From: a virus
DNA: 64,000 nt
IMG/VR virus record: IMGVR_UViG_3300015374_000002
Span: 1 to 64,000 of that record
Reading direction: 5' to 3' (one strand)
Shown here: one piece after another, positions 1 to 64,000 of the stretch
How positions within the stretch are numbered: position 1 is the stretch's first letter
Layout of the letters: each line of letters opens with the position of its first letter
Translations under genes and position numbers: made by a program
Notes under the pieces: model-generated
What the model was told of the DNA's origin: nothing
Databases searched by the model: none
What the model saw: the letters and a program-made list of their open reading frames with translations, nothing else

Positions 1-48
1 CCCGCCAGCCGCCGACCACCCGCCACGCAACCGGCCGCTCCACCTCGT

Positions 49-1398
49 TCACTCGGCCGCCCCGTCGCCGCGTCGGACAGCACCCGGCACCCGATACACC
101 GTCTCCCCGGCCTGGGGCCGTTCCGGAAGGTCGTCCCGCACCGTCTTGCGGAGAATCCACTTCGGCCTCCGCACGAACGTCACCCCCTCGATCGCGTCCG
201 GCCCTTTCACCGGCCCCACAAGCCGATCGTGCTCGTCGCGGATGCCGACCCGGACCCGCCATCGCCAATGCCCACGCCGGGGATGCTGATACCGCAGCCC
301 TCGCCCGGGACGCTTCTGGTGCGGCTCAGCGTCGTCCAGGGCGTCCGCGCCGGGCGGCCGGTAGTTCAACACCCGAACCCGGTGAAAGGCCCCCTGCTTC
401 GCCTCAGGGGAGCGGGCTAGGGCCCGCCGGTGGGCGCGACTGCCCGGCTTGCCGCGCACACTCGGCATAGCGGGCGGCAGGCTCCAATCCTCCCAGCAGA
501 GCAACGCCGCATAATTCCACAGCACACCAGCGGCGCCCGAATCGACAGCCATCGGCACGGGGATGGGCCGCCACGAATACACCGGTTCCCCTGACAGGTA
601 ACGCTGCACTGTCGGCCTGGCCAGGATCAGAAAAGCTACCGAATGATCCACGGCCAGGTCGTCGTCGGCGGCGAGGAGCGCGCCCAGCAGCAGCGTGTCC
701 TCCCGGACCAGACCGTTTCCTGCCGCGTACGCCTCGACCGTGTCGTCATCACCGGCCACCACCGACAGCGGCACCCCATCGTGGAACACCATCACATACC
801 GGTCGGGCAGGCGAATGTCCTGCCAGCGCATCGGCGGGGGAGGCGTACCCGTCACCACGTCCAACGCGACAGGGGCCGGGATGAAGAACGGGGTGGCCAG
901 GTAACCGTAGGCGGCGCCGATCGCGTCCGAGACGCGCGCCAGACCGTCATCATAATTCCGATGTTCGAAGTCGAACGGCTTCATGACGTCCCTCGACATC
1001 ATGGTCCAGCGGATGGAACCGGCGTCAGCCGGAACGTACCCGGACACCCGGTCGGGGACCTTGCGCCATCGGTCGGTGGCCGTCTCGAACCGCTCGTCCG
1101 CAGCCTTCTTGGCGGCGAACATGGTCATCACGAACGAGATCAGATCGAGAGCGCCCTCAAGGTCCTTAAGGGCGTCGGGGACAACGTGGACGGGGACGGC
1201 GTCCTCGGGGAAATCATCCGGGTCGATCCCCAGCTTCCTCAGATGCGCACCAGCTCCCGAATCTTCGACCACGCGCTTGAAAGCGCGCGGCAGCATGCCC
1301 GAATCCTGAAGCCCGACCTTCTGATCTACATGTTCGCCGAACAGGAACCGCATGTCGGAGTCGGTCAAATTGATGGGGGTCCGGCCCGTTGGCGTCAT
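49..1398 (-). CDS. hypothetical protein, 449 aa
   Basis: I do not recognise this protein. The open frame extends to 1446, but the upstream codons read through the promoter and leader hairpin, so I place the start at the ATG at 1398 (MTPTGRTPINL), preceded by AGGAGGAAAGACGCC. It is a soluble protein with no signal peptide or membrane segment and an Arg-rich C-terminal third (around residues 330-390). It is the last gene in the window on this strand and has its own promoter. No function can be assigned from the sequence. Confidence 0.75.
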   Translation of the reverse strand: MTPTGRTPINLTDSDMRFLFGEHVDQKVGLQDSGMLPRAFKRVVEDSGAGAHLRKLGIDPDDFPEDAVPVHVVPDALKDLEGALDLISFVMTMFAAKKAADERFETATDRWRKVPDRVSGYVPADAGSIRWTMMSRDVMKPFDFEHRNYDDGLARVSDAIGAAYGYLATPFFIPAPVALDVVTGTPPPPMRWQDIRLPDRYVMVFHDGVPLSVVAGDDDTVEAYAAGNGLVREDTLLLGALLAADDDLAVDHSVAFLILARPTVQRYLSGEPVYSWRPIPVPMAVDSGAAGVLWNYAALLCWEDWSLPPAMPSVRGKPGSRAHRRALARSPEAKQGAFHRVRVLNYRPPGADALDDAEPHQKRPGRGLRYQHPRRGHWRWRVRVGIRDEHDRLVGPVKGPDAIEGVTFVRRPKWILRKTVRDDLPERPQAGETVYRVPGAVRRGDGAAE

Positions 1399-1414
1399 GG
1401 CGTCTTTCCTCCTG

Positions 1415-1462
1415 GTGGTGTCGCTCCCACGCAACCCTACATCCATTTAGCGTAAAAGGTTG
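1415..1462 (-). promoter_or_regulatory. promoter with CGCTAAATG spacer element and leader hairpin
   Basis: -10 TAGGGT (1434-1439) and a 17-nt spacer carrying CGCTAAATGGATG; the -35 (1457-1462) is weak. The leader hairpin at 1415-1430 is GTGG, loop GAGCGACA, CCAC, just before the Shine-Dalgarno of the 449-aa gene. Confidence 0.6.
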
Positions 1463-1493
1463 AGGGGGGGCGGCCAGTCGGCCGCCCCCCCTC
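1462..1493 (-). terminator. terminator-like hairpin
   Basis: A 14-bp GC-rich stem with an AGTC loop lies directly after the stop of the 1502-1957 gene. The downstream TTTT is 11 nt away, so intrinsic termination is likely but not certain. Confidence 0.6.
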
Positions 1494-1501
1494 TGTTCGA
1501 G

Positions 1502-1957
1502 TCAGACTTCCTGCGTATCCACGGTGAACACGGTCGCCGACGGCCGGAACAAACGATGGATGGGCCCGTACAGGTTGATGACCTCTTCCGGGCGGTGCGG
1601 GGATCCCGCTTCACCCAGTTGGTTGGGGACCAGCACCAGGTACCAGCCGTCCTTGTTGGTGCGCGCCAGCTCGTCCATCGGGCCGTCCACGTCCGGGTAG
1701 TGCGCGGCGGCGAACCACTGCATCCCGTCACGGTCCTGCCAGACGTCGCCGACCTCCGGCATGCCGTCAGCGGGCACCTTCCGGACGATCATGACGTTCT
1801 CGTCGTTGCGGTTGACATACACGAGCGCGCCTCGGTGCGGATCGGCGAAGACGAAGAACTCCGCACTGCCGTCGGGCTGGGATCCCTCCTCCAAGACGGT
1901 GACGTTCTTGAACGTGACGTCCAGCACTTCGCCCTTGAGATACTTCGGATTGTCCAT
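1502..1957 (-). CDS. hypothetical protein, 151 aa
   Basis: Unrecognised soluble protein. The start is the ATG at 1957 (MDNPKYLKGE) behind CAGGAGGATCC; the longer frame to 2023 would translate the promoter. The sequence is rich in beta-type residues and aromatics (WYLVLVPNQLG) with no Cys pairs or membrane segments. It is a single-gene unit between its own promoter (1995-2023) and the hairpin at 1462-1493. Confidence 0.8.
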   Translation of the reverse strand: MDNPKYLKGEVLDVTFKNVTVLEEGSQPDGSAEFFVFADPHRGALVYVNRNDENVMIVRKVPADGMPEVGDVWQDRDGMQWFAAAHYPDVDGPMDELARTNKDGWYLVLVPNQLGEAGSPHRPEEVINLYGPIHRLFRPSATVFTVDTQEV

Positions 1958-1968
1958 GGATCCTCCTG

Positions 1969-2023
1969 GTTGGTCGCTCTTTGCCGACCCTGTCAGCATA
2001 CAGTCATTTAGCGCCATGTGCAA
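1969..2023 (-). promoter_or_regulatory. promoter with CGCTAAATGACTG spacer element and leader hairpin
   Basis: -35 TTGCAC (2018-2023), exactly 17 nt, -10 TATGCT (1995-2000); the spacer contains GCGCTAAATGACTG. Leader hairpin 1969-1988: GTCGG / CCAAC with one mismatch and AGAGCGA in the loop, followed by AGGAGG. The clearest example of the promoter family. Confidence 0.75.
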
Positions 2024-2029
2024 TGGTGG

Positions 2030-2185
2030 TCATCGGGTGGACCGCCTGGCGTTCATGCGGTCTTTGATCTGCTGCTGAGTCGGGGGCGTGTAGCGGTGCC
2101 AGCCTGCGGCCGTGGTCCAGCGCTGGCCGTGGTCTCGCTGTTCAAGGCCGCAGTGGGTACAGCCGGACGGGGCGGGGTTCGCCAT
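2030..2185 (-). CDS. small Cys/His protein, 51 aa
   Basis: MANPAPSGCTHCGLEQRDHG opens this 51-aa frame, which starts at the ATG at 2185 behind AAGGAGTGAGAC and ends at TGA 2030-2032. The CTHC pair and spaced His residues (HGQRW, GWHRY) suggest a small zinc-ribbon-like fold of a kind often seen in actinophages. It follows the 38-aa gene and the hairpin at 2231-2261, so it may be read by read-through. Function unknown. Confidence 0.65.
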   Translation of the reverse strand: MANPAPSGCTHCGLEQRDHGQRWTTAAGWHRYTPPTQQQIKDRMNARRSTR

Positions 2186-2230
2186 GTCTCACTCCTTGTT
2201 CGTCGTTCCGTCGGTGGCTTCAGAATGCAG

Positions 2231-2261
2231 ACAGGACCCGGGTGTAGCACCCGGGTCCTGT
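2231..2261 (-). terminator. perfect inverted repeat, possible terminator
   Basis: ACAGGACCCGGGTG pairs with its complement around a 3-nt loop directly after the stop of the 38-aa gene. No T-run follows, so it may attenuate or protect the 3' end rather than terminate. Confidence 0.5.
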
Positions 2262-2267
2262 GTCCTG

Positions 2268-2384
2268 CTACTTCTTGCCCTTGTTCTTGTCCGACTCCGG
2301 CACCCTCAGGGCCTTGCCCATGTCCTTGATGGCCTGACGTCCCCGCTCGGCCTGCTTGGCGGCCTCCGCCTTTTCGTCCTTCAT
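2268..2384 (-). CDS. small Lys-rich protein, 38 aa
   Basis: MKDEKAEAAKQAERGRQAIK continues to a KNKGKK tail. The ATG at 2384 follows CAGGAGCACAGC, 22 nt after the conserved leader hairpin. Highly charged and probably helical. Supported by start context, promoter, hairpin and the inverted repeat right after the stop rather than by any recognised family. Confidence 0.65.
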   Translation of the reverse strand: MKDEKAEAAKQAERGRQAIKDMGKALRVPESDKNKGKK

Positions 2385-2397
2385 GCTGTGCTCCTGA

Positions 2398-2450
2398 TGT
2401 TGTCGCTCTGCCAACACTTAAAGCATACAGGCATTTAGCGTCAGGCTCAA
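2398..2450 (-). promoter_or_regulatory. promoter with spacer element and leader hairpin
   Basis: -35 TTGAGC (2445-2450), 17 nt, -10 TATGCT (2422-2427); spacer CTGACGCTAAATGCCTG. Leader hairpin 2398-2416: TGTTG, loop GCAGAGCGA, CAACA, a perfect 5-bp stem. Confidence 0.7.
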
Positions 2451-2471
2451 GGGGCTTCAGAAGCAAGATCC

Positions 2472-2942
2472 CTAGGGGTTCACGATCAGATCCCGCCCAC
2501 GGCCATACCAGCCGCAGTTGCAGAACACCCCCTCCCGGGGATGATCGGGACACCCGTCGCTGTACCGCTTCACGGCGGCCAGCAGTGACGGATGCGCCGT
2601 CTCCACCAGGGCGACGCTGCCCGTGGCCGCCGGATGCCCATTCCACGTCTTCACTACCGGCCGCCCGCGACCGGTCAGCCATTCGGCCAGCTCCTCCAAC
2701 TCGCCCAGCCGCAACGGGTTGGCGGGCCGCCCGCCGGGTCCCGACTCCCGGAGTCGGTCCGGAACGTTGAGCACCACGACCGGGTGGCCGTCCCAGCCGC
2801 GCGGGACGAAGTACAGGATCCGGTCAGGCTCGGCGTCCACCAGGACGCCGTGGTGGGAGATGAGCGCCCCGTCGGGCTGCTCCGTCTCATACAGCCAGCG
2901 CAGGCCGATCTCCAGGGCTGCGCTATGGGGATGGTCGTTCAT
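2472..2942 (-). CDS. hypothetical protein, 156 aa
   Basis: Start at the ATG at 2942 (MNDHPHSAALEIGLRWLYE) behind GGAGGAGATC; the frame further upstream is leader. Soluble, rich in Arg, Asp and Trp, with a C-terminal CNCGWYGRGRD segment that may bind metal. Unrecognised. Transcribed from its own promoter and followed by the next minus-strand unit. Confidence 0.75.
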   Translation of the reverse strand: MNDHPHSAALEIGLRWLYETEQPDGALISHHGVLVDAEPDRILYFVPRGWDGHPVVVLNVPDRLRESGPGGRPANPLRLGELEELAEWLTGRGRPVVKTWNGHPAATGSVALVETAHPSLLAAVKRYSDGCPDHPREGVFCNCGWYGRGRDLIVNP

Positions 2943-2979
2943 GATCTCCTCCGGGGCGTCGTCGCTCTGTCGATCCACA

Positions 2980-3008
2980 AGCATACAGTCATTTAGCGCA
3001 TACGAAAA
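2980..3008 (-). promoter_or_regulatory. promoter with CGCTAAATGACTG element
   Basis: -10 TATGCT (2980-2985), 17-nt spacer TATGCGCTAAATGACTG and weak -35 TTTTCG. The leader has AGAGCGA at about 2962-2970 but only a short potential stem. Confidence 0.6.
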
Positions 3009-3107
3009 GGGGGTTGGCGGCATCCACCAAACTTCCCGCCAACCAATCACGCGCCACACGCGTCTCACTCGTTGTTACGTTCCAACACCTCAAAAACTGG
3101 AGCAGCG

Positions 3108-3527
3108 TTGCTCAAGCAACTCCTCGCCGCCACCGTCCTCGCCGGATCCGCCCTGGCCGTCGGCGTCACCCCTGCCCTCGCGCAGACCGCGCCCACCATC
3201 CAGGCCGACGACCACCGGGACCACGACTGGCGAGGCCACGGCCGCGACCACCACCGGCCGTTCCTGCGCTGGATCACCGCCGCCACGCCGCTCGTCCAGC
3301 AGCCCACCTGCCACACCCCCGGCAAGATCGCAGCCCCGTCGGTCCGAGGCGTCCAGTACACCCTCAAGAGCCACTGGCGGCCCATGACCATGACCCCCGG
3401 CACCTGGTACGCCAAGGCGCCCGGCCACTACCAGGTGGAGGCCACCGCCGAACGCGGCTACCTCCTCCAGGGCCAGCGCTCCTGGACCATCGACCTGCGC
3501 CCCCCCCGCTGGTGCCACCACCGCTAA
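3108..3527 (+). CDS. putative secreted protein, 139 aa
   Basis: A lone plus-strand gene. The TTG at 3108 follows GGAG by 5 nt and opens MLKQLLAATVLAGSALAVGV, a typical signal peptide (one Lys, a 17-residue hydrophobic core) with a likely cut after ALA-Q near residue 26. The mature part has a His/Asp/Arg-rich stretch (HDWRGHGRDHHR), two Cys (PTCH and WCHH) and a beta-rich C-terminal half (SHWRPMTMTPGTWYAKAPGH). Strand, signal peptide and a shared terminator suggest an accessory gene expressed separately from its neighbours. A TTG at 3072 is an alternative start but would bury the signal peptide. Function unknown. Confidence 0.65.
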   Translation: MLKQLLAATVLAGSALAVGVTPALAQTAPTIQADDHRDHDWRGHGRDHHRPFLRWITAATPLVQQPTCHTPGKIAAPSVRGVQYTLKSHWRPMTMTPGTWYAKAPGHYQVEATAERGYLLQGQRSWTIDLRPPRWCHHR

Positions 3528-3538
3528 CCCGTAACGCA

Positions 3539-3572
3539 CAAAGCGCCCGCCCCGGGGAAGGGCGGGCGCTTT
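3539..3572. terminator. bidirectional terminator
   Basis: AAAGCGCCCGCCC / GGGCGGGCGCTTT, 13 bp with a 7-nt loop, between the convergent genes ending at 3527 (+) and 3584 (-). Confidence 0.85.
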
Positions 3573-3583
3573 CGCGTGCAGAT

Positions 3584-4297
3584 CTAGTTGCGGATGACGG
3601 TAGCCCTACGAGTCTCCACCGCGATAGACCGCGCCGACCTCGACGGCGAACCGATCCTCTTCTCCGCCTCCGGCGCCGCGCCGGGCCCCAACAGCAGCGC
3701 CAACGCCTTACTGATGTCGCCGCCAGCCTCCCGGGACCGGTCAACCCCATCCACGATCACCTGAAGGCCGCCGATACCCCACTGCTTCCGGACCCGCGCA
3801 TACCCCAGACGCAGGACGCGGGTATCGGTTTCGACGCCGATCACCCAGCGCCCGTTCTCGTCCTCCCCGACCTCAACGGGCAGCTTCCCCGTCCGGGTCA
3901 TCGCCTGGTAGGCCGCCTGGACGATAGACGGCGCATCCTCGATCGGCCGCGCGGGCGGCATCGGCTCGATCACCGGCGGCTTCTCTTCCCCGGCGACGAC
4001 AGGGGCAGGATCCTGCCCGCTGTCCTCCTCCTTGAAGATCCTCACCAGGTCCTCAAAGCCCTGCGCCAGCGGCTGGGGAACCCCGCCGATGGCGAGCGTC
4101 GAACCCTTCCGCCGAACCTTCCCGTTGGCTTTGATGTCGAAGTCAACGGTTACCCGTACACGGTCGCTTTCGGTGGTCATCCGCCACGTACGGACGTCGA
4201 GCCGCTCGATGCGACCGTCATGACCGGTGGCCTCCTTCAGTCTGGCCACCAAGTCTGAGATGACCTTCGGCACGAACGTCTCTGCGGGATTTTCCAT
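3584..4297 (-). CDS. hypothetical protein, 237 aa
   Basis: ATG at 4297 (MENPAETFVPKVISDLVARL) behind AGGAGGCAGTGT. The N-terminal 85 residues look like an alpha/beta domain; a Pro/Glu-rich linker (about 90-120) separates it from a second domain (about 125-210) with the pattern RWVIGVETDTRVLRLGYARV. The tail is basic. No membrane segment. Unrecognised; single-gene unit with its own promoter and terminator. Confidence 0.8.
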   Translation of the reverse strand: MENPAETFVPKVISDLVARLKEATGHDGRIERLDVRTWRMTTESDRVRVTVDFDIKANGKVRRKGSTLAIGGVPQPLAQGFEDLVRIFKEEDSGQDPAPVVAGEEKPPVIEPMPPARPIEDAPSIVQAAYQAMTRTGKLPVEVGEDENGRWVIGVETDTRVLRLGYARVRKQWGIGGLQVIVDGVDRSREAGGDISKALALLLGPGAAPEAEKRIGSPSRSARSIAVETRRATVIRN

Positions 4298-4312
4298 ACA
4301 CTGCCTCCTGGG

Positions 4313-4364
4313 GGCTGGGTCGCTCTTCCACCACCACTGTACGGCCGTTTAGCGTGAGCTGGCA
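4313..4364 (-). promoter_or_regulatory. divergent copy of the CGCTAAATG promoter with AGAGCGA leader motif
   Basis: -35 TGCCAG (4359-4364), 17 nt, -10 TACAGT (4336-4341); the spacer has CGCTAAACGGCCG, a divergent element. The leader has AGAGCGA between partly complementary arms (4313-4333). Confidence 0.5.
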
Positions 4365-4372
4365 GGAAAAAA

Positions 4373-4394
4373 GGGGCGACCGACTGGCCACCCC
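4373..4394 (-). terminator. intrinsic terminator
   Basis: GGGGTGGCC / GGTCGCCCC, 9 bp with G-T pairs, followed on the minus strand by six T. Ends the 4440-5132 unit. Confidence 0.8.
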
Positions 4395-4439
4395 TCCCTT
4401 TCGGCGCTACGACCAGCCGGACGTCTTCACTGTCGGTGG

Positions 4440-5132
4440 TCAGGCGATGCGCTGGATGTCGGCGAAGACGACGGTCCCGGCGGCGTCACGGTCGAAGGTG
4501 CGCTCCCCAGAGTGGTGGACGAAGCGGTACGTCCCCGGCGGAACGTCCACGACGTTGTCACTCCAGCCCAGTTTCGCAGGGTCGCCGCCACGGCTCTTCC
4601 AATGCTCGAAGTCCGCGATGGAGTAGGCCCACAGGTCCGTGCAGATAGCCGCCAGCCGGTCGCTGTCCGGCAGCGACGGGTTCTCGTCCTCGTCATATTC
4701 CGGACTGGCGATGACGTACTCGTCCGGCCCTACGCGGTACAGGCCGGGGCAGGAGTTGCCCACTGGCCCGTACGCGCAGCCGACGGCGGCCATCGCCTCG
4801 ATCGCCTGCGCCTGACCCAGGGTCGAGTTGTAACCGGCGAACGTGCGCTCGTCCCAGTCGTAGAAGGGGCGAAGGTCGTCAGTTACGATGATCTTCCCGG
4901 ACGGCACGTCCAGCGTGATCGTCGTAGTGATGCCCTCCGGATAAGGGCACGGGTCCTGCGCATAGACGGCATCCGCGTCGATCCGGAGAGCCGGGCGCTG
5001 GTCGCAGACGGCGCAGTCACGCGCGTCCATAACGATCATCGGCGCCCCTTCGCCGGGCAACCGGAGCACGTCCACATCGCCCGTGTGGGAGATCAGGTGC
5101 CCGTTGGGGTTCAAAGGCAGTGTGTCGATCAT
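4440..5132 (-). CDS. hypothetical protein, 230 aa
   Basis: ATG at 5132 (MIDTLPLNPNGHLISHTGDV) behind AGGAGGACCG; the frame to 5174 covers the leader. Contains CAVC and scattered Cys (CPYP, CAYGP, CPGLY), many Asp/Tyr and no membrane segment. It looks like a soluble globular protein of unknown function. Own promoter upstream, T-tailed terminator downstream. Confidence 0.8.
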   Translation of the reverse strand: MIDTLPLNPNGHLISHTGDVDVLRLPGEGAPMIVMDARDCAVCDQRPALRIDADAVYAQDPCPYPEGITTTITLDVPSGKIIVTDDLRPFYDWDERTFAGYNSTLGQAQAIEAMAAVGCAYGPVGNSCPGLYRVGPDEYVIASPEYDEDENPSLPDSDRLAAICTDLWAYSIADFEHWKSRGGDPAKLGWSDNVVDVPPGTYRFVHHSGERTFDRDAAGTVVFADIQRIA

Positions 5133-5144
5133 CGGTCCTCCTGG

Positions 5145-5190
5145 TGGTGTCGCTCCATGCCAGACTACAGTCATTTAGCGCCACAGACAA
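5145..5190 (-). promoter_or_regulatory. promoter with spacer element and leader hairpin
   Basis: -35 TTGTCT (5185-5190), 17 nt, -10 TAGTCT (5162-5167), spacer GTGGCGCTAAATGACTG. Leader has TGG AGCGACA CCA just before the Shine-Dalgarno. Confidence 0.7.
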
Positions 5191-5237
5191 GGGGGGGCGC
5201 TCCTGCTCGCCGACGTCGCCGCACATGCGCTCCAAAC

Positions 5238-5275
5238 AAACAACGCCCGGAGGCTAAGCTCTCCGGGCGTTGTTT
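5238..5275 (-). terminator. terminator after the capsid gene
   Basis: AAACAACGCCCGGAG / CTCCGGGCGTTGTTT, a 15-bp stem, 18 nt after the stop of capsid exon 3. Ends the head transcription unit. Confidence 0.85.
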
Positions 5276-5293
5276 GCGTTTCCTGGTCGAACC

Positions 5294-7172
5294 TTACGAC
5301 GGCGTGGTAAACGCGCCGACGACGAACGACTCAGGTCGGTCAACTACGAGGCCCAAGCGCTCCTCACATCTGCTCTCTGTTACCTCCCGCATCTGAGTGC
5401 GGGCGGCCAGGTCATTTCTGCCTGGCTCTACGTCTTTTCCATCGACGTAGGTCGGACTGTATCTTCAACTCCAGATCCACCCCGGCTATACCGGCCCGGA
5501 CGGACCTCTTGAAGTTGCCGCACGCACAAGTCTCTACGGACGCCCCGGTACGGGTTGCCTCGGTATTCCCCACGATTTTGGAGGGGTTCACCGATACAGT
5601 GCGGTTTTCACTGACACGTCACCGTGTCAGGCACCCAGATTGAGTGTGATGGCGTTGCGCTCGAACATGTCTCGGTTCTCAGTGCTGCATGTCTGTTACC
5701 TCTCGCCACAACAAGGACGAGTGGCCGGGTCGTTTCCGCCCGGCTCTGCACCTTTTCCATCGATGCAGTTCGGACTGTATCTTCGGCTCCAGTCCCGTCC
5801 GGCTTACACTGGCCGGGCCGGTCCTATCGGAGTCGCCTCGCGCACAAGTCTCTACGGAGTCCCCAGTGCGGGTTCCCTCGGTATTCCCCAGAAGTGGTCT
5901 CTATGCAGTTAGCGGCGGGGTTCACCGATACAGCGAGGTTTTCACTGACACGTCACCGTGTCAGGCGGCCAGCTCATATTCGACCGCGATGTTGATCTGT
6001 TCCCTGTCATACAGTTTGGCGCCGTACCCGAAGGCGCCCAGGAGGTATTGGCCTTCGTTCATGGCCGGGGTGGCGACGACATCCAGCCGCCACATGCGCT
6101 GCTCTGCCCCGATCGCGATGTTCATGACGAGGCGGTAGTGGCCGTCCTCGGTCATTTCGAGTTCGAGGTCTTCCCAGTCGAGCGGGTGGATGACGACGCC
6201 GGACGGGTTGAAGTAGGCGAGGGTCGCCTTGGTGATGGCCCGCCGGATTTGCGCGGTGAGCGGGTCGGCGCTGGATCCGGTGTAGGTCTGAATGCCGGGC
6301 GTGTTGATGATTCCGGTCAGATTGTCGCCGACGCCGTCGCCGTACAAAATCTGTTCGTCTTCGACCATCTTGATGCCGTCGACCAGTTCACGGTCGATAA
6401 GTCCGCGCATTCTCGGCTCGTCCGCCAGCGTCTGCTTGTGGACGTACATGATGTGGGCGATGGTGGCGAGCGGGTACGTGACCGGGGTGAGTGCGAGGTC
6501 GGACTTGGGCTTCAGTCCGTAGACGTCGGTCGGGCCTCCGGTCGCAGGTGAGACGCCGTCTGCAGCGGTGCGTTCGGGGACGACCGCCGCGTTGTTCGTG
6601 TAGCCGGTCTGGCGGATTCCGTAAAGGACGTTCGCGGTCGTGGTTTCCGCCGGGAATAGGTCGCGGACGCGGCCGGGGCGGAGCATTCGGGTGGTCCACC
6701 CGAGGTCTTGGGGGTGGCCCAGGGCGTTGATGTTCGGAATGGTTCCGGCCATCGAGCTGTAAATGTCTTTGCCTTCGAGGCGGCCGTCGAATGATGCGAC
6801 GGCGCCGACCTGGCGGAACCGGGATGCCTTCATTTCCTCCCACTCGTCGGAGTGGAGGAAGCGTTCGGACAGGGACTTGGTGGCCATCATTCCGGCGGCC
6901 TGCTGTGCCTGTTCGGTGGCGGCGGCGGGTGCGTCTCCGGCGGGCTGGTTGAGGAAGTCGAAGGTGCCGCCTGCCTTCTCTTCCAGCGTGATCATCCGCT
7001 GGATCTGTTCGGCTTCGGTGATGGCCTTCTCGTAGGCGGTGGCCTGTTCGGTGGAGATGGTGACGTTGCCGTCTTCGATCTTCCACGAGGTGGCGATGTC
7101 TTCGATCTGGGTGGCTTTGGCCTGAAGGGCGGAGTTCAGCTCCTTCAGGCGGGACTTGTCTACCGTGGGCAT
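5294..7172 (-). CDS. major capsid protein (HK97 fold), 435 aa after splicing; three exons
   Basis: HK97-type major capsid protein that forms the head shell. Exon 1 (7172-5983) starts at the ATG at 7172 (MPTVDKSRLKELNSALQ) behind GGAGCATCC and has a helical delta-type N-terminal region (to about residue 110), then the shell domain. Unspliced, the frame stops right after INIAVEYELAA. Removing two group I introns (5685-5982 and 5370-5642) joins exon 2 (5684-5643, 42 nt) and exon 3 (5369-5294, 76 nt) in frame, giving INIAVTENRDMFERN then AITLCEERLGLVV then DRPESFVVGAF and stop. That is the expected C-terminal P-domain strand of this family. Exon lengths 1190+42+76 equal 436 codons. Follows the prohead protease gene. 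Splicing is inferred, not shown. Confidence 0.92.
5370..5642 (-). ncRNA. group I intron B in the capsid gene (273 nt, no ORF)
   Basis: Starts after exon-2 CACT and ends in CAG. Near the 5' end GGUG pairs with CACU across the splice site, with the usual U-G pair (P1). P2 is TGACACG / CGTGTCA. The P7 strands are GAGACTTGTGCG and GAAGATACAGTCC, the second being the group I S-element, with G-C pairs and a bulged A. No homing endonuclease. Close relative of intron A. Splice sites are inferred from P1, the terminal G and the protein family. Confidence 0.85.
5685..5982 (-). ncRNA. group I intron A in the capsid gene (298 nt, no ORF)
   Basis: Starts after exon-1 GCGGT and ends in CAG. The guide GCCGC pairs with GCGGU (5 bp, terminal U-G). 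Shares with intron B the P2 hairpin, GTGAAAACC, GGGGAATACCGAGG, GTAGAGACTTGTGCG, GAAGATACAGTCCGA, TCGATGGAAAAG and GAGGTAACAGA. P9 region hairpins CTGCA / TGCAG and CCGGG / CCCGG are visible. No endonuclease gene. Confidence 0.88.
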
Positions 7173-7702
7173 GGATGCTCCAGGCGAACGGCGGCACGTC
7201 TCACGCTCGGGGGGGTTCACGTGGCGTTTCCGCTAACCACGGGGTGGTGGCTGCCGTTCGCCCGGTCAGCACCGGGACGACACGATCATGAGGACCGTAG
7301 ACCAGGACAGATGCTAAGGTCGCGGGCTGCGTCGATGAATTTTCAAGATTTCGTGCACGCGCACCTGTACGTAGCGTTACTCGGACACTACTGTGTGACC
7401 TCAGCGCACGACTCAAGGGCGGCGGCCGGGACAATGGGCCGTCGCAAGGGACACGGCGACGTGTCCCCGTGACGGCCAGACCCGGGGCGATCGTCGGGAG
7501 TCGGGGGCCGCGCTGCGAACCGTCATACTCCGGGGGGAGATCCGCCAAGGGGGTGCGGATGGCGGCGTGCAGGGCGGCCCCTCGCGCCTTTCTGCCGGGT
7601 CCGTGCACCGGCGGAGCATGCCCAGGTCGCCGGAGGGCACGTTCGGGGATTGCCTGCGCCACATCCCCCCGAGGGTGTTGTAGGCAATCCCCGTGAAGGG
7701 GC
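7173..7702. other. 530-nt region without a convincing gene
   Basis: Lies between protease and capsid genes. Frames here are Arg/Pro-rich shadows without good start sites. On the minus strand GGGGATTGCC (about 7680) and GGCAATCCCC form a 10-bp stem around a 28-nt loop, a possible processing or terminator structure after the protease. I see no recognisable promoter and no group I core motif. Confidence 0.6.
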
Positions 7703-9415
7703 TCACAGGCGGCGTGCGGAAGCCTCCGCCAGCGCCCGGTAGCCGCGCGCCAGAAGTGTCGGGTCGATCGTCTTGGTGTCCGGCCGGGCTGATGGGGCGG
7801 TGGAGTCGGATGCCACGATCGGCTCAGAGGGGGCGTCGTCCAGTTCGTCGTCGGCCTGCTTCGGCCGGGCGTCGATCTCCAGTCCGGCCGCCTTCAAAAC
7901 CGCCACCAACGACTCCACCGCGCCGAGCAGGCGGCGTTCGTTGGCCGCCGACAGGACACGGCCCGCCTTGGTCTGCGGCGCGTGTGTCAGCCAGGCTTTC
8001 ACGCCGGAGGTGACGTCCTCGATCTGGGAGGGGAAGGGCAGCATCTTCTCGCCCGTCTCCTCCTGTCCGTCCACCGACACCAGCAGTTCGACCGGTTCCG
8101 GTTCGGCCAGGGCGATCGTCTCCGACGTCGTCTCGCCGCCGACGCTGTAGGGCACCTCGAACGCCTTGGCCGCGCCGTCCTCGGCGTAGACGTTCAGTAC
8201 GGCGTGGTCCGGCCAGGTGCCCATCACCTCTATGTGCACCGCGTTGGCGAAGGTCTTGGCCGCCTCCTGCCGGATCTGCTCGCGCAGCTCTTCGTAGGTG
8301 CCGGGCAGGTGCGGGAACAGGGTGGACTCGATCGTCTCCGCCTGGTCGTCCTTCTTGCCCGCGTGGGAGGTGGCTTTGAGCTTCTCCCATTCGGCGACCG
8401 CCTTGGCGGCCTTCGCCTGGGTGTCGGGGTTGACGCCGTCGCCGCCGCGCGCCCACTTCTTCACCGTGGCGATGGCGATGGGGATGGCCCGGTCCAGCGG
8501 GGTGCCGCGCTTCTCGTGGATGGAGCGGGCGATCTCCCGGATGTAGGCGGGTAGTTCGCCTGCCTTTTCGACCCAGTTCTGCTTGGGGGAGCGGTTCAGG
8601 CTGGCACTGGAACCCTTCCCCTCGGTGCTGCCGTCACCGTCGTTGTCGGCGTCACCGTCGGCTTCCTGGTCTTCTTCTCCCGGTTCCGCCGCCTCATCCT
8701 CTTCGGCGTCTTGGTCGGCTTCTTCCTCATCCGCCTCATCCGGGTCTGCGTCGTCGTCGGGCTGCTCCGGTACGGCCGCCTCGTCCAGCAGTTCGTCGTC
8801 GGGCACTGCTTCCGCTTCGGCGTCCAACTCCGTCAATTCCTCGACGTCCAGCGTCTTGACCGCCAGCGTGGACGACATGCTGTTCGCGCCGAAAAGCACC
8901 GGCGAGTATTCGAAAAGGTCAATCTCCTTGATGCGGCGTACGCCGTCCTTGCCCCGGGTGGACTTGCCCGCCGGGACGCGGTAGCCCACCGACCATTCGC
9001 ACTCCGGGCCGAAGAACTTCACGTTCTGGTAGGCGTCGGAACCTTCCTTGGTGGCGAGGTTGTACTGCGTCTTGACGTAGAGGGCCCCGGCGCCCTGCGG
9101 CCACGCCTGACCGTCCTTCGTCTGAGCAGGTAGACGTGAATCGCCCGGCATCCACTCTTCGATGACCAGCGTCTTACTGGCCCATCGATGCCAATCGTGG
9201 TGAAAGATCCCCTTGGGGGTGCGCGTCTTCAGCGTCTTGGCGTAGGCGCCCGGCTCAATGATGTCGTCGTCATGGTCGCGGACCCCGGTGACGGACACGA
9301 TCGCCTCGACCACGCCGGTGGCGTCGTCGGTGTCCAGCAGGCCGACATCGGGTGCGGTCGCCGCAGCCTTGCGCTCCAGCCCGCCCCGTCGTTGTTCTTC
9401 CGTGGCAGTGGACAC
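7703..9415 (-). CDS. prohead protease (HK97 family) with long C-terminal extension, 570 aa
   Basis: Capsid maturation protease that cleaves scaffold or capsid during assembly. The GTG at 9415 follows GAGGGGCAAACC. Protease domain about residues 25-200: GVVEAIVSVTGVRDHDDDII, the catalytic-His region IFHHDWHRW, the Ser region ECEWSVGYRV, and SPVLFGANSMSSTLAV typical of family U35. Residues about 205-270 are almost entirely Asp/Glu. A helical repeat-like segment follows (ELPAYIREIARSIHEKRG, then VNPDTQAKAAKAVAEWEKLK), seen in several actinophage head proteins, and then a C-terminal domain of unknown role. The usual family length is about 200 aa, so this is an unusually long fusion, possibly carrying scaffold function. 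Upstream of the capsid gene, as expected. Confidence 0.9.
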   Translation of the reverse strand: MSTATEEQRRGGLERKAAATAPDVGLLDTDDATGVVEAIVSVTGVRDHDDDIIEPGAYAKTLKTRTPKGIFHHDWHRWASKTLVIEEWMPGDSRLPAQTKDGQAWPQGAGALYVKTQYNLATKEGSDAYQNVKFFGPECEWSVGYRVPAGKSTRGKDGVRRIKEIDLFEYSPVLFGANSMSSTLAVKTLDVEELTELDAEAEAVPDDELLDEAAVPEQPDDDADPDEADEEEADQDAEEDEAAEPGEEDQEADGDADNDGDGSTEGKGSSASLNRSPKQNWVEKAGELPAYIREIARSIHEKRGTPLDRAIPIAIATVKKWARGGDGVNPDTQAKAAKAVAEWEKLKATSHAGKKDDQAETIESTLFPHLPGTYEELREQIRQEAAKTFANAVHIEVMGTWPDHAVLNVYAEDGAAKAFEVPYSVGGETTSETIALAEPEPVELLVSVDGQEETGEKMLPFPSQIEDVTSGVKAWLTHAPQTKAGRVLSAANERRLLGAVESLVAVLKAAGLEIDARPKQADDELDDAPSEPIVASDSTAPSARPDTKTIDPTLLARGYRALAEASARRL

Positions 9416-9532
9416 GGTTTGCCCCTCCTCGCACGTACGCGGGGGTGGGCGCGCGTGTCTCGGGGCAACGTAAGGGCCGCGACCCGTTTAGGTCGCGCCC
9501 TCCCGCCACGTGGAAGGGCGCGACAGTGGTGG

Positions 9533-9805
9533 TTAGACGCCGGGGTTCTCAGCGTCCAGCCCCTCCAGCCCGGCTACCCGCTCCTCCAGCGCGGTGAAGT
9601 CCACGGCGGGGTGGGCGGCCTTGATGTCGGCGATGTCCTGTCGGATGCCCGCCAGGGCCGCGTCGATGCGGCCTACGAAGGCGTCGAGGTCTTCCTGCTG
9701 CGTCATGATGATGGTCACCTTTCTGTCGATCTCCGTCAGAGTGCACTGTGCCCTGAACAGGAGATACCGGAGGTTCCGCCAGGCCCTGCGGATGAGGTTG
9801 CGCAT
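9533..9805 (-). CDS. small coiled-coil protein, 90 aa
   Basis: Starts at 9805 (MRNLIRRAWRNLRYLLFRAQ) or at an internal ATG at 9706 (MTQQEDLDAFV). The basic amphipathic N-terminus could contact membrane or nucleic acid; the second half (FVGRIDAALAGIRQDIADIK, TALEERVAGLEGL) has heptad spacing and should be helical. It lies in the head module before the protease, so a scaffold-like role is possible but unproven. Neither start has a strong Shine-Dalgarno. Confidence 0.6.
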   Translation of the reverse strand: MRNLIRRAWRNLRYLLFRAQCTLTEIDRKVTIIMTQQEDLDAFVGRIDAALAGIRQDIADIKAAHPAVDFTALEERVAGLEGLDAENPGV

Positions 9806-9883
9806 CAGGCGGCTCTCTTCCTGGCGCGGTCTACATGGTCACCAGGATGACCCGGAGGGTTCGTTAGGGTCGCGGCCATGACG

Positions 9884-9917
9884 AAAGCCCGCCAGCCGGA
9901 CGGCGTGGCGGGCTTTT
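9884..9917. terminator. bidirectional terminator-like hairpin
   Basis: AAAGCCCGCC / GGCGGGCTTT with a 13-nt loop, after the stop of the gene at 9929. T5 follows on the plus strand, TTTCGT on the minus. Confidence 0.75.
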
Positions 9918-9928
9918 TGTGGGGATGG

Positions 9929-10363
9929 TCAGTGTTGGGCGAGCCAGTGGGCAACGTCCTGCTTCAGCTCCAGCGGAGCCGCCTGCCAGGACGGCAGTTT
10001 GAGCAGGTTGATCAGGAAGTCGCGCTGCTCGGCCTCTGGGGCAGAGGACAGGCCCACGCCGTCCAGGAGGCTGGCCGTGGTGGTGGCCAGGCGCAGGATG
10101 CCGTCGTCGTAGGCCCAGACGTTCCAGGTGCTCTTGACGGCGTCGGCGACATCGGGTTCGGCCAGGACGTCGCCGGGCGGCGACCAGGTGGGAAGGGTGG
10201 TGGGTGCCGGGACCGCCATGTAAGTGCGGGCGATCATGATGTTGTCGGCGTATTCGCGGATCTCTGCTTCGACGGCGCCGGTGGCGTCGGGCAGGACCTT
10301 GCCGGTGGCGTCGGTGAAGGTGATTTCGGATCGGTCTCCACCGGCGGGGGTGCGCTCGTTCAT
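9929..10363 (-). CDS. hypothetical protein, 144 aa
   Basis: Likely start ATG at 10363 (MNERTPAGGDRSEITFTDAT); the Shine-Dalgarno is weak (GAGAGCC) and the frame continues upstream through the leader. Unrecognised, soluble, acidic, with a helical C-terminus (DFLINLLKLPSWQAAPLELK). It sits inside the head module but has its own CGCTAAATGACTG promoter, so it is probably expressed earlier than its neighbours. Confidence 0.7.
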   Translation of the reverse strand: MNERTPAGGDRSEITFTDATGKVLPDATGAVEAEIREYADNIMIARTYMAVPAPTTLPTWSPPGDVLAEPDVADAVKSTWNVWAYDDGILRLATTTASLLDGVGLSSAPEAEQRDFLINLLKLPSWQAAPLELKQDVAHWLAQH

Positions 10364-10458
10364 TCTGGGGCTCTCGGCTTTCGTGTGCTGGGTTCGGTGG
10401 CTGCGTTGCAGGTGGTGGCCGACAACGTGGTCTCCTGGGATAGACGGGTCACCCACTC

Positions 10459-10488
10459 AGTATACAGTCATTTAGCGCCACGATGCAA
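10459..10488 (-). promoter_or_regulatory. promoter with CGCTAAATGACTG element
   Basis: -35 TTGCAT (10483-10488), 18 nt, -10 TATACT (10459-10464); the spacer ends GGCGCTAAATGACTG. The leader lacks the usual AGAGCGA hairpin. Confidence 0.7.
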
Positions 10489-10506
10489 GGGTGGTTTGAG
10501 GACCCG

Positions 10507-13500
10507 TCACAACATCTCCACCCGGATGTCGCCGTCAGCATCGAAGATCACGAACTCCTCCTCGTGCAGACACCCGAACCCGGTCCGCGCCGTACCCAGC
10601 ACCAGCTCTACCGGGAATGACGCCTTCAACATCACCTTGTGCTCGCCGCCGGACGCGAAACCCTTCGACGTCATGCGGTTGGTGGACCAGGAGTTGACTG
10701 GTTGCAGATGAACCGGCCGGTCACCCGCCGTCTTGGCCCACTCCGGCGTCGGCGCCCACTCCGGCGTCGGCGTCGGCTTCCCGTAGCTGGCAGAGGGGAA
10801 GAACTTCATGCCGCGATACACCGACACATGCGTGATCCCCGCCGCCTTGAACTCCTCCTGCGTGTGCTCGTACATTACCCGCGCCACCCGCTGGTACCAC
10901 GGCCCCGACGTCGGCCAACGCTCCGCCATCACCTTGTCGAAGTCCTCCTGGCTCATCCTCGGCGCCGACGGCGCGTTGAGTCCGAACTCCTGCTTGACCG
11001 CCTCCTGCATGACGACCGCGTTGGGACTACTGTCGCCGGAGGTTCCCGCCCACAAGCTGACCCGCTCGTTGATCTCATGGGCCAGGGACGCCTGTCGCGC
11101 ATCGCTGGACAACGACTCGAACGCGCCCACGTCGGTGGCGTGGGCGCGAGAGGCGCGGAACTTCTCCCAGTCGGTCGGGTTGTTCAACCGGGCGGCCAGC
11201 TCGGCGTGGATGTTGGCCTCCGTCTGCGCGGCTACTCCGCCCTGGTTCTTGGCCAGAGGGTGCACATTCTTACCCGCCTGCTTCAGCCACTTGTCGGCAG
11301 TTGCGTTCTCGGCGGAGGTGAAGTCCGGCAACACCTTCGGCAGGCCGCCGAAGGCGCCCAGCTTGAAGTGCTCGTGCATCAGCGACGTCTCAAACGCCGC
11401 CGCCATCTGCGCGACCTCGGCTTCGCTATAGCCCTGATCGCGCAGCTTGTTCTTGTACAGCGTGACCTTCAGCCGGAACTTCTTCGCGTCCGCCTTCTCC
11501 AGCTTCCCGTTCTCCAGGGCGGCCGTCACCGACGCCACCTCGGCCTCAGCCTTGGCCTTGGCGGCGGCCTGCTCGGCAGCGAACTTTTCAGCCGCCTCCT
11601 TGGCCTTCTTCTTCGCCTCCTGGTCCTTCTTGAAGTCGGCGTATCCGAGCTGGGCGCGGCTGAAAGCCGCAATCACCGCGTCACGCGGCAGGGCGGCCGT
11701 CGCGAACAGGTCCTCCGGCAGCAGCGCGTCAGTGGTGTCGTCGGCTTCGACGTCCTGCATGTTGGCCAGGAACCGATCTTCGACCACCTTGCTGTACTTC
11801 TTGCGCAGTGCGGTGTTGAAGTCGGTCGTCGTCCCCATGGCCGCGTCGAGGATCTTGGCCCGTTCGGGGAACAAGTCGGAAAAGCGCACCTTGTCGCCAC
11901 TGGGCGACAGCGCGCCCAGCCCGCCCTCCCGGCGGTCCTTCATCCACAGCCGCACCGACTCTGCGAAGTCCTCACGGGGGTCCACTGATCCGTACTCAGT
12001 GACGCCGTTCGTGCCCAGCGAGATCGGCTTGACGTAGTTGTAGACGGCGCTGGGGTTCAGGCCCGACGTCTCCTTGAACGTCTTGGCGAAGCGGCCAGCA
12101 ACGAGCTGGTCACGTTGCTGCGCTTCGTTCCAGGAGATCTCCTGGCCGTAGACGACCGGGCCGTCTGCCTGCGAAAGCCACTGATCGACGCCGAAGCCTT
12201 GGGAATCGACGGTGTGGCCGAACTCGTGCGCCAAAGTGGTCGGCTTCGGATCCTGCCCGGCCCAGATCGTGGTGCCGCCGAAGGCGCCGGTGGCTTCACT
12301 GTGGAAGCCCGGCATGTTGTACTTGGCGGCCCAGTAGGAGTCGGCCGGGTTGGCGCCCTGCAACAGTGCCAGGCCGCGCTGCAACGCGGCCTTGTCCTTG
12401 GGGGCGAAGTTCAGGACCGACTCCAGCATGGCCGCCGTCGCGTCGCCGCGCGCCTTCGCCGCGCCCGCCGTCTCTCCCGGCTTCAGCTCCACCAGGTAGG
12501 AGCGGCTCTTGTAGCGCCAGGCGATGCCGTTGGTGACGGTGTAACCCTCGATCGTCAGGTCAGTGACGGGGATGGGTTCGGTGTTGGCGCCGGTGAGTCC
12601 GAGCTGGTCGAACCATGGCACGGTGGACGGCACCCCGCCGGGGCCCTGTTGGGTCGCGGCGGCCGGGATGTCGGGGTCGGCCTTCTTCTCCCCGTCGGCT
12701 GCGATCAGGGCGTCCTTGAGCACCTGAACGGCTTCGTCGTCGTCGTACAGCGCCGACGGCTCGTCCCCGACATGCTTGGTCTTGTCGTCCACCTTCAACG
12801 CGTCGTCAAGGCCGCCGCCGGTGTCGTGGAACTTGTACAGCGGCGTACCCGGGCCGACGAACCTGATCTCGGTGTCGCCGTTGGCGTTGGTCATCGTGAA
12901 CTTGTGGACGCCGTACCACGGCACCGCTTCGGTCACGGTGCGGATGTCGGCCTTGCCGCCCTTGCCCGGCAGGGCGATCACGTCGCCGCCCTTGACCGTT
13001 TCCACGCCGATCGGAGACGCCTTGTCGGAGGTGGGGATCGCCGACGCCTTGAAGCCGCGAAGTTGCGCCACCACCGAGTCGAGCCATTCGGCGCCCTTTC
13101 TCAGGGAATTCGCCTTCGCCTTCGGCGTGGAGGAGGACTGGGCGCGGGCCCGCACTACGGCCGCCAGCGCCTCCGCCTGACTGGCGGTCAACGGCTGTTT
13201 GGCGCGCAACGCGGCGGCGCCCTCGCGGGCGTTGACGCCGTAGTTGAGCGCCGGATCGTCAATCGCCAGGTCATTGATCGCATTGCGCTGGGAGGCGGCC
13301 ATGTCCACCTTGGCCGCAGGGACGCCACCCGGCCCATCGACGATGGGCGACGGCGGCGACGGCTCCAGCGGGACCCTCGCCGGGGCAGGTTTCGCCGGAG
13401 GTTTCGCCGCCTGCGGCTGCGGCTGTGGCTTTGGCTGCGGTTTGCCGTCGAACGCCACATGCTGCCGCTGGACTAGCCGATCACGCCGCTCCCCGGCCAC

Positions 13501-13731
13501 CCGGACGCGAATGCGACCGGTCGCGGCATCGACGCCCTGGAATGTGCCGCGCGCACCGCCCAGTAGCCGGACCGGGTCACCGGTCTCCACGAACCGGCCA
13601 TGCCGGTCGCGCGGATGCTGGGCGGGCCGCCACTGGGGTCGCCGCACCTTGAAGGTGACCGGGCCGCTGCTCCATGTCTGCGACTGCGGCAACGCCTCGT
13701 AGACGGCGTCGCCGACCCCCCACCGTGACAA
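10507..13731 (-). CDS. large head-module protein with metallopeptidase and ADP-ribosyltransferase domains, 1074 aa
   Basis: The TTG at 13731 follows GGAGATCGGG. N-terminus: WRPAQHPRDRHGRFVETGDP, a conserved basic motif in actinophage head-associated proteins, then a Pro/Gln/Lys linker. A central zinc-peptidase motif TTLAHEFGHTVD (HExxH) is followed by the downstream acidic motif DPREDFAESVRLW. An Ala/Lys/Glu coiled-coil comes next (AKKKAKEAAEKFAAEQAAAK). The C-terminal about 170 aa show the R-S-E mono-ADP-ribosyltransferase signature: Arg in VSVYRGMKF, Ser-Thr in NSWSTNRMTS, and the Glu motif CLHEEEFVIF. Family knowledge suggests a polyvalent protein packaged in or injected from the head that modifies host proteins early; that is inference. 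Lies between the IPT/TIG gene and the protease region. Confidence 0.8.
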   Translation of the reverse strand: MSRWGVGDAVYEALPQSQTWSSGPVTFKVRRPQWRPAQHPRDRHGRFVETGDPVRLLGGARGTFQGVDAATGRIRVRVAGERRDRLVQRQHVAFDGKPQPKPQPQPQAAKPPAKPAPARVPLEPSPPSPIVDGPGGVPAAKVDMAASQRNAINDLAIDDPALNYGVNAREGAAALRAKQPLTASQAEALAAVVRARAQSSSTPKAKANSLRKGAEWLDSVVAQLRGFKASAIPTSDKASPIGVETVKGGDVIALPGKGGKADIRTVTEAVPWYGVHKFTMTNANGDTEIRFVGPGTPLYKFHDTGGGLDDALKVDDKTKHVGDEPSALYDDDEAVQVLKDALIAADGEKKADPDIPAAATQQGPGGVPSTVPWFDQLGLTGANTEPIPVTDLTIEGYTVTNGIAWRYKSRSYLVELKPGETAGAAKARGDATAAMLESVLNFAPKDKAALQRGLALLQGANPADSYWAAKYNMPGFHSEATGAFGGTTIWAGQDPKPTTLAHEFGHTVDSQGFGVDQWLSQADGPVVYGQEISWNEAQQRDQLVAGRFAKTFKETSGLNPSAVYNYVKPISLGTNGVTEYGSVDPREDFAESVRLWMKDRREGGLGALSPSGDKVRFSDLFPERAKILDAAMGTTTDFNTALRKKYSKVVEDRFLANMQDVEADDTTDALLPEDLFATAALPRDAVIAAFSRAQLGYADFKKDQEAKKKAKEAAEKFAAEQAAAKAKAEAEVASVTAALENGKLEKADAKKFRLKVTLYKNKLRDQGYSEAEVAQMAAAFETSLMHEHFKLGAFGGLPKVLPDFTSAENATADKWLKQAGKNVHPLAKNQGGVAAQTEANIHAELAARLNNPTDWEKFRASRAHATDVGAFESLSSDARQASLAHEINERVSLWAGTSGDSSPNAVVMQEAVKQEFGLNAPSAPRMSQEDFDKVMAERWPTSGPWYQRVARVMYEHTQEEFKAAGITHVSVYRGMKFFPSASYGKPTPTPEWAPTPEWAKTAGDRPVHLQPVNSWSTNRMTSKGFASGGEHKVMLKASFPVELVLGTARTGFGCLHEEEFVIFDADGDIRVEML

Positions 13732-13820
13732 CCCGATCTCCTAGTCGTATGGGGGGAAGAGTCCCGGCGTGCCGGGGGGCCGAATCGCCGGGAATCTTCG
13801 ATTGCGAGGGGTTGAGAGTG

Positions 13821-14288
13821 TCAGGAGGTAGTGAAGGCGGACGTCTTGGTCGCGGTGCCGCCGGTCGTGGTGACGGCCACGCTGTAGGTCCCGGCGGTCT
13901 TCGCCGGAGACACCGCCGTGATCGTCGTGGGGTTGACGACGACGACGGACGTGGCGGCGGTGCCGCCCACGGCCACCGTGGCGCCGGGCGCGAAATACGT
14001 GCCGGTGACAGTGAAGGCGGTTCCGCCCGCCGCCGCACCGGCGGCCGGGGCCACCGTGGAGATGGTCGGCGTCGCGAACGCGGCGTCCCAGTCCTTCTGC
14101 TTGATGATCTGCCCGGCCCGGAACTTGAGCTGCTTCTTGACGGTCGGGTAATTGACGTGGTCGTAGGCGCTGTCCTCATACACGTTGACCAGCACCTTGA
14201 CGCGCGGCTCCGCTTCAGCCTGCGACTCCAGCACGCCGCCACCCGGAACCTTCGCCAGCGGCGTACCCGCAGCGTTCACCAAGGTCAT
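13821..14288 (-). CDS. IPT/TIG (Ig-like) domain head protein, 155 aa
   Basis: ATG at 14288 (MTLVNAAGTPLAKVPGGGVL) behind GAGGGGGTATTCCC; an upstream ATG at 14339 lacks a ribosome site. Residues about 1-70 contain KVLVNVYEDSAYDHVNYPTV and KFRAGQIIKQKDWDAAF. Residues about 72-155 are an IPT/TIG Ig-like fold (PTISTVAPAAGAAAGGTAFT, GTYFAPGATVAVGG). Such domains decorate phage heads and tails and help surface binding. Position between ART proteins and protease suggests a head decoration or head-tail protein. Confidence 0.8.
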   Translation of the reverse strand: MTLVNAAGTPLAKVPGGGVLESQAEAEPRVKVLVNVYEDSAYDHVNYPTVKKQLKFRAGQIIKQKDWDAAFATPTISTVAPAAGAAAGGTAFTVTGTYFAPGATVAVGGTAATSVVVVNPTTITAVSPAKTAGTYSVAVTTTGGTATKTSAFTTS

Positions 14289-14354
14289 GGGAATACCCCC
14301 TCGATACGTAGTCGTGGGGGTGGTATCGGCGGCCATCATGCAGGCCGTGCGCGG

Positions 14355-14534
14355 TTAGCGTCGCGGGCTAACGCGGATACCCCACATGGCGAGGATTCGG
14401 GCGACGTCTGCCGGAAGGTCGGCGTCGGAGGTCGCCCGCAGGCAGGCTTCGGCCACCCGCATCCGGTCCCCGACCGAGGGGTTGTGATCGTGCAGTGCGC
14501 GGGCGATTCGGCGCGACAGCTCGGGACTGATCAT
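14355..14534 (-). CDS. small helical protein, 59 aa
   Basis: MISPELSRRIARALHDHNPS starts at the ATG at 14534 and overlaps the stop of the upstream ART gene by ATGA. The rest (RMRVAEACLRATSDADLPAD) predicts helices. Ends TAA at 14355-14357. Tight overlap and head-module context support it as a real translationally coupled gene. Function unknown. Confidence 0.7.
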   Translation of the reverse strand: MISPELSRRIARALHDHNPSVGDRMRVAEACLRATSDADLPADVARILAMWGIRVSPRR

Positions 14535-15310
14535 GCTTCCACCACCACCGCCGACCGGTTCAGTACGATCAAGAAGTCGCCCTTGCCAGCGCCCTTGGCA
14601 AGGATTGCGTCGTAGCCGTTCATGGCGGCGAACCTGCCGAAATCGGAGGTCAGGATGCCCAGTTGCCTGCCTGGCTTCTGCTCGTCCAACGGCAGCTTGG
14701 CCACCGCCGTCATCGCCTCATTCAGGTGGTCGAAAGTCGCCTTCATCAGCTCTTCATGCCCGATCACTTTGGCGTTGGGACGCAACGCCATCCTAATGAT
14801 CGTTTTGCCGTATTTGTCGGCGTCCTTCAGGTTCGTCGAGGAGTAGGTGCCATTGCCGAACACGCCGAGCCCAGCGAAGTAGTCGCCCGTCTTGAACTGC
14901 TCGGCATACTGTTCGGCGTCATCCCCACTCAGTCCTCGAAACAGCTCCGTCCCGCCATTCTTGACCACCTCATCGACGTCGCCGAGTTCCGGGAGGGCGT
15001 CGAATCCCTGCTTGCGGTAGATCTCTTTGAGCCCGTCGTCTCGATCTTTGGCTGCGTCAATGCTGGTGAGTGCGGCAATCGCCGGAGCCAAGTCTTCATC
15101 CTTCCAGTCGTTCATGCTCATACGCGGCGCGGCCCTATACCCACCAGCCGAGCCGCTGCCGCTAGAGAATCGTCCGCGTCCATCCCGTCGCCGCCCGGCA
15201 CCATCACGCCAGCCGCGTCCATGCGTGGACTGATCGTGACGGCCCGGAAGATGCTTCAGCACCAGGCGCAGCGTCACCTCTGACGACTGCCGGATCAGGA
15301 TCAGCTTCAC
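14531..15310 (-). CDS. second ADP-ribosyltransferase-type head protein, 259 aa
   Basis: The GTG at 15310 overlaps the portal stop (GTGA). N-terminus has the phage head motif LKHLPGRHDQSTHGRG, then an Arg/Gly/Ser-rich linker and an ART-like domain: Arg in TELFRGLSGDD, Ser-Thr in GTYSSTNLKDADKYGKTIIR, and a C-terminal GYDAILAKGAGKGDFLIVLN where the catalytic Glu is less obvious. It resembles portal-proximal ART proteins of other phages. Whether it is enzymatically active is uncertain because the ExE motif is not clear. Same fold class as the C-terminus of the 1074-aa protein. Confidence 0.75.
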   Translation of the reverse strand: MKLILIRQSSEVTLRLVLKHLPGRHDQSTHGRGWRDGAGRRRDGRGRFSSGSGSAGGYRAAPRMSMNDWKDEDLAPAIAALTSIDAAKDRDDGLKEIYRKQGFDALPELGDVDEVVKNGGTELFRGLSGDDAEQYAEQFKTGDYFAGLGVFGNGTYSSTNLKDADKYGKTIIRMALRPNAKVIGHEELMKATFDHLNEAMTAVAKLPLDEQKPGRQLGILTSDFGRFAAMNGYDAILAKGAGKGDFLIVLNRSAVVVEA

Positions 15311-17742
15311 CCCGCCAACACCTCCCGCTCGGCCCGGGTCGTCCGGATTCGGGCCCCGGCCGGGGTAGCCACGAACTGGCCGGTGACGGTGGAGCGGTGG
15401 TTCAGCCAGCAGCGGCAGCCGTACACCTCGTTCGGCGGCCCATCCGGGTCGCCCGGGTGACGCAGCCACGCCTTGCCCACCGCGAACATCTCCCCGAGGG
15501 GACGCTGCTGCCCCTGGGCCTTGACGTGGGTGGGCCGTACGTGGGTGTCGCGGCGGGTGTTCCACATCGCCTTCACCGCCCGGCCGGGCTCCAGGTCGGC
15601 CCACGCCTGCGCGGTGACGGCGCGGGCGCCGTTGATGGTGGCGGTGGCCGCCTGCACGGCGATCTGGTCCGACCAGGTGGCCAGGGCGGCGCTGTAGTCG
15701 TGCACCGCCTGCCCGATCTGCTCGATGGAGTCGCCGTCGGCGTCACGCTGCCGCATCAGCGCGGCCACCTTTCCCGCCTGGTCGGCCGCCGCCGCGCTGA
15801 GTTTGGCGACGATGACGGCCACGACCGGGGCGACGGTGTCGGCGACCGGTGGCGCGTCCGGGGTGCCGAAGTCGGCCAGCAGGGCGGCGGCGGCGGCGAT
15901 GGCGGCGGCTCCTACGATCGGGTGCGCCGTCTGGGCGGTCTCGTCCTGCCAGCGCTGCGGATCGACGGCCTGTTCGGCGTTGATCTCCTTGGTGCCGACG
16001 CGTAGATCCACGTCGTAGGCGGCGGTCCAGTGCCGGGTGCCCTTGCGCGTCTTGGGGGAGGACAGCCGGGCGGTGGTGCGGGCGGTCAGCCGGATCATGA
16101 GCGCGGTCAGGGCGGCCGACAGGGACGCTTCCAACTTGTCGAACATGGCGGGTGTCGGTGTGGAGTCGGCGTTGCGTTCGGCCGCCTTGGTCTCTGCGGC
16201 CGGGCGGATCAGCCGGATGACGGGCCGGGCCGTCGGTTCCGGTGTGGCTGGGACGGGCGGCAGGATCATCAGGTGCTTCTTGCGCGGCCCTGACGGCTCG
16301 CCTGCGGCCGGTTTCGGCCTGGCCGCGCCGTCCCCGCCCGAGGGCGTCGTTTCGGCGCCTGCGGCCGGTTCCTGCCCCGGCGGGGGCTGCTTCTGCGCCT
16401 GGGCGATCTCGATCTGTTGTTGCGCTTCCTCCTGGGCGGCCAGGCCGAAGGTTTTGGCGTCCTCTTCGGAGGTGGGGATTTCCTGCTTGGCCTGCGGCAG
16501 CCATAGGGAGCGGGTGTGCTCGTTGTCCACCGCGTCGTATCCGGCAGCCTCCCGGTATTCGTCGATGGAGATCAGTCCGGCTTCGAACTCTGTGCGGGCC
16601 TCCTCCCGGCGTAGCCGCTTGGCCCGCTGGAGGACGTCGATCTCTTCGGTGTCGAAGAAGCCTTCCAGGTCGTCGGAGGAGTCCTCATCCAGTCCGGTGA
16701 TGATCAGCGACAGGTGGGGGGGCATCGTGATCGACCAGTAGTTGTATTCCTCCTGCTCGGCATTGTCCCAGGTTCGGCCGGAAGCATCGCCAATGACCGA
16801 TTCGGGGACGCCGAACGCCGTCAAGATCTCTTTCTTGGCGATCGTCGCGGTCGTCTCGTGCGCCATGTCGCGCGGCTGGGCGGCCAGGTCCACGTAGGAA
16901 ACCTCACCGGCGATGACGGTCAGCTTGCCCGCCTCGACGGCACCCTTGCCGAACCGGTCCTCAATGCGGTCCATGGACGTCTCGTCCATCTCGCCGTTGA
17001 CGGCCAGAACGCCGCCAGGCCGGGCGTCGTTCTTCAAAAACGCCACGTTGTACAGGCGGGTGAAGAAGTCCAGCTCAACGCTCATTCCGGCGGCTTCGAG
17101 CGGGGACACGCCGGAGTAGGGGTCGAGCGGATGCGGGTCTCTGAACCATTTGACGTTCTCGGTCTCGATGCGGGTACGGGAGCCGTCGGCGCGCAGCACC
17201 TCATAGTGGGAGATGAGGTCCTGGCCGGTTCCGGGCACGGGCATGGTGCGGCCGGGCGGCAGCAGGTCCAGGCGGACGATGTCGCCGTTACGGGCCCGCG
17301 TCACCTCAACGAACGCACCACGCTTGCTCAGCAGTAGTTGCGCAGACAACCGCTTGCGGAACTGGCGGGCCGTCTCCATCGGGTTGGCCCGCCGGTTCAT
17401 CACCCGATACAGCGGATGATCGTCAAGGACGTCCTCGCCCTGCTTCAGCCGGAACGGCAGCGACGATGCGTGCCCGGAGATCGACTCGACCGCCTTGAAC
17501 ACCCACACCACACGCTCGTACGCCTCACACACAGCCCGCTCTACCGGCCACGGCCGCGACCGATAGCCCTGGTAGAGCCCAGCCGACTGCAACGCGGCGT
17601 AGTAGTCGGCCAGCACCACTTTGGTTTCTGGTGCAGGTGAGGGCGAACGGCCGCGCCCCATGAGCCGCCGCATCGCCTGACGTACCTCCACCGGCCCTCC
17701 CCGCTTCGCGTGCCGGTGGGGACGGTACGTCTCAGATGTCAT
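15307..17742 (-). CDS. portal protein fused to MuF-like minor head domain, 811 aa
   Basis: The portal ring through which DNA is packaged, joined to a minor head domain. Portal part about 1-420: PVERAVCEAYERVVWVFKAV, NVKWFRDPHPLDPYSGVSPL, KKEILTAFGVPESVIGDAS, EEYNYWSITMPPHLSLI. A Pro/Gln/Ala linker follows, then about 520-811 with the SPP1 gp7/MuF C-terminal signature: WNTRRDTHVRPTHVKAQGQQ, RPLGEMFAVG, HPGDPDGPPNEVYGCRCWLN. Normally these are two genes; here one frame covers both. The start at 17742 has no clear ribosome site; a downstream GTG near 17692 is possible. Confidence 0.9.
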   Translation of the reverse strand: MTSETYRPHRHAKRGGPVEVRQAMRRLMGRGRSPSPAPETKVVLADYYAALQSAGLYQGYRSRPWPVERAVCEAYERVVWVFKAVESISGHASSLPFRLKQGEDVLDDHPLYRVMNRRANPMETARQFRKRLSAQLLLSKRGAFVEVTRARNGDIVRLDLLPPGRTMPVPGTGQDLISHYEVLRADGSRTRIETENVKWFRDPHPLDPYSGVSPLEAAGMSVELDFFTRLYNVAFLKNDARPGGVLAVNGEMDETSMDRIEDRFGKGAVEAGKLTVIAGEVSYVDLAAQPRDMAHETTATIAKKEILTAFGVPESVIGDASGRTWDNAEQEEYNYWSITMPPHLSLIITGLDEDSSDDLEGFFDTEEIDVLQRAKRLRREEARTEFEAGLISIDEYREAAGYDAVDNEHTRSLWLPQAKQEIPTSEEDAKTFGLAAQEEAQQQIEIAQAQKQPPPGQEPAAGAETTPSGGDGAARPKPAAGEPSGPRKKHLMILPPVPATPEPTARPVIRLIRPAAETKAAERNADSTPTPAMFDKLEASLSAALTALMIRLTARTTARLSSPKTRKGTRHWTAAYDVDLRVGTKEINAEQAVDPQRWQDETAQTAHPIVGAAAIAAAAALLADFGTPDAPPVADTVAPVVAVIVAKLSAAAADQAGKVAALMRQRDADGDSIEQIGQAVHDYSAALATWSDQIAVQAATATINGARAVTAQAWADLEPGRAVKAMWNTRRDTHVRPTHVKAQGQQRPLGEMFAVGKAWLRHPGDPDGPPNEVYGCRCWLNHRSTVTGQFVATPAGARIRTTRAEREVLAG

Positions 17743-17754
17743 TAACGTCGCTGG

Positions 17755-18093
17755 CTACCCAGCGGCGGCCACCGCTTCGTCGCCGTCGTCATCCTTAGGC
17801 CGTTCGCAGCCCAGGGCGGCGCAGTTGTGCTTGTGGTGGGCGCGCTTCTTGCGCTGACCGATCGGCCCGCCCCGCAGGTGCTCGTTGCCGTCGGCCGCCT
17901 CACACAGTTCATCGGCCACGTCAGTCCAGGGCCGTCTGCATTGGGAACAGTAGACGTCGAGTATGTCGATGCGCAGGTCTCGCGGGTGACGGACGCAGTG
18001 GCGTAGGACGGCGCGGAGCGCCTGCCGGTCGTCCAGGGCGATGGTGGCCGCCCCTACCCACGTGTGCGTGCGGCTGTACTCCGGCATCGGCAT
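17755..18093 (-). CDS. small Cys-rich protein, 112 aa
   Basis: ATG at 18093 behind GGGGAGGGTCCAT. Contains CSQCRRPWTDVADELCEAAD and a His/Lys stretch ending CAALGCERPKDD, so it probably binds zinc. It lies between terminase and portal. HNH-like spacing is not evident. Possibly a packaging accessory; function not assigned. Confidence 0.7.
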   Translation of the reverse strand: MPMPEYSRTHTWVGAATIALDDRQALRAVLRHCVRHPRDLRIDILDVYCSQCRRPWTDVADELCEAADGNEHLRGGPIGQRKKRAHHKHNCAALGCERPKDDDGDEAVAAAG

Positions 18094-18426
18094 ATGGACC
18101 CTCCCCGATCTGGGTCAAAACGGGAGGCTTGTGAACAGCCCCCCGGGAATATGGCTTGGCGCCATCCGATCGCCCTCGGACGTCGATTTAGAGCCCCTCG
18201 GGGTAGGGCCGAAAAGATCACGTCCCGGCGGCTCCTCGACCGGCCGCCTGGGGGCGGGTCAGGCCCGACGGCAAGCCTTGGAAAATGCTGAGACGCGTGA
18301 TGTTCATGCGATTCGAATCTACGGTAGTCCCGCAGGAAACCCCGTGCCAAGCGGGGTTCTACCGCGACGGCAAAGGTTTAGTCACGCGGCACCGGCGCCG
18401 CGCACCGCATGCTTGACGACGACACG
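18094..18426. other. 333-nt intergenic region
   Basis: Between the terminase stop and the 112-aa gene. No frame has a credible start and codon pattern. The only clear structure is the hairpin at 18338-18358. Confidence 0.6.
18338..18358 (-). terminator. terminator-like hairpin after the terminase
   Basis: AACCCCG / CGGGGTT, 7 bp with a 7-nt loop, then TTTCC on the minus strand, about 70 nt after the terminase stop. Confidence 0.5.
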
Positions 18427-20184
18427 TCACACCACCAACGTCGCCTTCTTCCGGACGGCCTTCAACAGCGGTTCGTAGATCGCCATGAGGAGCGCTTCGG
18501 CCCGGTCCGGCGACGTCAACCCGCGTTCCTTCAACTTCTTCTTCTGCTCAATCACGGTGAAACCGGACGGGTCGGTGGACATCGTCGGCGCCCGCAACTG
18601 AGCCAGAGTCCGGGCGTCCACCCGCAACCTGACCCGGCCCGCCTCATGCTCGGCATCCGGCTGCAACAGGCTGCGCATGGCCAGCCACAGCTCATCCCGC
18701 TTACGGCGCGGCATCAGGGTGGCGCCGTCGGGCTCCCGGTTCGTCGATTCCGCGACGTTCACCGGCACAATCACGGCGTCGTGCATCGGCGTCCCCTTCC
18801 CTTCCGGGGACCAGTCCAGCAGCGTGTTGTAGACGCCCCAGCCAACCCCGATAACGTCGATCTTGACGCGGATGCGGGCCTTGGTACCGATCGCCCGCCG
18901 TACCGCCTCCGCCCGCCGGATCTCCTGAAGAACACGCCCCGCCACGTCATTGGAGTTGCTGTTCGCCGGGCCGGAGGAGGCGTGCTGGATCGTCGCCAGG
19001 TCGCCGATCGACCGGGCGATGACGAACTCATCGCCTCCGCCCGCCGCGACGTCCACGCCGAGGCGGATCCAGTCGTTCTCCCGCACCCGCCACGCCTCAG
19101 TCTCATCCGGCAGGCCCAGCTCGTTCAGGACGAACGTGTGCTCGCCCGCCTCCGGCTCCTCCATCGCGGCGGCCTGGTCCACCCACATCGACGGCAGGAC
19201 CCGGTTCGGGCCACCCTTCGGGAACCTGGCGTACACCTTGGCCTGGGCATAGTTGGAGTCTTCGCCGTGCTCGCCGATCGTTTCGGCGATCCACGACTTC
19301 TTCACCAGATGCCGGGTGACGCGATGGGTCAGCCCGCCGGTGCAGGTCCGGCAGATCGGCGCGTCCTCCCCGGACACCGACGGGGTGTCGAACGCGGAGA
19401 TCGGGATCACCTTGGCCGCCGGGGAGCCGTCCGGGTTCGTCCGGGTGCACAACCCCTCGAACCAACTGGCTTCGTCGTCGGTGGGCGGGTTGCCGATGGC
19501 CAGCAGGTGGGATCCGGCCGTCGAGGTCATACCCCGGAAGTTGCGGCCGATCACCTCGGAGATACCGCCCGCCTCATCCACGATCAGCAGCAGCGAGGGG
19601 GCGTGGATACCCTGCACGGCCGCCTCATTCCAGGGGGCGGCGGACAGACCGTAGGCGGCCACGTAGGCGTTGTCCAACGACGTCGGGATCTTGAGCTGCG
19701 CCATGTCCACACTGCCGGGCAGCCCGGCGCGGGAATGCGCCATCCGCACCTCGGCCCACAGCAGCCGGACCACCTGCCGCCACGTCGGCGCCATCGTGAT
19801 GACCTTGGCGGTGCCGGGCGCGTGCGTAAAGGCGAACCACAATGCGCAGCGGGAAGCTGACCAGGTTTTGCCCGAAGCGTAACAAGATGGTACGGCTACG
19901 GCATCATTGTCCGGAATGGCGGCGAGGATCTCACGCGGCTTGGACCACGTGGCCTCCTGCAACACGTCGGTGACGAACCCGACCGGATCATCCACCCACA
20001 GGCAATAGGGTGTGCCACCCTCCCGGGCGGCCACGGCCAGCACCTGAACCCAGTCGGCGGCGCTCAGCGTCTTCATGAAGCCGCGCCGGGCGGCCACCGG
20101 CGCGGCCACCAGATCGGCGAACAACCGGGCCGCCTCATTCGAACGGCCACGCACCCGCTCCCGGGCGGCGGTGACGACACTCAC
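18427..20184 (-). CDS. terminase large subunit, 585 aa
   Basis: ATPase-nuclease motor that packages DNA. The GTG at 20184 overlaps the stop of the upstream Cys-rich gene (GTGA). ATPase: variant Walker A VPSCYASGKTWSASR, Walker B PSLLLIVDEAGGIS, coupling motif around GSHLLAIGNPPTDDEASWF. RNase H-like nuclease: IRLGVDVAAGGGDEFVIAR, IRVKIDVIGVGWGVYNTL, and a final acidic site near SPDRAEALLMAIY. No separate small subunit is recognised; the 262-aa gene at 21180-21968 is a positional candidate. Confidence 0.93.
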   Translation of the reverse strand: MSVVTAARERVRGRSNEAARLFADLVAAPVAARRGFMKTLSAADWVQVLAVAAREGGTPYCLWVDDPVGFVTDVLQEATWSKPREILAAIPDNDAVAVPSCYASGKTWSASRCALWFAFTHAPGTAKVITMAPTWRQVVRLLWAEVRMAHSRAGLPGSVDMAQLKIPTSLDNAYVAAYGLSAAPWNEAAVQGIHAPSLLLIVDEAGGISEVIGRNFRGMTSTAGSHLLAIGNPPTDDEASWFEGLCTRTNPDGSPAAKVIPISAFDTPSVSGEDAPICRTCTGGLTHRVTRHLVKKSWIAETIGEHGEDSNYAQAKVYARFPKGGPNRVLPSMWVDQAAAMEEPEAGEHTFVLNELGLPDETEAWRVRENDWIRLGVDVAAGGGDEFVIARSIGDLATIQHASSGPANSNSNDVAGRVLQEIRRAEAVRRAIGTKARIRVKIDVIGVGWGVYNTLLDWSPEGKGTPMHDAVIVPVNVAESTNREPDGATLMPRRKRDELWLAMRSLLQPDAEHEAGRVRLRVDARTLAQLRAPTMSTDPSGFTVIEQKKKLKERGLTSPDRAEALLMAIYEPLLKAVRKKATLVV

Positions 20185-20423
20185 GACGTCGCGGCCACCG
20201 GGACCGTGTAGCAGTCCCGGCACAACCGTTCGGACGGCTCAGCCAGCATCAGGGCCCCGGCCAGGCCGCACACGGTGTCTCCGGAGCGGGTACGCCGGTG
20301 GGCGTAGGGGGCGCCGTCGCAGGTCCACCGCAGCGCCGGATGCATCACGGCGCCGTCAGCCAGTGCCCGGTTCAGTTCGCCACGGCGGCGGCGGGCGGCA
20401 TCCAGGGAAGCGATCTCGGCCAT
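20181..20423 (-). CDS. small Cys-rich protein, 80 aa
   Basis: MAEIASLDAARRRRGELNRA starts at 20423 and its stop overlaps the terminase start. Cys at WTCDG, TVCGL and LCRDCYT suggest zinc binding. Arg-rich N-terminus. No strong Shine-Dalgarno. Translational coupling with the terminase suggests co-expression. Function unknown. Confidence 0.65.
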   Translation of the reverse strand: MAEIASLDAARRRRGELNRALADGAVMHPALRWTCDGAPYAHRRTRSGDTVCGLAGALMLAEPSERLCRDCYTVPVAATS

Positions 20424-20462
20424 GCAGAGCAGCGTGCATGGCCGGACTGGTTAGCGTCGCCC

Positions 20463-20501
20463 TGTGGCTATCGTACGGCTATCTGCCGTACGATAGCCAC
20501 A
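20463..20501 (+). promoter_or_regulatory. 16-bp inverted repeat touching the start codon of the RHH gene
   Basis: TGTGGCTATCGTACGG, 7 nt, then its perfect complement, ending on the A of the ATG. TACGAT in the right arm is 6 nt before the ATG and could be a -10 for a leaderless transcript. Good candidate autoregulatory operator. Confidence 0.75.
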
Positions 20502-20710
20502 TGGCTCATGTACGGCTTACCGTCAATCTGCTCATCAAGGTCGCCGACACACTGAAGGCGCTCCACCACCGCCTGGGACTCAGCCAGACCGACATCGTCA
20601 ACCGCGCCATCTCCTGCTACGACTTCATGGAGCAGGCGCGGTTGGAAGGCAGGGACATTCTGCTGCGGGACAAGGAGTCCGGCGAAATTGAACGGGTGAC
20701 CTGGTTTTAA
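20501..20710 (+). CDS. ribbon-helix-helix family small regulator, 69 aa
   Basis: MAHVRLTVNLLIKVADTLKA opens with a beta strand and is followed by helices (LGLSQTDIVNRAISCYDFME), the pattern of RHH/CopG-like DNA-binding proteins. Plus strand, opposite to its neighbours. The start is the ATG at 20501; no Shine-Dalgarno, instead a perfect inverted repeat abuts the ATG. Likely a repressor of its own promoter and possibly of the divergent gene at 20423. Convergent with the nuclease gene ending at 20707. Confidence 0.75.
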   Translation: MAHVRLTVNLLIKVADTLKALHHRLGLSQTDIVNRAISCYDFMEQARLEGRDILLRDKESGEIERVTWF

Positions 20711-21174
20711 GCGGCCCGCCGACGCCGGGCGAACCCGCCGGGGCGCACTCCGGTCGCGGCGGCCTTCTCCTTAGCCTTGGCCCGCTGGGCTACCGTCAGT
20801 TCGATGACGACGGCAGCCCGCCGCCGTGTCCCGGTGTCGGCGATGGCGGCCAGTTCGGAGGCGATCCGGCCGGAGTAGTAGTCGGTCGGCCGCCACACGT
20901 CCACGTCGGCGCCGACCGCTTCCAGATGGGCGAGGACAAGTTTCTGCGCGGGAGTGAGGCGGCCCTTCTGCGCCTTCAACTCCCGGAACATGACGTGGGA
21001 TCCGATGATGGTCCAGTCGGGCCAGCCAGGGCGCATCCCGCCCACCCCGTCTGTCGGGTGGAAGGAGAACGGCGCCAGAAAAAGGTCGTTGAGAAGGGCC
21101 CGGACCTTCAGGTCCAGACTCTTCTCGTTCATCTTCGCCGCACGGGACGTGAACGCGTCCACCAGTTTGGCCAT
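20707..21174 (-). CDS. VRR-NUC type nuclease, 155 aa
   Basis: ATG at 21174 (MAKLVDAFTSRAAKMNEKSL), 6 nt after the upstream stop. The VRR-NUC pattern is visible: GMRPGWPDWTIIG with the catalytic Asp, MFRELKAQKGRLTPAQKLVL with the E-x-K pair, then LEAVGADVDVWRP. These PD-(D/E)XK nucleases act on branched DNA such as Holliday junctions. Next to packaging genes, so a role in resolving DNA before packaging is plausible. C-terminus is Arg-rich. Confidence 0.85.
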   Translation of the reverse strand: MAKLVDAFTSRAAKMNEKSLDLKVRALLNDLFLAPFSFHPTDGVGGMRPGWPDWTIIGSHVMFRELKAQKGRLTPAQKLVLAHLEAVGADVDVWRPTDYYSGRIASELAAIADTGTRRRAAVVIELTVAQRAKAKEKAAATGVRPGGFARRRRAA

Positions 21175-21179
21175 GACGG

Positions 21180-21968
21180 TTACGCGGCTGCGGCGCGGCG
21201 GGCGCTGGGCGTGGCGCCGGTGCGGATCAGTGCGACCATCGCGGTGGACAGCGTGCCCAGGCGGGCCAGCTCCGCGTTGGAGTAGATACGGCCGACCGGC
21301 TTCTCCGCCTCCCGCCGACCGGTCATCTCCGCGTCGGTGAGCCGGTGCCACCGGACGCGCTTCTTCTCCCACCGGCCTTCGGCCAGTTCATGCAGCAGCG
21401 CGTCCCGCAACGGGCGGGCCACCTCGCCGTATTCGCTGCACCGCACATACTGCTGGTGGGCGGACTCGGCGACCTCGGCGGCGCGCTTCTCCGTCCACCG
21501 GGGCAGCGTGGTCCGGTCGGCGTTCATGATGGCGAAGTCGATGATCCGGCGCTCGTCCGCCCCCATCTTCCTGATGATCGCAATCGGCTTCCAGCCGTAG
21601 TTGAACTTCAGGTTCTGGATCGCCGTGCGCCGGTCGGCGCGCAGCTTGTCCATCGTCCGGTGCTTCGTCCACGCCGCACCGGACAGCGTGCCCAGCACGA
21701 TGAAGCGGTGTACCGGATGCTCGATCGCCGCCGCGATCTCCGGAGCGATCTGCTTCGTCTCCGTCTGCGGGTCGAACGACCCGTAACGCTCCTCCAAAGC
21801 CTCGACGGCCGCGTTGCGCAGGGCCTCTATCTCCTCCTTGGAGGGAAGTTGCCGGGGCGGCAGCGTCGCTGCTGCGATGAACGCCTCGATCGGGTCTGCG
21901 GGCTCCTGCCCGGTTCCCGTGTCAGGCTCATCGCGAACATCGGTTGGCTCGATTACGTCGGTGTTCAT
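21180..21968 (-). CDS. hypothetical helical protein, 262 aa
   Basis: ATG at 21968 (MNTDVIEPTDVRDEPDTGTG) after an AAGGAGAG-containing leader. Acidic N-terminus, then helices. NYGWKPIAIIRKMGADERRI resembles a helix-turn-helix, followed by a basic stretch (GRWEKKRVRWHRLTDAEMTG). Located just upstream of nuclease and terminase genes, where a small terminase subunit would be expected; that role is only an inference from position and a possible HTH. Confidence 0.75.
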   Translation of the reverse strand: MNTDVIEPTDVRDEPDTGTGQEPADPIEAFIAAATLPPRQLPSKEEIEALRNAAVEALEERYGSFDPQTETKQIAPEIAAAIEHPVHRFIVLGTLSGAAWTKHRTMDKLRADRRTAIQNLKFNYGWKPIAIIRKMGADERRIIDFAIMNADRTTLPRWTEKRAAEVAESAHQQYVRCSEYGEVARPLRDALLHELAEGRWEKKRVRWHRLTDAEMTGRREAEKPVGRIYSNAELARLGTLSTAMVALIRTGATPSARRAAAA

Positions 21969-22018
21969 TGGCCTCAGCCTCCGTTCTGGTCGTGGTCTCT
22001 CCTTCTAATTCAGTTACG

Positions 22019-22046
22019 AGTGTACAGGGATCTAGCGCGAGAGCAA
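22019..22046 (-). promoter_or_regulatory. proximal promoter of the 21180 unit
   Basis: -35 TTGCTC (22041-22046), 16 nt, -10 TACACT (22019-22024). Spacer has GCGCTAGATCCCTG, a variant element. The leader has GAGACC instead of the usual loop. Confidence 0.55.
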
Positions 22047-22100
22047 GATTCCCGGGTGCCCAATTTTGTCCGATGTAACGCTCCGTCGCCGACCGATGTC

Positions 22101-22129
22101 CGCGTACAGGGATTTAGCGTCACAGACCG
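22101..22129 (-). promoter_or_regulatory. distal promoter of the 21180 unit
   Basis: A second copy of the element, ACGCTAAATCCCTG, with -10 TACGCG (22101-22106), directly after the sliding-clamp stop and about 80 nt upstream of the proximal copy. Confidence 0.5.
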
Positions 22130-22135
22130 TGCAGG

Positions 22136-23314
22136 TTACGCGGCCCGGTACGGCTGAATCATGTGCCGGGACGCCGGACCATCGCCGACAGGACCGATCA
22201 GCACCGGCTTGACCGCCCCGTAGATCGACACCGACGCCACCGGGCTGCGCAGCCCGATCAGCGCGTTGAGCAGATATCCGAGATTAAGGCTCACCTCGAC
22301 ATCCTCGCCGTCCACGTCCGCCGCCACCGTGGAGGCGGAGCGGGCCAACGTCCCGACCGTGTTGCCGCCGGTCAGCCGGATACCCTTGCCGGACAGGGCC
22401 AGTCGCAACGTGGGCGGCGGGGCGTCCGCCCCGCCGCCGCCGAGTACCGTTCCCGCCTTCTTCAGCGCCCGCATCAGCGCGTCGGTCTCCACCGTCATCG
22501 CGGTCGCCGTACCTTCGGCCCGCATCGCCTCGAACGACATCTCGGCGTTGGCGAAGTAGTTCCGCCAATTCGGGAACTGGCCGTCGATCACGCGGACGGT
22601 GGAGACGCGACCCTCGCCCGACAGCGACACCATCGTCACCTTGTCCTGGTAGCCGCGCACGAACGCCACCCCCACCCGGCCGGTTGCCGAACCGGTGAAG
22701 TCGGCCAGCAGGCGCGGCGGCACGATCGCGCCGCACTCCACCGCCTTGGCAACCGGCTTCCACGACAGTTCCGTGGCCGCGATCTGGTAGCGGTTGGTGG
22801 CGGCCAGGCTCATTACCTCATTGGCCACCTCGACGAACACGCCGGTGTGCTCAACTTGGGCGCCCTTGCCCTTGCCGACGGCACCACCGACCTGTTTGAA
22901 CGCCTGCTGAAGCAGCTCGGCGTCCACCCAGCCGACCGGCTCGCCCGCCTCCGGCAGTGACGGGTAGTCGTAGGCGGGCATGAGCGCCAGTTCCCAGGAG
23001 TCCTCACCGCAGGTGATGACGGCGGCCGTCTCCTCGGCGACTACTTCGACTTCGTCGCCGTCGGCCGCCTCACACACTTTGTGCAGCAGCGCGGCGGGCA
23101 GGAGACCGTCGCCACCCTCCAGGATGATCGCGGGGATGGTGGCGCGGGACGCCAGTTCGTAGTCGTTGGCGGCCAGACTCAGGACGCCCGTCTCGCCGTC
23201 GGCGTCGATGAGCAGACCAGCCATGATCGGCTGTACGCCGTGGCTGGTGTCTGCCGCGCGGGCGACCCAGGCGACCGCCTCGGCGAACCGGATCCGGTCA
23301 ACGGTGAACTTCAC
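22136..23314 (-). CDS. dnaN: DNA polymerase III beta subunit (sliding clamp), 392 aa
   Basis: Ring-shaped processivity factor that tethers polymerase to DNA. The GTG at 23314 (VKFTVDRIRFAEAVAWVARA) follows GGAGGTATCCCC. Three repeated clamp folds are visible: 1-125 (QPIMAGLLIDADGETGVLSL), about 135-260 (TGVFVEVANEVMSLAATNRY), and about 270-392 (RVIDGQFPNWRNYFANAEMS; EVSLNLGYLLNALIG; ending HMIQPYRAA, the usual C-terminal peptide-binding segment). Length is close to bacterial DnaN. No polymerase gene lies in this window, so the phage may load host or distant polymerase onto it. Confidence 0.92.
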   Translation of the reverse strand: MKFTVDRIRFAEAVAWVARAADTSHGVQPIMAGLLIDADGETGVLSLAANDYELASRATIPAIILEGGDGLLPAALLHKVCEAADGDEVEVVAEETAAVITCGEDSWELALMPAYDYPSLPEAGEPVGWVDAELLQQAFKQVGGAVGKGKGAQVEHTGVFVEVANEVMSLAATNRYQIAATELSWKPVAKAVECGAIVPPRLLADFTGSATGRVGVAFVRGYQDKVTMVSLSGEGRVSTVRVIDGQFPNWRNYFANAEMSFEAMRAEGTATAMTVETDALMRALKKAGTVLGGGGADAPPPTLRLALSGKGIRLTGGNTVGTLARSASTVAADVDGEDVEVSLNLGYLLNALIGLRSPVASVSIYGAVKPVLIGPVGDGPASRHMIQPYRAA

Positions 23315-23354
23315 GGGGATACCTCCGAACGGGGGTGTGGGGTGGTCGTGAACA

Positions 23355-23513
23355 TCAGGCGGCCTCGTCGGCGGCGGGCTGCTCAGGGTTGGCGGCCTGC
23401 GCTGAGCGCTCCAGCGCATCAGCGATCATGGCGTCGATGCCGGGCAGTACCGGCACCGGACCCCAGCGCCTCGTCTGCTCAACCTTGTACTCGTCGGGCG
23501 CGTATTCGGTCAT
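23355..23513 (-). CDS. small protein, 52 aa
   Basis: MTEYAPDEYKVEQTRRWGPV starts at the ATG at 23513 behind GGGAGGAACC and ends TGA 23355-23357, just before the dnaN leader. Acidic, helical C-terminus. Too short for the usual ORF cutoff but start context and position in the dnaN unit support it. Unknown function. Confidence 0.65.
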   Translation of the reverse strand: MTEYAPDEYKVEQTRRWGPVPVLPGIDAMIADALERSAQAANPEQPAADEAA

Positions 23514-23549
23514 GGTTCCTCCCTTCTGCTGCAGTCATTGACATCGGGG

Positions 23550-23900
23550 TTATGCGGCCATCCGCAGGGTGGCGGCGGCCGGGTGGGGAGTGCAGGCGAT
23601 GGACGTCAGTAGCGCCTCGATCTGCTCGGCGACCTGCTCCTTGACCAGGTCGGGGTCTTCGGGGCGGCCGTCGTCGTCGCGTCCCGCGTCGGCGCCGTCC
23701 TCCAGGGCGGTGAGCCATTCGCTCAGGTCGATCAGTTCCCGCCACATGCTCAGCCGGGTGTCGTCGGTTGCGTGGTTGTCGAGGATTCCGGCGAGAACCA
23801 CCGCGTTGTCGGCCTCTTCGACGAACGGATCTTCCAGCAGTAGCTCTACGGCGGCACGCCGGGCCTGTGCGCGAACCTCATCGAATCCGATGGACTGCAT
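23550..23900 (-). CDS. hypothetical protein, 116 aa
   Basis: ATG at 23900 (MQSIGFDEVRAQARRAAVEL) behind ACAGGAGTTAATC. Mostly helical and acidic (EWLTALEDGADAGRDDDGRP). First gene of the dnaN unit, with a promoter and a well-formed leader hairpin upstream. Unrecognised. Confidence 0.75.
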   Translation of the reverse strand: MQSIGFDEVRAQARRAAVELLLEDPFVEEADNAVVLAGILDNHATDDTRLSMWRELIDLSEWLTALEDGADAGRDDDGRPEDPDLVKEQVAEQIEALLTSIACTPHPAAATLRMAA

Positions 23901-23915
23901 GATTAACTCCTGTCC

Positions 23916-23981
23916 GCGCCGTGGTCGCTCTACCTGGCGCTTCATCACCATCAGTGTACATCCATTTAGCACTAGGGGGAA
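23916..23981 (-). promoter_or_regulatory. promoter and strong leader hairpin of the dnaN unit
   Basis: -10 TACACT (23953-23958) with the element variant GCTAAATGGATG. Leader hairpin 23916-23940: GCGCC-A-GGT, loop AGAGCG, ACC-AC-GGCGC, two helices separated by a small internal loop. Confidence 0.65.
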
Positions 23982-23983
23982 GG

Positions 23984-24012
23984 GGTGGGGTGCGGTTTCC
24001 ACGCACCCCACC
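23984..24012 (-). terminator. terminator-like hairpin
   Basis: GGTGGGGTGCG / CGCACCCCACC, 11 bp with a 7-nt loop, just after the DUF4031 gene. Confidence 0.65.
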
Positions 24013-24030
24013 GTGGACCCCGGCCGGGCC

Positions 24031-24339
24031 TTAGGTCGCCCGCTCCTGCCAGAGCCGATCCTGTGCCGCGCACCGCATCCGGCCCGCCTCCCGCCACGTG
24101 ATCGCTTCGGCGCCCGCCGCAATGGCCTCCAGGCGCTTCGACTCCACCACGTCGTAATGCCGCCGCAACTGAAGCGGATCGTCGGCCTTATGGAACCAGG
24201 ACCGCCGCAGCCCAATCCGTTGCGCGAACTCGTGCAACTCCTCGTCGGAGGTGTCGGAGAACAGGTGCGACCAGCGGCCCCGACCCTTGCCTACGGTGGC
24301 CTGCTGCCGCCAGTCGTCTACGTAGACGGTCACGGTCAC
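24031..24339 (-). CDS. DUF4031 protein, 102 aa
   Basis: Matches the DUF4031 pattern seen in many actinophages: VYVDDWRQQATVGKGRGRWS, HLFSDTSDEELHEFAQRIGL, RSWFHK, HYDVVESKRLEAI, AITWREAGRM. The GTG at 24339 overlaps the preceding stop by GTGA. Family function is not established. Last gene before the hairpin at 23984. Confidence 0.85.
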   Translation of the reverse strand: MTVTVYVDDWRQQATVGKGRGRWSHLFSDTSDEELHEFAQRIGLRRSWFHKADDPLQLRRHYDVVESKRLEAIAAGAEAITWREAGRMRCAAQDRLWQERAT

Positions 24340-24689
24340 CCCCAGGACATGGCGCAGTCGCATTCGGCGCAGAACTGCATGCCGCGCACGAGCGCCACCA
24401 GGTTGGACCGGTCGTAGGCAGACAGGTGGTCACCCAGAAACTTCAAGATCGCCTCGAAGCGGGGGACCATCATCCGGCACTGTGAGGCGGAGAAGAAGCC
24501 GTGCACGTCCCCAGAGTCCAGCCACGGCATCAGCGGCGTACCGCTGCCCTCATCGCCCTGATACGGAGCGCGATTCTTCCACCACGCCTCCAGGTCCATG
24601 ATCCCCTCGAACTCGGCGATTTGCTTCCGCAGGGCGGCGAAGCCGTGGTAATCCCACGAGGCGCCACCGGGCCGGTAGGACAGTCCCAT
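24336..24689 (-). CDS. hypothetical actinophage protein, 117 aa
   Basis: Start ATG at 24689 (MGLSYRPGGASWDYHGFAAL) behind AAAGGAAGTGATCGT; an ATG at 24707 would place the ribosome site inside the gene. Pattern GLSYRPGGASWxYxGF with a later SASQCRMMVPRFEAILKFLG is typical of a conserved actinophage family without known function. C-terminal CAECDC may bind metal. Couples to DUF4031 and follows the DarB-like gene. Confidence 0.8.
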   Translation of the reverse strand: MGLSYRPGGASWDYHGFAALRKQIAEFEGIMDLEAWWKNRAPYQGDEGSGTPLMPWLDSGDVHGFFSASQCRMMVPRFEAILKFLGDHLSAYDRSNLVALVRGMQFCAECDCAMSWG

Positions 24690-24711
24690 ACGATCACTTC
24701 CTTTCATGGGG

Positions 24712-27700
24712 TTAAGCGGCTGCTGCCATCTCTCTGGACGGTTCCAGGTCGGCCGCGATCAGGTCTTCCAGGCGCTTGCGCTCGGCCATCGCCTCATTCA
24801 GCTCCTCCTCGTAGTCGAACGTCTTCTTGAGTTCCGAATCGATCGCCTCAGCCCGCCGCTGCAACGTCTGGGCGTAGTCCAGCGCCGTAGCCGCCTCGCG
24901 CCCGGCCGTGTTGATGGCGTTGTCGATGTAGCGCAGCAGCGCCATCTCATAGCCCTTGCGCAGCAGTTTGATCTGGGGGTTGCCGATCGGCGTCCACTTC
25001 CAGGAGTTCTTGGAGGTCAGTGAGACGGTCAGGATCGGGGCGCCGCCGGACCAGGTGACGGAGAATTTGACCCGGACGCCGCGCCATGTGCCCGCCTCCT
25101 GCTCGCAGCGGTGGGCGCGGGCGAAGCGGCCCGCTTCTGCCAGCGCGGCGGCGGCCTCCTCCTCCACGTCGATTCTGGTGGAGTGCTTCTCGTAGACCCG
25201 GTCGTGTTCGGCGGCGGCGATGCCTTCCCAGGAGGAGGCGTAGGACTTGTGGGTGCGGGCCGCCTGTTGGTAGTGGTGCTGGTCGGCCTTCATGCGGGCC
25301 AGGTCCCGGTGGTGGGCGGCGTACAGGTTGCGCAGCCGGGCCACTTCAGCTTGGGCGCGGGCCAGATCCAGGACCAGTTCCTGTCCGGTCGCGGCGGCCT
25401 TGATCTGGGCGTAGTCGAGGGTGTCGTCGCTGATCAGGTCGTCCACCTGGCGTACGTCCAGCTCCCCGGACAGGATCTGGAAGATGAAATGGCTCTTCCG
25501 TTCCAGGTGCTGCCACATGTAGGAGTCGAAAGATCCTTCGGTCACGTACCGGAAGACCCACATGGTGTCGCAGAGGTTGCCGGGCCGGTCGCCACGGCCG
25601 TCTCTCTGCTCCACATCGGCCGGGCGCCAGGGGGCGTCCATGTGATGGATGGCGACCAGCCGGTCCTGGGCGTTGACGCCCGTGCCGCCCTTCTCCGTGG
25701 ACACGAACAGGACCGCGATGTCGCCGTCACGGCACTGCTTGAACAGGAACGCCCGCTCCAGGTCGGTTTTGGCGGCGTGGATGAACTGGATCAGGTGGCG
25801 GGGTACGCCAAAGTGAACCAGCAGGTCACGTGTTTCGCCGTACACCTGCGGGTCGCCGTCACGCGGGGTACCCAGGTCGCAGAAGATGAACTGACAGGTT
25901 CCGGGTTTGCCGTCGCCCCACAGCAGACCCTTGGAGGAGTCCGGCCACGTCCAATCCTTCGTCTGGTGGTAGATGCGGGCGACGTTGGCCGCGACCACGT
26001 CCGGCTTGCCCGGCTCGGCGGAGTCGAGGCCGACCAGCGGCAGCCACAGGGCGGCCTTCCTGCCGTCGTTGCAGACCGACAGCATGTTGTCGTCCACCAT
26101 GCGCTGCTTGGTCTCGGAGTAGCGCGGTAGCGGCTTTCCGAGGCGAATCTTGTCGGCCCGGCGTACCAGCTCTTCGATGAACGGCTTCAGCTCCGGCTGG
26201 CCCTGCACCTTGACGATCTCGCGGACGACCCGGCCCGGCCCGTCCAGTTTGAGCTGGTGACGGGTGCGCACATCCATCGTCTCGCCGAGCATCAGCCGCA
26301 GTTCGGGGACGTTGACGAACTTGGACGGGCGGCGGTGCATCCGGAATCCGGCACCGTCCGGCGTAACCTCGATCTTCGATTCGAAGGTGACGAACATGCC
26401 TGCGAACGCGTCGAAGCTGCACAGGTCCCACTCCTTCAGCCGTTCCACGGTGTTGGTGTAGCGCAGCAGCGTGTACGCCTCAGCCAACGTGTTGGAGATC
26501 GGCGTGCCGGTGAACCCGGCGAAGGCGCGGCCGTACGTGGTCAGCAGCCAGGAGATCTTCATGAAGGCGTCTTCGGCCCGCTTGGACGCGGGCATCGCGA
26601 AGCCTTCGGTACGGCAGGGAGAGAACAGGTTCTTGAAGTAGTGGAACTCGTCGATCATCAGGAAGTCGATGCCGAGAAGATCGAAGAACAGGCCGTCGTC
26701 GCGGCCCGGCCGCTTACGCGTGTGCCGCATCGCGGCGGCTTCTTCGTCCAGAACGAAGCACTCGCCCTCGAACACCTCCGGCTGCGGCTTGCCCCAGCTG
26801 GACAGGGCGGCGTGCCGCTGCTTCAGCTTCATGACCTGCTTGGCCAGCCGCTTGACGGTGCGCGAGTTGTCCAGGCCGTCAGCGGTCATCGCCTCTTCGA
26901 TGGCGGCGATCTGGTCGGCGATGAAGTCCGCTTCGAGCGCCGGACTGACCGGGATGGAGGTGAACTGCTGAACCGTCATCACGATCATGTCCCAGTCGGC
27001 GGAGGCGACCTTGGCGGCGAAGTACTTGCGCCGCTTCGGGTTCAGGTCGGCCTTGGTGACCATGAGGATGCGGGCGCCCGGGTAGACGCGCCGGAATTCG
27101 GCCGCCGTCTGTTCCAGTAGGTGGTTGGGGACGACCGCGCACGGCTTGTTGATCAAACCGAGTCGTTTCATCGTCTGACCGATCATGATCATCATGGCGG
27201 TTTTTCCGCCACCCACCGCCGTCGCCACGATCGTCGTCGGTGACGCCGACGCCCGCGCCACCATCGCGTTCTGATGGTCATACGGCGTGAACCCGGCCGC
27301 CATGCCGGGATAGGTGAACATGGAGCCGTCGAACTTGCGCAACCGGACCGCGTTGTAGGCCCAGTTGTACAGGTGGCACAGCCGGTCGGAACGGTCCGGG
27401 TTCGTCCACACCCACGTGCCGAACGTCTCCTGAATCGCCTTCGTGCGCTCCTCGGCGAGCTGCGTCTCCGCCTGATTGCGGACCTTCTTCGTCTTCGTCT
27501 TGCCCGGCCGGTCCGGGTCGGGCACCTCCACCTCATCCCAGGCGACCGGCGCGCTCCCGTTCAACGCCTTCTCGATCAGATCGACGGCGTTGAACCGGGC
27601 GGTTCCCCACCTGGTTGTCGCGGTCACCTTGTGCCGTGCCGGGGGCGCCGACACCTCCCACGACGCCGTCAGCTTCTCGTGCCGGACCGTCACCTTCTCC

Positions 27701-29697
27701 GACTCGTCATTGGAGAAGCTGGTGGACAGTCCGAACAGGGCGACGATGAAGTCCTTGACCACGTCAGCGGGGACCCATGGTGCGCCGAGCCGGGCGGCGA
27801 TGTCGGACGGGCCCAGATCCACCGGCTGAACCTGCGTCAGCGCGGCCACATTCGCCCACCACCGCTCCGGCTCCTCATCGTTGGCGACCATGTCCTCGGC
27901 GACCTGCAACTTCTCGCGGACGTTGCCGGACAGGTACTCTTCCGCCGGAACCCACCGGTCGTCAGCCGGGTCGCAGAAGGCGAGGCCGGTCAGGTGATTC
28001 GGCACCTCAGCCTCGGAGACGTCGAGGAGGCGGGCCAGCGTCGGCAGATCCAGGTAGCCGTGTTCGTCCCAGCACAACGCGACAGCCTCGGCCGGATTGT
28101 CGGCCCGCTGCTTACGCACCGGCCGCCGGTTGACGCGGCGCAGCAGAATGTCGGCGGGCTCCTCGGTCCGGTCCTCCTCACTCCACCGGCCCAATGCCAG
28201 CACCGTCGGATAGTCCGGGTCGCCCGGCCGGTCTCCGATGCCCCGGAAGCCGCCCAGGTTCGGGGTGCGCCGGTTGAAGGTCGGAAACCCGGTCTCCTCA
28301 TCGACGGGCCCGGCGGTGAGCGTGGACCGGTTCAGCGGGCCGAACCGGTCCACATAGGAGCGGTAGAGCGTCGCCGTGTGCTCCCGCAGTGGCGTGATGT
28401 CGGCGTCCGGCTTGTCAAGGTCGGCGTCGGCGGTGAACAACTCGACGGCGGCGTCTCGCAGCAGGATCAGATGCTTCAGCTCATCGGACGGCTTGGAGAC
28501 CGGCTCATGGTTGCCGTTGAGGACTTGCGTGACCGCGCCGTCCTCGCCCAGGTGGAACGAGCCTTCTTTGTCGTCGGTGGTGGTCACTTGGATGGTGTCG
28601 GTAAGCCGTTCGGCCGCCTGCCACACCTTCCCGCCCGCGTGGGCGTGCGCGACCAACTTGTTCACTGCGTTGGCCAGCAGCTCTACCGGGTCGGCTCCGG
28701 CGGGCGGGATGACGTCCAGGGTGGCGCCGTGCTGCTGCCCGCCGCGCGGGTGCATGGCGCCCAGCACCATTTCCGGATGGGCGCCCCAGTAGTCGTTGAC
28801 GGTGGTGAGCAGGTGGTCATGCGTGCGTGCGTGCTTCCAAGCGCCCACCTCCACCCCGTCGTCGGCGTACGGGCGGCGCCGCAACACCACGATGTCGGCC
28901 ACGCCCCGGAATCCGAGACTTGAGAACGCCCCCGACGGCAGACGGATCGCGCCGACGAACTCACCGAGCCGGGAGTAGAACGTGCGCGCCAACGGGTTTT
29001 CGGCGTCCATCGTGTAGCGGGAGGTGATGAGGATGGCCAGCCCGCCCGGGTGCAGCCCTTTCAGAGCTCTCCACAGGAAGTAGCTGTGCAGGGTGGGCGT
29101 GAATCCGGCTTCGTCGGCGGGCCAGGCGGCGTCATAGATCGGCACCTTGGCGAACGGGACGTTGCCGATGGCGGCGTCAAAGGCGCCGATCCGGAACGCG
29201 GTCCGTTCCAGCGGCTTGTTGATGATGGTCGCGCCGTGGTGCAGGCGGGCGGCGATCCCGGCGGAGGTGGGGTCGATCTCGACGCCGGTCCAGTCCACGT
29301 CCAGGCCGGGCGGGGTGGCGGCGATGAAGTTGCCCGACCCGCAGCCCGGCTCCAGTACCCGGCCGCCGGGGAACCCGAGCCGGATCAGCAGATCCCACAT
29401 GGCCGCCGAGATCGCCGGGGTGGTGTAGAAGCTGGTGGCGGTGGCTTCCTTGGCCGCCGTCTCCTCCTGCGGCGATAGAAGCTCCGACAGCTCATCCACG
29501 ACGTCTTTCCAGCCGCCGGTCAGCCGATGCCGCTTGTAGGGGTCTACGGCATCGGCCAGCGGCCCCCAGCCGGTCCAGCCGGACAGGTCGGCGCGTTCGT
29601 CAGCGGCCAGTACACGGCCGGGCGGGATGGTTTTGTGGGCGCGTAGTGCGGCCAGGCTTGCTTGGGCAAGGGCCAGCGGCCCCAGGGTGTCAGACAA
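24712..29697 (-). CDS. DarB-like methyltransferase-helicase fusion, 1661 aa
   Basis: Giant protein combining an N6-adenine methyltransferase with a SNF2-like helicase, the plan of phage P1 DarB antirestriction proteins. The TTG at 29697 follows AGGAGTCCCCCC. MTase about 90-320: SAM-binding RVLEPGCGSGNFIAATPPGL, catalytic motif AAIGNVPFAKVPIYDAAWP (NPPF-type), then LHPGGLAILITSRYTMD. Helicase about 810-1450: TPYDHQNAMVARAS, Walker A TAVGGGKTAMMIM, box II FLMIDEFHYFKNL, GFTGTPISNTLAEAYTL, and C-terminal motifs FVSTEKGGTGVNAQDRLVAI and WRPADVEQRDGRGDRPGN. C-terminal about 200 aa is coiled-coil. Likely enters with DNA or acts early to blunt host restriction; that role is inferred from the family. 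Confidence 0.88.
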   Translation of the reverse strand: MSDTLGPLALAQASLAALRAHKTIPPGRVLAADERADLSGWTGWGPLADAVDPYKRHRLTGGWKDVVDELSELLSPQEETAAKEATATSFYTTPAISAAMWDLLIRLGFPGGRVLEPGCGSGNFIAATPPGLDVDWTGVEIDPTSAGIAARLHHGATIINKPLERTAFRIGAFDAAIGNVPFAKVPIYDAAWPADEAGFTPTLHSYFLWRALKGLHPGGLAILITSRYTMDAENPLARTFYSRLGEFVGAIRLPSGAFSSLGFRGVADIVVLRRRPYADDGVEVGAWKHARTHDHLLTTVNDYWGAHPEMVLGAMHPRGGQQHGATLDVIPPAGADPVELLANAVNKLVAHAHAGGKVWQAAERLTDTIQVTTTDDKEGSFHLGEDGAVTQVLNGNHEPVSKPSDELKHLILLRDAAVELFTADADLDKPDADITPLREHTATLYRSYVDRFGPLNRSTLTAGPVDEETGFPTFNRRTPNLGGFRGIGDRPGDPDYPTVLALGRWSEEDRTEEPADILLRRVNRRPVRKQRADNPAEAVALCWDEHGYLDLPTLARLLDVSEAEVPNHLTGLAFCDPADDRWVPAEEYLSGNVREKLQVAEDMVANDEEPERWWANVAALTQVQPVDLGPSDIAARLGAPWVPADVVKDFIVALFGLSTSFSNDESEKVTVRHEKLTASWEVSAPPARHKVTATTRWGTARFNAVDLIEKALNGSAPVAWDEVEVPDPDRPGKTKTKKVRNQAETQLAEERTKAIQETFGTWVWTNPDRSDRLCHLYNWAYNAVRLRKFDGSMFTYPGMAAGFTPYDHQNAMVARASASPTTIVATAVGGGKTAMMIMIGQTMKRLGLINKPCAVVPNHLLEQTAAEFRRVYPGARILMVTKADLNPKRRKYFAAKVASADWDMIVMTVQQFTSIPVSPALEADFIADQIAAIEEAMTADGLDNSRTVKRLAKQVMKLKQRHAALSSWGKPQPEVFEGECFVLDEEAAAMRHTRKRPGRDDGLFFDLLGIDFLMIDEFHYFKNLFSPCRTEGFAMPASKRAEDAFMKISWLLTTYGRAFAGFTGTPISNTLAEAYTLLRYTNTVERLKEWDLCSFDAFAGMFVTFESKIEVTPDGAGFRMHRRPSKFVNVPELRLMLGETMDVRTRHQLKLDGPGRVVREIVKVQGQPELKPFIEELVRRADKIRLGKPLPRYSETKQRMVDDNMLSVCNDGRKAALWLPLVGLDSAEPGKPDVVAANVARIYHQTKDWTWPDSSKGLLWGDGKPGTCQFIFCDLGTPRDGDPQVYGETRDLLVHFGVPRHLIQFIHAAKTDLERAFLFKQCRDGDIAVLFVSTEKGGTGVNAQDRLVAIHHMDAPWRPADVEQRDGRGDRPGNLCDTMWVFRYVTEGSFDSYMWQHLERKSHFIFQILSGELDVRQVDDLISDDTLDYAQIKAAATGQELVLDLARAQAEVARLRNLYAAHHRDLARMKADQHHYQQAARTHKSYASSWEGIAAAEHDRVYEKHSTRIDVEEEAAAALAEAGRFARAHRCEQEAGTWRGVRVKFSVTWSGGAPILTVSLTSKNSWKWTPIGNPQIKLLRKGYEMALLRYIDNAINTAGREAATALDYAQTLQRRAEAIDSELKKTFDYEEELNEAMAERKRLEDLIAADLEPSREMAAAA

Positions 29698-29714
29698 GGG
29701 GGGACTCCTGTTCT

Positions 29715-29779
29715 GTCCCGGGGGTCGCTCAACCCTGGGACTACCCTCCGATTATACAGTCATTTAACGCTTGTCGGTA
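29715..29779 (-). promoter_or_regulatory. promoter and long leader hairpin of the darB-like gene
   Basis: -10 TATAAT (29751-29756), full consensus; spacer CAAGCGTTAAATGACTG; weak -35 TACCGA. Leader hairpin 29715-29741: GTCCC-A-GGGT, loop TGAGCG, ACCC-CC-GGGAC. Confidence 0.75.
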
Positions 29780-30321
29780 GGGGTTTGAATGGTGGGCTGA
29801 ACCTCCTCCAGGCCCAGGCGGCGGGTGAAGATGCCGCGCGGCAAGAACCGGGCCTCATGAGCCTCGTACTCGCCGATCGCGAAGACGTACTCCCACGCCT
29901 TCGGATCCTTGCGAGATACCCACAGCCGGGCGCGGTCCTGGTTGGCCTCCGCCCGCTCCGGGTCCGCGTACGGGCCCAGTAGTTGCAGCGTCTTACCCCG
30001 ATAGGTGGCGGTCACGTAGAAGCCGTGGGTGAGCGGTTCAGGCTGCGGCCACGGCCGCGAACCGGCCGGAACCTCCTCCGGGTCGGCCTTATACCAGGAG
30101 CAGTCGTAGCGGCCCTCCAGGCTTCCTGGGGCCGTCTCCGTCCACTCCGCCGGGGTTCGACCCAGCAGGGCGGTCAGGATCAGCCCACATTCGCCGCCGC
30201 CGCTTCCGCGTGCGCCGCTGTCTCGGATGCAGGTTCCGCACCAAGCGTCCATCCAGGCTTCGCCCTCGGTGCTGTTGGAGAAGGGCGAACCCTCGCGGGG
30301 TTCGCCCGGGATGCACGTCAT
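29764..30321 (-). CDS. hypothetical protein, 185 aa
   Basis: ATG at 30321 (MTCIPGEPREGSPFSNSTEG) behind AGCAGGAGGC, overlapping the upstream gene's stop (ATGA). N-terminal CIPG..WCGTCIRD and CGLI Cys suggest metal binding; the second half is beta-rich (HGFYVTATYRGKTLQLLGPY). A conserved actinophage type without known function. Its 3' end overlaps the promoter of the next gene. Confidence 0.8.
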   Translation of the reverse strand: MTCIPGEPREGSPFSNSTEGEAWMDAWCGTCIRDSGARGSGGGECGLILTALLGRTPAEWTETAPGSLEGRYDCSWYKADPEEVPAGSRPWPQPEPLTHGFYVTATYRGKTLQLLGPYADPERAEANQDRARLWVSRKDPKAWEYVFAIGEYEAHEARFLPRGIFTRRLGLEEVQPTIQTPTDKR

Positions 30322-30527
30322 GCCTCCTGCTTTCCGGCGATCCGGTTGAGGATGTCGGCCGACATCCAATCCGGCACGACACCGTTCGCGATGGCCGCCA
30401 GGCCAGCGAACTCGCGGGCCAGTTCCACGCGGTTCTTGTTCAGCGTGTCCCGGTATTCCACGTTGACATCTTCGTTCGTCTTGACGGCCTTGCGTAGCAA
30501 CACCGCCGCTTCTTCCAGGTAGCTCAT
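30318..30527 (-). CDS. small helical protein, 69 aa
   Basis: MSYLEEAAVLLRKAVKTNED starts at 30527 behind AAAGGGAGCAAAAC and ends overlapping the 185-aa gene. Helical, mixed charge (AREFAGLAAIANGVV). Unrecognised. Third gene of the GHKL-ATPase unit. Confidence 0.75.
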   Translation of the reverse strand: MSYLEEAAVLLRKAVKTNEDVNVEYRDTLNKNRVELAREFAGLAAIANGVVPDWMSADILNRIAGKQEA

Positions 30528-30551
30528 GTTTTGCTCCCTTTTCTGTGGTGG

Positions 30552-30944
30552 TCAGGCGGCGATCGGGATGACCGCCGCCGTGGGGAAGGAGAACCAGATC
30601 GTCGTCTGCTCCCCGGCGACGTCGATGCCGTAGGCGGGGGCGAGGGCGGCCATGAGGCTGAGTCCGCGCCCGTTCTCCGACTCGACGTCGGCGAAGCCGG
30701 TGTCGATCGCCTGCGGCTGCCAGGGCAGGCCGGTGTTGGTGAACGTCACCGTGACGTCGGCGCCGTGGTCGATGGCCACGGAGAAGCGGGCGCCAAGCCC
30801 GTGCCGTACGGCGTTCTGCGCCAGTTCGGACGCCAGGAGGCGGGCGTCTTCCATGTCGGGGTGTCCGGCAAAGTGGTCCGCGACGAATGCGCGGGCGGCG
30901 GGCACCATCGCGGCGGTGGCCGCGTACTCCTTGAACGTGTCCAT
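30552..30944 (-). CDS. GHKL ATPase (RsbW/anti-sigma-like), 130 aa
   Basis: Histidine-kinase-like ATPase domain. ATG at 30944 (MDTFKEYAATAAMVPAARAF) with AGGAGG 7 nt upstream. N-box: RLLASELAQNAVRHGLGARF; G1: GFADVESENGRGLSLMAALA; C-terminal strand TTIWFSFPTAAV. Resembles the host RsbW/SpoIIAB-type anti-sigma and Streptomyces ATP-binding regulators. A phage copy could titrate host sigma or anti-sigma-antagonist factors; inference. Its leader lacks the usual hairpin; GAGCGACC sits directly against the ATG. Confidence 0.85.
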   Translation of the reverse strand: MDTFKEYAATAAMVPAARAFVADHFAGHPDMEDARLLASELAQNAVRHGLGARFSVAIDHGADVTVTFTNTGLPWQPQAIDTGFADVESENGRGLSLMAALAPAYGIDVAGEQTTIWFSFPTAAVIPIAA

Positions 30945-30977
30945 GGTCGCTCCTCCTGGATCGTTCCTTCTGTCTAT

Positions 30978-31020
30978 ACAATAGATACCATCATTTAGCG
31001 TGTTCAACCATCTAGCGCGT
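30978..31020 (-). promoter_or_regulatory. compound promoter with two CGCTA(A/G)ATG elements
   Basis: -35 TTGAAC (31002-31007), 18 nt, candidate -10 TATTGT (30978-30983); the spacer has ACGCTAAATGATGG. A second element GCGCTAGATGGTTG lies immediately upstream. Confidence 0.6.
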
Positions 31021-31046
31021 GTCGAAATGGCGATGTCACCAAAAAG

Positions 31047-31081
31047 GAAGCCCCCTTCCCAGATTGGGGAAAGGGGCTTCC
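31047..31081 (-). terminator. intrinsic terminator
   Basis: GGAAGCCCCTTTCCC / GGGAAGGGGGCTTCC followed by five T on the minus strand; ends the DUF2786 unit. Confidence 0.85.
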
Positions 31082-31099
31082 GTCGGCGGAAGGCTGTAG

Positions 31100-31819
31100 T
31101 CAGCGCGGCAATGCCCGCTGCCGGTTCTCCAGGCCGGTGCCGCCCAGGTTCGCCCGCGAACCCGCCGCCTCGCCGTCCTGCCATCCGGCGGCGCTCGACG
31201 ACGGCGCCGTTTTGCGGCGCTTCAGGCCAGGATTGGCTTCCTTGAAAAATGCCTCCACCCGCTGCTCGCGACTGGCCAGGACGAGCGCTTTGCTGGTGCC
31301 AACCTCCGAATCCTCCGCTTCGTTGACTGCTTGCGCTTCTCGTGCCATGACCATCTGAACGGCCTTCCAGATGAACCCCTTGATCCATGAGTTGCGGTAT
31401 GCGCGGCTGTTCTCCCCGTAGGGCGTCTTCAGCCGGTTCAGGGCTGAGGTGACCTGTAGTAGTAGCGACGTATAGAGCAGTTCAACTCGGTCGATGTCCG
31501 ACTCGAACCCGTAGATGTGCGCGATCCGGTAGTGACGGCCGCTGGTCGTGAACATCACCTTGCATCGCATGGCGTCGGCCAGCCAGGAGAACAGCTCCAT
31601 TCGGCGAGCCGCGTGTTGGCCGCCGTGCATCTCAATCCGCCGCATGGTCGGCTTGTCCTGCTTTGTCTCGGCTCCAAGCATGGCCTGGTCGATGCCGTAT
31701 TTGGCGATCAGGGCGGCGGCGGCGCTGGTGAACGTGTCGCGCTCGTGCTCGTTGTCGGTCCGCTCCGCCTTGGCCAGTAGGTTGCGGATGCGCTCCAGGG
31801 TCTTGGTGGGGATGGTCAT
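31100..31819 (-). CDS. DUF2786 domain protein, 239 aa
   Basis: Starts at 31819 (MTIPTKTLERIRNLLAKAER), overlapping the upstream stop by ATGA and preceded by CAGGAGAAGCCGC. The first 45 residues match DUF2786 (RIRNLLAKAERTDNEHERDT, then AAALIAKYGIDQAML). The middle has an alpha/beta core (IYGFESDIDRVELLYTSLLL); the C-terminus is basic and probably disordered. Function of the family is unknown. Confidence 0.85.
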   Translation of the reverse strand: MTIPTKTLERIRNLLAKAERTDNEHERDTFTSAAAALIAKYGIDQAMLGAETKQDKPTMRRIEMHGGQHAARRMELFSWLADAMRCKVMFTTSGRHYRIAHIYGFESDIDRVELLYTSLLLQVTSALNRLKTPYGENSRAYRNSWIKGFIWKAVQMVMAREAQAVNEAEDSEVGTSKALVLASREQRVEAFFKEANPGLKRRKTAPSSSAAGWQDGEAAGSRANLGGTGLENRQRALPR

Positions 31820-32067
31820 GCGGCTTCTCCTGTCAGGACGGAAAGGGTGTGGGCACCGACGCGGACGATATAGCCCGCTTCGGTCAGGGTGTGGTGCAGG
31901 TGGGCCGCGTCGTCCAGGGGGATCGAGGCCCAGGCGCGGCGTGGACCGCCGCCGTGGTGGCCGGTCACGGCGAGCTGGAAGTTGGTGAGGCCGTGCTGGA
32001 TCAGGACGGTCAGCAGGGTCTGCTTCTCGCGCCGCAGTCGTGCGGCGTCGGTTTCGTGGTTGGCCAC
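31816..32067 (-). CDS. hypothetical protein, 83 aa
   Basis: The GTG at 32067 (VANHETDAARLRREKQTLLT) follows CAGGAGAAGACACT; the frame upstream is leader. Small alpha/beta protein (NFQLAVTGHHGGGPRRAWAS). First gene of the DUF2786 unit, divergent from the TROVE gene. Unrecognised. Confidence 0.75.
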   Translation of the reverse strand: MANHETDAARLRREKQTLLTVLIQHGLTNFQLAVTGHHGGGPRRAWASIPLDDAAHLHHTLTEAGYIVRVGAHTLSVLTGEAA

Positions 32068-32084
32068 AGTGTCTTCTCCTGGTT

Positions 32085-32100
32085 CGGGGTCGCTCTCCCG
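32085..32100 (-). promoter_or_regulatory. leader hairpin of the 31816 unit
   Basis: CGGG, loop AGAGCGA, CCCCG (one bulged C), 5 nt before AGGAGAAG. Confidence 0.6.
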
Positions 32101-32116
32101 TGGTGCTTCCACCACC

Positions 32117-32145
32117 CTAACACACGCGCTAAATGGTTGTATAGA
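32117..32145 (+). promoter_or_regulatory. plus-strand promoter of the TROVE unit
   Basis: -10 TATAGA (32140-32145), 17-nt spacer CACGCGCTAAATGGTTG, weak -35 CTAACA. Same element family, here facing right. Confidence 0.6.
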
Positions 32146-32156
32146 GACAGGGGAAG

Positions 32157-32185
32157 ATAGGACAGTCATTTAACATCATCGACGA
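32157..32185 (-). promoter_or_regulatory. minus-strand promoter overlapping the TROVE leader
   Basis: ATGATGTTAAATGACTG spacer with -10 TCCTAT; faces left and overlaps the start of the plus-strand transcript, so the two units are divergent with overlapping 5' ends. Confidence 0.45.
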
Positions 32186-32189
32186 AAAC

Positions 32190-32410
32190 CCTTGCGCCCC
32201 ACACTGGGGCGCGGTACCTTCGGATCAGCACCTCACCGAGATGCAGGCACCGGATACTTCACATCATTTGGGATACAAAAGTCCCGGCGCCGTCTTGATT
32301 CGGGAGGGGCCCACACAAGCGCATAGCGTGTCCGAGATGCAGGTATCGGTTACTTCATCCTTCGAAATGATGACACTTAGGTTCGACTCCTGACTCCGGC
32401 CCAGGCCGGA
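32190..32410 (+). ncRNA. structured leader or small RNA with a duplicated 26-nt motif, upstream of TROVE gene
   Basis: No gene in about 410 nt between promoter and TROVE start. Contains a GCGCCCC / GGGGCGC hairpin (about 32194-32212), then two copies of CCGAGATGCAGG followed by CGG(A/T)TACTTCA at 32236-32261 and 32332-32357 with 3 mismatches. Copy 2 folds as GATG-C-AGGTA / TACTT-CATC with one bulged C. A T-arm-like TTAGG-TTCGACT-CCTGA follows and a perfect CTCCGGCC / GGCCGGAG hairpin closes it (32395-32412). Ro60 relatives usually lie beside Y RNA genes with tRNA-like parts; this is a candidate, not proven. Confidence 0.4.
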
Positions 32411-32463
32411 GGCCGATGGCGGCAGTCTGTTACCGGCACCGACTTGATTCGGACACGACCCTC

Positions 32464-32511
32464 ATACGCAGATGGCCCTTCACCTCCACCGGTGAAGGGC
32501 CATCTGCGTAT
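32464..32511 (+). other. 21-bp perfect hairpin in the TROVE leader
   Basis: Stem from ATACGCAGATGG to its complement, 21 bp without mismatch, loop TCCACC. No T-run follows. Could be an RNase III site, a 3' end for an upstream small RNA, or a structural part of the leader. Confidence 0.7.
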
Positions 32512-32524
32512 CCGCACGCCAAAC

Positions 32525-32545
32525 GGGCGTATGAGCGACACGCCC
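32525..32545 (+). promoter_or_regulatory. conserved leader hairpin of the TROVE gene
   Basis: GGGCGT, loop ATGAGCGAC, ACGCCC, six perfect pairs, 5 nt before AAAGGAG. Same loop as in minus-strand leaders. Confidence 0.75.
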
Positions 32546-32563
32546 CAACGAAAGGAGTCCCCC

Positions 32564-34249
32564 ATGGCCAAGTTCAACCGCAAGCCCACCGCTACGGACG
32601 CCGCCCAGGCCGCCGGAATCCCACTACCCGACCTCTCTACCGCCGACGTCGCCGTCCCCCAGGCGGTCGGCCACGAAGGCGCACCCGGCTTCCTGCGCAC
32701 CCCCGAGGGCGAACTTTTCATGCTCGGCGTCGTCAACATGGTCGGGGAGGACACCTTCTACGAGAAGGCCGCCGCCCGCGACAACCGGTTCGCTGAGCTG
32801 GTCCGCACCGTGGCCGTCACCAACCCCGAATGGCTGATGCAGTTCATCGGCTGGCTGCGCAACAGCGCCAACATGCGGAGCGCGTCCGGCGTCGCCGCCG
32901 TCGAAATGGTCATGGCCCGCAAGGAAGCGAAGCTGCCCGGCTACGGCCGCCAGGCGGTCGCGCACGCGTGCGCCCGCGCCGACGAGCCCGGCGAGATCCT
33001 GGCCTACTGGCTGAACCGCTACGCCCCACAGGGCGGCAAGGCGGCCAAGTCCATGCCCGCCGCACTCCGGCGCGGCCTGGCCGACGCCGTGGCGAAGCTG
33101 TACAACGAGCGCAACCTGATCAAGTACGACTCCGACAAGGCCACCGTCCGGTTCGGTGACGTCGTGGAACTGGTACGCCCGACCACGTTCCGGCCGGAGA
33201 TGCGCGGCACCGCGCAGGGCGAACTGCTGGAGTTCGCGATCGACGTCCGGCACAACCGCGACAACGGCATCCCCGCGTCGCTGACCGTGCTGCGCAACCG
33301 GGCGGAGATTCTGGCCGTTCCGCAGGAGGCACGAGCCCTGTACCTGGTCTCTCCGGAGCGGTACGGCGAACTGAAGGCGGCCGGGTTCACCTGGGAGCAG
33401 TTGGCCGGATGGCTACATGGCCCGATGGACGCCCTGGCATGGCAGACCATCCTGCCGTCGATGGGCTACATGGCCCGATTGCGGAACTTGCGCAACTTCG
33501 ACAAGGCGGGCGTGCCTGACGACGTGGCCGCCGGTGTGGCCGCCTACCTGGCAGACCCGGACAAGGTGGCCAAGAGTCGCCAGTTCCCCTACCGGTTCCT
33601 GTCCGCGTACCTGGCCACCGACACCGAGCGGTGGCGTGACGCGTTGGAGAAGGCGCTACAGGCGTCCGTGGCCAACATTCCGGCCCTGCCCGGCCGCACA
33701 CTCGTCCTGGTGGACACCTCCGGCTCCATGGAGGGGATGGGCCTCTCCGCCCGGTCGAAGATCAAGCCGGTGATGGCGGGCGCTCTGTTCGGCGTCGCAC
33801 TGGCCGCCAAGGGCGACGGGGTGGACCTGTACGGGTTCGCCGACGGCTACCGGCCGTTCCGGCACGACGTCCGTACCGGCGCCTCCGTGCTGCGGCACAC
33901 GCAGGCGTTCTGCGACAGGATCGGCCAGGACGGGCACGGTACGGCTATCGCTGAGTCGGTCCGCAAGACGTACCAGGGTCACGACCGGGTCGTCATCGTC
34001 ACCGATATGCAGACGTTCGCCTCCGACCACTGGGGCACCGGCGACGTCTCCTCGCAGGTCCCGGCGGAGATCCCGATGTACGCCTTCAACCTGGGCGGCT
34101 ACAAGGTGACCGGCATCGACACGTCGCAGCCGAACCGGTACGAACTGGGCGGCCTGACGGACGCCACGTTCAAGATCTTGGGCGCGTTGGAGAACGGGGT
34201 AGACGGTCTGATGGCGATCGACGGGACACCGGCGGCGCTGACGCCGTAA
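32564..34249 (+). CDS. TROVE domain (Ro60/Rsr-like) RNA-binding protein, 561 aa
   Basis: Ring-shaped protein of HEAT-like repeats that binds misfolded RNAs and Y RNAs, plus a von Willebrand A domain. ATG at 32564 (MAKFNRKPTATDAAQAAGIP) behind AAAGGAGTCCCCC; the frame upstream is leader. TROVE part about 20-370: LRTPEGELFMLGVVNMVGED, NPEWLMQFIGWLRNSANMRS, LPGYGRQAVAHACARADEPG, FTWEQLAGWLHGPMDALAWQ. The vWA domain about 375-550 has the MIDAS motif TLVLVDTSGSMEGM, a Thr in GHGTAIAES and the Asp in VVIVTDMQTF. Plus strand, own promoter, terminator after it. Ro proteins are annotated in several actinophages; cellular role there is unknown. Confidence 0.92.
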   Translation: MAKFNRKPTATDAAQAAGIPLPDLSTADVAVPQAVGHEGAPGFLRTPEGELFMLGVVNMVGEDTFYEKAAARDNRFAELVRTVAVTNPEWLMQFIGWLRNSANMRSASGVAAVEMVMARKEAKLPGYGRQAVAHACARADEPGEILAYWLNRYAPQGGKAAKSMPAALRRGLADAVAKLYNERNLIKYDSDKATVRFGDVVELVRPTTFRPEMRGTAQGELLEFAIDVRHNRDNGIPASLTVLRNRAEILAVPQEARALYLVSPERYGELKAAGFTWEQLAGWLHGPMDALAWQTILPSMGYMARLRNLRNFDKAGVPDDVAAGVAAYLADPDKVAKSRQFPYRFLSAYLATDTERWRDALEKALQASVANIPALPGRTLVLVDTSGSMEGMGLSARSKIKPVMAGALFGVALAAKGDGVDLYGFADGYRPFRHDVRTGASVLRHTQAFCDRIGQDGHGTAIAESVRKTYQGHDRVVIVTDMQTFASDHWGTGDVSSQVPAEIPMYAFNLGGYKVTGIDTSQPNRYELGGLTDATFKILGALENGVDGLMAIDGTPAALTP

Positions 34250-34294
34250 CCTGGAACGGTTGTGCTAGCAACCAGCTGGGGCTTGCCCCGGCAA

Positions 34295-34336
34295 GTGAAA
34301 CGCCCCGGCCCTGGGGAGGGTCCGGGGCGTTTTCAC
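34295..34336. terminator. bidirectional terminator
   Basis: GTGAAACGCCCCGG / CCGGGGCGTTTTCAC between convergent genes (TROVE + and 34344 -). Confidence 0.85.
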
Positions 34337-34343
34337 GTCTCTG

Positions 34344-34538
34344 TCAACTGCCGTCGAGGTCGTAGACGAACGTGTTGCAGTACTCGTCAAGGGTCGAGTT
34401 CTCCCGTACGCGGTCGAACACTGAAAAGGCACGATTGAATGCGGCCCGGTCGCCGTTCTGACGGGCCTCCGCCATGTCGCGGCGGGCATTGATCATCCGA
34501 GTGGTGTTGTTGCTTCGACTGGGCTGCGATCTGGCCAT
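34344..34538 (-). CDS. hypothetical protein, 64 aa
   Basis: MARSQPSRSNNTTRMINARR from the ATG at 34538 behind AAAGGAGAATCGCC. Basic N-terminus, helical middle (FNRAFSVFDRVRENSTLDEY). Single-gene unit with promoter and terminator. Unrecognised. Confidence 0.75.
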   Translation of the reverse strand: MARSQPSRSNNTTRMINARRDMAEARQNGDRAAFNRAFSVFDRVRENSTLDEYCNTFVYDLDGS

Positions 34539-34553
34539 GGCGATTCTCCTTTG

Positions 34554-34609
34554 CCTGTGTCGCTCATCAGGTACAACACCAGCCTAGGCTACGCTAAATG
34601 GGTGTGCAA
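34554..34609 (-). promoter_or_regulatory. promoter with reversed element and leader hairpin
   Basis: -35 TTGCAC (34604-34609), 17 nt, -10 TAGGCT (34581-34586); the spacer holds CATTTAGCG, i.e. the element in the opposite orientation. Leader hairpin CCTG, loop ATGAGCGACA, CAGG (34554-34571). Confidence 0.65.
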
Positions 34610-34653
34610 GAGCATGGTGGAAGGAGGAAACGGGAAACACCGGCGGACGACAA

Positions 34654-34686
34654 GACGCCCGACCGCTCGCGGGCAGCCGGGCGTCA
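34654..34686 (-). terminator. terminator-like hairpin
   Basis: GACGCCCG / CGGGCGTC with a long GC-rich loop, downstream of the 34771 gene. No T-run. The 150 nt between it and 34771 hold only a 19-codon GTG frame overlapping the stop, which I do not call. Confidence 0.4.
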
Positions 34687-34770
34687 GGGAAGGGTTACAG
34701 ATCGGCATAGGTGGCTATCTGATAGGCCAGGTAGCCGACCGCAGGTCGAACTCCTGCTCGCCGATCTCGT

Positions 34771-35157
34771 TCACGGCGCCACCTCCAGCGGGCCGACGGC
34801 CGCCCATACCCGGCACAGCGGGATGTCGCATTCGCTCCAGTCCTTGCGGGACAAAATCGGCTGGGTGTCGGGGTCGGCGTGGAAGCCGCCTGCGTATTGC
34901 CACAGGTCGCCGTGGCAGTCACGGAGATCGCGGCGGAGGTCCCAGACGATGCGACCGGTGGCGTCCTTCCACGTATCCGGGTCGCTCTCGCCATAGCCCT
35001 TCTGCATGTCGCAGTCGGGGTGTGGGGCGACATGCTCGGCGGCGCCCAGGGCGATGAGCAGGGCGCCGGTCATCGACGTATTGAGGTCGCCGTCCTGGTG
35101 GAGCTGACGAACAAGCGCGGCCGTATCGCGCAGCCGCATCTCAGTCACGACGCTCAC
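34771..35157 (-). CDS. hypothetical protein, 128 aa
   Basis: GTG at 35157 (MSVVTEMRLRDTAALVRQLH), overlapping the upstream frame; an ATG 18 nt later is an alternative. Contains HPDCDM and ECDIPLCRVW Cys and a helical, acidic centre (DATGRIVWDLRRDLRDCHGD). Unrecognised. Confidence 0.7.
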   Translation of the reverse strand: MSVVTEMRLRDTAALVRQLHQDGDLNTSMTGALLIALGAAEHVAPHPDCDMQKGYGESDPDTWKDATGRIVWDLRRDLRDCHGDLWQYAGGFHADPDTQPILSRKDWSECDIPLCRVWAAVGPLEVAP

Positions 35158-35518
35158 CTGCTTCTTCTTCCTGGGCCCGCTGCGCCGTGGCGGCGGCTTC
35201 GCCGATAGACTGGACTTCGGCGAGCAGGTCGTGAGCGGCGTTTTTGACCGCGTCTACACCGCTTTTCCAGCCGAGGTCGTACGCGGTCCTGGCGCGGCGC
35301 TCGGCCCATCCCCACAGGAGTGCGACGATGCCCGCCATGGCGAACGCGAACCCGGCCTCACGGTCGCCGGAGGTGACATGGCCGATGGTCAGGCCGACCA
35401 TGACAGCGGCGACGGATGTAGCCAGACTTTCCAGGATGGCGGAGGCGAGGGGGCGATGCGCGAGGACGCGCCGCCCGGTGTGGGCGACGCGCTCCGCGAT
35501 CTGGTGAAACCTGTTCAC
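35141..35518 (-). CDS. membrane protein, 125 aa
   Basis: The GTG at 35518 overlaps the preceding stop (GTGA). Two membrane segments: about residues 25-50 (ASAILESLATSVAAVMVGLT) and 55-72 (GFAFAMAGIVALLWGWA), followed by a helical cytoplasmic tail (AAHDLLAEVQSIGEAAATAQ). Middle gene of a three-gene unit. Unknown function. Confidence 0.8.
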   Translation of the reverse strand: MNRFHQIAERVAHTGRRVLAHRPLASAILESLATSVAAVMVGLTIGHVTSGDREAGFAFAMAGIVALLWGWAERRARTAYDLGWKSGVDAVKNAAHDLLAEVQSIGEAAATAQRAQEEEAGERRD

Positions 35519-36390
35519 AGGTTCTCGTATCCTTCCTCTGCGGCGATCTGCTCCTCATGTCTGGCCTGAAGTGCTTCCTGGATCTGGTCGTACAGCACGT
35601 CCTCGCTTTCGCCGGTCAGCATGCAGAACGCCTTCTCCAGCCCCCGGACGTAGCCGCCCCGATCCTCAGACTGGCAAGAGTGGGAGGCGTCCAGGATTTC
35701 GGTGAACAGGCGCTGGCCCATCTCTGCGGAGACGCGGTGCTTCAGCGGGATGCGCACGTCGCCCTCGTAGGCGAATACCTTCGAGTGATCGACGCCCCGG
35801 GCGGGGCTGAAGACGACCTGGAGGTTGACCACATGGCCACGCTGTCCGTCGCCAGTCTTCTCGACGACCGTGTGGTCTGCACCGTGCAGGGTGACTACGT
35901 CGCCCGACTTGACGTTGCGCATGGCAACGGTGGGGTAGGCGGCGGTCAGCTCGTGCATGTGCAGGGCGAACAGGTGCCGCAGCGCGGCGTCCTTGGTCTC
36001 CTGGTCGGCCTGCGCCACGGCGTCGTCTGCGGCGGTCCAGAGGTTTTCCGGGGCACCGTGGTTCCAGGGGGGGCCGACGGGGGTGGCGTTGAGAAGGCGG
36101 CGCACGGCGGAGGCGCCGTGCATGCGGCCCTGGGGGTCGGCGCCTCCGGGTTCGTCGCGGTGCAGCGGGGAGGTCGTCGGCGGGACCTGTATGCGGTAGT
36201 AGTCGTTGCCGGGGTATGCCTGGTTGTTCTGGGCGTCGCCGGGGCCGTAGTCGGCGCACTGCCAGCGGCCGTTGTGGTCGTGCACCCAGCGGCCGTAGCT
36301 GGGGCCGGTGATGTAGTGGATCGGCAGGCCACAGGTGGGTCTGGCGCAGGTGGCGTTGCGGGGGCTCTGGATGGGGGCCGGGTCGGGCAT
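35515..36390 (-). CDS. hypothetical protein, 291 aa
   Basis: ATG at 36390 (MPDPAPIQSPRNATCARPTC) behind AGGAGGAAAC. The N-terminal CARPTCGLPIHYITGPSYGR WVHDH segment has a Cys pair and His/Trp typical of small zinc motifs in actinophage proteins. The middle contains SGDVVTLHGADHTVVEKTGD. C-terminus is helical. Function unknown. Confidence 0.8.
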   Translation of the reverse strand: MPDPAPIQSPRNATCARPTCGLPIHYITGPSYGRWVHDHNGRWQCADYGPGDAQNNQAYPGNDYYRIQVPPTTSPLHRDEPGGADPQGRMHGASAVRRLLNATPVGPPWNHGAPENLWTAADDAVAQADQETKDAALRHLFALHMHELTAAYPTVAMRNVKSGDVVTLHGADHTVVEKTGDGQRGHVVNLQVVFSPARGVDHSKVFAYEGDVRIPLKHRVSAEMGQRLFTEILDASHSCQSEDRGGYVRGLEKAFCMLTGESEDVLYDQIQEALQARHEEQIAAEEGYENL

Positions 36391-36400
36391 GTTTCCTCCT

Positions 36401-36462
36401 GTGGTGGTGTCGTGCCGCTCTATCGACACCACCACCATACATCACGCGCTAAATGCCTGTAC
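36401..36462 (-). promoter_or_regulatory. promoter with reversed element and 12-bp leader hairpin
   Basis: Leader hairpin 36401-36435: GTGGTGGTGTCG, loop ATAGAGCGGCA, perfect complement; the longest stem of the family. -10 TATGGT (36434-36439). The element GCGCTAAATGCCTG lies on the plus strand here. Confidence 0.6.
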
Positions 36463-36813
36463 AGCTTTACTGGTGGACGCCTCAATCAATTCCGACCAGA
36501 CACTCACAGACAGCAGCTCCCCAGCCGCCTCCACGCGCACGCGCACGACCCGAATGGAACAGTCCTGACACAGCCCGTACTCCACCAGGTAGGCGGCCGG
36601 GCCGATCGACTCCGCCTGGCCACGCCGCACTACGACGGCGGTGGGGTGGTCGCATTCCAATGGCTCCAGCGCGGCCGTCACCTCCCGGTAGGGGGCTCCG
36701 CCGCCGATCGGCGTGGTGATACCGCTGGCCTGGGTGACGTACATGACACGGTCGAGGTGCGCGATGGCGGCCTGGATGTCGTCCGGCCGCCCGGTGACCC
36801 GGATGTGAACCAT
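36442..36813 (-). CDS. hypothetical protein, 123 aa
   Basis: ATG at 36813 (MVHIRVTGRPDDIQAAIAHL) behind GGAGGACACTTCCCC. Alpha/beta protein with a repeated strand pattern; CDHPTAVVVRRG and LCQDCSIRVVRVRV Cys could bind metal. The upstream region has its own hairpin GGAGAC / GTCTCC and direct repeats GCATGAGATC (about 36874-36905) that may be operators. Unrecognised. Confidence 0.75.
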   Translation of the reverse strand: MVHIRVTGRPDDIQAAIAHLDRVMYVTQASGITTPIGGGAPYREVTAALEPLECDHPTAVVVRRGQAESIGPAAYLVEYGLCQDCSIRVVRVRVEAAGELLSVSVWSELIEASTSKAVQAFSA

Positions 36814-37316
36814 GGGGAAGTGTCCTCCGGCGGGTGTCGCAGGAGACTCGCGGCGTCTCCTGTACACATAGTGACGCATGAGATCTCAAATGGTGATGCA
36901 TGAGATCCAAAAACCTGGCCGGGAAAAGACGGCATCTTGGCCGTCTCCTCGGGCTCAAGGAAGCACTCCTCAGCGGGAATCCGCGCCCGGCTCCTAAAAC
37001 ACGCCAGCGGGGCCTGGTGAGGTTGCACCCTCTCCAGATCCCCGCCCGTACGTGCAACTGCCAGCGCGGCTGATGTGAAGTAGAGGCCCCGGGATCAGAA
37101 GTGCACCTGGACCGGGGTTCTACTGTCATCCACTCTAATTGATCCCCGTCGGGAGCGCTGCGCGAACAGAATGTTCCTCCAGGCACCCACCCTACCGGCC
37201 GGTAACTTGCGAGAACTTAGCATTCCCGCAAGTTCGCGACCGAGAGCACTGCTCCAGAAAACGAGCGGCCGACACCCTGGCGCGAGCGTTGGTCGAATGG
37301 GATACTCCGGTTTCGA
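36814..37316. other. 503-nt region without a convincing gene
   Basis: Upstream part is the regulatory region of the 123-aa gene (GGAGAC/GTCTCC hairpin; two GCATGAGATC repeats about 20 nt apart). Further right, GTAGAGGCCCCGG (from 37080) pairs with CCGGGGTTCTAC (to 37123), a stable stem with 2-nt bulge. No convincing coding frame. Confidence 0.55.
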
Positions 37317-37988
37317 TCACCAGCCTGCGCGCCTCTGGTCTAGCCAGAGATCAACGGATCGTACGATCTTCTTCTGCTGGTCTCCCGGCCCCTCGATCAG
37401 ATCAAGCAGCCACTCCTCGTCACCGTCTCGCAGTCGCCCACCCGCCTCTCCAAGACGCTTCATGGCGTAGGCCAGTCGATGCGCCGCCACCATCAGCGGA
37501 TGGTCAGCCACAGCCCCCTTGCGCGAGAATGCGCCACCACCACGGCGGGCCACACGGTCCAGGTTCGCCGAAAGCGTCAGCCGCTCCCGGTGTTCCAGCA
37601 CCTCTTCGACCCCGACAGAGAAGAGTCGGCCCAATGCCGTCCTTCGAGCCGCATGAGCTGGACCAACGAGGATGTCCCGTACGGTGGTGGTGTCCACGAG
37701 CACCTTCAAGGTCGCACCATCCGGGAAGTCGCGCAGACCCATCCGCAGGGCGTGCAGCTCGCAGACGTCCGTCCGCATACGACCCTCATGCGTAGCCAGC
37801 GCCGGGGGGCAGGTGAACCAACCGCCCGAGACACCGCCACTACCGTCCACCGTGCCGTAAGCGCCGATCAGCATCCGACTGGATACCGAACCGTCCACGG
37901 CCAACAGCCACTCGTCAAGATCCAGGGCGGCGGAATCAAGGTGTACCGTGCCCACGTCAGAGACATCGGGCGCTGAGGTGCCCATCAT
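37317..37988 (-). CDS. RNase H-like fold protein, 223 aa
   Basis: Starts at 37988 (MMGTSAPDVSDVGTVHLDSA); AAGGAGG abuts the ATG, so the exact start is uncertain. Acidic positions fit RNase H: Asp in LLAVDGSVSSRMLIGAYGTV, Glu in RTDVCELHALRMGLRDF, Asp in LKVLVDTTTVRDIL. A possible final acidic residue lies in DHPLMVAAHRLAYAM or later. Such phage proteins may remove RNA primers; assignment is from the spacing of acidic motifs only. Followed by a basic and helical C-terminus. Confidence 0.65.
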   Translation of the reverse strand: MMGTSAPDVSDVGTVHLDSAALDLDEWLLAVDGSVSSRMLIGAYGTVDGSGGVSGGWFTCPPALATHEGRMRTDVCELHALRMGLRDFPDGATLKVLVDTTTVRDILVGPAHAARRTALGRLFSVGVEEVLEHRERLTLSANLDRVARRGGGAFSRKGAVADHPLMVAAHRLAYAMKRLGEAGGRLRDGDEEWLLDLIEGPGDQQKKIVRSVDLWLDQRRAGW

Positions 37989-38005
37989 CCTCCTTGAAAG
38001 CCTGG

Positions 38006-38034
38006 CCCGCGATAAGCGGTGTTATCACGGGTCA
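38006..38034 (-). terminator. terminator-like hairpin after the NUDIX gene
   Basis: GCCCGCGATAA / TTATCACGGGT with one mismatch, between NUDIX stop (38048) and the RNase H-like gene. Confidence 0.55.
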
Positions 38035-38047
38035 GGCGACTGATGAC

Positions 38048-38470
38048 CTAGAGATTCTTGAGCGCCACAGCCAGGGGCTCGCGAGAGTTGGGGATGAGGT
38101 CGAGGTCGAGAACCTCGTCCTTGGGGACCCACCTGTAGCCGTCGATGAAGTCGCCCGGCCCGTGGCGGCTCATGTCCACCTCGTCGCCGCCCGCCTCGCA
38201 GAGTCGGGCAACGGCCACCACCGTCGGGCTGTCGGGCTGATTTCCGAGACGCCATGACCAGACGGCCAGCGGGCGTCCAGGGGACACCTCCAGGCCCACC
38301 TCCTCGTACACCTCCCGGATAAGTGCTTCGTCTGGCGTTTCGCCGTTCTGCATGCGTCCGCCCGGCAGCTCCCATCGACCCGGTTGATGCGGGTCGTCCA
38401 TGCTCTTTCTGACCAGCAGCAGCTTGCCTTGCCACTGGATTACGGCCTTCTGCGCGAATTGCACGTACAT
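38048..38470 (-). CDS. NUDIX hydrolase, 140 aa
   Basis: Hydrolyses nucleoside diphosphate-linked compounds. The NUDIX box GGRMQNGETPDEALIREVYE E VGL gives the G-x5-E-x7-REVxEExG pattern with catalytic Glu residues; strands before and after fit (KAVIQWQGKLLLVRKSMDDP; GDFIDGYRWVPKDEVLDLDL). ATG at 38470 behind GAAGAAGGGGATCC. Substrate not predictable; common in phage nucleotide pools alongside dCTP deaminase, which is nearby. Confidence 0.92.
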   Translation of the reverse strand: MYVQFAQKAVIQWQGKLLLVRKSMDDPHQPGRWELPGGRMQNGETPDEALIREVYEEVGLEVSPGRPLAVWSWRLGNQPDSPTVVAVARLCEAGGDEVDMSRHGPGDFIDGYRWVPKDEVLDLDLIPNSREPLAVALKNL

Positions 38471-38511
38471 GGATCCCCTTCTTCGGCGGGGGGTTATTGT
38501 CCGCCCTCAGG

Positions 38512-39015
38512 TCATCCTTTCCGGCTGTAGTAGCGGGCTGCGATGATGAAGGCGATGGTGTGGGTTACCAGGGCGGCGTTGGAGATGCCGAGTCCCAGGG
38601 CCAGCCAGTCGCCGTCGTCGGTGATGGTGGCTCCCGCCAGGGACGCGAACTCCGCACCGAAGATCGCGAAAAGCACGGGGATGACCATGGCGACCACTCC
38701 GGCGAGGAATCCCGCCTTGTCCTGGAGGCGACTCTGGCGTTCGTCCTGCCACGGCCCGCCTTCGGCAATCATGGCGGCATCGCTCCTCGGCGGCTTCTTG
38801 CGGAGCAGCCGGATTATGAAGTAGGCGTTACGGGCGAGGAGGGGGATAGCGAGCGCGCCGAGCATCGAGATGCGGACGTCCCAGGAGGCGTCACTGGCGA
38901 TGCTGTAGCCGACGATGACCATCCCCGCGACCCAGAGCAGGATCAGGGCCAGGTTGCCGAGGCGGTAGGCGGCGGCACCGTCAGCTTCCGGTGCCGTTGA
39001 CGCTGTGGTCTTCAT
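38512..39015 (-). CDS. four-helix membrane protein, 167 aa
   Basis: Start 39015 overlaps the XRE gene's 3' end by 35 nt. Four hydrophobic helices: LALILLWVAGMVIVGYSI, ISMLGALAIPLLARNAYFII, AGFLAGVVAMVIPVLFAIFG, and ALGLGISNAALVTHTIAFII. A cytoplasmic loop holds WQDERQSRLQDK. XRE regulators paired with such membrane proteins are common in bacterial genomes; this looks like a host-type two-gene cassette carried by the phage. Confidence 0.85.
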   Translation of the reverse strand: MKTTASTAPEADGAAAYRLGNLALILLWVAGMVIVGYSIASDASWDVRISMLGALAIPLLARNAYFIIRLLRKKPPRSDAAMIAEGGPWQDERQSRLQDKAGFLAGVVAMVIPVLFAIFGAEFASLAGATITDDGDWLALGLGISNAALVTHTIAFIIAARYYSRKG

Positions 39016-39199
39016 AGAAGATCTCCCGAAGGTCGATGACGCCGAAAAGGTCTGCGATCTTGAGCGCCAGTGGCAGGGACGGGTTATATCGGCCCTGCTC
39101 GATGGAGATGATCGTCTGACGGCTCACGCCGAGTTTCTCGGCCAGGTTCTCCTGGCTCATGTCGCTTCCTTTGCGGAGCTGTTCGAGGTTGTTCCGCAT
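38981..39199 (-). CDS. XRE family HTH regulator, 72 aa
   Basis: Start taken as the ATG at 39199 (MRNNLEQLRKGSDMSQENLA), 7 nt after the -10, so the mRNA is probably leaderless. HTH about residues 12-50: MSQENLAEKLGVSRQTIISI, EQGRYNPSLPLALKIADLFG. Short, YozG-like. Likely controls its own and the divergent promoter through the nested palindrome at 39208-39252. Confidence 0.88.
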   Translation of the reverse strand: MRNNLEQLRKGSDMSQENLAEKLGVSRQTIISIEQGRYNPSLPLALKIADLFGVIDLREIFYEDHSVNGTGS

Positions 39200-39206
39200 G
39201 TCGAGT

Positions 39207-39253
39207 AGCGTATGTAAAGGTCCCTTGACTGTCAAGGTCGCTTTACATACGCT
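39207..39253. promoter_or_regulatory. overlapping divergent promoters with nested palindromes
   Basis: Minus: TTGACA (39230-39235), 17 nt, TACGCT (39207-39212). Plus: TTGACT (39225-39230), 17 nt, TACGCT (39248-39253). Outer arms GCGTATGTAAAG / CTTTACATACGC; inner palindrome CCTTGACTGTCAAGG (39223-39237). One bound regulator would cover both promoters. Confidence 0.85.
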
Positions 39254-39354
39254 CGCTGTGTGTCGATGATTGTTCGAAGGTGTTTCGATCCGTCCAACCC
39301 CCCGGCGCCACCCCCGGCGCGCACGGCATCATAGACACACACCCGATTTCCGAT

Positions 39355-39373
39355 CCCGGCAGAGCGAACCGGG
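39355..39373 (+). promoter_or_regulatory. leader hairpin of the plus-strand membrane gene
   Basis: CCCGG, loop CAGAGCGAA, CCGGG, 7 nt before AGGAG. Confidence 0.7.
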
Positions 39374-39391
39374 AACCACCAGGAGACCCCC

Positions 39392-39985
39392 ATGACCATG
39401 GCCAGCGACAGCGGCAAGCAGCCCGGCATTCTGATGGCCATCGGCCACTACCTGGACCCGGTATGGCCCCCCGCCATGGTGGCGTCCGGCGTAGCGTCCA
39501 CCCTCATCCCCTCCGGCTCCGCACTGTCGTGGACATTCAGCGCCGCCTACTTCGCCGTCTTCTTCGGCGCCCTGGCCTGCGACCTCTTCGTCCACATGGG
39601 GAACCTATGCGAGCGGTGCATCCGAGCCATCCCCCTGGATCCACAGGCCGCCATCGAACGCGACCGCATGTGGTTGAAGCTCTTCCACCGAACCTCCAGC
39701 CAGATCTGGGTGCACATCCGGTCCGTCCGTGTTCCGGTACCGAACAAACTCCTCGCCCTCATGCTGCTCGGAACGGCCGTCCTTACCGCGATCCGGCTCA
39801 CCTTCGACCCCGGCGAGCAGGCGCTGAAGTTCGTCGCCCTGCTCACATGGACCACCCCTCTTGCCAGCATTTTCTGGGCAACCTACCGGCACAACCGGCT
39901 TCAGCCATGGTGCCCGTTCTGCCCACGTGACGACGGCGACGACAGGGTGGAGGCTCCGGAACCTGACCCGTCGATCAGCAGTTAG
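39392..39985 (+). CDS. membrane protein, 197 aa
   Basis: ATG at 39392 ([20 protein letters not shown]) behind AGGAGACCCCC. Hydrophobic segments about 28-45, 50-65, 122-142 and 150-170. Cys pairs CERC (about 73-76) and CPFC (near the C-terminus) on the cytoplasmic side. Divergent from the XRE gene and sharing its operator, so probably co-regulated. Unrecognised. Confidence 0.75.
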
Positions 39986-40622
39986 CCCGCGACGGACCCC
40001 CGGAACCCCTTCCAGTTGCTTTACCGGGTATCCTCAGCGTCGGTCGGCTGGGCCCTCGCCAGTCGGAATCCAGGAACGAGCGTGACTCCACCGGCCCATG
40101 CTGCCCCTGATATCGCGATCCCAGACCTGGGCTTCCGTACGGCCGGGCGGCAGGCGACGACATCCGCATGAAGCAGAGCTGACCCACCTTCATCCCCGGG
40201 TGCAGCAGGATCGGCAGGGCGGCCACGTTCGACAGCTCCAGGGTGATGCGGCCGGTGAAGCCGGGGTCGATGAATCCGGCCGTGGAATGGGTCAGCAGCC
40301 CCAACCGGCCGAGCGACGATTTCCCCTCCAGGCGGGCGGCCAGGTCGTCGGGCAGCGTCACCTCCTCCATGGTGGAGGCCAGCACGAATTCGCCCGGGTG
40401 CAGCACGAACGGCTGACCGTTGCCGACGCGCACCAGCCTGGTCAGATCAGGTTGGTCGGTCGCCGGGTCGATGGCCGGGTGCCGGTGGGTCTCGAACACC
40501 CGGAACAACCGGCTCAGCCGAACATCCACACTCGCCGGTTGGATCATGGCCGGGTCGTACGGGTCGATCCCGAGTGCGCCCGTATCCAGGCACATCTTGA
40601 TGTCGGCATCCGACAGCAGCAC
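39975..40622 (-). CDS. dcd: dCTP deaminase, 215 aa
   Basis: Deaminates dCTP to dUTP for dTTP supply. The GTG at 40622 follows GAGGGGAAGCT. Motifs: [20 protein letters not shown], the catalytic segment [36 protein letters not shown] with the active-site Glu, GQLCFMRM, and the nucleotide-gripping [19 protein letters not shown]-terminus is about 25 residues longer than usual and convergent with the plus-strand gene (10-nt overlap). Confidence 0.92.
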
Positions 40623-40639
40623 AGCTTCCCCTCGATCTA

Positions 40640-41116
40640 TCAGCGTGCCGGTAGCGGCGGCACGGCCTGCTGCGGCACGAACCATGACGGCCGCCGCCCG
40701 CCCGGGTTGCGCATCCACTCCGGCCGTCGCGCCGCCCGGCCCTGCATCGCGCCGACCACCCGGAAGGTCGGAGGGTCGGCGATGACCAGCACGTACCAGC
40801 GGTCTTCCGGGTCGTTGTCTCGGACGATCAGGCAGCCGTCGGCGCGGGGGGTGGCCCGGATCTCCCAGGCGCGGCCCGCGTCCGGCTTGCCGTGGAAGGT
40901 GTTGACGGAGCCGTCCCAGTACAGCGACCGCACCTTGCAGAATGCCCGCTCCGCGCACGCCCCGTAAATCTCGTCGGCCAGACGCTCCATCCAGGAGCGC
41001 GGGCTGCCGGTGGATTGGTGCGGGTCCAGGTTCTGCAACCCGGAGGTGGCGAACCGGAGGAGGCCGACATGGGCGGCGCCCAGGAACTCGTACCAGTTCA
41101 GCCGGACCTCGCTCAC
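40640..41116 (-). CDS. hypothetical actinophage protein, 158 aa
   Basis: The GTG at 41116 overlaps the previous stop (GTGA). Contains [20 protein letters not shown] and [20 protein letters not shown], then [13 protein letters not shown]. The second block (acidic/Trp/VLVI strand) resembles a family of small phage proteins sometimes linked to the PD-(D/E)XK fold, but I cannot confirm catalytic residues. Confidence 0.75.
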
Positions 41117-41640
41117 CCGGGGAAGGACCTGCCGGGCAGCAGGGGAGGAGGCGGCGGCATCGCGGCGACGTCGTCCTGGATCGCCAGTTTGAACTCCGCC
41201 AACGTGATGTTCAGGGGGGACGACCCGGAATGCTTGATCATCAACCCGATCGGTGTGTTCGGAAACACGAAAATCTCATGCGCATAGTGCCGGTACTGGC
41301 CGCCCGGCGTCGGGCTGTCGTCCACCGTAGCCGTGGAGTCGGCGCCGGTGGTCAGGTTGAGGGGGTCACGGACGAACTGGGCCCGGTACTCCGTGGAGCT
41401 ACCGGCGGCCCAGAACACCATCGCCGTCAGGCTGCCCCACCCAGCCGTGATCGGCCAGATCAGCCCTGAGCGGGCGTCGGGATAGGTGGAGGCTCCACCC
41501 ACGGGCTGGGCGGCGGGGTGCATGTTGTGCGGGTCGAACGACTCGGCCGCGCCGTACGGGAAACGCACCAGGTAGTAGTCGCCGCTGACCGGCACCACCT
41601 GCGGATCCACGACCTTCAGGGAGCAGACGTTAAGTGTCAC
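41113..41640 (-). CDS. hypothetical protein, 175 aa
   Basis: GTG at 41640 ([20 protein letters not shown]). Beta-rich ([40 protein letters not shown]) with a Pro-rich C-terminus, suggesting a virion surface or tail-associated protein, but no family is recognised. Coupled to the 158-aa gene. Confidence 0.65.
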
Positions 41641-41704
41641 CCGCCCAGGGTGGTAGGCAGCGGCCGGTAGCGTCGCGGTCTAACCGCATCATCCTTTCGC
41701 TGAC

Positions 41705-41887
41705 TCAACCGTGGAAGAAGACGATCACGCCGGTTGCTGCGGTGGCACCTGCTACATTGATGCGCGGAGCGTCGTTGCCCGAAATGCCGAACCCCGGGGA
41801 ACTTCCCAGGCTTTGCCGGGGCGTACTGAAACATCTGATGGCAGCCTTATCAAGGGCAAAAGTAGTAAGACCCGCGATTGACTGCTA
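41705..41887 (-). pseudogene. open frame with phage tail-like end but no start codon
   Basis: The frame ends GFGISGNDAPRINVAGATAT GVIVFFHG then TGA at 41705-41707. Upstream it reads QSIAGLTTFALDKAAIRCFS and meets a TAG just before it without an ATG, GTG or TTG. Composition looks coding. Either a truncated gene fragment or one using a non-standard start. Confidence 0.35.
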
Positions 41888-41947
41888 ATTGGACTAATAG
41901 GGAAAACTCGTCGTCTGGGCGGGCAACGGCGCTCCGCCTTCTTTTCG

Positions 41948-42021
41948 AAGCCTGAGGGGGGATCGAACCCCTGAACCGACGGCTTTGCAGGCCGCCTCCC
42001 GCGCCAGCGAGAACCCAGGCT
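41948..42021 (-). tRNA. tRNA-Cys(GCA)
   Basis: Acceptor AGCCTGG / TCAGGCT, anticodon loop CTGCAAA, T-arm AGGGG-TTCGATC-CCCCT, discriminator T as usual for Cys. CCA not encoded. Confidence 0.9.
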
Positions 42022-42244
42022 ATGTATTCAGACGTATGGCTGCCGCCCATACGATCAGGAGGACCAGGGCCGCCAATTTGATGAACGTCCACACGCCGCG
42101 CTTGGCGTCCTGCTCCATTTTCGGAAGTGCGGCCAGAGTACCCTGCCATCTGCGCCACAGGTCCAACATCACCTGGAATCGTCTGCCGACGATGAATAGC
42201 ATCATTCCGACGATGATGAGCAGCAGGACCCATTTGTGTGCCAA
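42020..42244 (-). CDS. small membrane protein, 74 aa
   Basis: TTG at 42244 (MAHKWVLLLIIVGMMLFIVG) behind GGGAGTGAGAC. Two membrane segments, residues 5-20 and 55-70 (FIKLAALVLLIVWAAAI). The stop overlaps the tRNA-Cys by 2 nt. Unrecognised; could be holin-like in topology but nothing else supports that. Confidence 0.75.
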   Translation of the reverse strand: MAHKWVLLLIIVGMMLFIVGRRFQVMLDLWRRWQGTLAALPKMEQDAKRGVWTFIKLAALVLLIVWAAAIRLNT

Positions 42245-42330
42245 GTCTCACTCCCGCAGGTCAGAGGACTGCAAAGCGCCTCCGCCAACGTACGCGCGGA
42301 CGTCTCCGAATGTGGGGCGTTCAGTGTCAT
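42202..42330 (-). CDS. possible small protein, 42 aa
   Basis: MTLNAPHSETSARTLAEALC overlaps the upstream stop by ATGA and the next gene by 43 nt. Weak support beyond the coupling. Confidence 0.35.
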   Translation of the reverse strand: MTLNAPHSETSARTLAEALCSPLTCGSETWHTNGSCCSSSSE

Positions 42331-42473
42331 CGGGTCGCGTCGAATCGTACGGCGCCGCCCGGCTGCGACTGCTCCAGGTCCACCACGGCAGCCAGAAATC
42401 CGGCGGCGTCCAACTCTCCTCGCTGCAACCGCGCGACCAGATCGGACGCGTCCAGAATCACCACTTCGTTCAT
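42327..42473 (-). CDS. small protein, 48 aa
   Basis: MNEVVILDASDLVARLQRGE from the ATG at 42473, right after the 3' end of tRNA-Tyr, so it would be translated from an mRNA made by tRNA processing. Helical pattern (LDAAGFLAAVVDLEQSQPGG). Unrecognised. Confidence 0.5.
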   Translation of the reverse strand: MNEVVILDASDLVARLQRGELDAAGFLAAVVDLEQSQPGGAVRFDATR

Positions 42474-42474
42474 G

Positions 42475-42558
42475 TGCGCCAGGAGAGATTCGAACTCCCA
42501 ATGCCCGGAAGGGCCACAGCTTTACAGGCTGCTGAGCGACCAACTGCTCAACTGACGC
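42475..42558 (-). tRNA. tRNA-Tyr(GTA)
   Basis: Acceptor GCGTCAG / CTGGCGC, loop CTGTAAA, long variable arm as in bacterial tRNA-Tyr, discriminator A. Confidence 0.9.
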
Positions 42559-42562
42559 TTGG

Positions 42563-42647
42563 GGTGACCGACGGGACTCGAACCCGCATGAACCTTTCGG
42601 CTCCGGGGGTTCACAGCCCCCTTCCTCAACCAATTCGGATCGGTCAC
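42563..42647 (-). tRNA. tRNA with His anticodon (GTG) and long variable arm
   Basis: Anticodon stem GGGGG / CCCCC, loop CTGTGAA. Between anticodon and T stems is a 17-nt arm GAGCC-GAAA-GGTTC, a class II feature not expected for His. Acceptor GTGACCG / CGGTCAC with C73. Position 8 reads A, another oddity. Confidence 0.75.
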
Positions 42648-42649
42648 AG

Positions 42650-42721
42650 TCGGCCTGGAGGGAATCGAACCCACACCTGATCTTTAGGAGAGATCTGCTC
42701 GGTCCTTCGAGCTACAGGCCG
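42650..42721 (-). tRNA. tRNA-Arg(CCT)
   Basis: Acceptor CGGCCTG / CAGGCCG, stem GATCT / AGATC, loop CTCCTAA, A73; one mismatch in the T stem. Confidence 0.85.
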
Positions 42722-42730
42722 TGCCGCCGG

Positions 42731-43069
42731 TTACTTCGCCAGGCGGCTCGCGGTACGCCGCGCCGCTTCCGCCGAGTCGGGCGACGCCCTGAACACGTTG
42801 ACCTCGTAGACGTCAACCTGCTCACCCAGCACCGGGAGCGTCTCCAACGTCCGCACCGTGGCGACGCCCGCATCACGCGCTTCGACGACGAAGGTCGCTT
42901 GCACCGCCGTATTGGCGGGGTCTCCCACCCAGGTCAGGTGCATAACGTTCGGCACCACGTCCCTGCCGGGGGGCAGAGACGACAGCCTGGTGCGCGCCTC
43001 CTCCGCATCCGCCTTCGTCGCGAAGCCCCCCAGGATCAGTTTGACGTGCCAATTCTGCATGTCAGTCAC
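42731..43069 (-). CDS. hypothetical protein, 112 aa
   Basis: The GTG at 43069 overlaps the previous stop (GTGA); nearby ATG at 43060 is an alternative. NWHVKLILGGFATKADAEEA is a SPOR/ferredoxin-like beta-alpha start; a second beta-alpha unit follows (NTAVQATFVVEARDAGVATV). Small alpha/beta protein of unknown function, between tRNA-Val and tRNA-Arg. Confidence 0.7.
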   Translation of the reverse strand: MTDMQNWHVKLILGGFATKADAEEARTRLSSLPPGRDVVPNVMHLTWVGDPANTAVQATFVVEARDAGVATVRTLETLPVLGEQVDVYEVNVFRASPDSAEAARRTASRLAK

Positions 43070-43224
43070 CACCCATTCCCTCGCAAGATCTTGGCGCGTT
43101 CCTCGCTCCGCCGCAGCGCCTTGAAGCCGTACTTGTCGTCTTCCGCCACGGCCCTCTGGCGGCGCCAGATCTTCGGAGCCTTCTTCGGCTTGTCGTCCTC
43201 GCTCGCGCTCTTGCCGAATCCCAT
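43066..43224 (-). CDS. small basic protein, 52 aa
   Basis: MGFGKSASEDDKPKKAPKIW from the ATG at 43224 behind CAGGAGGAACGC. Lys/Arg-rich, probably nucleic-acid-contacting or disordered. Lies just downstream of tRNA-Val(TAC) with AGAGCGA in the short leader. Confidence 0.65.
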   Translation of the reverse strand: MGFGKSASEDDKPKKAPKIWRRQRAVAEDDKYGFKALRRSEERAKILRGNGW

Positions 43225-43255
43225 GCGTTCCTCCTGTGGTTGTGTCGCTCTGACG

Positions 43256-43326
43256 TACCCGGTGAGGGAGTCGAACCCCCTCCTTCGCCTTGTAAGGGCG
43301 TTGCTCTCCCGTTGAGCTAACCGGGC
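43256..43326 (-). tRNA. tRNA-Val(TAC)
   Basis: Acceptor GCCCGGT / ACCGGGT (G1-U72), loop CTTACAA, T loop TTCGACT, A73. Confidence 0.9.
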
Positions 43327-43343
43327 TTGACCATACACCAAAC

Positions 43344-43372
43344 AGCGTACAGTCATTTAGCGTTCAAGTCTA
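43344..43372 (-). promoter_or_regulatory. promoter upstream of tRNA-Val(TAC)
   Basis: -10 TACGCT (43344-43349), spacer TGAACGCTAAATGACTG, poor -35. Fires 18 nt before the tRNA. Confidence 0.55.
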
Positions 43373-43804
43373 GGTTGTTTTGTGATCGTGACCGCAACCG
43401 CTGACCAGCGGCGGCACCTGAACGCGGACGACTTGTTCTCGATCGCCATAGCGGATCTGGATGAGTTCGTTCAGCGATGCCTTACCGGCCCGCTTCGACG
43501 CCTTGTCCTCGCCGAGCAGGACGGCGGCCAGTTCGTCAAAGGTCTGATTGACGCGGGCGACCGCGTGACGCATCGCCGCTTCGGTCGCATCCGCCAGCTT
43601 GGCGACTTCGGCCTTCAGCCGGTCGTTGACCGCCTGGTCGGTGAGCTGGGGGATGCGGTCGATGAGCGCTTGCAGCGCCTTGCGTTCGGCGATCATATCC
43701 TTCAGGACGCCCCTGGCCTCACTAGTCGCCTCCCGCAGGCTCTCCTCTGTCGTGATTGCCGATGAGATGTCGTCTGGCCGCTGCTGACGGCGTTTGGTTC
43801 CCAT
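43370..43804 (-). CDS. hypothetical helical protein, 144 aa
   Basis: MGTKRRQQRPDDISSAITTE from the ATG at 43804, 2 nt after the 3' end of tRNA-Val(GAC) and without a Shine-Dalgarno. Long helices/coiled-coil (LQALIDRIPQLTDQAVNDRL; KLADATEAAMRHAVARVNQT). Ends close to the next promoter. If translated, it would start near the processed 5' end. Confidence 0.6.
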   Translation of the reverse strand: MGTKRRQQRPDDISSAITTEESLREATSEARGVLKDMIAERKALQALIDRIPQLTDQAVNDRLKAEVAKLADATEAAMRHAVARVNQTFDELAAVLLGEDKASKRAGKASLNELIQIRYGDREQVVRVQVPPLVSGCGHDHKTT

Positions 43805-43805
43805 G

Positions 43806-43878
43806 TAGTCGCGGCAGGATTTGAACCTGCGACCTTCGCTGTGTCGAAGCGGTGCTCTACCAGCTGAGCTACACGACC
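43806..43878 (-). tRNA. tRNA-Val(GAC) with C33
   Basis: Acceptor GGTCGTG / CGCGACT, D-arm GCTCAGCTGGTAGAGC, loop TCGACAC: position 33 is C instead of the near-universal T. Confidence 0.8.
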
Positions 43879-44020
43879 TTTTGTGGTCGAACCCGGATCC
43901 CGGCATGCAGGGTAGTCCCTTGCGTTCCCTGTCTGCCGTCGGCGGGCCCGGCCGGTCGGCCCAGGCTTTCAGGGGGCGATACAGCCGTGGGTATCGCTAG
44001 GTTGGTCCGGGTTCGACCAG

Positions 44021-44093
44021 CACCGGTGGGAGGGTTCGAACCCCCGGCCTTCCGCTTTGGAGGCGGCTGCTCTACCAACTGAGCTACACCGAT
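44021..44093 (-). tRNA. tRNA-Trp(CCA)
   Basis: Acceptor ATCGGTG / CACCGGT, loop CTCCAAA, G73 as required for Trp. Confidence 0.92.
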
Positions 44094-44158
44094 CGGGCGC
44101 GAGTGAGGTATCGCGCAGCTTTTTGCAGGACTTCCGGATCGTCGCTCCTGACGATGAA

Positions 44159-44192
44159 GGCCGACGCCTGAGACGGGATCCAGGCGTCGGCC
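44159..44192 (-). terminator. perfect hairpin after tRNA-fMet
   Basis: GGCCGACGCCTG / CAGGCGTCGGCC, 12 bp, 10-nt loop, then TTC. Terminator or processing structure. Confidence 0.6.
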
Positions 44193-44199
44193 CGCTGAG

Positions 44200-44273
44200 T
44201 GGCGGGGGCAGGATTTGAACCTGCGACCTCTGGGTTATGAGCCCAGCAAGCTACCGAACTGCTCCACCCCGCT
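44200..44273 (-). tRNA. initiator tRNA-fMet(CAT)
   Basis: Position 1-72 is an A-C mismatch, anticodon stem CTGGG / CCCAG with three G-C pairs, loop CTCATAA, A73: hallmarks of initiator tRNA. Confidence 0.92.
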
Positions 44274-44283
44274 ACGTCCCATC

Positions 44284-44631
44284 CTACTTGGGACGCTCCA
44301 CTACGTGGAGATCCTTTAGTGCGTCCTCGATCGCACGGTTCGTCGTCGCCGTCTCAATGACGGCGACACGCTGCTCATGCTCTACGAGGCTCAGGCGCCG
44401 ATCGGCATAGGCGTCGGCCACCTGCTGCAACGCGTGGTCACGGTCGTCGCCGGTCGGCCTGGCGGCCAGCCAGCGTTCCATCTGCCGGGAGCGCCGCGCG
44501 TCCTGGATTACCTGCCTCTTCCGCTTCGCGTGGTCGATCTTCTCGGTCATCCACGGAATAGCCACAACGATCACAATTACGGCTATGGCCAGCCACAGGA
44601 TGGCGAATGCCGGTAGAGCTGCCTTCATCAT
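44284..44631 (-). CDS. membrane-anchored protein with DUF1707-like tail, 115 aa
   Basis: ATG at 44631, 7 nt after AAGGAG (a GTG 3 nt upstream is possible). N-terminal membrane segment ALPAFAILWLAIAVIVIVVA, then basic helix, then ALQQVADAYADRRLSLVEHE and ETATTNRAIEDALKDL, which resembles DUF1707 of actinobacterial membrane proteins. Unknown role. Confidence 0.75.
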   Translation of the reverse strand: MMKAALPAFAILWLAIAVIVIVVAIPWMTEKIDHAKRKRQVIQDARRSRQMERWLAARPTGDDRDHALQQVADAYADRRLSLVEHEQRVAVIETATTNRAIEDALKDLHVVERPK

Positions 44632-44646
44632 CACTCATCTCCTTCG

Positions 44647-44664
44647 GGTGGGTCGCTCTCCACC
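44647..44664 (-). promoter_or_regulatory. leader hairpin between tRNA-Glu and the 44284 gene
   Basis: GGTGG, loop AGAGCGA, CCCACC (one bulge), 5 nt after the tRNA 3' end. No promoter between. Confidence 0.65.
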
Positions 44665-44668
44665 AACG

Positions 44669-44742
44669 TGCCGCCGACGGGATTCGAACCCGCAAAACCC
44701 CAGATTGAAAGTCTGGTGACTCTACCCTTCGTCCACGGCGAC
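44669..44742 (-). tRNA. tRNA-Glu(TTC)
   Basis: Acceptor GTCGCCG / CGGCGGC, loop CTTTCAA, T-arm GCGGG-TTCGAAT-CCCGT, A73. Confidence 0.9.
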
Positions 44743-44754
44743 CAGGGACTTACG

Positions 44755-44826
44755 TACTCCGCGCGGGGATCGAACCCGCACCTCCTGATTGAGAATCAGG
44801 TATCCAGACCACCAGACCAGCGGAGC
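44755..44826 (-). tRNA. tRNA-Glu(CTC)
   Basis: Acceptor GCTCCGC / GCGGAGT, stem CCTGA / TCAGG, loop TTCTCAA, A73. Confidence 0.9.
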
Positions 44827-44892
44827 TTGTAGGGCCAGGCAGCGCATACCCAGATCACCCCTCCGATTCCTGGGGATGGCGCCTGACCCTTC

Positions 44893-45408
44893 TCACGCAA
44901 CAGTTGCCGACTCTACTCGGAACCATTCGCGAGCCTGTGCGAAATGCTTGGCCGATACACCATGCTGCCACCCGGTGTGAATCAGCCGGAAGTCGCCGAC
45001 GCCCGGATGCCCTTTCAGCCACACCTTGTCACGCCTGGTCAGCTCGTCATCGAACCAGACGAACGGCCGCCCCTGCACGAACTTCGCCACCCTCGGCGTC
45101 TTGCGGTGCACCCGGTAGTCATCCCCCGGCTCCACCGCCTCCCGCATGTCGATGACCGGCAACTGAGGCAGCCCCAGAAGGGGAGCGATATGCGCGTTTG
45201 CGTCGTGGCTCCACATGGTCGCCCACACCAGGTCGGCGCCGACCGTCTCGGCCAGCTCCAGCAGCACCGGTCCATGTTCGGGGTTGAGCAGGACGTTGTA
45301 CGTCTCGCCCTGGCAGGTCAGCCTGTGCGCCTGCCACTGCGGACCGGGACGCCCGAACGGTGCGAGCACACCATCCACGTCCAACAGGATCAACTTGTCC
45401 ACGTGCAC
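44893..45408 (-). CDS. HAD-like phosphatase, 171 aa
   Basis: GTG at 45408 (MHVDKLILLDVDGVLAPFGR) behind AAGGAGAGGAT. Motif I LLDVDGVLAP gives the nucleophile and acid/base Asp pair; motif III/IV region PFVWFDDELTRRDKVWLKGH has the DD pair. Compact HAD hydrolases of this type occur in actinobacteria and phages; substrate not predictable (polynucleotide or nucleotide phosphatases are options). Confidence 0.85.
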   Translation of the reverse strand: MHVDKLILLDVDGVLAPFGRPGPQWQAHRLTCQGETYNVLLNPEHGPVLLELAETVGADLVWATMWSHDANAHIAPLLGLPQLPVIDMREAVEPGDDYRVHRKTPRVAKFVQGRPFVWFDDELTRRDKVWLKGHPGVGDFRLIHTGWQHGVSAKHFAQAREWFRVESATVA

Positions 45409-45423
45409 ATCCTCTCCTTCGCG

Positions 45424-45440
45424 CGGGGTCGCTCTTCCCG
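45424..45440 (-). promoter_or_regulatory. leader hairpin of the HAD gene
   Basis: CGGG-A, loop AGAGCGA, CCCCG; between tRNA-Lys and the HAD gene, no promoter visible. Confidence 0.6.
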
Positions 45441-45470
45441 CACCCGCGAAGACGTAGACCGTCTTCGCCG

Positions 45471-45543
45471 TACCCCCGCCGGGATTCGAACCCGGATTTC
45501 GACGCTTAAAAGGCGCCTACTCTGCCAATTGAGCTACAGGGGC
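45471..45543 (-). tRNA. tRNA-Lys(TTT)
   Basis: Acceptor GCCCCTG / CGGGGGT, loop CTTTTAA, T-arm CCGGG-TTCGAAT-CCCGG, A73. Confidence 0.9.
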
Positions 45544-45546
45544 ATG

Positions 45547-45690
45547 TCACGCAGGATTGGCGATCACCATCCCGCAGTCCTCACAGTGCGGCGGCCAGAC
45601 CAGCCACCCCATCCACTCCTCCGAACGATCCAGTCCCTCCGGAACGATCCTGCCGCCGCACTGCTGACAGTCGGGATAGAACCAGGTCAT
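45547..45690 (-). CDS. small zinc-ribbon protein, 47 aa
   Basis: MTWFYPDCQQCGGRIVPEGL then HCEDCGMVIANPA: two CxxC pairs separated by about 30 residues, a classic zinc ribbon. ATG at 45690 behind GGAGGGTCT. Function unknown. Confidence 0.75.
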   Translation of the reverse strand: MTWFYPDCQQCGGRIVPEGLDRSEEWMGWLVWPPHCEDCGMVIANPA

Positions 45691-45704
45691 AGACCCTCCG
45701 TACG

Positions 45705-45777
45705 TGCGCCGTGAGAGATTCGAACTCCCAACCATCCGGGTAGAAACCGGCCGCGCTATCCATTGCGCCAACGACGC
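45705..45777 (-). tRNA. tRNA-Arg(TCT)
   Basis: Acceptor GCGTCGT / ACGGCGC, D-arm GCGCAATGGATAGCGC, loop TTTCTAC, A73. Confidence 0.9.
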
Positions 45778-45805
45778 GAACCTTTCACGATCCGAAACGA
45801 TCGTT

Positions 45806-45988
45806 TCATTCCATCGCCACGCCCGGTCCTAGAACCGGGCAGAACGACACTGGCACCAGCCGCCCGGTGGCCATGTCGCTGCACGCGAGGCAGATCTCCG
45901 CCGGGATCGTGTGGCGGCTTTCCCCGTCGGGCCGGTAGTCGATCGACTCGTGCCAGCCCGACTCCGGGTCGTCCGGGTCATAGCCCAT
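45806..45988 (-). CDS. small protein, 60 aa
   Basis: MGYDPDDPESGWHESIDYRP overlaps the upstream gene's end. Cys in CLACSD and FCPVL. ATG at 45988; an ATG 12 nt upstream is possible. Unrecognised. Confidence 0.65.
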   Translation of the reverse strand: MGYDPDDPESGWHESIDYRPDGESRHTIPAEICLACSDMATGRLVPVSFCPVLGPGVAME

Positions 45989-46385
45989 ATTTCGCCTCAT
46001 CCTTCACGTACACCATGTAGGCGATCACGCCCGCTTCGTAGGCGGCCCGCCGAGCGTCGGCGTCGGTGTCGTACTTGGTGCCGTCCAACGGGTGCCTGAT
46101 GATGTCGCAGCCGCCTTCGGGCTTGTACTTGATCTGTCTGATACTCAGCTCGATCTTGCCGTCGTCGGCTGCGACCACGGACGGCGAGGACATCACCTTG
46201 CACAGTCGCGGGAACGACACTCCCCACTCGGCGTGAGTCACTATCGGCGGCCCGCCGTCGGCGTAGGTCGGGAAGCGGCCGTAGGGGGCTTCATTGAAGG
46301 TCCAGATGCGGTAGCGACCGTCGTGCCAGTCGTATTCCTGGCCCTGCATCGGCGGGTAGTCGGTAACGTTCTGTGGCGTGTCCAT
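45978..46385 (-). CDS. hypothetical protein, 135 aa
   Basis: MDTPQNVTDYPPMQGQEYDW from the ATG at 46385 behind GGAGGACCC. Tyr/Trp-rich soluble protein (HDGRYRIWTFNEAPYGRFPT). Promoter and textbook leader hairpin upstream. Unrecognised. Confidence 0.75.
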   Translation of the reverse strand: MDTPQNVTDYPPMQGQEYDWHDGRYRIWTFNEAPYGRFPTYADGGPPIVTHAEWGVSFPRLCKVMSSPSVVAADDGKIELSIRQIKYKPEGGCDIIRHPLDGTKYDTDADARRAAYEAGVIAYMVYVKDEAKYGL

Positions 46386-46401
46386 GGGGTCCTCCGTGGG
46401 G

Positions 46402-46454
46402 GTTGGTCGCTCTCCAACACCCCAAAGATACATCCATTTAGCGTCTTAGGTCAA
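46402..46454 (-). promoter_or_regulatory. promoter and leader hairpin
   Basis: -35 TTGACC (46449-46454), 18 nt, -10 TATCTT (46425-46430) with CGCTAAATGGATG. Leader hairpin GTTGG, AGAGCGA, CCAAC (46402-46418), the simplest form of the motif. Confidence 0.75.
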
Positions 46455-46457
46455 GGG

Positions 46458-46548
46458 CGGAAAATGGAGGACTCGAACCCCAGGGCCGTTCACACCAGCC
46501 CTCATCCGGTTTAAATCGGCGGCCACCTCCTTGGTGGCGTCATTTTCC
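46458..46548 (-). tRNA. class II tRNA, probably Leu(TAA); anticodon register unclear
   Basis: Acceptor GGAAAAT / ATTTTCC, long variable arm AGGGC / GCCCT. Anticodon region CCG-ATTTAAAC-CGG leaves an 8-nt loop: reading TAA (Leu) or TTA (ochre-reading) depends on the register. G73, unusual for Leu. Confidence 0.6.
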
Positions 46549-46574
46549 CCCACCGTGTTGAGGGGTGGGTCCAG

Positions 46575-46658
46575 CGGAAGGCGGAAGACTCGAACTTCGG
46601 CCGCCGCCGACGGCCACGCGGATTCCAGCCGCGTCCCGGCACCTGCCGGTCACCTTCC
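46575..46658 (-). tRNA. tRNA-Ser(GGA)
   Basis: Acceptor GGAAGGT / GCCTTCC, stem CGCGG / CCGCG, loop CTGGAAT, long variable arm, G73. Confidence 0.88.
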
Positions 46659-46661
46659 ATG

Positions 46662-46736
46662 GTCCTCGGAGCAGGAGTCGAACCTGCCGTCGCCCGGTTA
46701 TCAGCCGGGTGCCTTCACCGCTTGGCCACCCGAGGA
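46662..46736 (-). tRNA. tRNA-Ile(GAT)
   Basis: Acceptor TCCTCGG / CCGAGGA, stem CCCGG / CCGGG, loop CTGATAA. Starts with T1-A72 and has C73, both unusual for Ile. Confidence 0.8.
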
Positions 46737-46739
46737 AAG

Positions 46740-46824
46740 CGGAGAGGGAGGGTATCGAACCCCCGCCGGTGTGACCCGGGCAGCGGCGTAGCAAGCCGTC
46801 CCATTACCTCTCTGGCACCTCTCC
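46740..46824 (-). tRNA. tRNA-Ser(GCT)
   Basis: Acceptor GGAGAGG / CCTCTCC, loop TTGCTAC, long variable arm, G73. Confidence 0.88.
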
Positions 46825-46853
46825 ACGATACTTCCATCTAGCGCCTGCCGGTG
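46825..46853 (-). promoter_or_regulatory. promoter-like element abutting tRNA-Ser(GCT)
   Basis: GCGCTAGATGGAAG then TATCGT immediately before the tRNA 5' end. If this is the -10, transcription starts inside the tRNA, so the true -10 may lie further upstream. Confidence 0.4.
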
Positions 46854-46926
46854 CTACCTTGGAGTGGTACGCCCCTGGTCCGGCTCTGCACCGCATCCCG
46901 CCAGGGGCACGGCCATTTCTGGGACT

Positions 46927-47000
46927 GGTGCCGACCCCGGGATTCGAACCCGCCCTACCGCCTTGGCAAGGCGATGTGCGACCGCTGACACTTCACCCAC
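46927..47000 (-). tRNA. tRNA-Gly(GCC) with mispaired acceptor stem
   Basis: D-arm GTG-TCAGCGGTCG-CAC, stem TCGCC / GGCGG, loop TTGCCAA and T loop TTCGAAT are good. Acceptor GTGGGTG faces TCGGCAC, so only the outer three pairs form. Confidence 0.6.
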
Positions 47001-47073
47001 AAGTTCCGTGACCGGTGGACCGACGACTCGGGTGTGGACGGGGCCGGGGCGACCATCCTCCGGTCACGGAAAG

Positions 47074-47143
47074 AGCCCAACCCCGGAGTCGAACCGGGCA
47101 GGCCGTTCGTACCAAGAACGGGTGCACACCAGGTGCGAAGGGC
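47074..47143 (-). tRNA. tRNA-Thr(GGT), short D-arm
   Basis: Stem CGTTC / GAACG, loop TTGGTAC. Acceptor GCCCTTC / GTTGGGC with two T-T mismatches, D-arm GCAC-CTGGT-GTGC shorter than normal, discriminator T. Confidence 0.7.
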
Positions 47144-47155
47144 AAACGGGTAGGG

Positions 47156-47189
47156 GTGTCCGGGCCGTGAACGCCCGGCCCGGACACCA
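47156..47189 (-). other. 12-bp hairpin between tRNAs
   Basis: GGTGTCCGGGCC / GGCCCGGACACC between tRNA-Gln and tRNA-Thr. Possible processing or pausing structure. Confidence 0.6.
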
Positions 47190-47192
47190 CCG

Positions 47193-47265
47193 CTCTGGGA
47201 TCAGGAATCGAACCTGAGCAAACCGGAACCAAAATCCGGCCGCCGAGCCAGCACGGCATCCCAGA
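47193..47265 (-). tRNA. tRNA-Gln(TTG)
   Basis: Acceptor TCTGGGA / TCCCAGA, stem CCGGA / TCCGG, loop TTTTGGT, G73. Confidence 0.9.
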
Positions 47266-47270
47266 ATGCG

Positions 47271-47341
47271 AGCCCAAGGGCGGAATCGAACCGCCTCGAA
47301 CGCCTTACGGGGGCGCTGCTCTGCCAGTGAGCTACAAGGGC
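47271..47341 (-). tRNA. tRNA-Thr(CGT) with C33
   Basis: Stem GCGCC / GGCGT, loop CCCGTAA (C at 33). Acceptor GCCCTTG / CTTGGGC with two T-T mismatches, discriminator T, like tRNA-Thr(GGT). Confidence 0.7.
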
Positions 47342-47356
47342 GTGACCCCGAAGGGC

Positions 47357-48034
47357 CTACATGTCCGGCCGGGGCTGAAACTCCGGCCTGGAGCTGATCT
47401 CCTCAACCCAGTCCGACAGGGAGATCTCTTCGCCGGAGCCACTATAGAAGGCGAGATCGTCCACCTTCGCATGCAGTTCCACGTCATGCGGCATTGGCAG
47501 GATGCCTTCTGCTTCGGCGGTGTCGCGGTGCTTAACGACCGCGAAGGCGAGGCGGAACAGGGTGTCCTGGTTCCGTTTGCGCTTGTCCGGATTAGGTTCT
47601 GCCGGATGCCTGCCGTTCAGCTTGTTCGGCCCGGAGGCTGCGCGGATCCGTTTGATGTCGGAATGCCGCAAGCTGATGATCTGCTTGTCTTTGAGGATTT
47701 TCGTACGCCACAGGTCATATTCGCCCTTGGCGGCGAAATACTTGCGTTTCCCCTCTTCGCCCAGATTCCAGCACTGCTGATGGTAGGAGTCCATCTCTGC
47801 TCTCCGCGTCGCGATCTGGTCGTCCAGGGCACGCAGCAGACGAACCAGAGCCTGCTCGGTCCGTTCGATCAGCGACGGCCCGGAGAGCATCCCCCAAAGC
47901 TGTTGACGCTTTTCGGTCACCGAGACGTCGTCGTGGCGACGAGGGTCGGGATAGCCGATGTTTTGACGGATCAGCAGGTCGAAGCCTTCAGGCTCCAGCT
48001 CTTGAATGGCGGCAAGGCTCACGGGGATGGCCAT
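47357..48034 (-). CDS. hypothetical protein, 225 aa
   Basis: MAIPVSLAAIQELEPEGFDL from the ATG at 48034; AAGGAACACG lies upstream. Helical and charged (EQALVRLLRALDDQIATRRA; KYFAAKGEYDLWRTKILKDK), basic centre, acidic C-terminus. Could be nucleic-acid-binding. Embedded between tRNA-Leu and tRNA-Thr. Unrecognised. Confidence 0.75.
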   Translation of the reverse strand: MAIPVSLAAIQELEPEGFDLLIRQNIGYPDPRRHDDVSVTEKRQQLWGMLSGPSLIERTEQALVRLLRALDDQIATRRAEMDSYHQQCWNLGEEGKRKYFAAKGEYDLWRTKILKDKQIISLRHSDIKRIRAASGPNKLNGRHPAEPNPDKRKRNQDTLFRLAFAVVKHRDTAEAEGILPMPHDVELHAKVDDLAFYSGSGEEISLSDWVEEISSRPEFQPRPDM

Positions 48035-48109
48035 GGGTGGCGTGTTCCTTCTTCCGGGGGTTGCCGTCCCGGCGCCGGACAAGACACCGGGACGATCCTG
48101 TGTGGTGCG

Positions 48110-48182
48110 TGCGCCCGCCGGGACTCGAACCCGGATCATCCGCATCCTTAGTGCGACGCCTCTGCCATTGGGCCACAAGCGC
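48110..48182 (-). tRNA. tRNA with Leu anticodon (AAG), short variable loop
   Basis: Acceptor GCGCTTG / CGGGCGC, stem CGCA / TGCG, loop CTAAGGA, variable loop ATGAT, A73. Leu tRNAs are normally class II. Confidence 0.78.
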
Positions 48183-48218
48183 TTCAGGACGGTTCTACAG
48201 GCCGCCACCGACAAAACG

Positions 48219-48287
48219 AGCCGCCCCCCGGAATCGAACCGGGCCTACCCCCTTACAAGGGGGGCGTCGCATCCATGGCGCGGCGGC
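48219..48287 (-). tRNA. tRNA-Thr(TGT), short D-arm
   Basis: Stem CCCCC / GGGGG, loop CTTGTAA, acceptor GCCGCC / GGCGGC, reduced D-arm, discriminator T as in the other Thr copies. Confidence 0.72.
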
Positions 48288-48391
48288 AGACGGAAGAGGG
48301 TGGCGACGGAAAGGATTCTGCAGCCAAACCGCCCAACCAGCCCGGCGGTCTCCTTCCCGTTCTTCTGTGGCTGTCCACGCCACCCCCGTGT

Positions 48392-48510
48392 GGACCCGGC
48401 GGGATTCGAACCCGCATCTCCGGCTCTCCCTATGACGCACACCGCCCCCGGACGGAGGTGGCCACCTCGTATCCGGATCGCGCGGTCACGCCCGATTGAG
48501 TTACGGGCCC
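48392..48510 (-). tRNA. tRNA-like gene of 119 nt, possibly interrupted
   Basis: Acceptor GGGCCCG / CGGGTCC with A73, 5' TAACTCAATCGGG and T-arm GCGGG-TTCGAAT-CCCGC are normal, but about 45 extra nt lie between. GTCATAG near the expected anticodon suggests Met(CAT), yet its stem is poor. Interrupted tRNA, unusual insertion or decayed gene. Confidence 0.5.
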
Positions 48511-48611
48511 TGGCAGATGATGGCGACGAGGGGGACAAAGCCTCCAAAGCGCCCAACCAGCCCGGCGCGCTCCCTCTCGTCCTTCTGCGGCTGTCCACGC
48601 CACCACCTGAG

Positions 48612-48694
48612 CTGTCGGGCGGAGAATCGAACTCCGGCCGCCCCTCGCGCGAGGAGAACGACCCTGCCACACGTCTCAACGACGCGACCCGACA
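48612..48694 (-). tRNA. class II tRNA-like, G73 (Ser-type), anticodon unclear
   Basis: Acceptor TGTCGGG / CCCGACA, T-arm CGGAG-TTCGATT-CTCCG, variable arm CCTC / GAGG. The anticodon region AGG-GTCGTTCT-CCT gives only 3 pairs and an 8-nt loop. Confidence 0.5.
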
Positions 48695-48780
48695 CCGTGA
48701 CGGTTCCTCCGGATCACCTCGGGAGCAGCCGACAAGCCCGAGAGGGCGGGAGCGACCCTATTCGGTACCCTTCCGTCGCG

Positions 48781-48868
48781 AGCCGGTGCGGACTCGAACC
48801 GCCGTTGACCGTCACCGGCCGTCCCCACTCGCGACGCGGGGACGGTCGGCCGCCGGAGTCGAACCGGC
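48781..48868 (-). tRNA. tRNA-like with CGC in the anticodon position, long variable arm
   Basis: Acceptor GCCGGT / ACCGGC, stem CCCGC / GTGGG, loop GTCGCGA (CGC), variable arm GAC...GTC, T loop TTCGAGT. CGC would be Ala but position 3-70 is C-G and the variable arm is class II. Confidence 0.5.
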
Positions 48869-48878
48869 ATACCCAATG

Positions 48879-48948
48879 CTCCCGGACCAGGAATCGAACC
48901 TAGAGACACAGGGGCCAGAACCCTGCTGACGGCCACCGCCATCCGGGA
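48879..48948 (-). tRNA. tRNA-Gln(CTG)
   Basis: Acceptor TCCCGGA / TCCGGGA, stem CAGGG / CCCTG, loop TTCTGGC, G73. Confidence 0.9.
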
Positions 48949-49010
48949 AGGAGCAGACCCGGTTGCAGCCGGGCCCGCCAATTATCCGCCTGCTCTACGG
49001 ACGGGCAAAT

Positions 49011-49439
49011 CTACCAGGAGTCCCACACGCCGAAGTGGCGGTGGCGCGGGTCCGGGGATTCGACGTCCCAGGCGGCCTGTACGGCATCCTGGGCGCCTCG
49101 CAGCATCTTGCCGACCTCCCGGCCAACGGCCCGATCGGCAGCGCGCAGGGCGCGTTCCTGACGGTTGGAGATGCCGCCGATCACGTGCCCCAGGTTGAAG
49201 GTACGCGGGTAGGTGCCCGCCTCCAGGCGGCGGGTCACCCGGTCCGGGCGCGGACGGTGCCCGGCGCGCTCAGCCTGGGCCAGCGCGGCGGCGCTGTAGC
49301 GCAGCGCGGACCGGATCTCGTTGGCGGTGCTCGGGTAGGTGGCACGCCACCAGGCGAAGATGTAGAGGCGACCGTCGGCGTCGTAACGCCGGGTGCCAGT
49401 GCGGTGGTTGTAGGGGACGTGGTGAACAGTACGGGACAT
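49011..49439 (-). CDS. hypothetical basic protein, 142 aa
   Basis: MSRTVHHVPYNHRTGTRRYD from the ATG at 49439 behind GGAGTCCGA. Arg/His-rich with a helical middle (SALRYSAAALAQAERAGHRP). Likely binds nucleic acid. Lies between tRNA-Leu(CAA) and tRNA-Gln. Unrecognised. Confidence 0.7.
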   Translation of the reverse strand: MSRTVHHVPYNHRTGTRRYDADGRLYIFAWWRATYPSTANEIRSALRYSAAALAQAERAGHRPRPDRVTRRLEAGTYPRTFNLGHVIGGISNRQERALRAADRAVGREVGKMLRGAQDAVQAAWDVESPDPRHRHFGVWDSW

Positions 49440-49524
49440 TCGGACTCCGACGTGCGGGCCCGCCCCGGATGGGCAAGCCGTCTACGTCTCACCCGCCGTG
49501 AACATCACATTCGCCTCCTTCGCG

Positions 49525-49597
49525 TAGGGGTGGCCGGATTTGAACCGGCATCATCCGCATTTTGAATGCGGCGCCTCTGCCGTTGGACTACACCCCC
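49525..49597 (-). tRNA. tRNA with Leu anticodon (CAA), short variable loop
   Basis: Acceptor GGGGGTG / CACCCCT, D-arm GTCCAACGGCAGAGGC, stem CCGCA / TGCGG, loop TTCAAAA, variable loop ATGAT, A73. Same class I body as the AAG tRNA. Confidence 0.82.
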
Positions 49598-49598
49598 G

Positions 49599-49670
49599 TG
49601 CGCCGTCAGGGACTCGAACCCTGCTCTCTCGATTAAGAGTCGAGTGCATAACCATCCATGCTCACGGCGC
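49599..49670 (-). tRNA. tRNA-Lys(CTT)
   Basis: Acceptor GCGCCGT / ACGGCGC, stem CTCGA / TCGAG, loop CTCTTAA, A73. Confidence 0.92.
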
Positions 49671-49778
49671 TTTCCGTCCGGCCGGTTAGCGTCGGCCTGC
49701 CGGACGATCCCTGACCCGCCCGGGGGACGCCAATCCCGCCGGTGCAGTATCAGGGCACCCCACCCAAGTGGGGTGTAG

Positions 49779-49849
49779 AGCCGTACCGGAGAGTCGAACT
49801 CCGCTCCCCGCGTTGGAAGCGCGGGACATCGCCACAATGCTTGTACGGC
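49779..49849 (-). tRNA. tRNA-Gly(TCC)
   Basis: Acceptor GCCGTAC / GTACGGC, stem CCGCG / CGCGG, loop CTTCCAA, discriminator T. Confidence 0.88.
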
Positions 49850-49852
49850 ATG

Positions 49853-49918
49853 GGGACCAGGCGGGGAATCGAACCCCGCTTTCCTAGGATTTCCGTGCCC
49901 TTTCCGGGGGCCTGGTCC
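49853..49918 (-). tRNA. tRNA-like without a pairable anticodon arm
   Basis: Acceptor GGACCAG / CTGGTCC, D-arm GCCC / GGGC and T-arm GCGGGG-TTCGATT-CCCCGC are intact. The 17 nt between (ACGGAAATCCTAGGAAA) cannot form a 5-bp anticodon stem. Confidence 0.4.
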
Positions 49919-50084
49919 ACGGCGGGAAACGGCCCGGGTGCCCACGAGTGATCAGCTCGCAAACACTGACGGTATCCGTAGGGGTTTCCCCCTTTCCGAT
50001 CCGGTTCATCCCGCGTGCTCGACGACGCTCCGGATCCCCCTTCGCTGGCAACCCAGCTACTAAGTTCACCTGCACCGTCGTGCG

Positions 50085-50156
50085 TGGCTCCCCAGAGAGT
50101 CGAACTCTGTCCTCTGGATCTTCAGTCCGGCGCTCATCCCCATGAGCTTGAGAGCC
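50085..50156 (-). tRNA. tRNA-Phe(GAA)
   Basis: Acceptor GGCTCTC / GGGAGCC, loop CTGAAGA, one mismatch in the anticodon stem, T loop TTCGACT, A73. Confidence 0.85.
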
Positions 50157-50181
50157 TTTCGATCTCACCCGGCCGCAGAAG

Positions 50182-50325
50182 CTAGTGGTCGGGTGTCTTG
50201 TTCTCGTCGTCTATGACGCGTGTGGCCGCTGCCGCTGTGGCATCCTTCTTGGCCGCTATCCGCTTATTGATCTCTCTTATGTCTGCCTCGATCTCACGCA
50301 GTTCGCGTGCCTTTCGTCCGAACAT
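50182..50325 (-). CDS. small coiled-coil protein, 47 aa
   Basis: MFGRKARELREIEADIREIN from the ATG at 50325 behind AGGAGGCGAC. Heptad-like helix with an acidic tail (DDENKTPDH). A recurring small protein type in actinophages. Unknown function. Confidence 0.7.
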   Translation of the reverse strand: MFGRKARELREIEADIREINKRIAAKKDATAAAATRVIDDENKTPDH

Positions 50326-50370
50326 GTCGCCTCCTGGCTAGGGGGGTGTCAACCTGGCGGGGAATTTTCG

Positions 50371-50589
50371 TTACGGTGCCTGGTCGAAGTATCGGCGGCC
50401 ACGTTCGAACGCCGTCGTCCGATGTACGCCGTGCACGCCCTCCGTTGCCGCCAGGACGCGTCCCAGCGCCGTCTTGTAGGCGCTACGGGCGGTCGCCGCT
50501 CCAGGGAGTGGCCCGTCCGCGTTGTTGACTCTGGCGTCTTCACGGGCGATGTCAGCCAGCAGGTCTTCAACAAGCTTCTGTATGTCCAT
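50371..50589 (-). CDS. hypothetical protein, 72 aa
   Basis: MDIQKLVEDLLADIAREDAR from the ATG at 50589 behind AGGAGAACC, after a leader hairpin. Helical; C-terminal RTTAFERGRRYFDQAP. Located after tRNA-Arg(ACG). Unrecognised. Confidence 0.75.
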   Translation of the reverse strand: MDIQKLVEDLLADIAREDARVNNADGPLPGAATARSAYKTALGRVLAATEGVHGVHRTTAFERGRRYFDQAP

Positions 50590-50600
50590 GGTTCTCCTGT

Positions 50601-50615
50601 CGGGTCGCTCTCCCG
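50601..50615 (-). promoter_or_regulatory. leader hairpin
   Basis: CGGG, loop AGAGCGA, CCCG, 4 bp perfect; no promoter between it and the upstream tRNA-Arg(ACG). Confidence 0.65.
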
Positions 50616-50719
50616 TTGGGTGGTGGGCTGCTGTACAGCGCCGCCCACCAGGCGCTCCCCCGCACGGCCGTGCGGGGGCCGGTCACCCATACTCGATGAC
50701 TTTCAGGTGATTCCGGACG

Positions 50720-50791
50720 TACCCGCGACAGGATTCGAACCTGCATCCTCGACGTTCGTAGCGTCGCGCTCATCCATTGAGCTACACGGGC
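50720..50791 (-). tRNA. tRNA-Arg(ACG)
   Basis: Acceptor GCCCGTG / CGCGGGT, stem CGACG / CGTCG, loop CTACGAA, A73. Confidence 0.9.
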
Positions 50792-50910
50792 ATGATGCAC
50801 GACAGGGCCAGGGACTTCCGTCGCAATGCGTGTTACCGCTCTTCCAGCCCTGCCGTGCACGATCTCCTGGCCGACCACGCGGGCGTCTCACCCCGCGACC
50901 GGACCCCCAC

Positions 50911-51138
50911 CTAACCGGCCAGGTCGTTCTCACCGCCCAGTGCGGCGCATTCCGTGCACGGGCGCGTCCTCAGCGGACCAGGCCGCCAGAACAGGATCAG
51001 CGCCCCGAACGGCGGAATGATCGCCGCTATGGACGGGTTGCAGAACTCGTCCTCACCCTTGAAAATCGTTGGCTTCCACCAGCAGGTGAGCGTGGTGGGC
51101 GACCACCACATCAGGCGGCCGATGTTGAACTGCTTCAC
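50911..51138 (-). CDS. small Trp-rich, possibly membrane protein, 75 aa
   Basis: GTG at 51138 (MKQFNIGRLMWWSPTTLTCW) with AAAGGCGAGT upstream. Hydrophobic segment SIAAIIPPFGALILFW and terminal CTEC. Unrecognised. Confidence 0.6.
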   Translation of the reverse strand: MKQFNIGRLMWWSPTTLTCWWKPTIFKGEDEFCNPSIAAIIPPFGALILFWRPGPLRTRPCTECAALGGENDLAG

Positions 51139-51165
51139 ACTCGCCTTTCGGATCAGCCGGGAAGG

Positions 51166-51339
51166 TCACTTCTTGTTGTTGATCTTTGCGCTACGGGCGA
51201 CCGTCCTGGCCCGCTCGTAATGCGCATCCGACTCCGCCTTGTCGCCGTCCAGCTCCGCGATGAAACCCTTCGCGGCATGCTTGGCGACCTGGTCAAGCTG
51301 CTTGTCGGTCAACTTCCCATACTCCGCATTGCCCGCCAT
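51166..51339 (-). CDS. small protein, 57 aa
   Basis: MAGNAEYGKLTDKQLDQVAK from the ATG at 51339 behind AGGAGGCGCC. Helical, Lys-rich C-terminus (ARSAKINNKK). Leader hairpin upstream. Unrecognised. Confidence 0.75.
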   Translation of the reverse strand: MAGNAEYGKLTDKQLDQVAKHAAKGFIAELDGDKAESDAHYERARTVARSAKINNKK

Positions 51340-51358
51340 GGGCGCCTCCTGTGAGACT

Positions 51359-51377
51359 CCCGAGTCGCTCAACCGGG
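51359..51377 (-). promoter_or_regulatory. leader hairpin
   Basis: CCCGG-T, loop TGAGCGA, C-TCGGG with a G-T pair, before GTCTCACAGGAGG. Confidence 0.6.
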
Positions 51378-51507
51378 AGAAGGTGCGGGTGCCGCTTCAC
51401 TACGGCCTAGGCCACGACCGACCGGCTTTCTCCGCAACGCGTACGCTTCGCCGACCAGCCTCCCAAGGGCCAGAGCCCGGGGTAAGGGTTCCCGGGCGCT
51501 CCCGCCG

Positions 51508-51662
51508 TCCCTGGTGCTGGATTCGAACCAGCAACTTCCGCCCCCGTATTCGGGATTACCCGGCCAGGTCCCCGCCCTGCCCGACTAGTACGGGCTGAAC
51601 GGTTTACCCCTGACAAACGGGCCCCGGCGGGACGATGCCTCTACCAATTGGGCTACCCAGGG
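51508..51662 (-). tRNA. tRNA-like gene of 155 nt, possibly interrupted
   Basis: 5' CCCTGGGTAGCCCAATTGGT reads as acceptor plus D-arm; 3' end has T-arm GCTGG-TTCGAAT-CCAGC and ACCAGGG. Six acceptor pairs match. About 80 extra nt lie in the anticodon region and include a perfect GCCCG-TACTAGT-CGGGC hairpin. Same kind of enlarged tRNA as 48392-48510. Confidence 0.5.
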
Positions 51663-51695
51663 CTGGAGTGAGGCGTGATGTGCCTCACTCTCGCG

Positions 51696-51771
51696 TACCC
51701 GCAGCAGGATTCGAACCTGCACCATGCCCCACTCCGGAGGTGGGTGCCCTGTCCAGTTGGGCGATACGGGC
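51696..51771 (-). tRNA. tRNA-Arg(CCG), copy 1
   Basis: Acceptor GCCCGTA / TGCGGGT, stem CCCAC / GTGGG, loop CTCCGGA, A73. Confidence 0.9.
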
Positions 51772-51775
51772 GTGC

Positions 51776-51823
51776 GTCAGATCGTGGACGCCTGTCGAGG
51801 GTCGAACCGGCTCACGATCTGAC
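51776..51823 (-). repeat. paired structural element, short copy
   Basis: GTCAGATCGTG / CACGATCTGAC stem (11 bp) 5 nt upstream of tRNA-Arg(CCG). Interior GAGCCGGTTCGACC resembles a T-arm. Related to 52320-52423 with compensated stem changes. Confidence 0.7.
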
Positions 51824-51831
51824 TTGCGACG

Positions 51832-52032
51832 TCACGTGTCGTCGCCGTCCGAAGCGTACGGGTTCACCTGGTAGAGCTGCTCCCGAAGCTTGTCGTAGTC
51901 GAGAACGAGGGCCTCAGTTCGACCGTCACTGGGGATTCGCATGAGGACGGCATGCCCGTCCTCATCCCACCCCAACTCGTAGGGGTTGCCGACTTTGTCA
52001 TGACACGTTTTCCACGATCCACTGAACTTCAT
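51832..52032 (-). CDS. small hypothetical protein, 66 aa
   Basis: MKFSGSWKTCHDKVGNPYEL from the ATG at 52032 behind AAAGGAGGGACAGC, a strong ribosome site. Alpha/beta, acidic end (ASDGDDT). Inserted between a tRNA-Glu and the element/tRNA-Arg unit. Unrecognised. Confidence 0.75.
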   Translation of the reverse strand: MKFSGSWKTCHDKVGNPYELGWDEDGHAVLMRIPSDGRTEALVLDYDKLREQLYQVNPYASDGDDT

Positions 52033-52056
52033 GCTGTCCCTCCTTTCTCTGTGACG

Positions 52057-52132
52057 TACCGCTGGCCGGAATTGAACCGGCGACCTTCAGATTGAGAATC
52101 TGACGACCCGAACCAGCAGAGTCTTCAGCGGC
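52057..52132 (-). tRNA. tRNA-Glu(CTC), second copy
   Basis: Acceptor GCCGCTG / CAGCGGT, stem TCAGA / TCTGA, loop TTCTCAA, A73. Body matches the Glu(TTC) at 52448 rather than the other Glu pair. Confidence 0.85.
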
Positions 52133-52242
52133 CTTGTGACATCCGGACTCGAACGAGCCGGTACGTATGCCCACCGTACGAATTACCGCGCGGACCTTCG
52201 TACAGTGCGGTACCGCTGGGGAGTGCCACGCCCCCCGGGCCG

Positions 52243-52315
52243 TGCTCGCAGCAGGATTCGAACCTGCGGTCTCCTCCTCCGGAGGGAGGCGCCTTGTCCT
52301 CTGGGCCATACGAGC
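52243..52315 (-). tRNA. tRNA-Arg(CCG), copy 2
   Basis: Acceptor GCTCGTA / TGCGAGC, stem CCTCC / GGAGG, loop CTCCGGA, A73. Confidence 0.9.
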
Positions 52316-52319
52316 GTGC

Positions 52320-52423
52320 GTTAGATCATGGGCGCCTGCCGGGGAGTCGAACCCCTCTACGACTTGGATGCGCATCCGCTGCCGCTTCGCCGGACCTGGA
52401 GTCGAACCGGATCATGATCTAAC
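52320..52423 (-). repeat. paired structural element, long copy
   Basis: GTTAGATCATG / CATGATCTAAC stem (11 bp), 5 nt upstream of tRNA-Arg(CCG) copy 2. Interior holds two T-arm-like loops (CCGG-TTCGACT-CC, GGGG-TTCGACT-CCCC). Compared with the short copy, stem pairs change together. Confidence 0.7.
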
Positions 52424-52447
52424 TTGCGACGTTGTACACCGTCGCCG

Positions 52448-52522
52448 TGCCGCTGACCGGAATCGAACCGGCGACCTCCAGGGTGAAAGCCTGGCAACCC
52501 AACCAGCAGGGTCTTCAGCGGC
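52448..52522 (-). tRNA. tRNA-Glu(TTC), second copy
   Basis: Acceptor GCCGCTG / CAGCGGC, stem CCAGG / CCTGG, loop CTTTCAC, A73. Confidence 0.85.
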
Positions 52523-52560
52523 ATTGCCCGATTGCGGCTCGGGGCGGCCGTCGGACAACG

Positions 52561-52710
52561 TCAACTCTTCCCCTTGGAAGCACGGGCCGCGAGGCGCCTT
52601 TCGTAGTTCTGTTTGGCCCTAGCGTTCGACTCCCTAAGGTCCTTCCTCATCTGAGCTACGCCCTCGATCAGCACGACGACGGCGTCACCAACTGTCAACT
52701 TTCTGCGCAA
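52561..52710 (-). CDS. small basic protein, 49 aa
   Basis: TTG at 52710 with AGGAGG 8 nt upstream; reads MRRKLTVGDAVVVLIEGVAQ then an Arg/Lys helix (RLAARASKGKS). Unrecognised. Confidence 0.6.
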   Translation of the reverse strand: MRRKLTVGDAVVVLIEGVAQMRKDLRESNARAKQNYERRLAARASKGKS

Positions 52711-52947
52711 TATGATCACCTCCTCCTGGTCATATTCACGATCGGCCCTCGGTCCCACCCCTGCGCGGCGCGTGTACACCACGCCGCACAGGCTCCCGAG
52801 GTCTCTCCGCCCCGTCCGCCGATCGCTAAGCCGCCTTCTGTCCGAGGGTGACGGCCCCCATACCCATGGGTGGACACTGTGCTGAGAGGGCCGCAGGTCC
52901 CCGCGTACGGCGTACCTGCGCTGCCAGGCCAAAGGACCCTCTCACCG

Positions 52948-53018
52948 CGCCTGCGACGGGATTTGAACCCGCGCCCCCCACGCTGACAACGTGGTGCTCT
53001 GCCTTGAGCTACACAGGC
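52948..53018 (-). tRNA. tRNA-Asp(GTC)
   Basis: Acceptor GCCTGTG / CGCAGGC, stem CCACG / CGTGG, loop TTGTCAG, G73 as required for Asp. Confidence 0.92.
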
Positions 53019-53051
53019 TTGCCGTGCAGGCGGTCACCCGCACGGGGATGG

Positions 53052-53183
53052 TTACTCGTCGTGCCAGGAACCTGGCCCGCACGGGTTCTTCTTGCAGTCA
53101 GCGCACACGCCCGGATTGGCGATGTCGTTGACCATCATGTGAACGCCGCAACAGGTGCAGTCCGCAACGCCGGATTCAGCCAT
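53052..53183 (-). CDS. small zinc-binding protein, 43 aa
   Basis: MAESGVADCTCCGVHMMVND then GVCADCKKNPCGPGSWHDE: CxCC and CxxC pairs. ATG at 53183 behind AGGAGGACGAT, with a leader hairpin. Function unknown. Confidence 0.75.
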   Translation of the reverse strand: MAESGVADCTCCGVHMMVNDIANPGVCADCKKNPCGPGSWHDE

Positions 53184-53197
53184 ATCGTCCTCCTGGT

Positions 53198-53217
53198 AAA
53201 GGGGTCGCTCTCCCTTT
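53198..53217 (-). promoter_or_regulatory. leader hairpin
   Basis: AAAGGG, loop AGAGCGA, CCCCTTT: six pairs with one bulged C. Confidence 0.7.
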
Positions 53218-53450
53218 GCGATCACAGGCATTTTGCGGGGGAGTGGCCCTCCTGGCTGACGTCCGGACGTCTCCAGGTCAGTTCCCCCTCCGTGATGGGA
53301 TTGCCTCGATTGAGGACGACCGGCCACCTCACCGGATCCCCGGCGGTTCCCGGCAGGCGACCGAAGCCGCCTACCGGACTGGAGACTCATCACGGGTGAT
53401 CGGCGCGTTTTCCCGGGAACCACCCCGAAGATTGGCGCCGAACCACTGCG

Positions 53451-53522
53451 TAGCGACAGCAGGGTTCGAACCTGCGACCTTCTCGTTATGAGCGAGGCGC
53501 TCTACCACTGAGCTATGCCGCC
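53451..53522 (-). tRNA. tRNA-Met(CAT), elongator type
   Basis: Acceptor GGCGGCA / TGTCGCT is paired at 1-72 (G-T), stem CTCG / CGAG, loop CTCATAA, A73. Could be Ile2 if C34 is modified. Confidence 0.88.
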
Positions 53523-53541
53523 AGAAATCATCGACAGACGT

Positions 53542-53751
53542 CTACGCCAGGTCATAGCCGCCACGCGGGTCGATATCGTCAATAGCGATTCCTTCGGCAA
53601 GACACAGGGCTCCGCGAGCATCTGCCATCGACGTTCGCAGATCAGCCAACGCCACCGAGTCACCGCGCTCCTTCGCCAAGCGCATGTCACCTGCCAGACT
53701 GAGCATCAGGTACTTGGGGTGAAGTTCCAACCCAAGGGGGATCTTGGTCAC
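53542..53751 (-). CDS. small hypothetical protein, 69 aa
   Basis: GTG at 53751 with GGAGG 5 nt upstream (VTKIPLGLELHPKYLMLSLA); an upstream ATG at 53766 has no ribosome site. Helical (ALADLRTSMADARGALCLAE). Follows tRNA-Pro. Unrecognised. Confidence 0.7.
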   Translation of the reverse strand: MTKIPLGLELHPKYLMLSLAGDMRLAKERGDSVALADLRTSMADARGALCLAEGIAIDDIDPRGGYDLA

Positions 53752-53897
53752 ATGAACCTCCAGCATTGGGGGTGGTAAAAACGGACCCCCCGGCGAACGG
53801 GTTACCCCCGCCCTACGCGGCCCTCAGGGGCTCTCAGGTCCGCGATTTCGCATGGATCGGGGGATCCGGTCGGGACGTCCGCGAGAACGTCCCTGCG

Positions 53898-53969
53898 TGC
53901 GGATGACAGGATTCGAACCTGCGCACTCCTCGCCCCAAACGAGGTGGGCTACCACTGCCCTACATCCAC
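53898..53969 (-). tRNA. tRNA-Pro(TGG)
   Basis: Acceptor GTGGATG / CATCCGC, D-arm GGGC / GCCC, stem CCTCG / CGAGG, loop TTTGGGG, A73. Confidence 0.9.
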
Positions 53970-54046
53970 AGTGACGGGTACTTCGGGGGCTGTTTCCTCT
54001 TGCGTCGGAGCGACCAACCACGGAGCGCTCCCCGAAGTACCCGAAG

Positions 54047-54116
54047 TGGACCGGCGGGATCCGAGCCCCCGCATCCGCCCCCCGTCGGAGGCGAGTCTTC
54101 CTTAGACTGACGGCCC
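54047..54116 (-). tRNA. tRNA-like, degenerate T loop
   Basis: Acceptor GGGCCG / CGGTCC and T stem GCGGG / CCCGC, but the T loop reads GGCTCGGAT rather than TTCGAAT. Anticodon stem CGCCT / GGGCG with loop CCGACGG (GAC). Probably decaying. Confidence 0.4.
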
Positions 54117-54155
54117 TGATGATGTTCCGATCATCTGCGGTGTGTGCGCAACACA

Positions 54156-54229
54156 GTGGACCTGAGAGGACTCGAACCTCCCGCCTACGCCCTGCCGAGG
54201 CGTCGCTCTACCTGATGAGCTACAGGCCC
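54156..54229 (-). tRNA. tRNA-Ala(GGC) with C33
   Basis: Acceptor GGGCCTG / CAGGTCC with the G3-U70 pair of Ala, stem ACGCC / GGCGT, loop TCGGCAG (C at 33), A73. Confidence 0.85.
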
Positions 54230-54419
54230 ATATGGGACGGGCGCCGGGTACAGCCGGTTCTCCCGGTGTGGCGATCGGCTTCTGCTTCTCGCCCGTCCAG
54301 AGGGGACTTACCCGACCCCTCGGCGGTGGGACATATCCGGTCCCTGCGGAGGCAGCCTTTCCAGTGTTTTTGAAAGGAGATTCCGGTCGGCTGCCACCCA
54401 CCTGTCTTCTCCTTGTGGA

Positions 54420-54488
54420 CCGGCCAGATTCGAACTGGCGACTATCCCCGCTAAGGGTTGCCACGCCAACGGCTGCGGTCCTGGGGAT
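54420..54488 (-). tRNA. tRNA-like, unresolved
   Basis: T-arm GCCAG-TTCGAAT-CTGGC and GGACCG / CGGTCC can pair, but the middle forms ACCC / GGGG with no standard anticodon arm. An alternative larger fold uses ATCCCC / GGGGAT. Confidence 0.35.
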
Positions 54489-54559
54489 CATCCACGAGGT
54501 GCTAGACCGAACGTCGGTGACTAGTACGACGCTCACGCTTGCCTCCCGGCTTCACCCTT

Positions 54560-54632
54560 GCGCACCGACGGGATTCGAACCCGCACCCTTCCCCTGGCCT
54601 TACGGGGTGCTCTCGCCATGAGCTGCGGCGCG
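54560..54632 (-). tRNA. tRNA-like, Pro(AGG) or Leu(AAG) by register
   Basis: Acceptor CGCGCCG / CGGTGCG, D-arm GCTC / GAGC, CCCC-GTAAGGCCA-GGGG leaves 9 nt between the paired arms, so the anticodon register is not fixed. Discriminator C. Confidence 0.5.
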
Positions 54633-54771
54633 TCCGACGGTCAGGTGTGCAGGTGGCCTGCCTGCGTCTGCCGCCGGAAGTTGGTGGGGCCCGCAGGTGA
54701 GCGCCGTGGCGCAGGAACCCCTTCGCGTCTGACTGTGCGCCAGCGCGTCGGGCACCGTATTGGACCCCGCG

Positions 54772-54841
54772 TGGACCTGGAGAGATTCGAACTCGTCTTC
54801 CCGCACCTTGCAAGGGTGGGGCGTCCCCTGGACTCAAGCCC
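54772..54841 (-). tRNA. tRNA-Ala(TGC)
   Basis: Acceptor GGGCTTG / CAGGTCC with G3-U70, stem CACC / GGTG, loop CTTGCAA, A73. D-arm weak. Confidence 0.82.
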
Positions 54842-55323
54842 GTGGGGGTGGATGCCGGTCGCCGGGTGCACGAATCGTGCGCCGACCGGTAGCGGGAATC
54901 ACTGACCATCTGGGGTTAGCTACCCGCCGGGCCATGGCGCCGCGTCATCGCGGAACCTGTTGGCTTCCGGCATCCACCCGATCCCCTTGCCTCATTCGCG
55001 GCGCATGACAGTTACCGGCGGACCGGGTTGTGGGCTGTGAATGAGGTTCGGGAATTCTTTCATATGCCCCGGGATGGCGCCCGGGGCGAAGTCGGCGTGT
55101 ACGGGACCGTGGGTCGCCGGAAGCGAGTCGGCGCGGTGTTGCCGCGTTCGCTTGGCCCGTGAGGCGTTTGCTTGGCGACAGGTCCGGGCTAGGGTCGCAT
55201 ATCCGGCGGCCCACGGAGCCCGTGCACACCTTTCTTAGGTGTCTTCTTCCACTGTTGAGTTTTCAACGCGCCCCGGCTGGGGCTCCTACCCGTACACACC
55301 CCGTGGTGGCGGTGTGGGGTGCG
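54842..55323. other. 480-nt gap in the tRNA cluster
   Basis: No tRNA or convincing coding frame on either strand. A GCCCCGGG / CCCGGGGC hairpin lies near 55068-55089. The frame at 54945-55229 is Arg/Pro-rich and has no ribosome site. Confidence 0.55.
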
Positions 55324-55395
55324 CACCGATGGCTGGATTCGAACCAGCAGTCCTCGCCTTAACAGGGCGGCGCTCTGCCATTGAGCTACATCGGT
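55324..55395 (-). tRNA. tRNA-Asn(GTT)
   Basis: Acceptor ACCGATG / CATCGGT, stem CCGCC / GGCGA, loop CTGTTAA, G73. First tRNA downstream of the promoter at 55634. Confidence 0.9.
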
Positions 55396-55422
55396 ATGGA
55401 GTTTGGGGCCGGGGCGGTGGTG

Positions 55423-55461
55423 AAGCCGCCCCGGGATTCAGGTTCCCGGTCGGGCGGCTTC
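55423..55461 (-). terminator. GC-rich hairpin between the 34-aa gene and tRNA-Asn
   Basis: GAAGCCGCCC / GGGCGGCTTC outer arms and CCGGGA / TCCCGG inner arms. As tRNAs follow on the same strand, it may be a partial terminator or processing site. Confidence 0.5.
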
Positions 55462-55483
55462 GGTGTCATCCGGTTTTCCGGAT

Positions 55484-55588
55484 TTACACGTCTGCCACCC
55501 GTTCGGAGGCGAAGCCCGTGTCGGGGTGCACCAGGCGCGTGTGGCTCTGGGTCCCGGTGTTCGGGTCTGTGGCCTGTCGGTTGGTCAC
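55484..55588 (-). CDS. small protein, 34 aa
   Basis: MTNRQATDPNTGTQSHTRLV from the GTG at 55588, GGAGG 10 nt upstream. First frame after the promoter. Short, unrecognised. Confidence 0.5.
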   Translation of the reverse strand: MTNRQATDPNTGTQSHTRLVHPDTGFASERVADV

Positions 55589-55633
55589 CTGCTGTGCACC
55601 TCCTGCCGTGTTCTTCGTTCTTTCGATAACCCA

Positions 55634-55663
55634 AAGGTACAGTCATCTAGCACGAGACGTCAA
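55634..55663 (-). promoter_or_regulatory. promoter upstream of the tRNA cluster
   Basis: -35 TTGACG (55658-55663), 18 nt, -10 TACCTT (55634-55639); spacer has GTGCTAGATGACTG. Probably drives the 34-aa gene and the right end of the tRNA operon. Confidence 0.7.
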
Positions 55664-55704
55664 GAGGTATTTCTGGTTTCTTTTGTATAGACAAGAACCG
55701 CAGG

Positions 55705-56124
55705 TCAGGCCGCTGCCAGGCCCTCCTCCGGCTCGCCCTCGGCCAGGACGGATCCGGCGGGCAGCGTCTCCTGCTCCGGCGGAGACGGCGGGGAGACCAT
55801 GTCGGCGAGGCGGCCGACCGTGGCGGCGGCGGCCACCGGGTCGGCACGCAGCAGCAGCCCGGCCAGTTCGCCGACCACCTGCGCAACCATGGCGGGGGGT
55901 AGGAGGTAGAGGGCGCGGACCCGGTCGGTGGTGTCGTCCACCACGCCGCCGACGGCGTAGGCGATAGTGATCTCTCCGGCGACGGGGTGTTCGATGAGGC
56001 ATCCGTCGGTGCCAGTGACGACGATGCCGTAGCGGGTGTCCACCTTGCGGCCGTTGTCGTCGTGGGTCATGGCCTGTCCGGAGATACTGCCGGGCAGGAA
56101 CCGGGGGTTGGTGGTTTCCATCAT
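55705..56124 (-). CDS. hypothetical protein, 139 aa
   Basis: ATG at 56124 (MMETTNPRFLPGSISGQAMT) behind GGGAGCACCAC. Beta-rich N-terminal half (TRYGIVVTGTDGCLIEHPVA), helical middle (MVAQVVGELAGLLLRADPVA), acidic end. Leader hairpin upstream. Unrecognised. Confidence 0.75.
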   Translation of the reverse strand: MMETTNPRFLPGSISGQAMTHDDNGRKVDTRYGIVVTGTDGCLIEHPVAGEITIAYAVGGVVDDTTDRVRALYLLPPAMVAQVVGELAGLLLRADPVAAAATVGRLADMVSPPSPPEQETLPAGSVLAEGEPEEGLAAA

Positions 56125-56137
56125 GTGGTGCTCCCAG

Positions 56138-56152
56138 GGGTCGCTCTTACCC
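56138..56152 (-). promoter_or_regulatory. leader hairpin
   Basis: GGGT-A, loop AGAGCG, ACCC; before GGGAG. Confidence 0.55.
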
Positions 56153-56217
56153 GTTGAAGATTGGCCGCATCATGACACAGGGGTGCGGCGGGCGGTAGCG
56201 AGGCGGTAACGGGGCGT

Positions 56218-56547
56218 TTACGGGACATTGCCGGGCAGAACATCAGAATCGATGATCAGGGTGACGCCGAACAGCTTCGCCCACGCCATCCCCGGTCGGG
56301 GAGAAACGGCCAGGTTGAACCGGGTCGTACGGGGCTGCGCCCCGGCCGGGGTCTCCATGAACATCTCCCATGCTTCACCCTGGGCACAATCCAGCAACAA
56401 AAAAGCTTCACCCGACGTGATCAGCATGGCGGCGCGCACCGTTGCGGTATCCAGCCCACCCGACTGCAACGCCATGGCGAAGGCGTAGACCCGCTGGATC
56501 AGCTCACGGGCACCCGGCGGCAGCGACGCGGTCATGACGGCCAGCAT
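56218..56547 (-). CDS. hypothetical protein, 109 aa
   Basis: ATG at 56547 or the next ATG at 56535 (MTASLPPGARELIQRVYAFA); neither has a clear ribosome site. Contains ITSGEAFLLLDCAQGEAWEM and a beta-rich end. The only promoter candidate is a reversed element (plus CGCTAAATAACGG, 56593-56605). Unrecognised. Confidence 0.65.
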   Translation of the reverse strand: MLAVMTASLPPGARELIQRVYAFAMALQSGGLDTATVRAAMLITSGEAFLLLDCAQGEAWEMFMETPAGAQPRTTRFNLAVSPRPGMAWAKLFGVTLIIDSDVLPGNVP

Positions 56548-56619
56548 GGGAGGAGCGAGGCGCTTACGTCTCGCCCTGACCGGCGGCCGATACGCTAAAT
56601 AACGGCTACCATGGGCCCG

Positions 56620-56826
56620 TCACTTGCCGCCCTTTGCATGGGGTGGCTGGTGGTCGGAGATATCCCTCTTGGGAGTCGGCGGACCCACCTTGCCCCGCAG
56701 GCGCCCGCGATGAGGGAGGCGGCACATCGAGGGCCTGACGGCGGCCAAAGAGTCGCGCACCCCTTCGGCGTAAGACCTACCCGTTGAGCCCAGCTCCGGG
56801 GGGCGGTCGAGGATCGCGCGGACCGC
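56620..56826 (-). CDS. open frame of 68 codons with uncertain start
   Basis: Reads DSAVRAILDRPPELGSTGRS and ends HQPPHAKGGK; helical N-terminal part and basic tail look coding. No ATG, GTG or TTG lies at the 5' end; the first GTG in frame is at 56760 (46 aa). Two in-frame TGA separate it from the upstream gene. Either a GTG-started 46-aa protein or a longer one with a non-standard start. Confidence 0.4.
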   Translation of the reverse strand, partial: AVRAILDRPPELGSTGRSYAEGVRDSLAAVRPSMCRLPHRGRLRGKVGPPTPKRDISDHQPPHAKGGK

Positions 56827-56856
56827 GCTGTCAGATCACCCTCGATGTTGTCGTTT

Positions 56857-57174
56857 TCAGGCGGCCACACGTACCCGGCGGCTGGTGTTCAGTCGTCCGG
56901 CGGCGTGCAGTCTCTCCACGACCACCCGCGCCCGGTCCCGGTCGGTGACGCGGTCGGTCCACATGTCGGCGAGTGCCTGAGTTCCCATCTCGACGCAGGC
57001 GTCAATACCGGCGCGGTCGGCGGGGTCGATGGCGGCCGGACGCACCGCCTCGTTAATGTGCCGCAGAGTGGGCCCGATGCCGGTAATCGGGGTCGGGCAC
57101 TTCAGGCACTCACGGTAGCCGTCTTCGTTCCGCCATTCGACGGCCTGGTGGTCGTAGGGCTTCACCACGGTCAT
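56857..57174 (-). CDS. hypothetical protein, 105 aa
   Basis: ATG at 57174 (MTVVKPYDHQAVEWRNEDGY), GAGGGG close upstream; a GTG at 57168 is better spaced. CLKCPTP is a Cys pair; the rest is helical (DRDRARVVVERLHAAGRLNT). A TATGAT -10 lies at 57188-57193. Unrecognised. Confidence 0.7.
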   Translation of the reverse strand: MTVVKPYDHQAVEWRNEDGYRECLKCPTPITGIGPTLRHINEAVRPAAIDPADRAGIDACVEMGTQALADMWTDRVTDRDRARVVVERLHAAGRLNTSRRVRVAA

Positions 57175-57273
57175 CACCCCTCTGACCTGATCATACCCAG
57201 ATGTCGTTGCACACGCACTTAGTTTCCAAGTGGGGTAATCTTCGCTCCCCTGCGGCGGAACCAGGCGGCGGCC

Positions 57274-57570
57274 TCACCCCTTGCCGGACCGGTTCTTCGC
57301 CGCCAGGACGCGAGACAGACCCTGCACGGTGAGCCGGTACCGGCGGCGGGGGAGTATCTCCTCCCCATACTGGTCGATCTCTGTCATCTCCCAGTGGGAG
57401 TTGATCCAGTCGGAGCGTTCCAGCCTGGCCAGATCGGGATACAGGTTGCCCGACCACGACAGGTTCAGCGCGTGGTAGAGGTCGATCCCCGTCATCCCCC
57501 CATCGGGCCCGTTGAACAGGGCGACCAGGATCGCCACCTGTCGCTTGACCCGCCGCTTCCTCCCGAACAT
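57274..57570 (-). CDS. winged-helix (PadR-like) protein, 98 aa
   Basis: MFGRKRRVKRQVAILVALFN from the ATG at 57570, overlapping the previous stop (TGATG) with GAAGGAGTCC upstream. GGMTGIDLYHALNLSWSGNL YPDLARLERSDWI is a recognition helix region followed by a basic wing (LPRRRYRLTVQGLSRVL). Pattern of PadR-type regulators, though the dimer helix is short. Target unknown. Confidence 0.75.
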   Translation of the reverse strand: MFGRKRRVKRQVAILVALFNGPDGGMTGIDLYHALNLSWSGNLYPDLARLERSDWINSHWEMTEIDQYGEEILPRRRYRLTVQGLSRVLAAKNRSGKG

Positions 57571-57935
57571 CACGCGGACTCCTTCAGGGCCTTGTCGTAC
57601 TCGATCAGGGCGGCGGCCAGGGCCGACTGGTGGATGTCGGTGTAGAACGCCTGCCAGGATTCGCCGAACTCGTGTTGGGCCCATGAGCGGACGATATGGA
57701 AGGCGGCCCAGGCGCGCGCCTCCGGGCCGTCCTGGTCGGCGTGGACCTGGCCGCGCCGTTCCTGCATGGCGGCCAGCGCCGGTCCGCCGAGGAGGCGGGC
57801 GCATTCGGTGCAGTTGAGTCCGGCGGGGTGGTTGACGCTGCGGCAGGGCCGCAGCCCCTTCTCATCTTCGGGGTGCGCCGGTGTGGGGTGGCCGCACATG
57901 GTGCAGTGGGTGAACTCCGTGTCCGTGTCGCTCAT
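57570..57935 (-). CDS. hypothetical Cys-rich protein, 121 aa
   Basis: ATG at 57935 (MSDTDTEFTHCTMCGHPTPA) behind GAGGTCCGT. CxxC at the start and CTECARLL further on with His suggest zinc binding; helical C-terminus (YTDIHQSALAAALIEYDKAL). Couples to the winged-helix gene. Confidence 0.75.
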   Translation of the reverse strand: MSDTDTEFTHCTMCGHPTPAHPEDEKGLRPCRSVNHPAGLNCTECARLLGGPALAAMQERRGQVHADQDGPEARAWAAFHIVRSWAQHEFGESWQAFYTDIHQSALAAALIEYDKALKESA

Positions 57936-57958
57936 ACGGACCTCCTCATGTGTTGGTG

Positions 57959-58240
57959 TTACGGCGTTTGGGTGATCTTCTTCTCTGCTTGCCGCAGGCA
58001 CGTCTTACAGGTGCGTGAATCCCGGGGCCAGTCAATCTTGCGGTAGTCGCGGTCGGTGGGCAGCCAAACCTGGCGCCCACACAACGCCCTGTAGGGAACC
58101 TTGTAACCTTCGAACCGGGCAGGCCGGGGGCTGCCTGCGGTGGTGGAGCCCTGCGGCACGGCATGGTCTGTGAATCCGACGCCGAAGTCCCGCCCCACCC
58201 AGAAGGTGGCCGGGGCGGCTGGGCGGCCGTTGCCGGTCAT
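57959..58240 (-). CDS. hypothetical zinc-motif protein, 93 aa
   Basis: Starts at 58240 overlapping the previous stop (ATGA). C-terminal CGRQVWLPTDRDYRKIDWPR then CKTCLRQAEKK is a recurrent actinophage zinc-ribbon-like segment. Unknown function. Confidence 0.75.
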   Translation of the reverse strand: MTGNGRPAAPATFWVGRDFGVGFTDHAVPQGSTTAGSPRPARFEGYKVPYRALCGRQVWLPTDRDYRKIDWPRDSRTCKTCLRQAEKKITQTP

Positions 58241-58695
58241 GGCGTTTCCGGGGTTTGCCGGTCGATGGCATGCCGTGCTGCGTCGGCGGCCATGGCGAGC
58301 ATGGCCAGGAACAGTTTGGCCAGCCTGTCAGACTCCTCCTGCCAGTAGGGCTTCAGGATGGCGGCCATCATCTGGTGGTCGTCGTTCTTGTAGCAAGTGA
58401 CCAACCTGATGACGTCGCGCCCTTCCGGTGACATGGTGGTCTGGTCAAGGGTGACGGGCTGCCCGGTGGTGACGTCGATGATTTCGACGTACCAGAAGTC
58501 TCCGCCAGATGGGCCGTCGCTCATCTGGTCGGCTATGAGGTGGGCCCAGGCGCACATGGCGCCGTGGACGGCCCTAATGCCATGTTCGACGATCAGTGAG
58601 GTTGCGGTGGCGGCCATTTCGCGGTCGCCTGCGAGGGCGGCGATGAGGGCCGTCTTGACGGCTTCGCCCACCTCGGGTGGCATGGTCTTGGACAT
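58237..58695 (-). CDS. hypothetical protein, 152 aa
   Basis: MSKTMPPEVGEAVKTALIAA from the ATG at 58695, just after the DnaB gene. Helical N-terminal half, beta centre (FWYVEIIDVTTGQPVTLDQT), helical end. Unrecognised; in the replication unit. Confidence 0.75.
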   Translation of the reverse strand: MSKTMPPEVGEAVKTALIAALAGDREMAATATSLIVEHGIRAVHGAMCAWAHLIADQMSDGPSGGDFWYVEIIDVTTGQPVTLDQTTMSPEGRDVIRLVTCYKNDDHQMMAAILKPYWQEESDRLAKLFLAMLAMAADAARHAIDRQTPETP

Positions 58696-58704
58696 TGGTG
58701 GTCC

Positions 58705-60060
58705 CTAGGAGTTGTGGGGCTGGGCCATATCGACGAATCTGCTGTAGTGGCCCTGGAAGGCGACGGTGATCGTCGTTGTGGGGCCATTGCGGTGTTTCGC
58801 GACAATAAAGTCCGCTTCGCCTGCGCGGGGGCTTTCCTTTGTGTAGGCGTCTTCGCGGTGCAGCAGGAGAACCATGTCCGCATCCTGCTCTATCGATCCG
58901 CTTTCACGTAGATGGACCAATTCAGGGCGTTTGTCGGCTTTCTGCTCCGGGCCCCGGTTCAGCTGCGACATCGCCACCACGGGAATCTCCAGCTCCTTGG
59001 CCAGCAGCTTGATCGACCGGGAGATCTCCGACACCTCATTCTGCCGATTCTCCGACCGGCTGCTGCCCGACGACATCAACTGCATGTAGTCGATGACGAC
59101 GAACCGCAGGTCGTGCCGCTCCTTCAACCGGCGGGCCTTGGCCCGGATCTGCATCATGTTCTGATTGGCGGTGTCGTCGATGAACAGCGGCGCCTCGGTG
59201 ATGGCGGCCATCCGCTTGGCCATGCGGGTCCAGTCGTCTTCGCCGAGTGTGCCGCTTCGGATGCCGTGCAGGACGACGCGCGCCTCGGCGGCCAGCAGGC
59301 GTTGCACGATCTCCAGCCGGGACATTTCCAGGCTGAAGATGGCGGTGGTCAAACCATGCTTGATGGCGGCATTTCGGGCGAAGTCGAGTCCGAGGGTCGA
59401 TTTGCCGATGGCGGGCCTGGCCGCCACGACGATCATCTGCTGTGGGTGGAGTCCCCCGGTGAGCCGGTCCAGATCCTCGAAACCGGTCGGGATGCCGACC
59501 AGCTCGCCGCCCCGGCCGCCCGCCGCCTCGATCTCGTCCAGGGCGCCCGGCATGATGTCGGACAGCGGGGCGTAGTCGTCGCTGGGCCGCAGCCCTGGCA
59601 CCTTGCCCAGCTCCGCCTGGGCCCGCTCCAGAACCGCGTCAGCGCTTTCCCCAGCCGGGTTCCGCGCCCAGCTCTGCACCCGGATCGTTGCTTCCAGCAG
59701 GCGGCGCAGCACCGCCTGCTCACGCACGATCTTGGCGTAGTGGGAGGCGTTGACAGCCGTCGGCGTCACCGCCGTCAGCTCATGCAGATACAGCGGCCCG
59801 CCGACGCGACCCCCTTCCCCGTTGTTCTGCAGCACGCTGTAGACGGTGACGGTGTCGGCCGGTTTGCCCTTGCCGAACAAGTCCACGACCACGTCGTAGA
59901 TCATCTGGTGGGCTGGGCGGTAGAAGTCGTCCGCCTTCACCACCTCCACCACGTCGGAGATGGCGTCGCGGGACATCAGCATGGCGCCCAGCACCGACTG
60001 CTCCGCTTCGATGTTGTGCGGCGGAGGCGTCTCGAAATCCGCCTCCAGCATGTCGGTCAC
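58705..60060 (-). CDS. dnaB: replicative DNA helicase DnaB, 451 aa
   Basis: Hexameric 5'-3' helicase for fork unwinding. The GTG at 60060 overlaps the preceding stop (GTGA). N-terminal DnaB domain: PPPHNIEAEQSVLGAMLMSR. RecA-like ATPase: Walker A VAARPAIGKSTLGLDFARN, FSLEMSRLEI, Walker B RFVVIDYMQLMSS, SQLNRGPEQKADKRPELVHL, RESGSIEQDADMVLLLHRED. Length matches bacterial DnaB. The partner gene just upstream may be its loader. Confidence 0.95.
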   Translation of the reverse strand: MTDMLEADFETPPPHNIEAEQSVLGAMLMSRDAISDVVEVVKADDFYRPAHQMIYDVVVDLFGKGKPADTVTVYSVLQNNGEGGRVGGPLYLHELTAVTPTAVNASHYAKIVREQAVLRRLLEATIRVQSWARNPAGESADAVLERAQAELGKVPGLRPSDDYAPLSDIMPGALDEIEAAGGRGGELVGIPTGFEDLDRLTGGLHPQQMIVVAARPAIGKSTLGLDFARNAAIKHGLTTAIFSLEMSRLEIVQRLLAAEARVVLHGIRSGTLGEDDWTRMAKRMAAITEAPLFIDDTANQNMMQIRAKARRLKERHDLRFVVIDYMQLMSSGSSRSENRQNEVSEISRSIKLLAKELEIPVVAMSQLNRGPEQKADKRPELVHLRESGSIEQDADMVLLLHREDAYTKESPRAGEADFIVAKHRNGPTTTITVAFQGHYSRFVDMAQPHNS

Positions 60061-61115
60061 GCAGCCTCCAGTTTCGGCTTGCCGTCCAGGGACGTCCACA
60101 GGCGGGCGTCCATCATGCCCAGCTCTACGCAGAAGGGGTGCGGGTCAGCCAGTTCACCGGCTTGCCGCCACCGCTCCACCACGTCCAGGATCTGGGCGAT
60201 GCGCTCCTCCTGGCCGGGCTTCGGGCCGTGGGCTTTGCCGCCGTCCCAGGCCAGGCCGAGCGCCTTGCGGGCCCGCCTGATCGTATGGTCCTCGACGGCG
60301 GGCGTCGTCAGGCGCAACTGCTTGGCTATCTCGCCCAGGCTCATGTTGTACTGGACCGCCATCCGGGCCACCTGCATGTGCAGCAGCGCTTCCCGGTCGC
60401 GGCGGGCCCAACGCTCCTCGATCTTCTCGTTGCGGATGTCGCCCTCCCACAGCAGCCCGTCTGGGGCGTAGTCGTCGGGAGTGCGGAACCCGTACCGGCG
60501 GGCCAGGTCCTTGGCGCGGATGTGGTGGATGCCGGTGTAGGGGATCGCGCACATCTGGTCAAAGAAGGCGTTGACGTCGTCAAGCATGTCGCGGGCGACG
60601 CGACGACGATGTCCCGTAACGATCTGGAGGATGGTGGTGTAGCCGTATCCGAGGCGGGAGCCCTGCACGGCGGCGGGCCAGCCATTGGCGCACAGCGAAC
60701 CCAGCTTCCACCTGATGAGACGGGCGGGGACGCTCGTCGTAGATGCCGCGATCAGGTCGTCTTCGGTGATGGCCGCGATGCGGCGTCCGGTACTGACGAG
60801 GACAGAGTCCACCTGCCCGTTGAGGATCTTTTCGAGGCCATGGCGGGACAGTCCAGCTGCGCGAGCCACAGGCTGGTGCACCCACTCTTTGTCGTCGATC
60901 CAGGTCCGCAGGATGGTGCGAAGTTCGGATACGCGGTAGCGGCGCGGAACTCCTTGACGGACCTTCTGCCGACGTTCGGCGTCGGCAAGGCGGATGATCT
61001 CCGAACACGTGGAGGCTCCGGGGCAAGGGTAGGTGGCCCGGCATCCGGCCCGGTAGCCGAGTGCGGTGCCGTGCGGGAAGTCGGGGTCGTTGGGGTCACG
61101 CGGACGTGCGGGCAT
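60057..61115 (-). CDS. DNA-binding replication-associated protein, 352 aa
   Basis: MPARPRDPNDPDFPHGTALG with HGTALGYRAGCRATYPCPGAS TC, a small Cys motif seen in actinophage DNA-binding proteins. Several HTH-like segments: WVHQPVARAAGLSRHGLEKI, ITGHRRRVARDML-type helix, and the C-terminal QYNMSLGEIAKQLRLTTPAV. ATG at 61115. Directly coupled to dnaB, so helicase loading or origin binding is plausible; inference from position. Confidence 0.75.
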   Translation of the reverse strand: MPARPRDPNDPDFPHGTALGYRAGCRATYPCPGASTCSEIIRLADAERRQKVRQGVPRRYRVSELRTILRTWIDDKEWVHQPVARAAGLSRHGLEKILNGQVDSVLVSTGRRIAAITEDDLIAASTTSVPARLIRWKLGSLCANGWPAAVQGSRLGYGYTTILQIVTGHRRRVARDMLDDVNAFFDQMCAIPYTGIHHIRAKDLARRYGFRTPDDYAPDGLLWEGDIRNEKIEERWARRDREALLHMQVARMAVQYNMSLGEIAKQLRLTTPAVEDHTIRRARKALGLAWDGGKAHGPKPGQEERIAQILDVVERWRQAGELADPHPFCVELGMMDARLWTSLDGKPKLEAA

Positions 61116-61138
61116 GCAGCATCACTCCTTGAGGGTGG

Positions 61139-61180
61139 ACCCGGTCGCTCACGGGTACACTCATTTAGTATGACCGCTCG
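61139..61180 (-). promoter_or_regulatory. promoter-like element and leader hairpin of the dnaB unit
   Basis: Leader hairpin ACCCG, loop TGAGCGAC, CGGGT (61139-61156). The element ACTAAATGAGTG lies directly upstream and overlaps the end of the CTG-started gene; -10 uncertain. Confidence 0.55.
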
Positions 61181-61467
61181 TTGCGGAATCTGGCAAGGAC
61201 GTCAGCCTCCATCGCTGCCGCGTTCGCTCTCATGACCTGCACCAACGCTTCACAGATCTCGCGTGCCTGACGCCGGGTGAAGGCGTGGCCTTCCTCGTCT
61301 GAACGGGCGGCGTCCCACCTCTGCACCACCCCCGTAGCGTCCCTGATTTCGACGCTGGGGCGGGTCAGGCGGATGGCGTGCCGGTGGATACGGAAGGGCC
61401 GGGATGGGCGCCACCGGGTGCGTTCCAGGGCCGCAGACAGGGCGTCGTGGAGGTCGTACGGGTTCAG
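61165..61467 (-). CDS. hypothetical protein, 100 aa, probable CTG start
   Basis: The frame reads LNPYDLHDALSAALERTRWR, then FRIHRHAIRLTRPSVEIRDA, ending ARFRNERSY. No ATG, GTG or TTG lies at its 5' end. CTG at 61467 overlaps the preceding stop as CTGA, exactly like the ATGA/GTGA overlaps elsewhere, and AGGAGG is 7 nt upstream. Helical and basic; function unknown. Easily missed by gene callers. Confidence 0.65.
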   Translation of the reverse strand: MNPYDLHDALSAALERTRWRPSRPFRIHRHAIRLTRPSVEIRDATGVVQRWDAARSDEEGHAFTRRQAREICEALVQVMRANAAAMEADVLARFRNERSY

Positions 61468-61724
61468 GATCGCTCCTCCTCTTCTGCGGTCAGTGGGCCG
61501 GTCGGGTGCGCCTCCGCCGTAGTGGCTTCATCGGAGCAGGCCCAGACGGCGAGCATCGCCGGGAGGGTGGAGTCGTAGGAGTTGACGCCCACCACGTCGC
61601 CGGTGGGACGCAGGCGGCACACGACGGCCAGGGCTGGGGCGTAGAGCAGGTCGGCGAACGCCGCCACCACGATGTCGATGGCGGCGTTCGACGGCATTTC
61701 GGGCATGGGTATAGCAGGGCTCAC
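61464..61724 (-). CDS. hypothetical protein, 86 aa
   Basis: GTG at 61724 (VSPAIPMPEMPSNAAIDIVV) with GGAG 7 nt upstream. Alpha/beta (FADLLYAPALAVVCRLRPTG; GVNSYDSTLPAMLAVWACSD), acidic tail EEEERS. First gene of a short unit before dnaB. Unrecognised. Confidence 0.7.
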   Translation of the reverse strand: MSPAIPMPEMPSNAAIDIVVAAFADLLYAPALAVVCRLRPTGDVVGVNSYDSTLPAMLAVWACSDEATTAEAHPTGPLTAEEEERS

Positions 61725-61743
61725 AGGGGGTCTCCAAAGGTAT

Positions 61744-61808
61744 GCCCGGGTCGCTCTACCGGGCCGGTCGGACCCCTCAATTCTACAATCATTTAGCGGA
61801 TCGGGTGT
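61744..61808 (-). promoter_or_regulatory. promoter and leader hairpin
   Basis: -10 TAGAAT (61780-61785), spacer GATCCGCTAAATGATTG. Leader hairpin GCCCGG, loop TAGAGCGAC, CCGGGC (61744-61764), six perfect pairs. Confidence 0.7.
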
Positions 61809-61815
61809 GGCTTTG

Positions 61816-62532
61816 TCATATCGGCACACCCCAGCCCTGAAACAGCGTCGCCGTGTAGGTGAGCCGGACCTGCCCCGCCCGTCCGGCAGCGCCCGCCAAG
61901 GTGCCCGAGTTGGTGCCGCCCGCCCCGCCACCACCACCGCCAGGGCCGGATGCTGGAGTTGTCGCGTTGTTGGACCCCTGAGTGCCGCCGGTACCACCAG
62001 GCCCACCGCCGGTGACTGCCGTCGCACCCGCGCCTCCGGCGCCGCTGCTCGTTGACGCGTTACTCCCCGCGTTGCCAACGGCGGCGGTACCAGCGGAACC
62101 TCCTCCACCTCCACCGCCGCCCCAGGAGGAGTTGCCCGCACCGCCCGCACCGCCGTTGAAATGCGTGCCTGTCGCCGTGCCGGTGCCGCCTGCACCGCCC
62201 GCACCCGCCGCAGCGGAAGCGCCTCCGCTGCCGCCGTGTCCCGTCACCGTGACGGACGTGCCCGTGAAAGTCGAGCTCCCTCCGGAGCCGCCGGTCGCCT
62301 GGGCTACGCCGGTGCCGCCCGCACCGACCGTGTAGGAGTAGCCGGTGCCGGGCGAGACCGCCACGCCGGTCACCTTGGCGTACTCGCCGCCGCCGCCTCC
62401 TCCGCCGTTCTTGGACGTGGACGCGCCACCGCCCGCGCCGCCGCCGCCCCAGCATTCGACGTCAACGCTGGTGACCCCGGATGGGCAGGTCCACGTAGAT
62501 GTGCCCGCCGTGGTGAACGTGTCGGTCGCCAT
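61816..62532 (-). CDS. glycine-rich tail protein, 238 aa
   Basis: MATDTFTTAGTSTWTCPSGV is the usual start of phage glycine-rich tail proteins. It is followed by long Gly/Ala/Ser/Thr tracts (about residues 30-220) and a short C-terminal beta end (GQVRLTYTATLFQGWGVPI). Such domains sit at tail tips or fibres. Coupled to the next tail gene. Confidence 0.85.
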   Translation of the reverse strand: MATDTFTTAGTSTWTCPSGVTSVDVECWGGGGAGGGASTSKNGGGGGGGEYAKVTGVAVSPGTGYSYTVGAGGTGVAQATGGSGGSSTFTGTSVTVTGHGGSGGASAAAGAGGAGGTGTATGTHFNGGAGGAGNSSWGGGGGGGGSAGTAAVGNAGSNASTSSGAGGAGATAVTGGGPGGTGGTQGSNNATTPASGPGGGGGGAGGTNSGTLAGAAGRAGQVRLTYTATLFQGWGVPI

Positions 62533-63020
62533 CAGCAGAGAATCTGCACTACTAGGTCCGCCCCGGCCACGGTGCTCCCAATTTGATCTATGTCCACGGT
62601 GAAGTAGGCCCCATCGGCGATCGTCGTCGTGTTCATGTTCGTGACCTTGCCGGAGGTGTTTCCGCTGATCGCGATCGTCGGCCGGTTGCCCTGCGTAGAG
62701 AAGATCGTGGTGCCGTTGACGTTGATGTCCACGATGATCGCGGCGCCCGTGGGGGCCGTGCCGACACTCGCGCGTACGCCCTTGATGTCGAGGGTGGCGG
62801 TGGTGTCGTTGTAGATCCGGAACGTCCCGGCGCCCGTGGTCAGAGTGCCAGCGCGGGAGAACGGGAACAGAATCCCCGCCTCGACAAGGTGTTCCGCACC
62901 TGCACTGTTACGCGTCCACAGCACCGCATTGGGCCTGGCGAATACGGCGCACCATCCGGACGGCGGATTGCCCGGACTGGCTTGCTCCGGCAGCGCCACC
63001 GCGCTCGCGAACTTCGGCAT
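62532..63020 (-). CDS. tail fibre-type protein, 162 aa
   Basis: MPKFASAVALPEQASPGNPP from the ATG at 63020, overlapping the previous stop (TGATG). Beta-rich with repeated strands (LTTGAGTFRIYNDTTATLDI; PTGAAIIVDINVNGTTIFST). Likely a small fibre or baseplate component. Family not certain. Confidence 0.75.
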   Translation of the reverse strand: MPKFASAVALPEQASPGNPPSGWCAVFARPNAVLWTRNSAGAEHLVEAGILFPFSRAGTLTTGAGTFRIYNDTTATLDIKGVRASVGTAPTGAAIIVDINVNGTTIFSTQGNRPTIAISGNTSGKVTNMNTTTIADGAYFTVDIDQIGSTVAGADLVVQILC

Positions 63021-63220
63021 CAGACGTCCTTGGTTTCGAGCCCCTCCGGGCGCCAGCCGACTCCGTGACAGTGATCACACTGCACGAGGCGTTGTGCGAC
63101 GGCCAGGGCGCGCAGCCGGTGCGGGAACGGACGTGGCTCGTCGGTGGAGGTGGAGTAGCACGGCTCCCCTGGCTCGGCCAGGCAGCAGGAGCAGGTCGCC
63201 TCCAGCGGATCCATGTTCAC
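63020..63220 (-). CDS. small Cys-rich protein, 66 aa
   Basis: GTG at 63220 overlaps the fibre stop (GTGA); an ATG at 63214 is an alternative. CSCCLAEPGEPCYSTSTDEP and CDHCHGVGWRPEG are two zinc-binding clusters, resembling small Cys-cluster proteins found in actinophage tail regions. Function unknown. Confidence 0.75.
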   Translation of the reverse strand: MNMDPLEATCSCCLAEPGEPCYSTSTDEPRPFPHRLRALAVAQRLVQCDHCHGVGWRPEGLETKDV

Positions 63221-64000
63221 GCCCTGGCCTGCACGACGACGCGGTAGACGGCGGAGGAGGCGGAGTTGGCTGAGGTCAGGGAGATGTTGTTGGTGTCCAC
63301 CACGATCTCGTCCATGTAGACGCGGGCGCCGCCGGTGTTCTCGTACACGAACACCTGGACGTCCTTGGTCCCCAGGTTGTGGGTGATATTGAGGGCGCTG
63401 CCGCCGGTCAGCGCGCCGACGTCGGCGGCGTAGGCGGTGACGGCGACCAGGTTGGTACGGGCGGCCGACGCGCTGGTGGCGTTGGTGCCGCCCTTGCTGA
63501 GGGGTACCAGGCCCACGGTGATGTCGTTCGAGTTCACCGTCAGGCTGCCGTCGGCGGCCACGACGTCGAACGTCGAACCGGTCAGGGTCAGACCGGCCCC
63601 GGCGACGTAGGTGGTGCCGGAGGTCGTGTAGACGGTCCACGTCTGCGTCCACGAGCCTGGCGAGCCTGACGGGGTGGCCGTCTGGATGTACTGGCCGCCC
63701 GCGTAGGTGCCCTCGGCTACGGCGACGAGGGTGCCGTCCAGGATCTCCCCGGTGGCGTCGGCGTCGGGAGCGCGGGTGGCGGCGGAGCCGGACCCGTTGA
63801 AGACGTAGATGCCGTTCTGGGTGCCGGTCGTCTGCCCGGCGGCCAGGAATCGGTCGCCGCTGGTCAGGGTGACGCCGTCCACGGTCGTGCCGGGGCCGGA
63901 CAGGGTGACGTTGGATTGGGTGGCCACCCTGACGGGGTCCTTGACGCCCACGATCCCGGCCCGCGCATCGTCAACGTACTGTTTGTTGGCGGCGTCGGTG
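63217..64000 (-). CDS. tail fibre protein, 3' part only
   Basis: The gene enters from beyond the window. The visible upstream frame reads TDAANKQYVDDARAGIVGVK, the common phage fibre motif, then beta repeats (TLSGPGTTVDGVTLTSGDRF; AAGQTTGTQNGIYVFNGSGS) and a C-terminal receptor-type end (LGTKDVQVFVYENTGGARVY MDEIVVDTNNISLTSANSAS). Presumably binds or reaches the host surface. A GTG at 63951 is internal. Confidence 0.85.
   Translation of the reverse strand, partial: TDAANKQYVDDARAGIVGVKDPVRVATQSNVTLSGPGTTVDGVTLTSGDRFLAAGQTTGTQNGIYVFNGSGSAATRAPDADATGEILDGTLVAVAEGTYAGGQYIQTATPSGSPGSWTQTWTVYTTSGTTYVAGAGLTLTGSTFDVVAADGSLTVNSNDITVGLVPLSKGGTNATSASAARTNLVAVTAYAADVGALTGGSALNITHNLGTKDVQVFVYENTGGARVYMDEIVVDTNNISLTSANSASSAVYRVVVQARA

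Follow-up and report, generated by a model that had tools for sequence, protein, structure and literature searches.

The locus raises the question of whether a phage capsid gene whose reading frame ends too early encodes a shortened protein, or continues beyond inserted DNA that is removed from its mRNA. It lies on the minus strand of the first 64,000 bases (the window) of IMG/VR record IMGVR_UViG_3300015374_000002, which is 85,789 bases in length. The frame opens at an ATG at 7172 and, as noted in the first-pass annotation and seen again in the minus-strand reading frame, stops early after INIAVEYELAA. Comparison of sequences strongly supports the reading that this is an HK97-type major capsid gene (PF05065), interrupted by two related group I introns. 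The parts of the gene are as follows, in the order of transcription.

5983..7172, minus strand: exon 1 of the major capsid gene, 1190 nt, from the ATG
5688..5982, minus strand: group I intron 1, 295 nt, terminal G at 5688; no Rfam match
5643..5687, minus strand: exon 2, a micro-exon of 45 nt, 15 codons in length
5373..5642, minus strand: group I intron 2, 270 nt, terminal G at 5373; RF00028 match of 34.9 bits
5294..5372, minus strand: exon 3, 79 nt including the stop codon TAA

Exons of 1190, 42 and 76 nt and introns at 5685-5982 and 5370-5642 had been proposed. The in-frame join and the 5' ends of both introns hold, as does the presence of a terminal G in each, but the 3' splice sites had been set 3 nt too far downstream, the Gs being at 5688 and 5373 rather than at 5685 and 5370, and two exon lengths change to 45 and 79 nt. 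Three intronless relatives, an IMG/VR contig (L002, 65%), Actinomadura violacea (L004, 67%) and Planobispora siamensis (L005, 60%), feature one extra residue at each junction compared with the earlier join, and read V-S-TENRD at the first junction, and TF-R-AEERL, TL-R-CEERL and TI-R-CEERV at the second. When both 3' splice sites are moved 3 nt upstream the missing S and R are regained, and the Gs at 5688 and 5373 allow 4 and 5 consecutive Watson-Crick pairs in P10, against 2 and 0 with those at 5685 and 5370. The 3' splice sites were set accordingly, the earlier ones being ruled out by relatives and P10 pairing alike. The corrected exons (1190 + 45 + 79 nt) encode 437 residues plus stop, and the resulting protein aligns with all three relatives free of gaps at both junctions.

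The spliced protein matches the whole PF05065 domain (3e-35, 122.4 bits, profile positions 23-279 of 280), the unspliced one scores 91.7 bits over positions 23-244, and solved HK97-type capsid proteins match the family profile of the spliced protein. The ratio pN/pS of exons 2 and 3 to L002, L004 and L005 is 0.33, 0.17 and 0.21, figures obtained from 40 codons, with synonymous change saturated for two of the three relatives; the corresponding values for exon 1 are 0.34, 0.38 and 0.50. These ratios indicate purifying selection on exons 2 and 3. It is scarcely credible that the gene is broken, the insertions remaining in the RNA and the phage decaying or living with a shortened capsid protein: exons 2 and 3 retain frame, sequence and a pN/pS no higher than that of exon 1, which disfavours decay, and the guide sequences of the insertions fit their own exons. 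A structure predicted for the intronless L004 protein from a 4-row alignment had a mean pLDDT of 35.9 and a pTM of 0.22, and was not used.

The assignment of both insertions to group I, already made in the first-pass annotation, is strongly supported by covariation, by P1 and P10 pairing, by conservation of the exons, and by homology to the introns of the mycobacteriophages Baka and LittleE. The elements identified are listed below.

5965..5987, minus strand: P1 of intron 1, exon end GCGGU (5987-5983) with guide GCCGC (5969-5965), U.G at the splice site
5970..5973, minus strand: P10 strand in intron 1, GCUG, pairing with the exon 2 start CAGC (5687-5684)
5945..5964, minus strand: P2 hairpin of intron 1, containing an in-frame UGA (5963-5961)
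5847..5852, minus strand: P7 5' strand of intron 1, GAGACU
5772..5784, minus strand: GAAGATACAGTCC with the P7 3' strand of intron 1
5632..5646, minus strand: P1 of intron 2, exon end CACU (5646-5643) with guide GGUG (5635-5632)
5636..5640, minus strand: P10 strand in intron 2, AUCUG, pairing with the exon 3 start CAGAU (5372-5368)
5611..5630, minus strand: P2 hairpin of intron 2, of the same sequence as in intron 1, containing an in-frame UGA (5629-5627)
5529..5534, minus strand: P7 5' strand of intron 2, GAGACU
5454..5466, minus strand: GAAGATACAGTCC with the P7 3' strand of intron 2

The S-element GAAGATACAGTCC, the P7 partner GAGACT and one and the same P2 hairpin are present in both insertions, as had been described. 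The two copies of GAAGATACAGTCC (5784-5772 and 5466-5454) are the sole matches in the window at up to 2 mismatches; yet two or more matches of this type were found in 17 of 100 shuffles, so that the element is not significant evidence when taken alone. A block of 173 nt common to both insertions is 79% identical, and the introns are 81.1% identical over P2-P9.1. Both carry a U.G pair at the 5' splice site in P1 (GCGGU/GCCGC and CACU/GGUG), P1 of intron 2 being made up of just 4 pairs, U.G included. An alignment of 17 introns, from which near-duplicates, LittleE and L011 were left out, supports P2, P3-P9.2 and the P7 pseudoknot: over 57 pairs 96.3% of 952 cells are paired, and 33 pairs changed on both sides. 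By helix, paired cells amount to 96.1% in P3, 100% in P4 and in P5, 98.0% in P6, 88.2% in P6a, 100% in P7 and 84.0% in P8; the core helices P3-P8, with the P3/P7 pseudoknot, are thus those of a group I intron. The pairing score was matched or beaten by none of 500 shuffles, a result not to be read as a probability because the structure was partly derived from the same alignment and the rows are related. All 17 introns have a G-C pair in P7 (columns 153/234), which we take to be the guanosine site, after the Tetrahymena intron.

Guides of the relatives fit the exons next to them. Mean pairing of exons with their own guide is 3.83, against 2.57 with the guides of others, over 54 distinct exon/guide sets (108 profile hits, 91 of them usable, 74 with a G five bases before P2); the own guide exceeds the mean of the others in 44 exons and is not better in 10, and none of 2000 guide shuffles scored as high. 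The covariance-model search suggested earlier was partly successful, intron 2 being found by RF00028 (E = 5.2e-7) below the gathering score of 50 bits, which neither intron reaches, and intron 1 matching no Rfam family up to E = 10. The cut-off of RF00028 is uninformative for this lineage, since the Baka intron, proven to splice, scores 28.6 bits, less than intron 2. In sequence searches both introns match the one in the minor tail gene of Baka and the one in the capsid gene of LittleE, identity over the matched pieces being 73.7% to the former and 69.5% to the latter.

The capsid pre-mRNA almost certainly carries two group I introns of one lineage, the removal of which would yield the full 437-residue HK97-type capsid protein. 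The introns are probably self-splicing. Each would fold its own core. The guide would first pair with the last bases of the upstream exon to form P1, which includes the U.G pair, and next with the first bases of the downstream exon to form P10; guanosine bound in P7 would cleave the 5' splice site, and the exon end released by this cut would attack just after the terminal G. With both introns out, 1190 + 45 + 79 nt would be joined, while in unspliced RNA the stop codon in P2 would halt translation before the ribozyme core is reached.

Such an in-frame stop, located at the start of P2 in both introns, is found between exon and P4 in 17/17 introns of the alignment, stops in the other two frames in 10/17 and 9/17. 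According to a review, group I introns usually have early in-frame stops, which prevent ribosomes from entering the core (PMC3073962). The first-pass annotation had proposed that unspliced mRNA makes a shortened capsid protein, and that the level of splicing controls head assembly. Unspliced mRNA would indeed yield a protein of 403 residues, ending at EYELAA and lacking the end of the PF05065 domain, and splicing of T4 introns reportedly tracks translation and growth state (a title cited in PMC3073962). Yet the stop is general, both here and in that review, so that it lends no support to such a control, and splicing in LittleE is called presumably extremely efficient (PMC3706429); regulation of this kind is very improbable. 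We infer that splicing in this phage would be efficient and constitutive, exon 2 being normally kept.

Removal of the two introns as one unit, either purposeful or as noise, would give an in-frame capsid variant without STENRDMFERNAITL, exon 2 being 45 nt long. Skipping is known where two similar introns flank a short exon, as in Twort orf142 and Coxiella 23S rRNA (PMC10136302), and gives rise to the dominant variant of the SIOphi terminase (PMC11878797). The similarity of the introns over P2-P9.1 (81%), their interchangeable P7 strands, and the 3 P10 pairs still formed, when matched by hand, by exon 3 with the guide of intron 1 would also favour it. The P3 strands, however, fit poorly between introns: intron 1 with intron 2 shows one mismatch and one G.U out of 6 pairs, the reverse combination two mismatches. 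Moreover, P1 and P10 differ between the introns, and this type of change suppressed skipping in engineered tandem introns (PMC10136302). Retention of exon 2 in the spliced mRNA is therefore expected from the pairing of these strands; the STENRDMFERNAITL segment is in addition conserved in the three relatives and aligns to solved capsid proteins, and we regard skipping as unlikely.

The distribution of the lineage was monitored in IMG/VR. Four exact intron-pattern scans, which targeted the intron alone, gave 114 loci; 78 had hits, at E up to 1e-12, to a profile made from 17 introns, the window and the two mycobacteriophage loci not being counted, and the remaining 36, with weaker or no hits, were kept out of gene assignment. 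The 78 loci hold 104 profile hits, two of which, in L098, resemble halves of one intron. Major capsid genes contain or adjoin 94 of the 104 hits (72 of 80 clusters at 90% identity), a share counted for this lineage alone. Hits were assigned to capsid genes by a capsid reference within 500 nt, or by a flanking ORF matching a capsid family, one of the two flanks sufficing in L098, L107 and similar loci. Other hits are associated with minor tail (2), tape-measure-like (1), portal (1) and major tail (1) genes, and five are unassigned: those in L069, L071, L120 and L122 resemble capsid-assigned loci, and the second hit of L067 resembles the major tail locus L090. Both L090 and this second hit of L067 are instances of lineage introns in or by major tail protein genes. 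The portal gene interrupted by an intron of the lineage (L034:2205-4354) resides on the same contig as three capsid introns (L009, L034).

The best PHROGs matches of the flanking exons fall into five capsid families (1357, 10, 752, 2263 and 29), and introns are located at about ten positions in the 1357 family. A BLAST search of cultured phages found introns of this lineage in 29 records of mycobacteriophages, including Baka, Optimus and LittleE; one Alicyclobacillus phage gave a short match. Introns in a major capsid gene, called unusual in the first-pass annotation, are not so in this lineage, most hits being in or next to capsid genes and the LittleE capsid intron having already been shown to splice (PMC3706429). 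No further copies were found in the present record by a DNA search of the whole record, by RF00028, or by the profile in the window and at record positions 62001-85789.

Several introns may crowd a single capsid gene. At least two profile hits in one capsid gene were found in 17 of 78 loci, a count in which the near-duplicates L064/L083 and L077/L081/L105 are included, and L034, L067 and L098 left out. The capsid gene at L057:4322-6490 is made up of five exons and four introns (RF00028 matches of 69.2, 58.1, 31.5 and 26.5 bits, two above the cut-off). That at L097:5601-8014 has six exon stretches and at least four introns, with at least four RF00028 matches (86.2, 44.8, 36.9 and 33.6 bits) in the part scanned and a further gap of about 300 nt outside the scan. 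The closeness of the two introns in the window had been correctly noticed, but the distance is 45 and not 42 nt, nor is it a rarity: pairs whose profile ends are 11-65 nt apart, compared with 36 nt in the window, recur in L064/L083, L073, L074, L080, L089, L097 and L102. The crowded contigs are metagenome assemblies, in which error may occur case by case; assembly error is nevertheless disfavoured because the frames are intact on both sides of each intron.

Local duplication of intron 1 as the origin of intron 2 is unsupported, each being closer to an intron at another locus. Over P2-P9.1, and with weak tree support, intron 1 is nearest to L057b (84.2%), intron 2 to L058 (84.0%). The two not being clearly nearest relatives, separate arrival of both from a common pool and local copying are equally likely. 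A tentative reading, possible though we would not favour it, is that these small introns (about 240-300 nt), most of them lacking an endonuclease, form a lineage specialised for the capsid genes of phages, spreading at the RNA level by reverse splicing into the most abundant late mRNA. Repeated insertion would give rise to genes with four or five introns and to micro-exons, the present gene being one instance, guides and P3 drifting apart so that each exon is kept. Reverse splicing would need a guide match of a few bases only, and related introns at many sites with fitted guides are what it predicts. The preference for capsid genes could reflect the abundance of capsid mRNA.

Spread at the DNA level by homing or relaxed endonucleases, the gene of which was later lost, stands at even chances. 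The LittleE intron has an endonuclease gene (PMC3706429), and relaxed endonucleases are named as a way to new sites (PMC3984707). A candidate homing gene, an ORF matching Endonuclease VII (PF02945, 7e-22), lies between capsid exon 1 and the intron profile at L066:3258-3695 (minus strand), and an ORF with a weak, below-cut-off match to LAGLIDADG_3 resides beside the intron in L107. The introns in the window, on the other hand, are too small, at 295 and 270 nt, to encode an endonuclease as homing introns do, and profile searches of the record for two endonuclease families, PF01844 and PF13392, gave no match. Nor would one site-specific endonuclease explain introns located at many positions in capsid genes of five PHROG families.

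The closest known systems are the group I introns of Cluster J mycobacteriophages, found in the LittleE capsid gene gp13 and in the minor tail gene of Baka and Optimus, the splicing of which was shown by RT-PCR (PMC3706429). They are homologous to those described here, interrupt virion genes, and likewise have a U before the intron and a G at its end. Cluster J phages, however, have one intron per gene, and the LittleE intron lies near the mature N-terminus and carries an endonuclease gene, whereas the window has two compact introns near the C-terminus. A group I intron in the capsid gene of the lactococcal phage Tuc2009 is cited in the same report. Two highly similar group I introns around a micro-exon are also found in one gene of phage Twort, orf142, but the exon is 23 nt long and can be skipped, while that in the window is 45 nt, a multiple of 3, and belongs to a capsid gene (PMC10136302). 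Bastillevirinae phages have genes with two or three group I introns and a small exon, as well as alternative splicing; their 45 introns, however, reside in genes for DNA polymerase, terminase, thymidylate synthase and reductase, and the main text of the report nowhere uses the word capsid (PMC11878797). Several group I introns interrupt the major capsid gene of Faustovirus E12 (5 of 12 introns, 13 exons), but this is a giant amoeba virus with mixed intron types (PMC6247863), and its likeness to the phage gene is presumably convergent.

In the open-licence literature we found no paper describing a phage capsid gene with more than one group I intron, nor any describing an intron lineage with such a focus. 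What is new is thus the setting, a lineage centred on capsid genes and capsid genes with multiple introns, a single capsid intron of the lineage being known from LittleE (PMC3706429). Phage group I introns are said to favour genes of nucleotide and DNA metabolism, a preference called mysterious (PMC12350094), and the preference of this lineage is the opposite. Because the most expressed phage gene holds closely related introns at many sites, with guides that differ and are fitted to these sites, this question can be tested in a phage. Capsid genes are also marker genes for sorting viral contigs, and capsid proteins of this kind will be annotated as cut short because the introns mostly score under the Rfam cut-off.

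The host is probably an actinobacterium, since the nearest capsid relatives are found in genomes of Actinomadura and Planobispora, and Streptomyces phage Gilgamesh (44.3%) is the best match among annotated phages; in megablast the capsid gene matched no annotated phage record. Just downstream of the capsid stop, at 5236-5277 in the window, chance Rfam alignments drew attention to a long, perfect-looking, GC-rich inverted repeat, terminator-like in appearance. On the minus strand of the window, 28 tRNA matches are found at 41950-55395, along with one borderline match to a selenocysteine tRNA (47.8 bits, cut-off 47). The sequence TACAGTCATTTAGCG occurs fifteen times in the window at up to 2 mismatches (0.01 expected), from 1438 to 61798, 13 copies being on the plus strand and 2 on the minus (for example at 1999-2013, 2984-2998, 5166-5180, 10463-10477 and 43348-43362). 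In the first 11 kb the copies are located around the starts of leftward ORFs, and TACAGTCATTTAGCG is possibly a phage promoter or operator.
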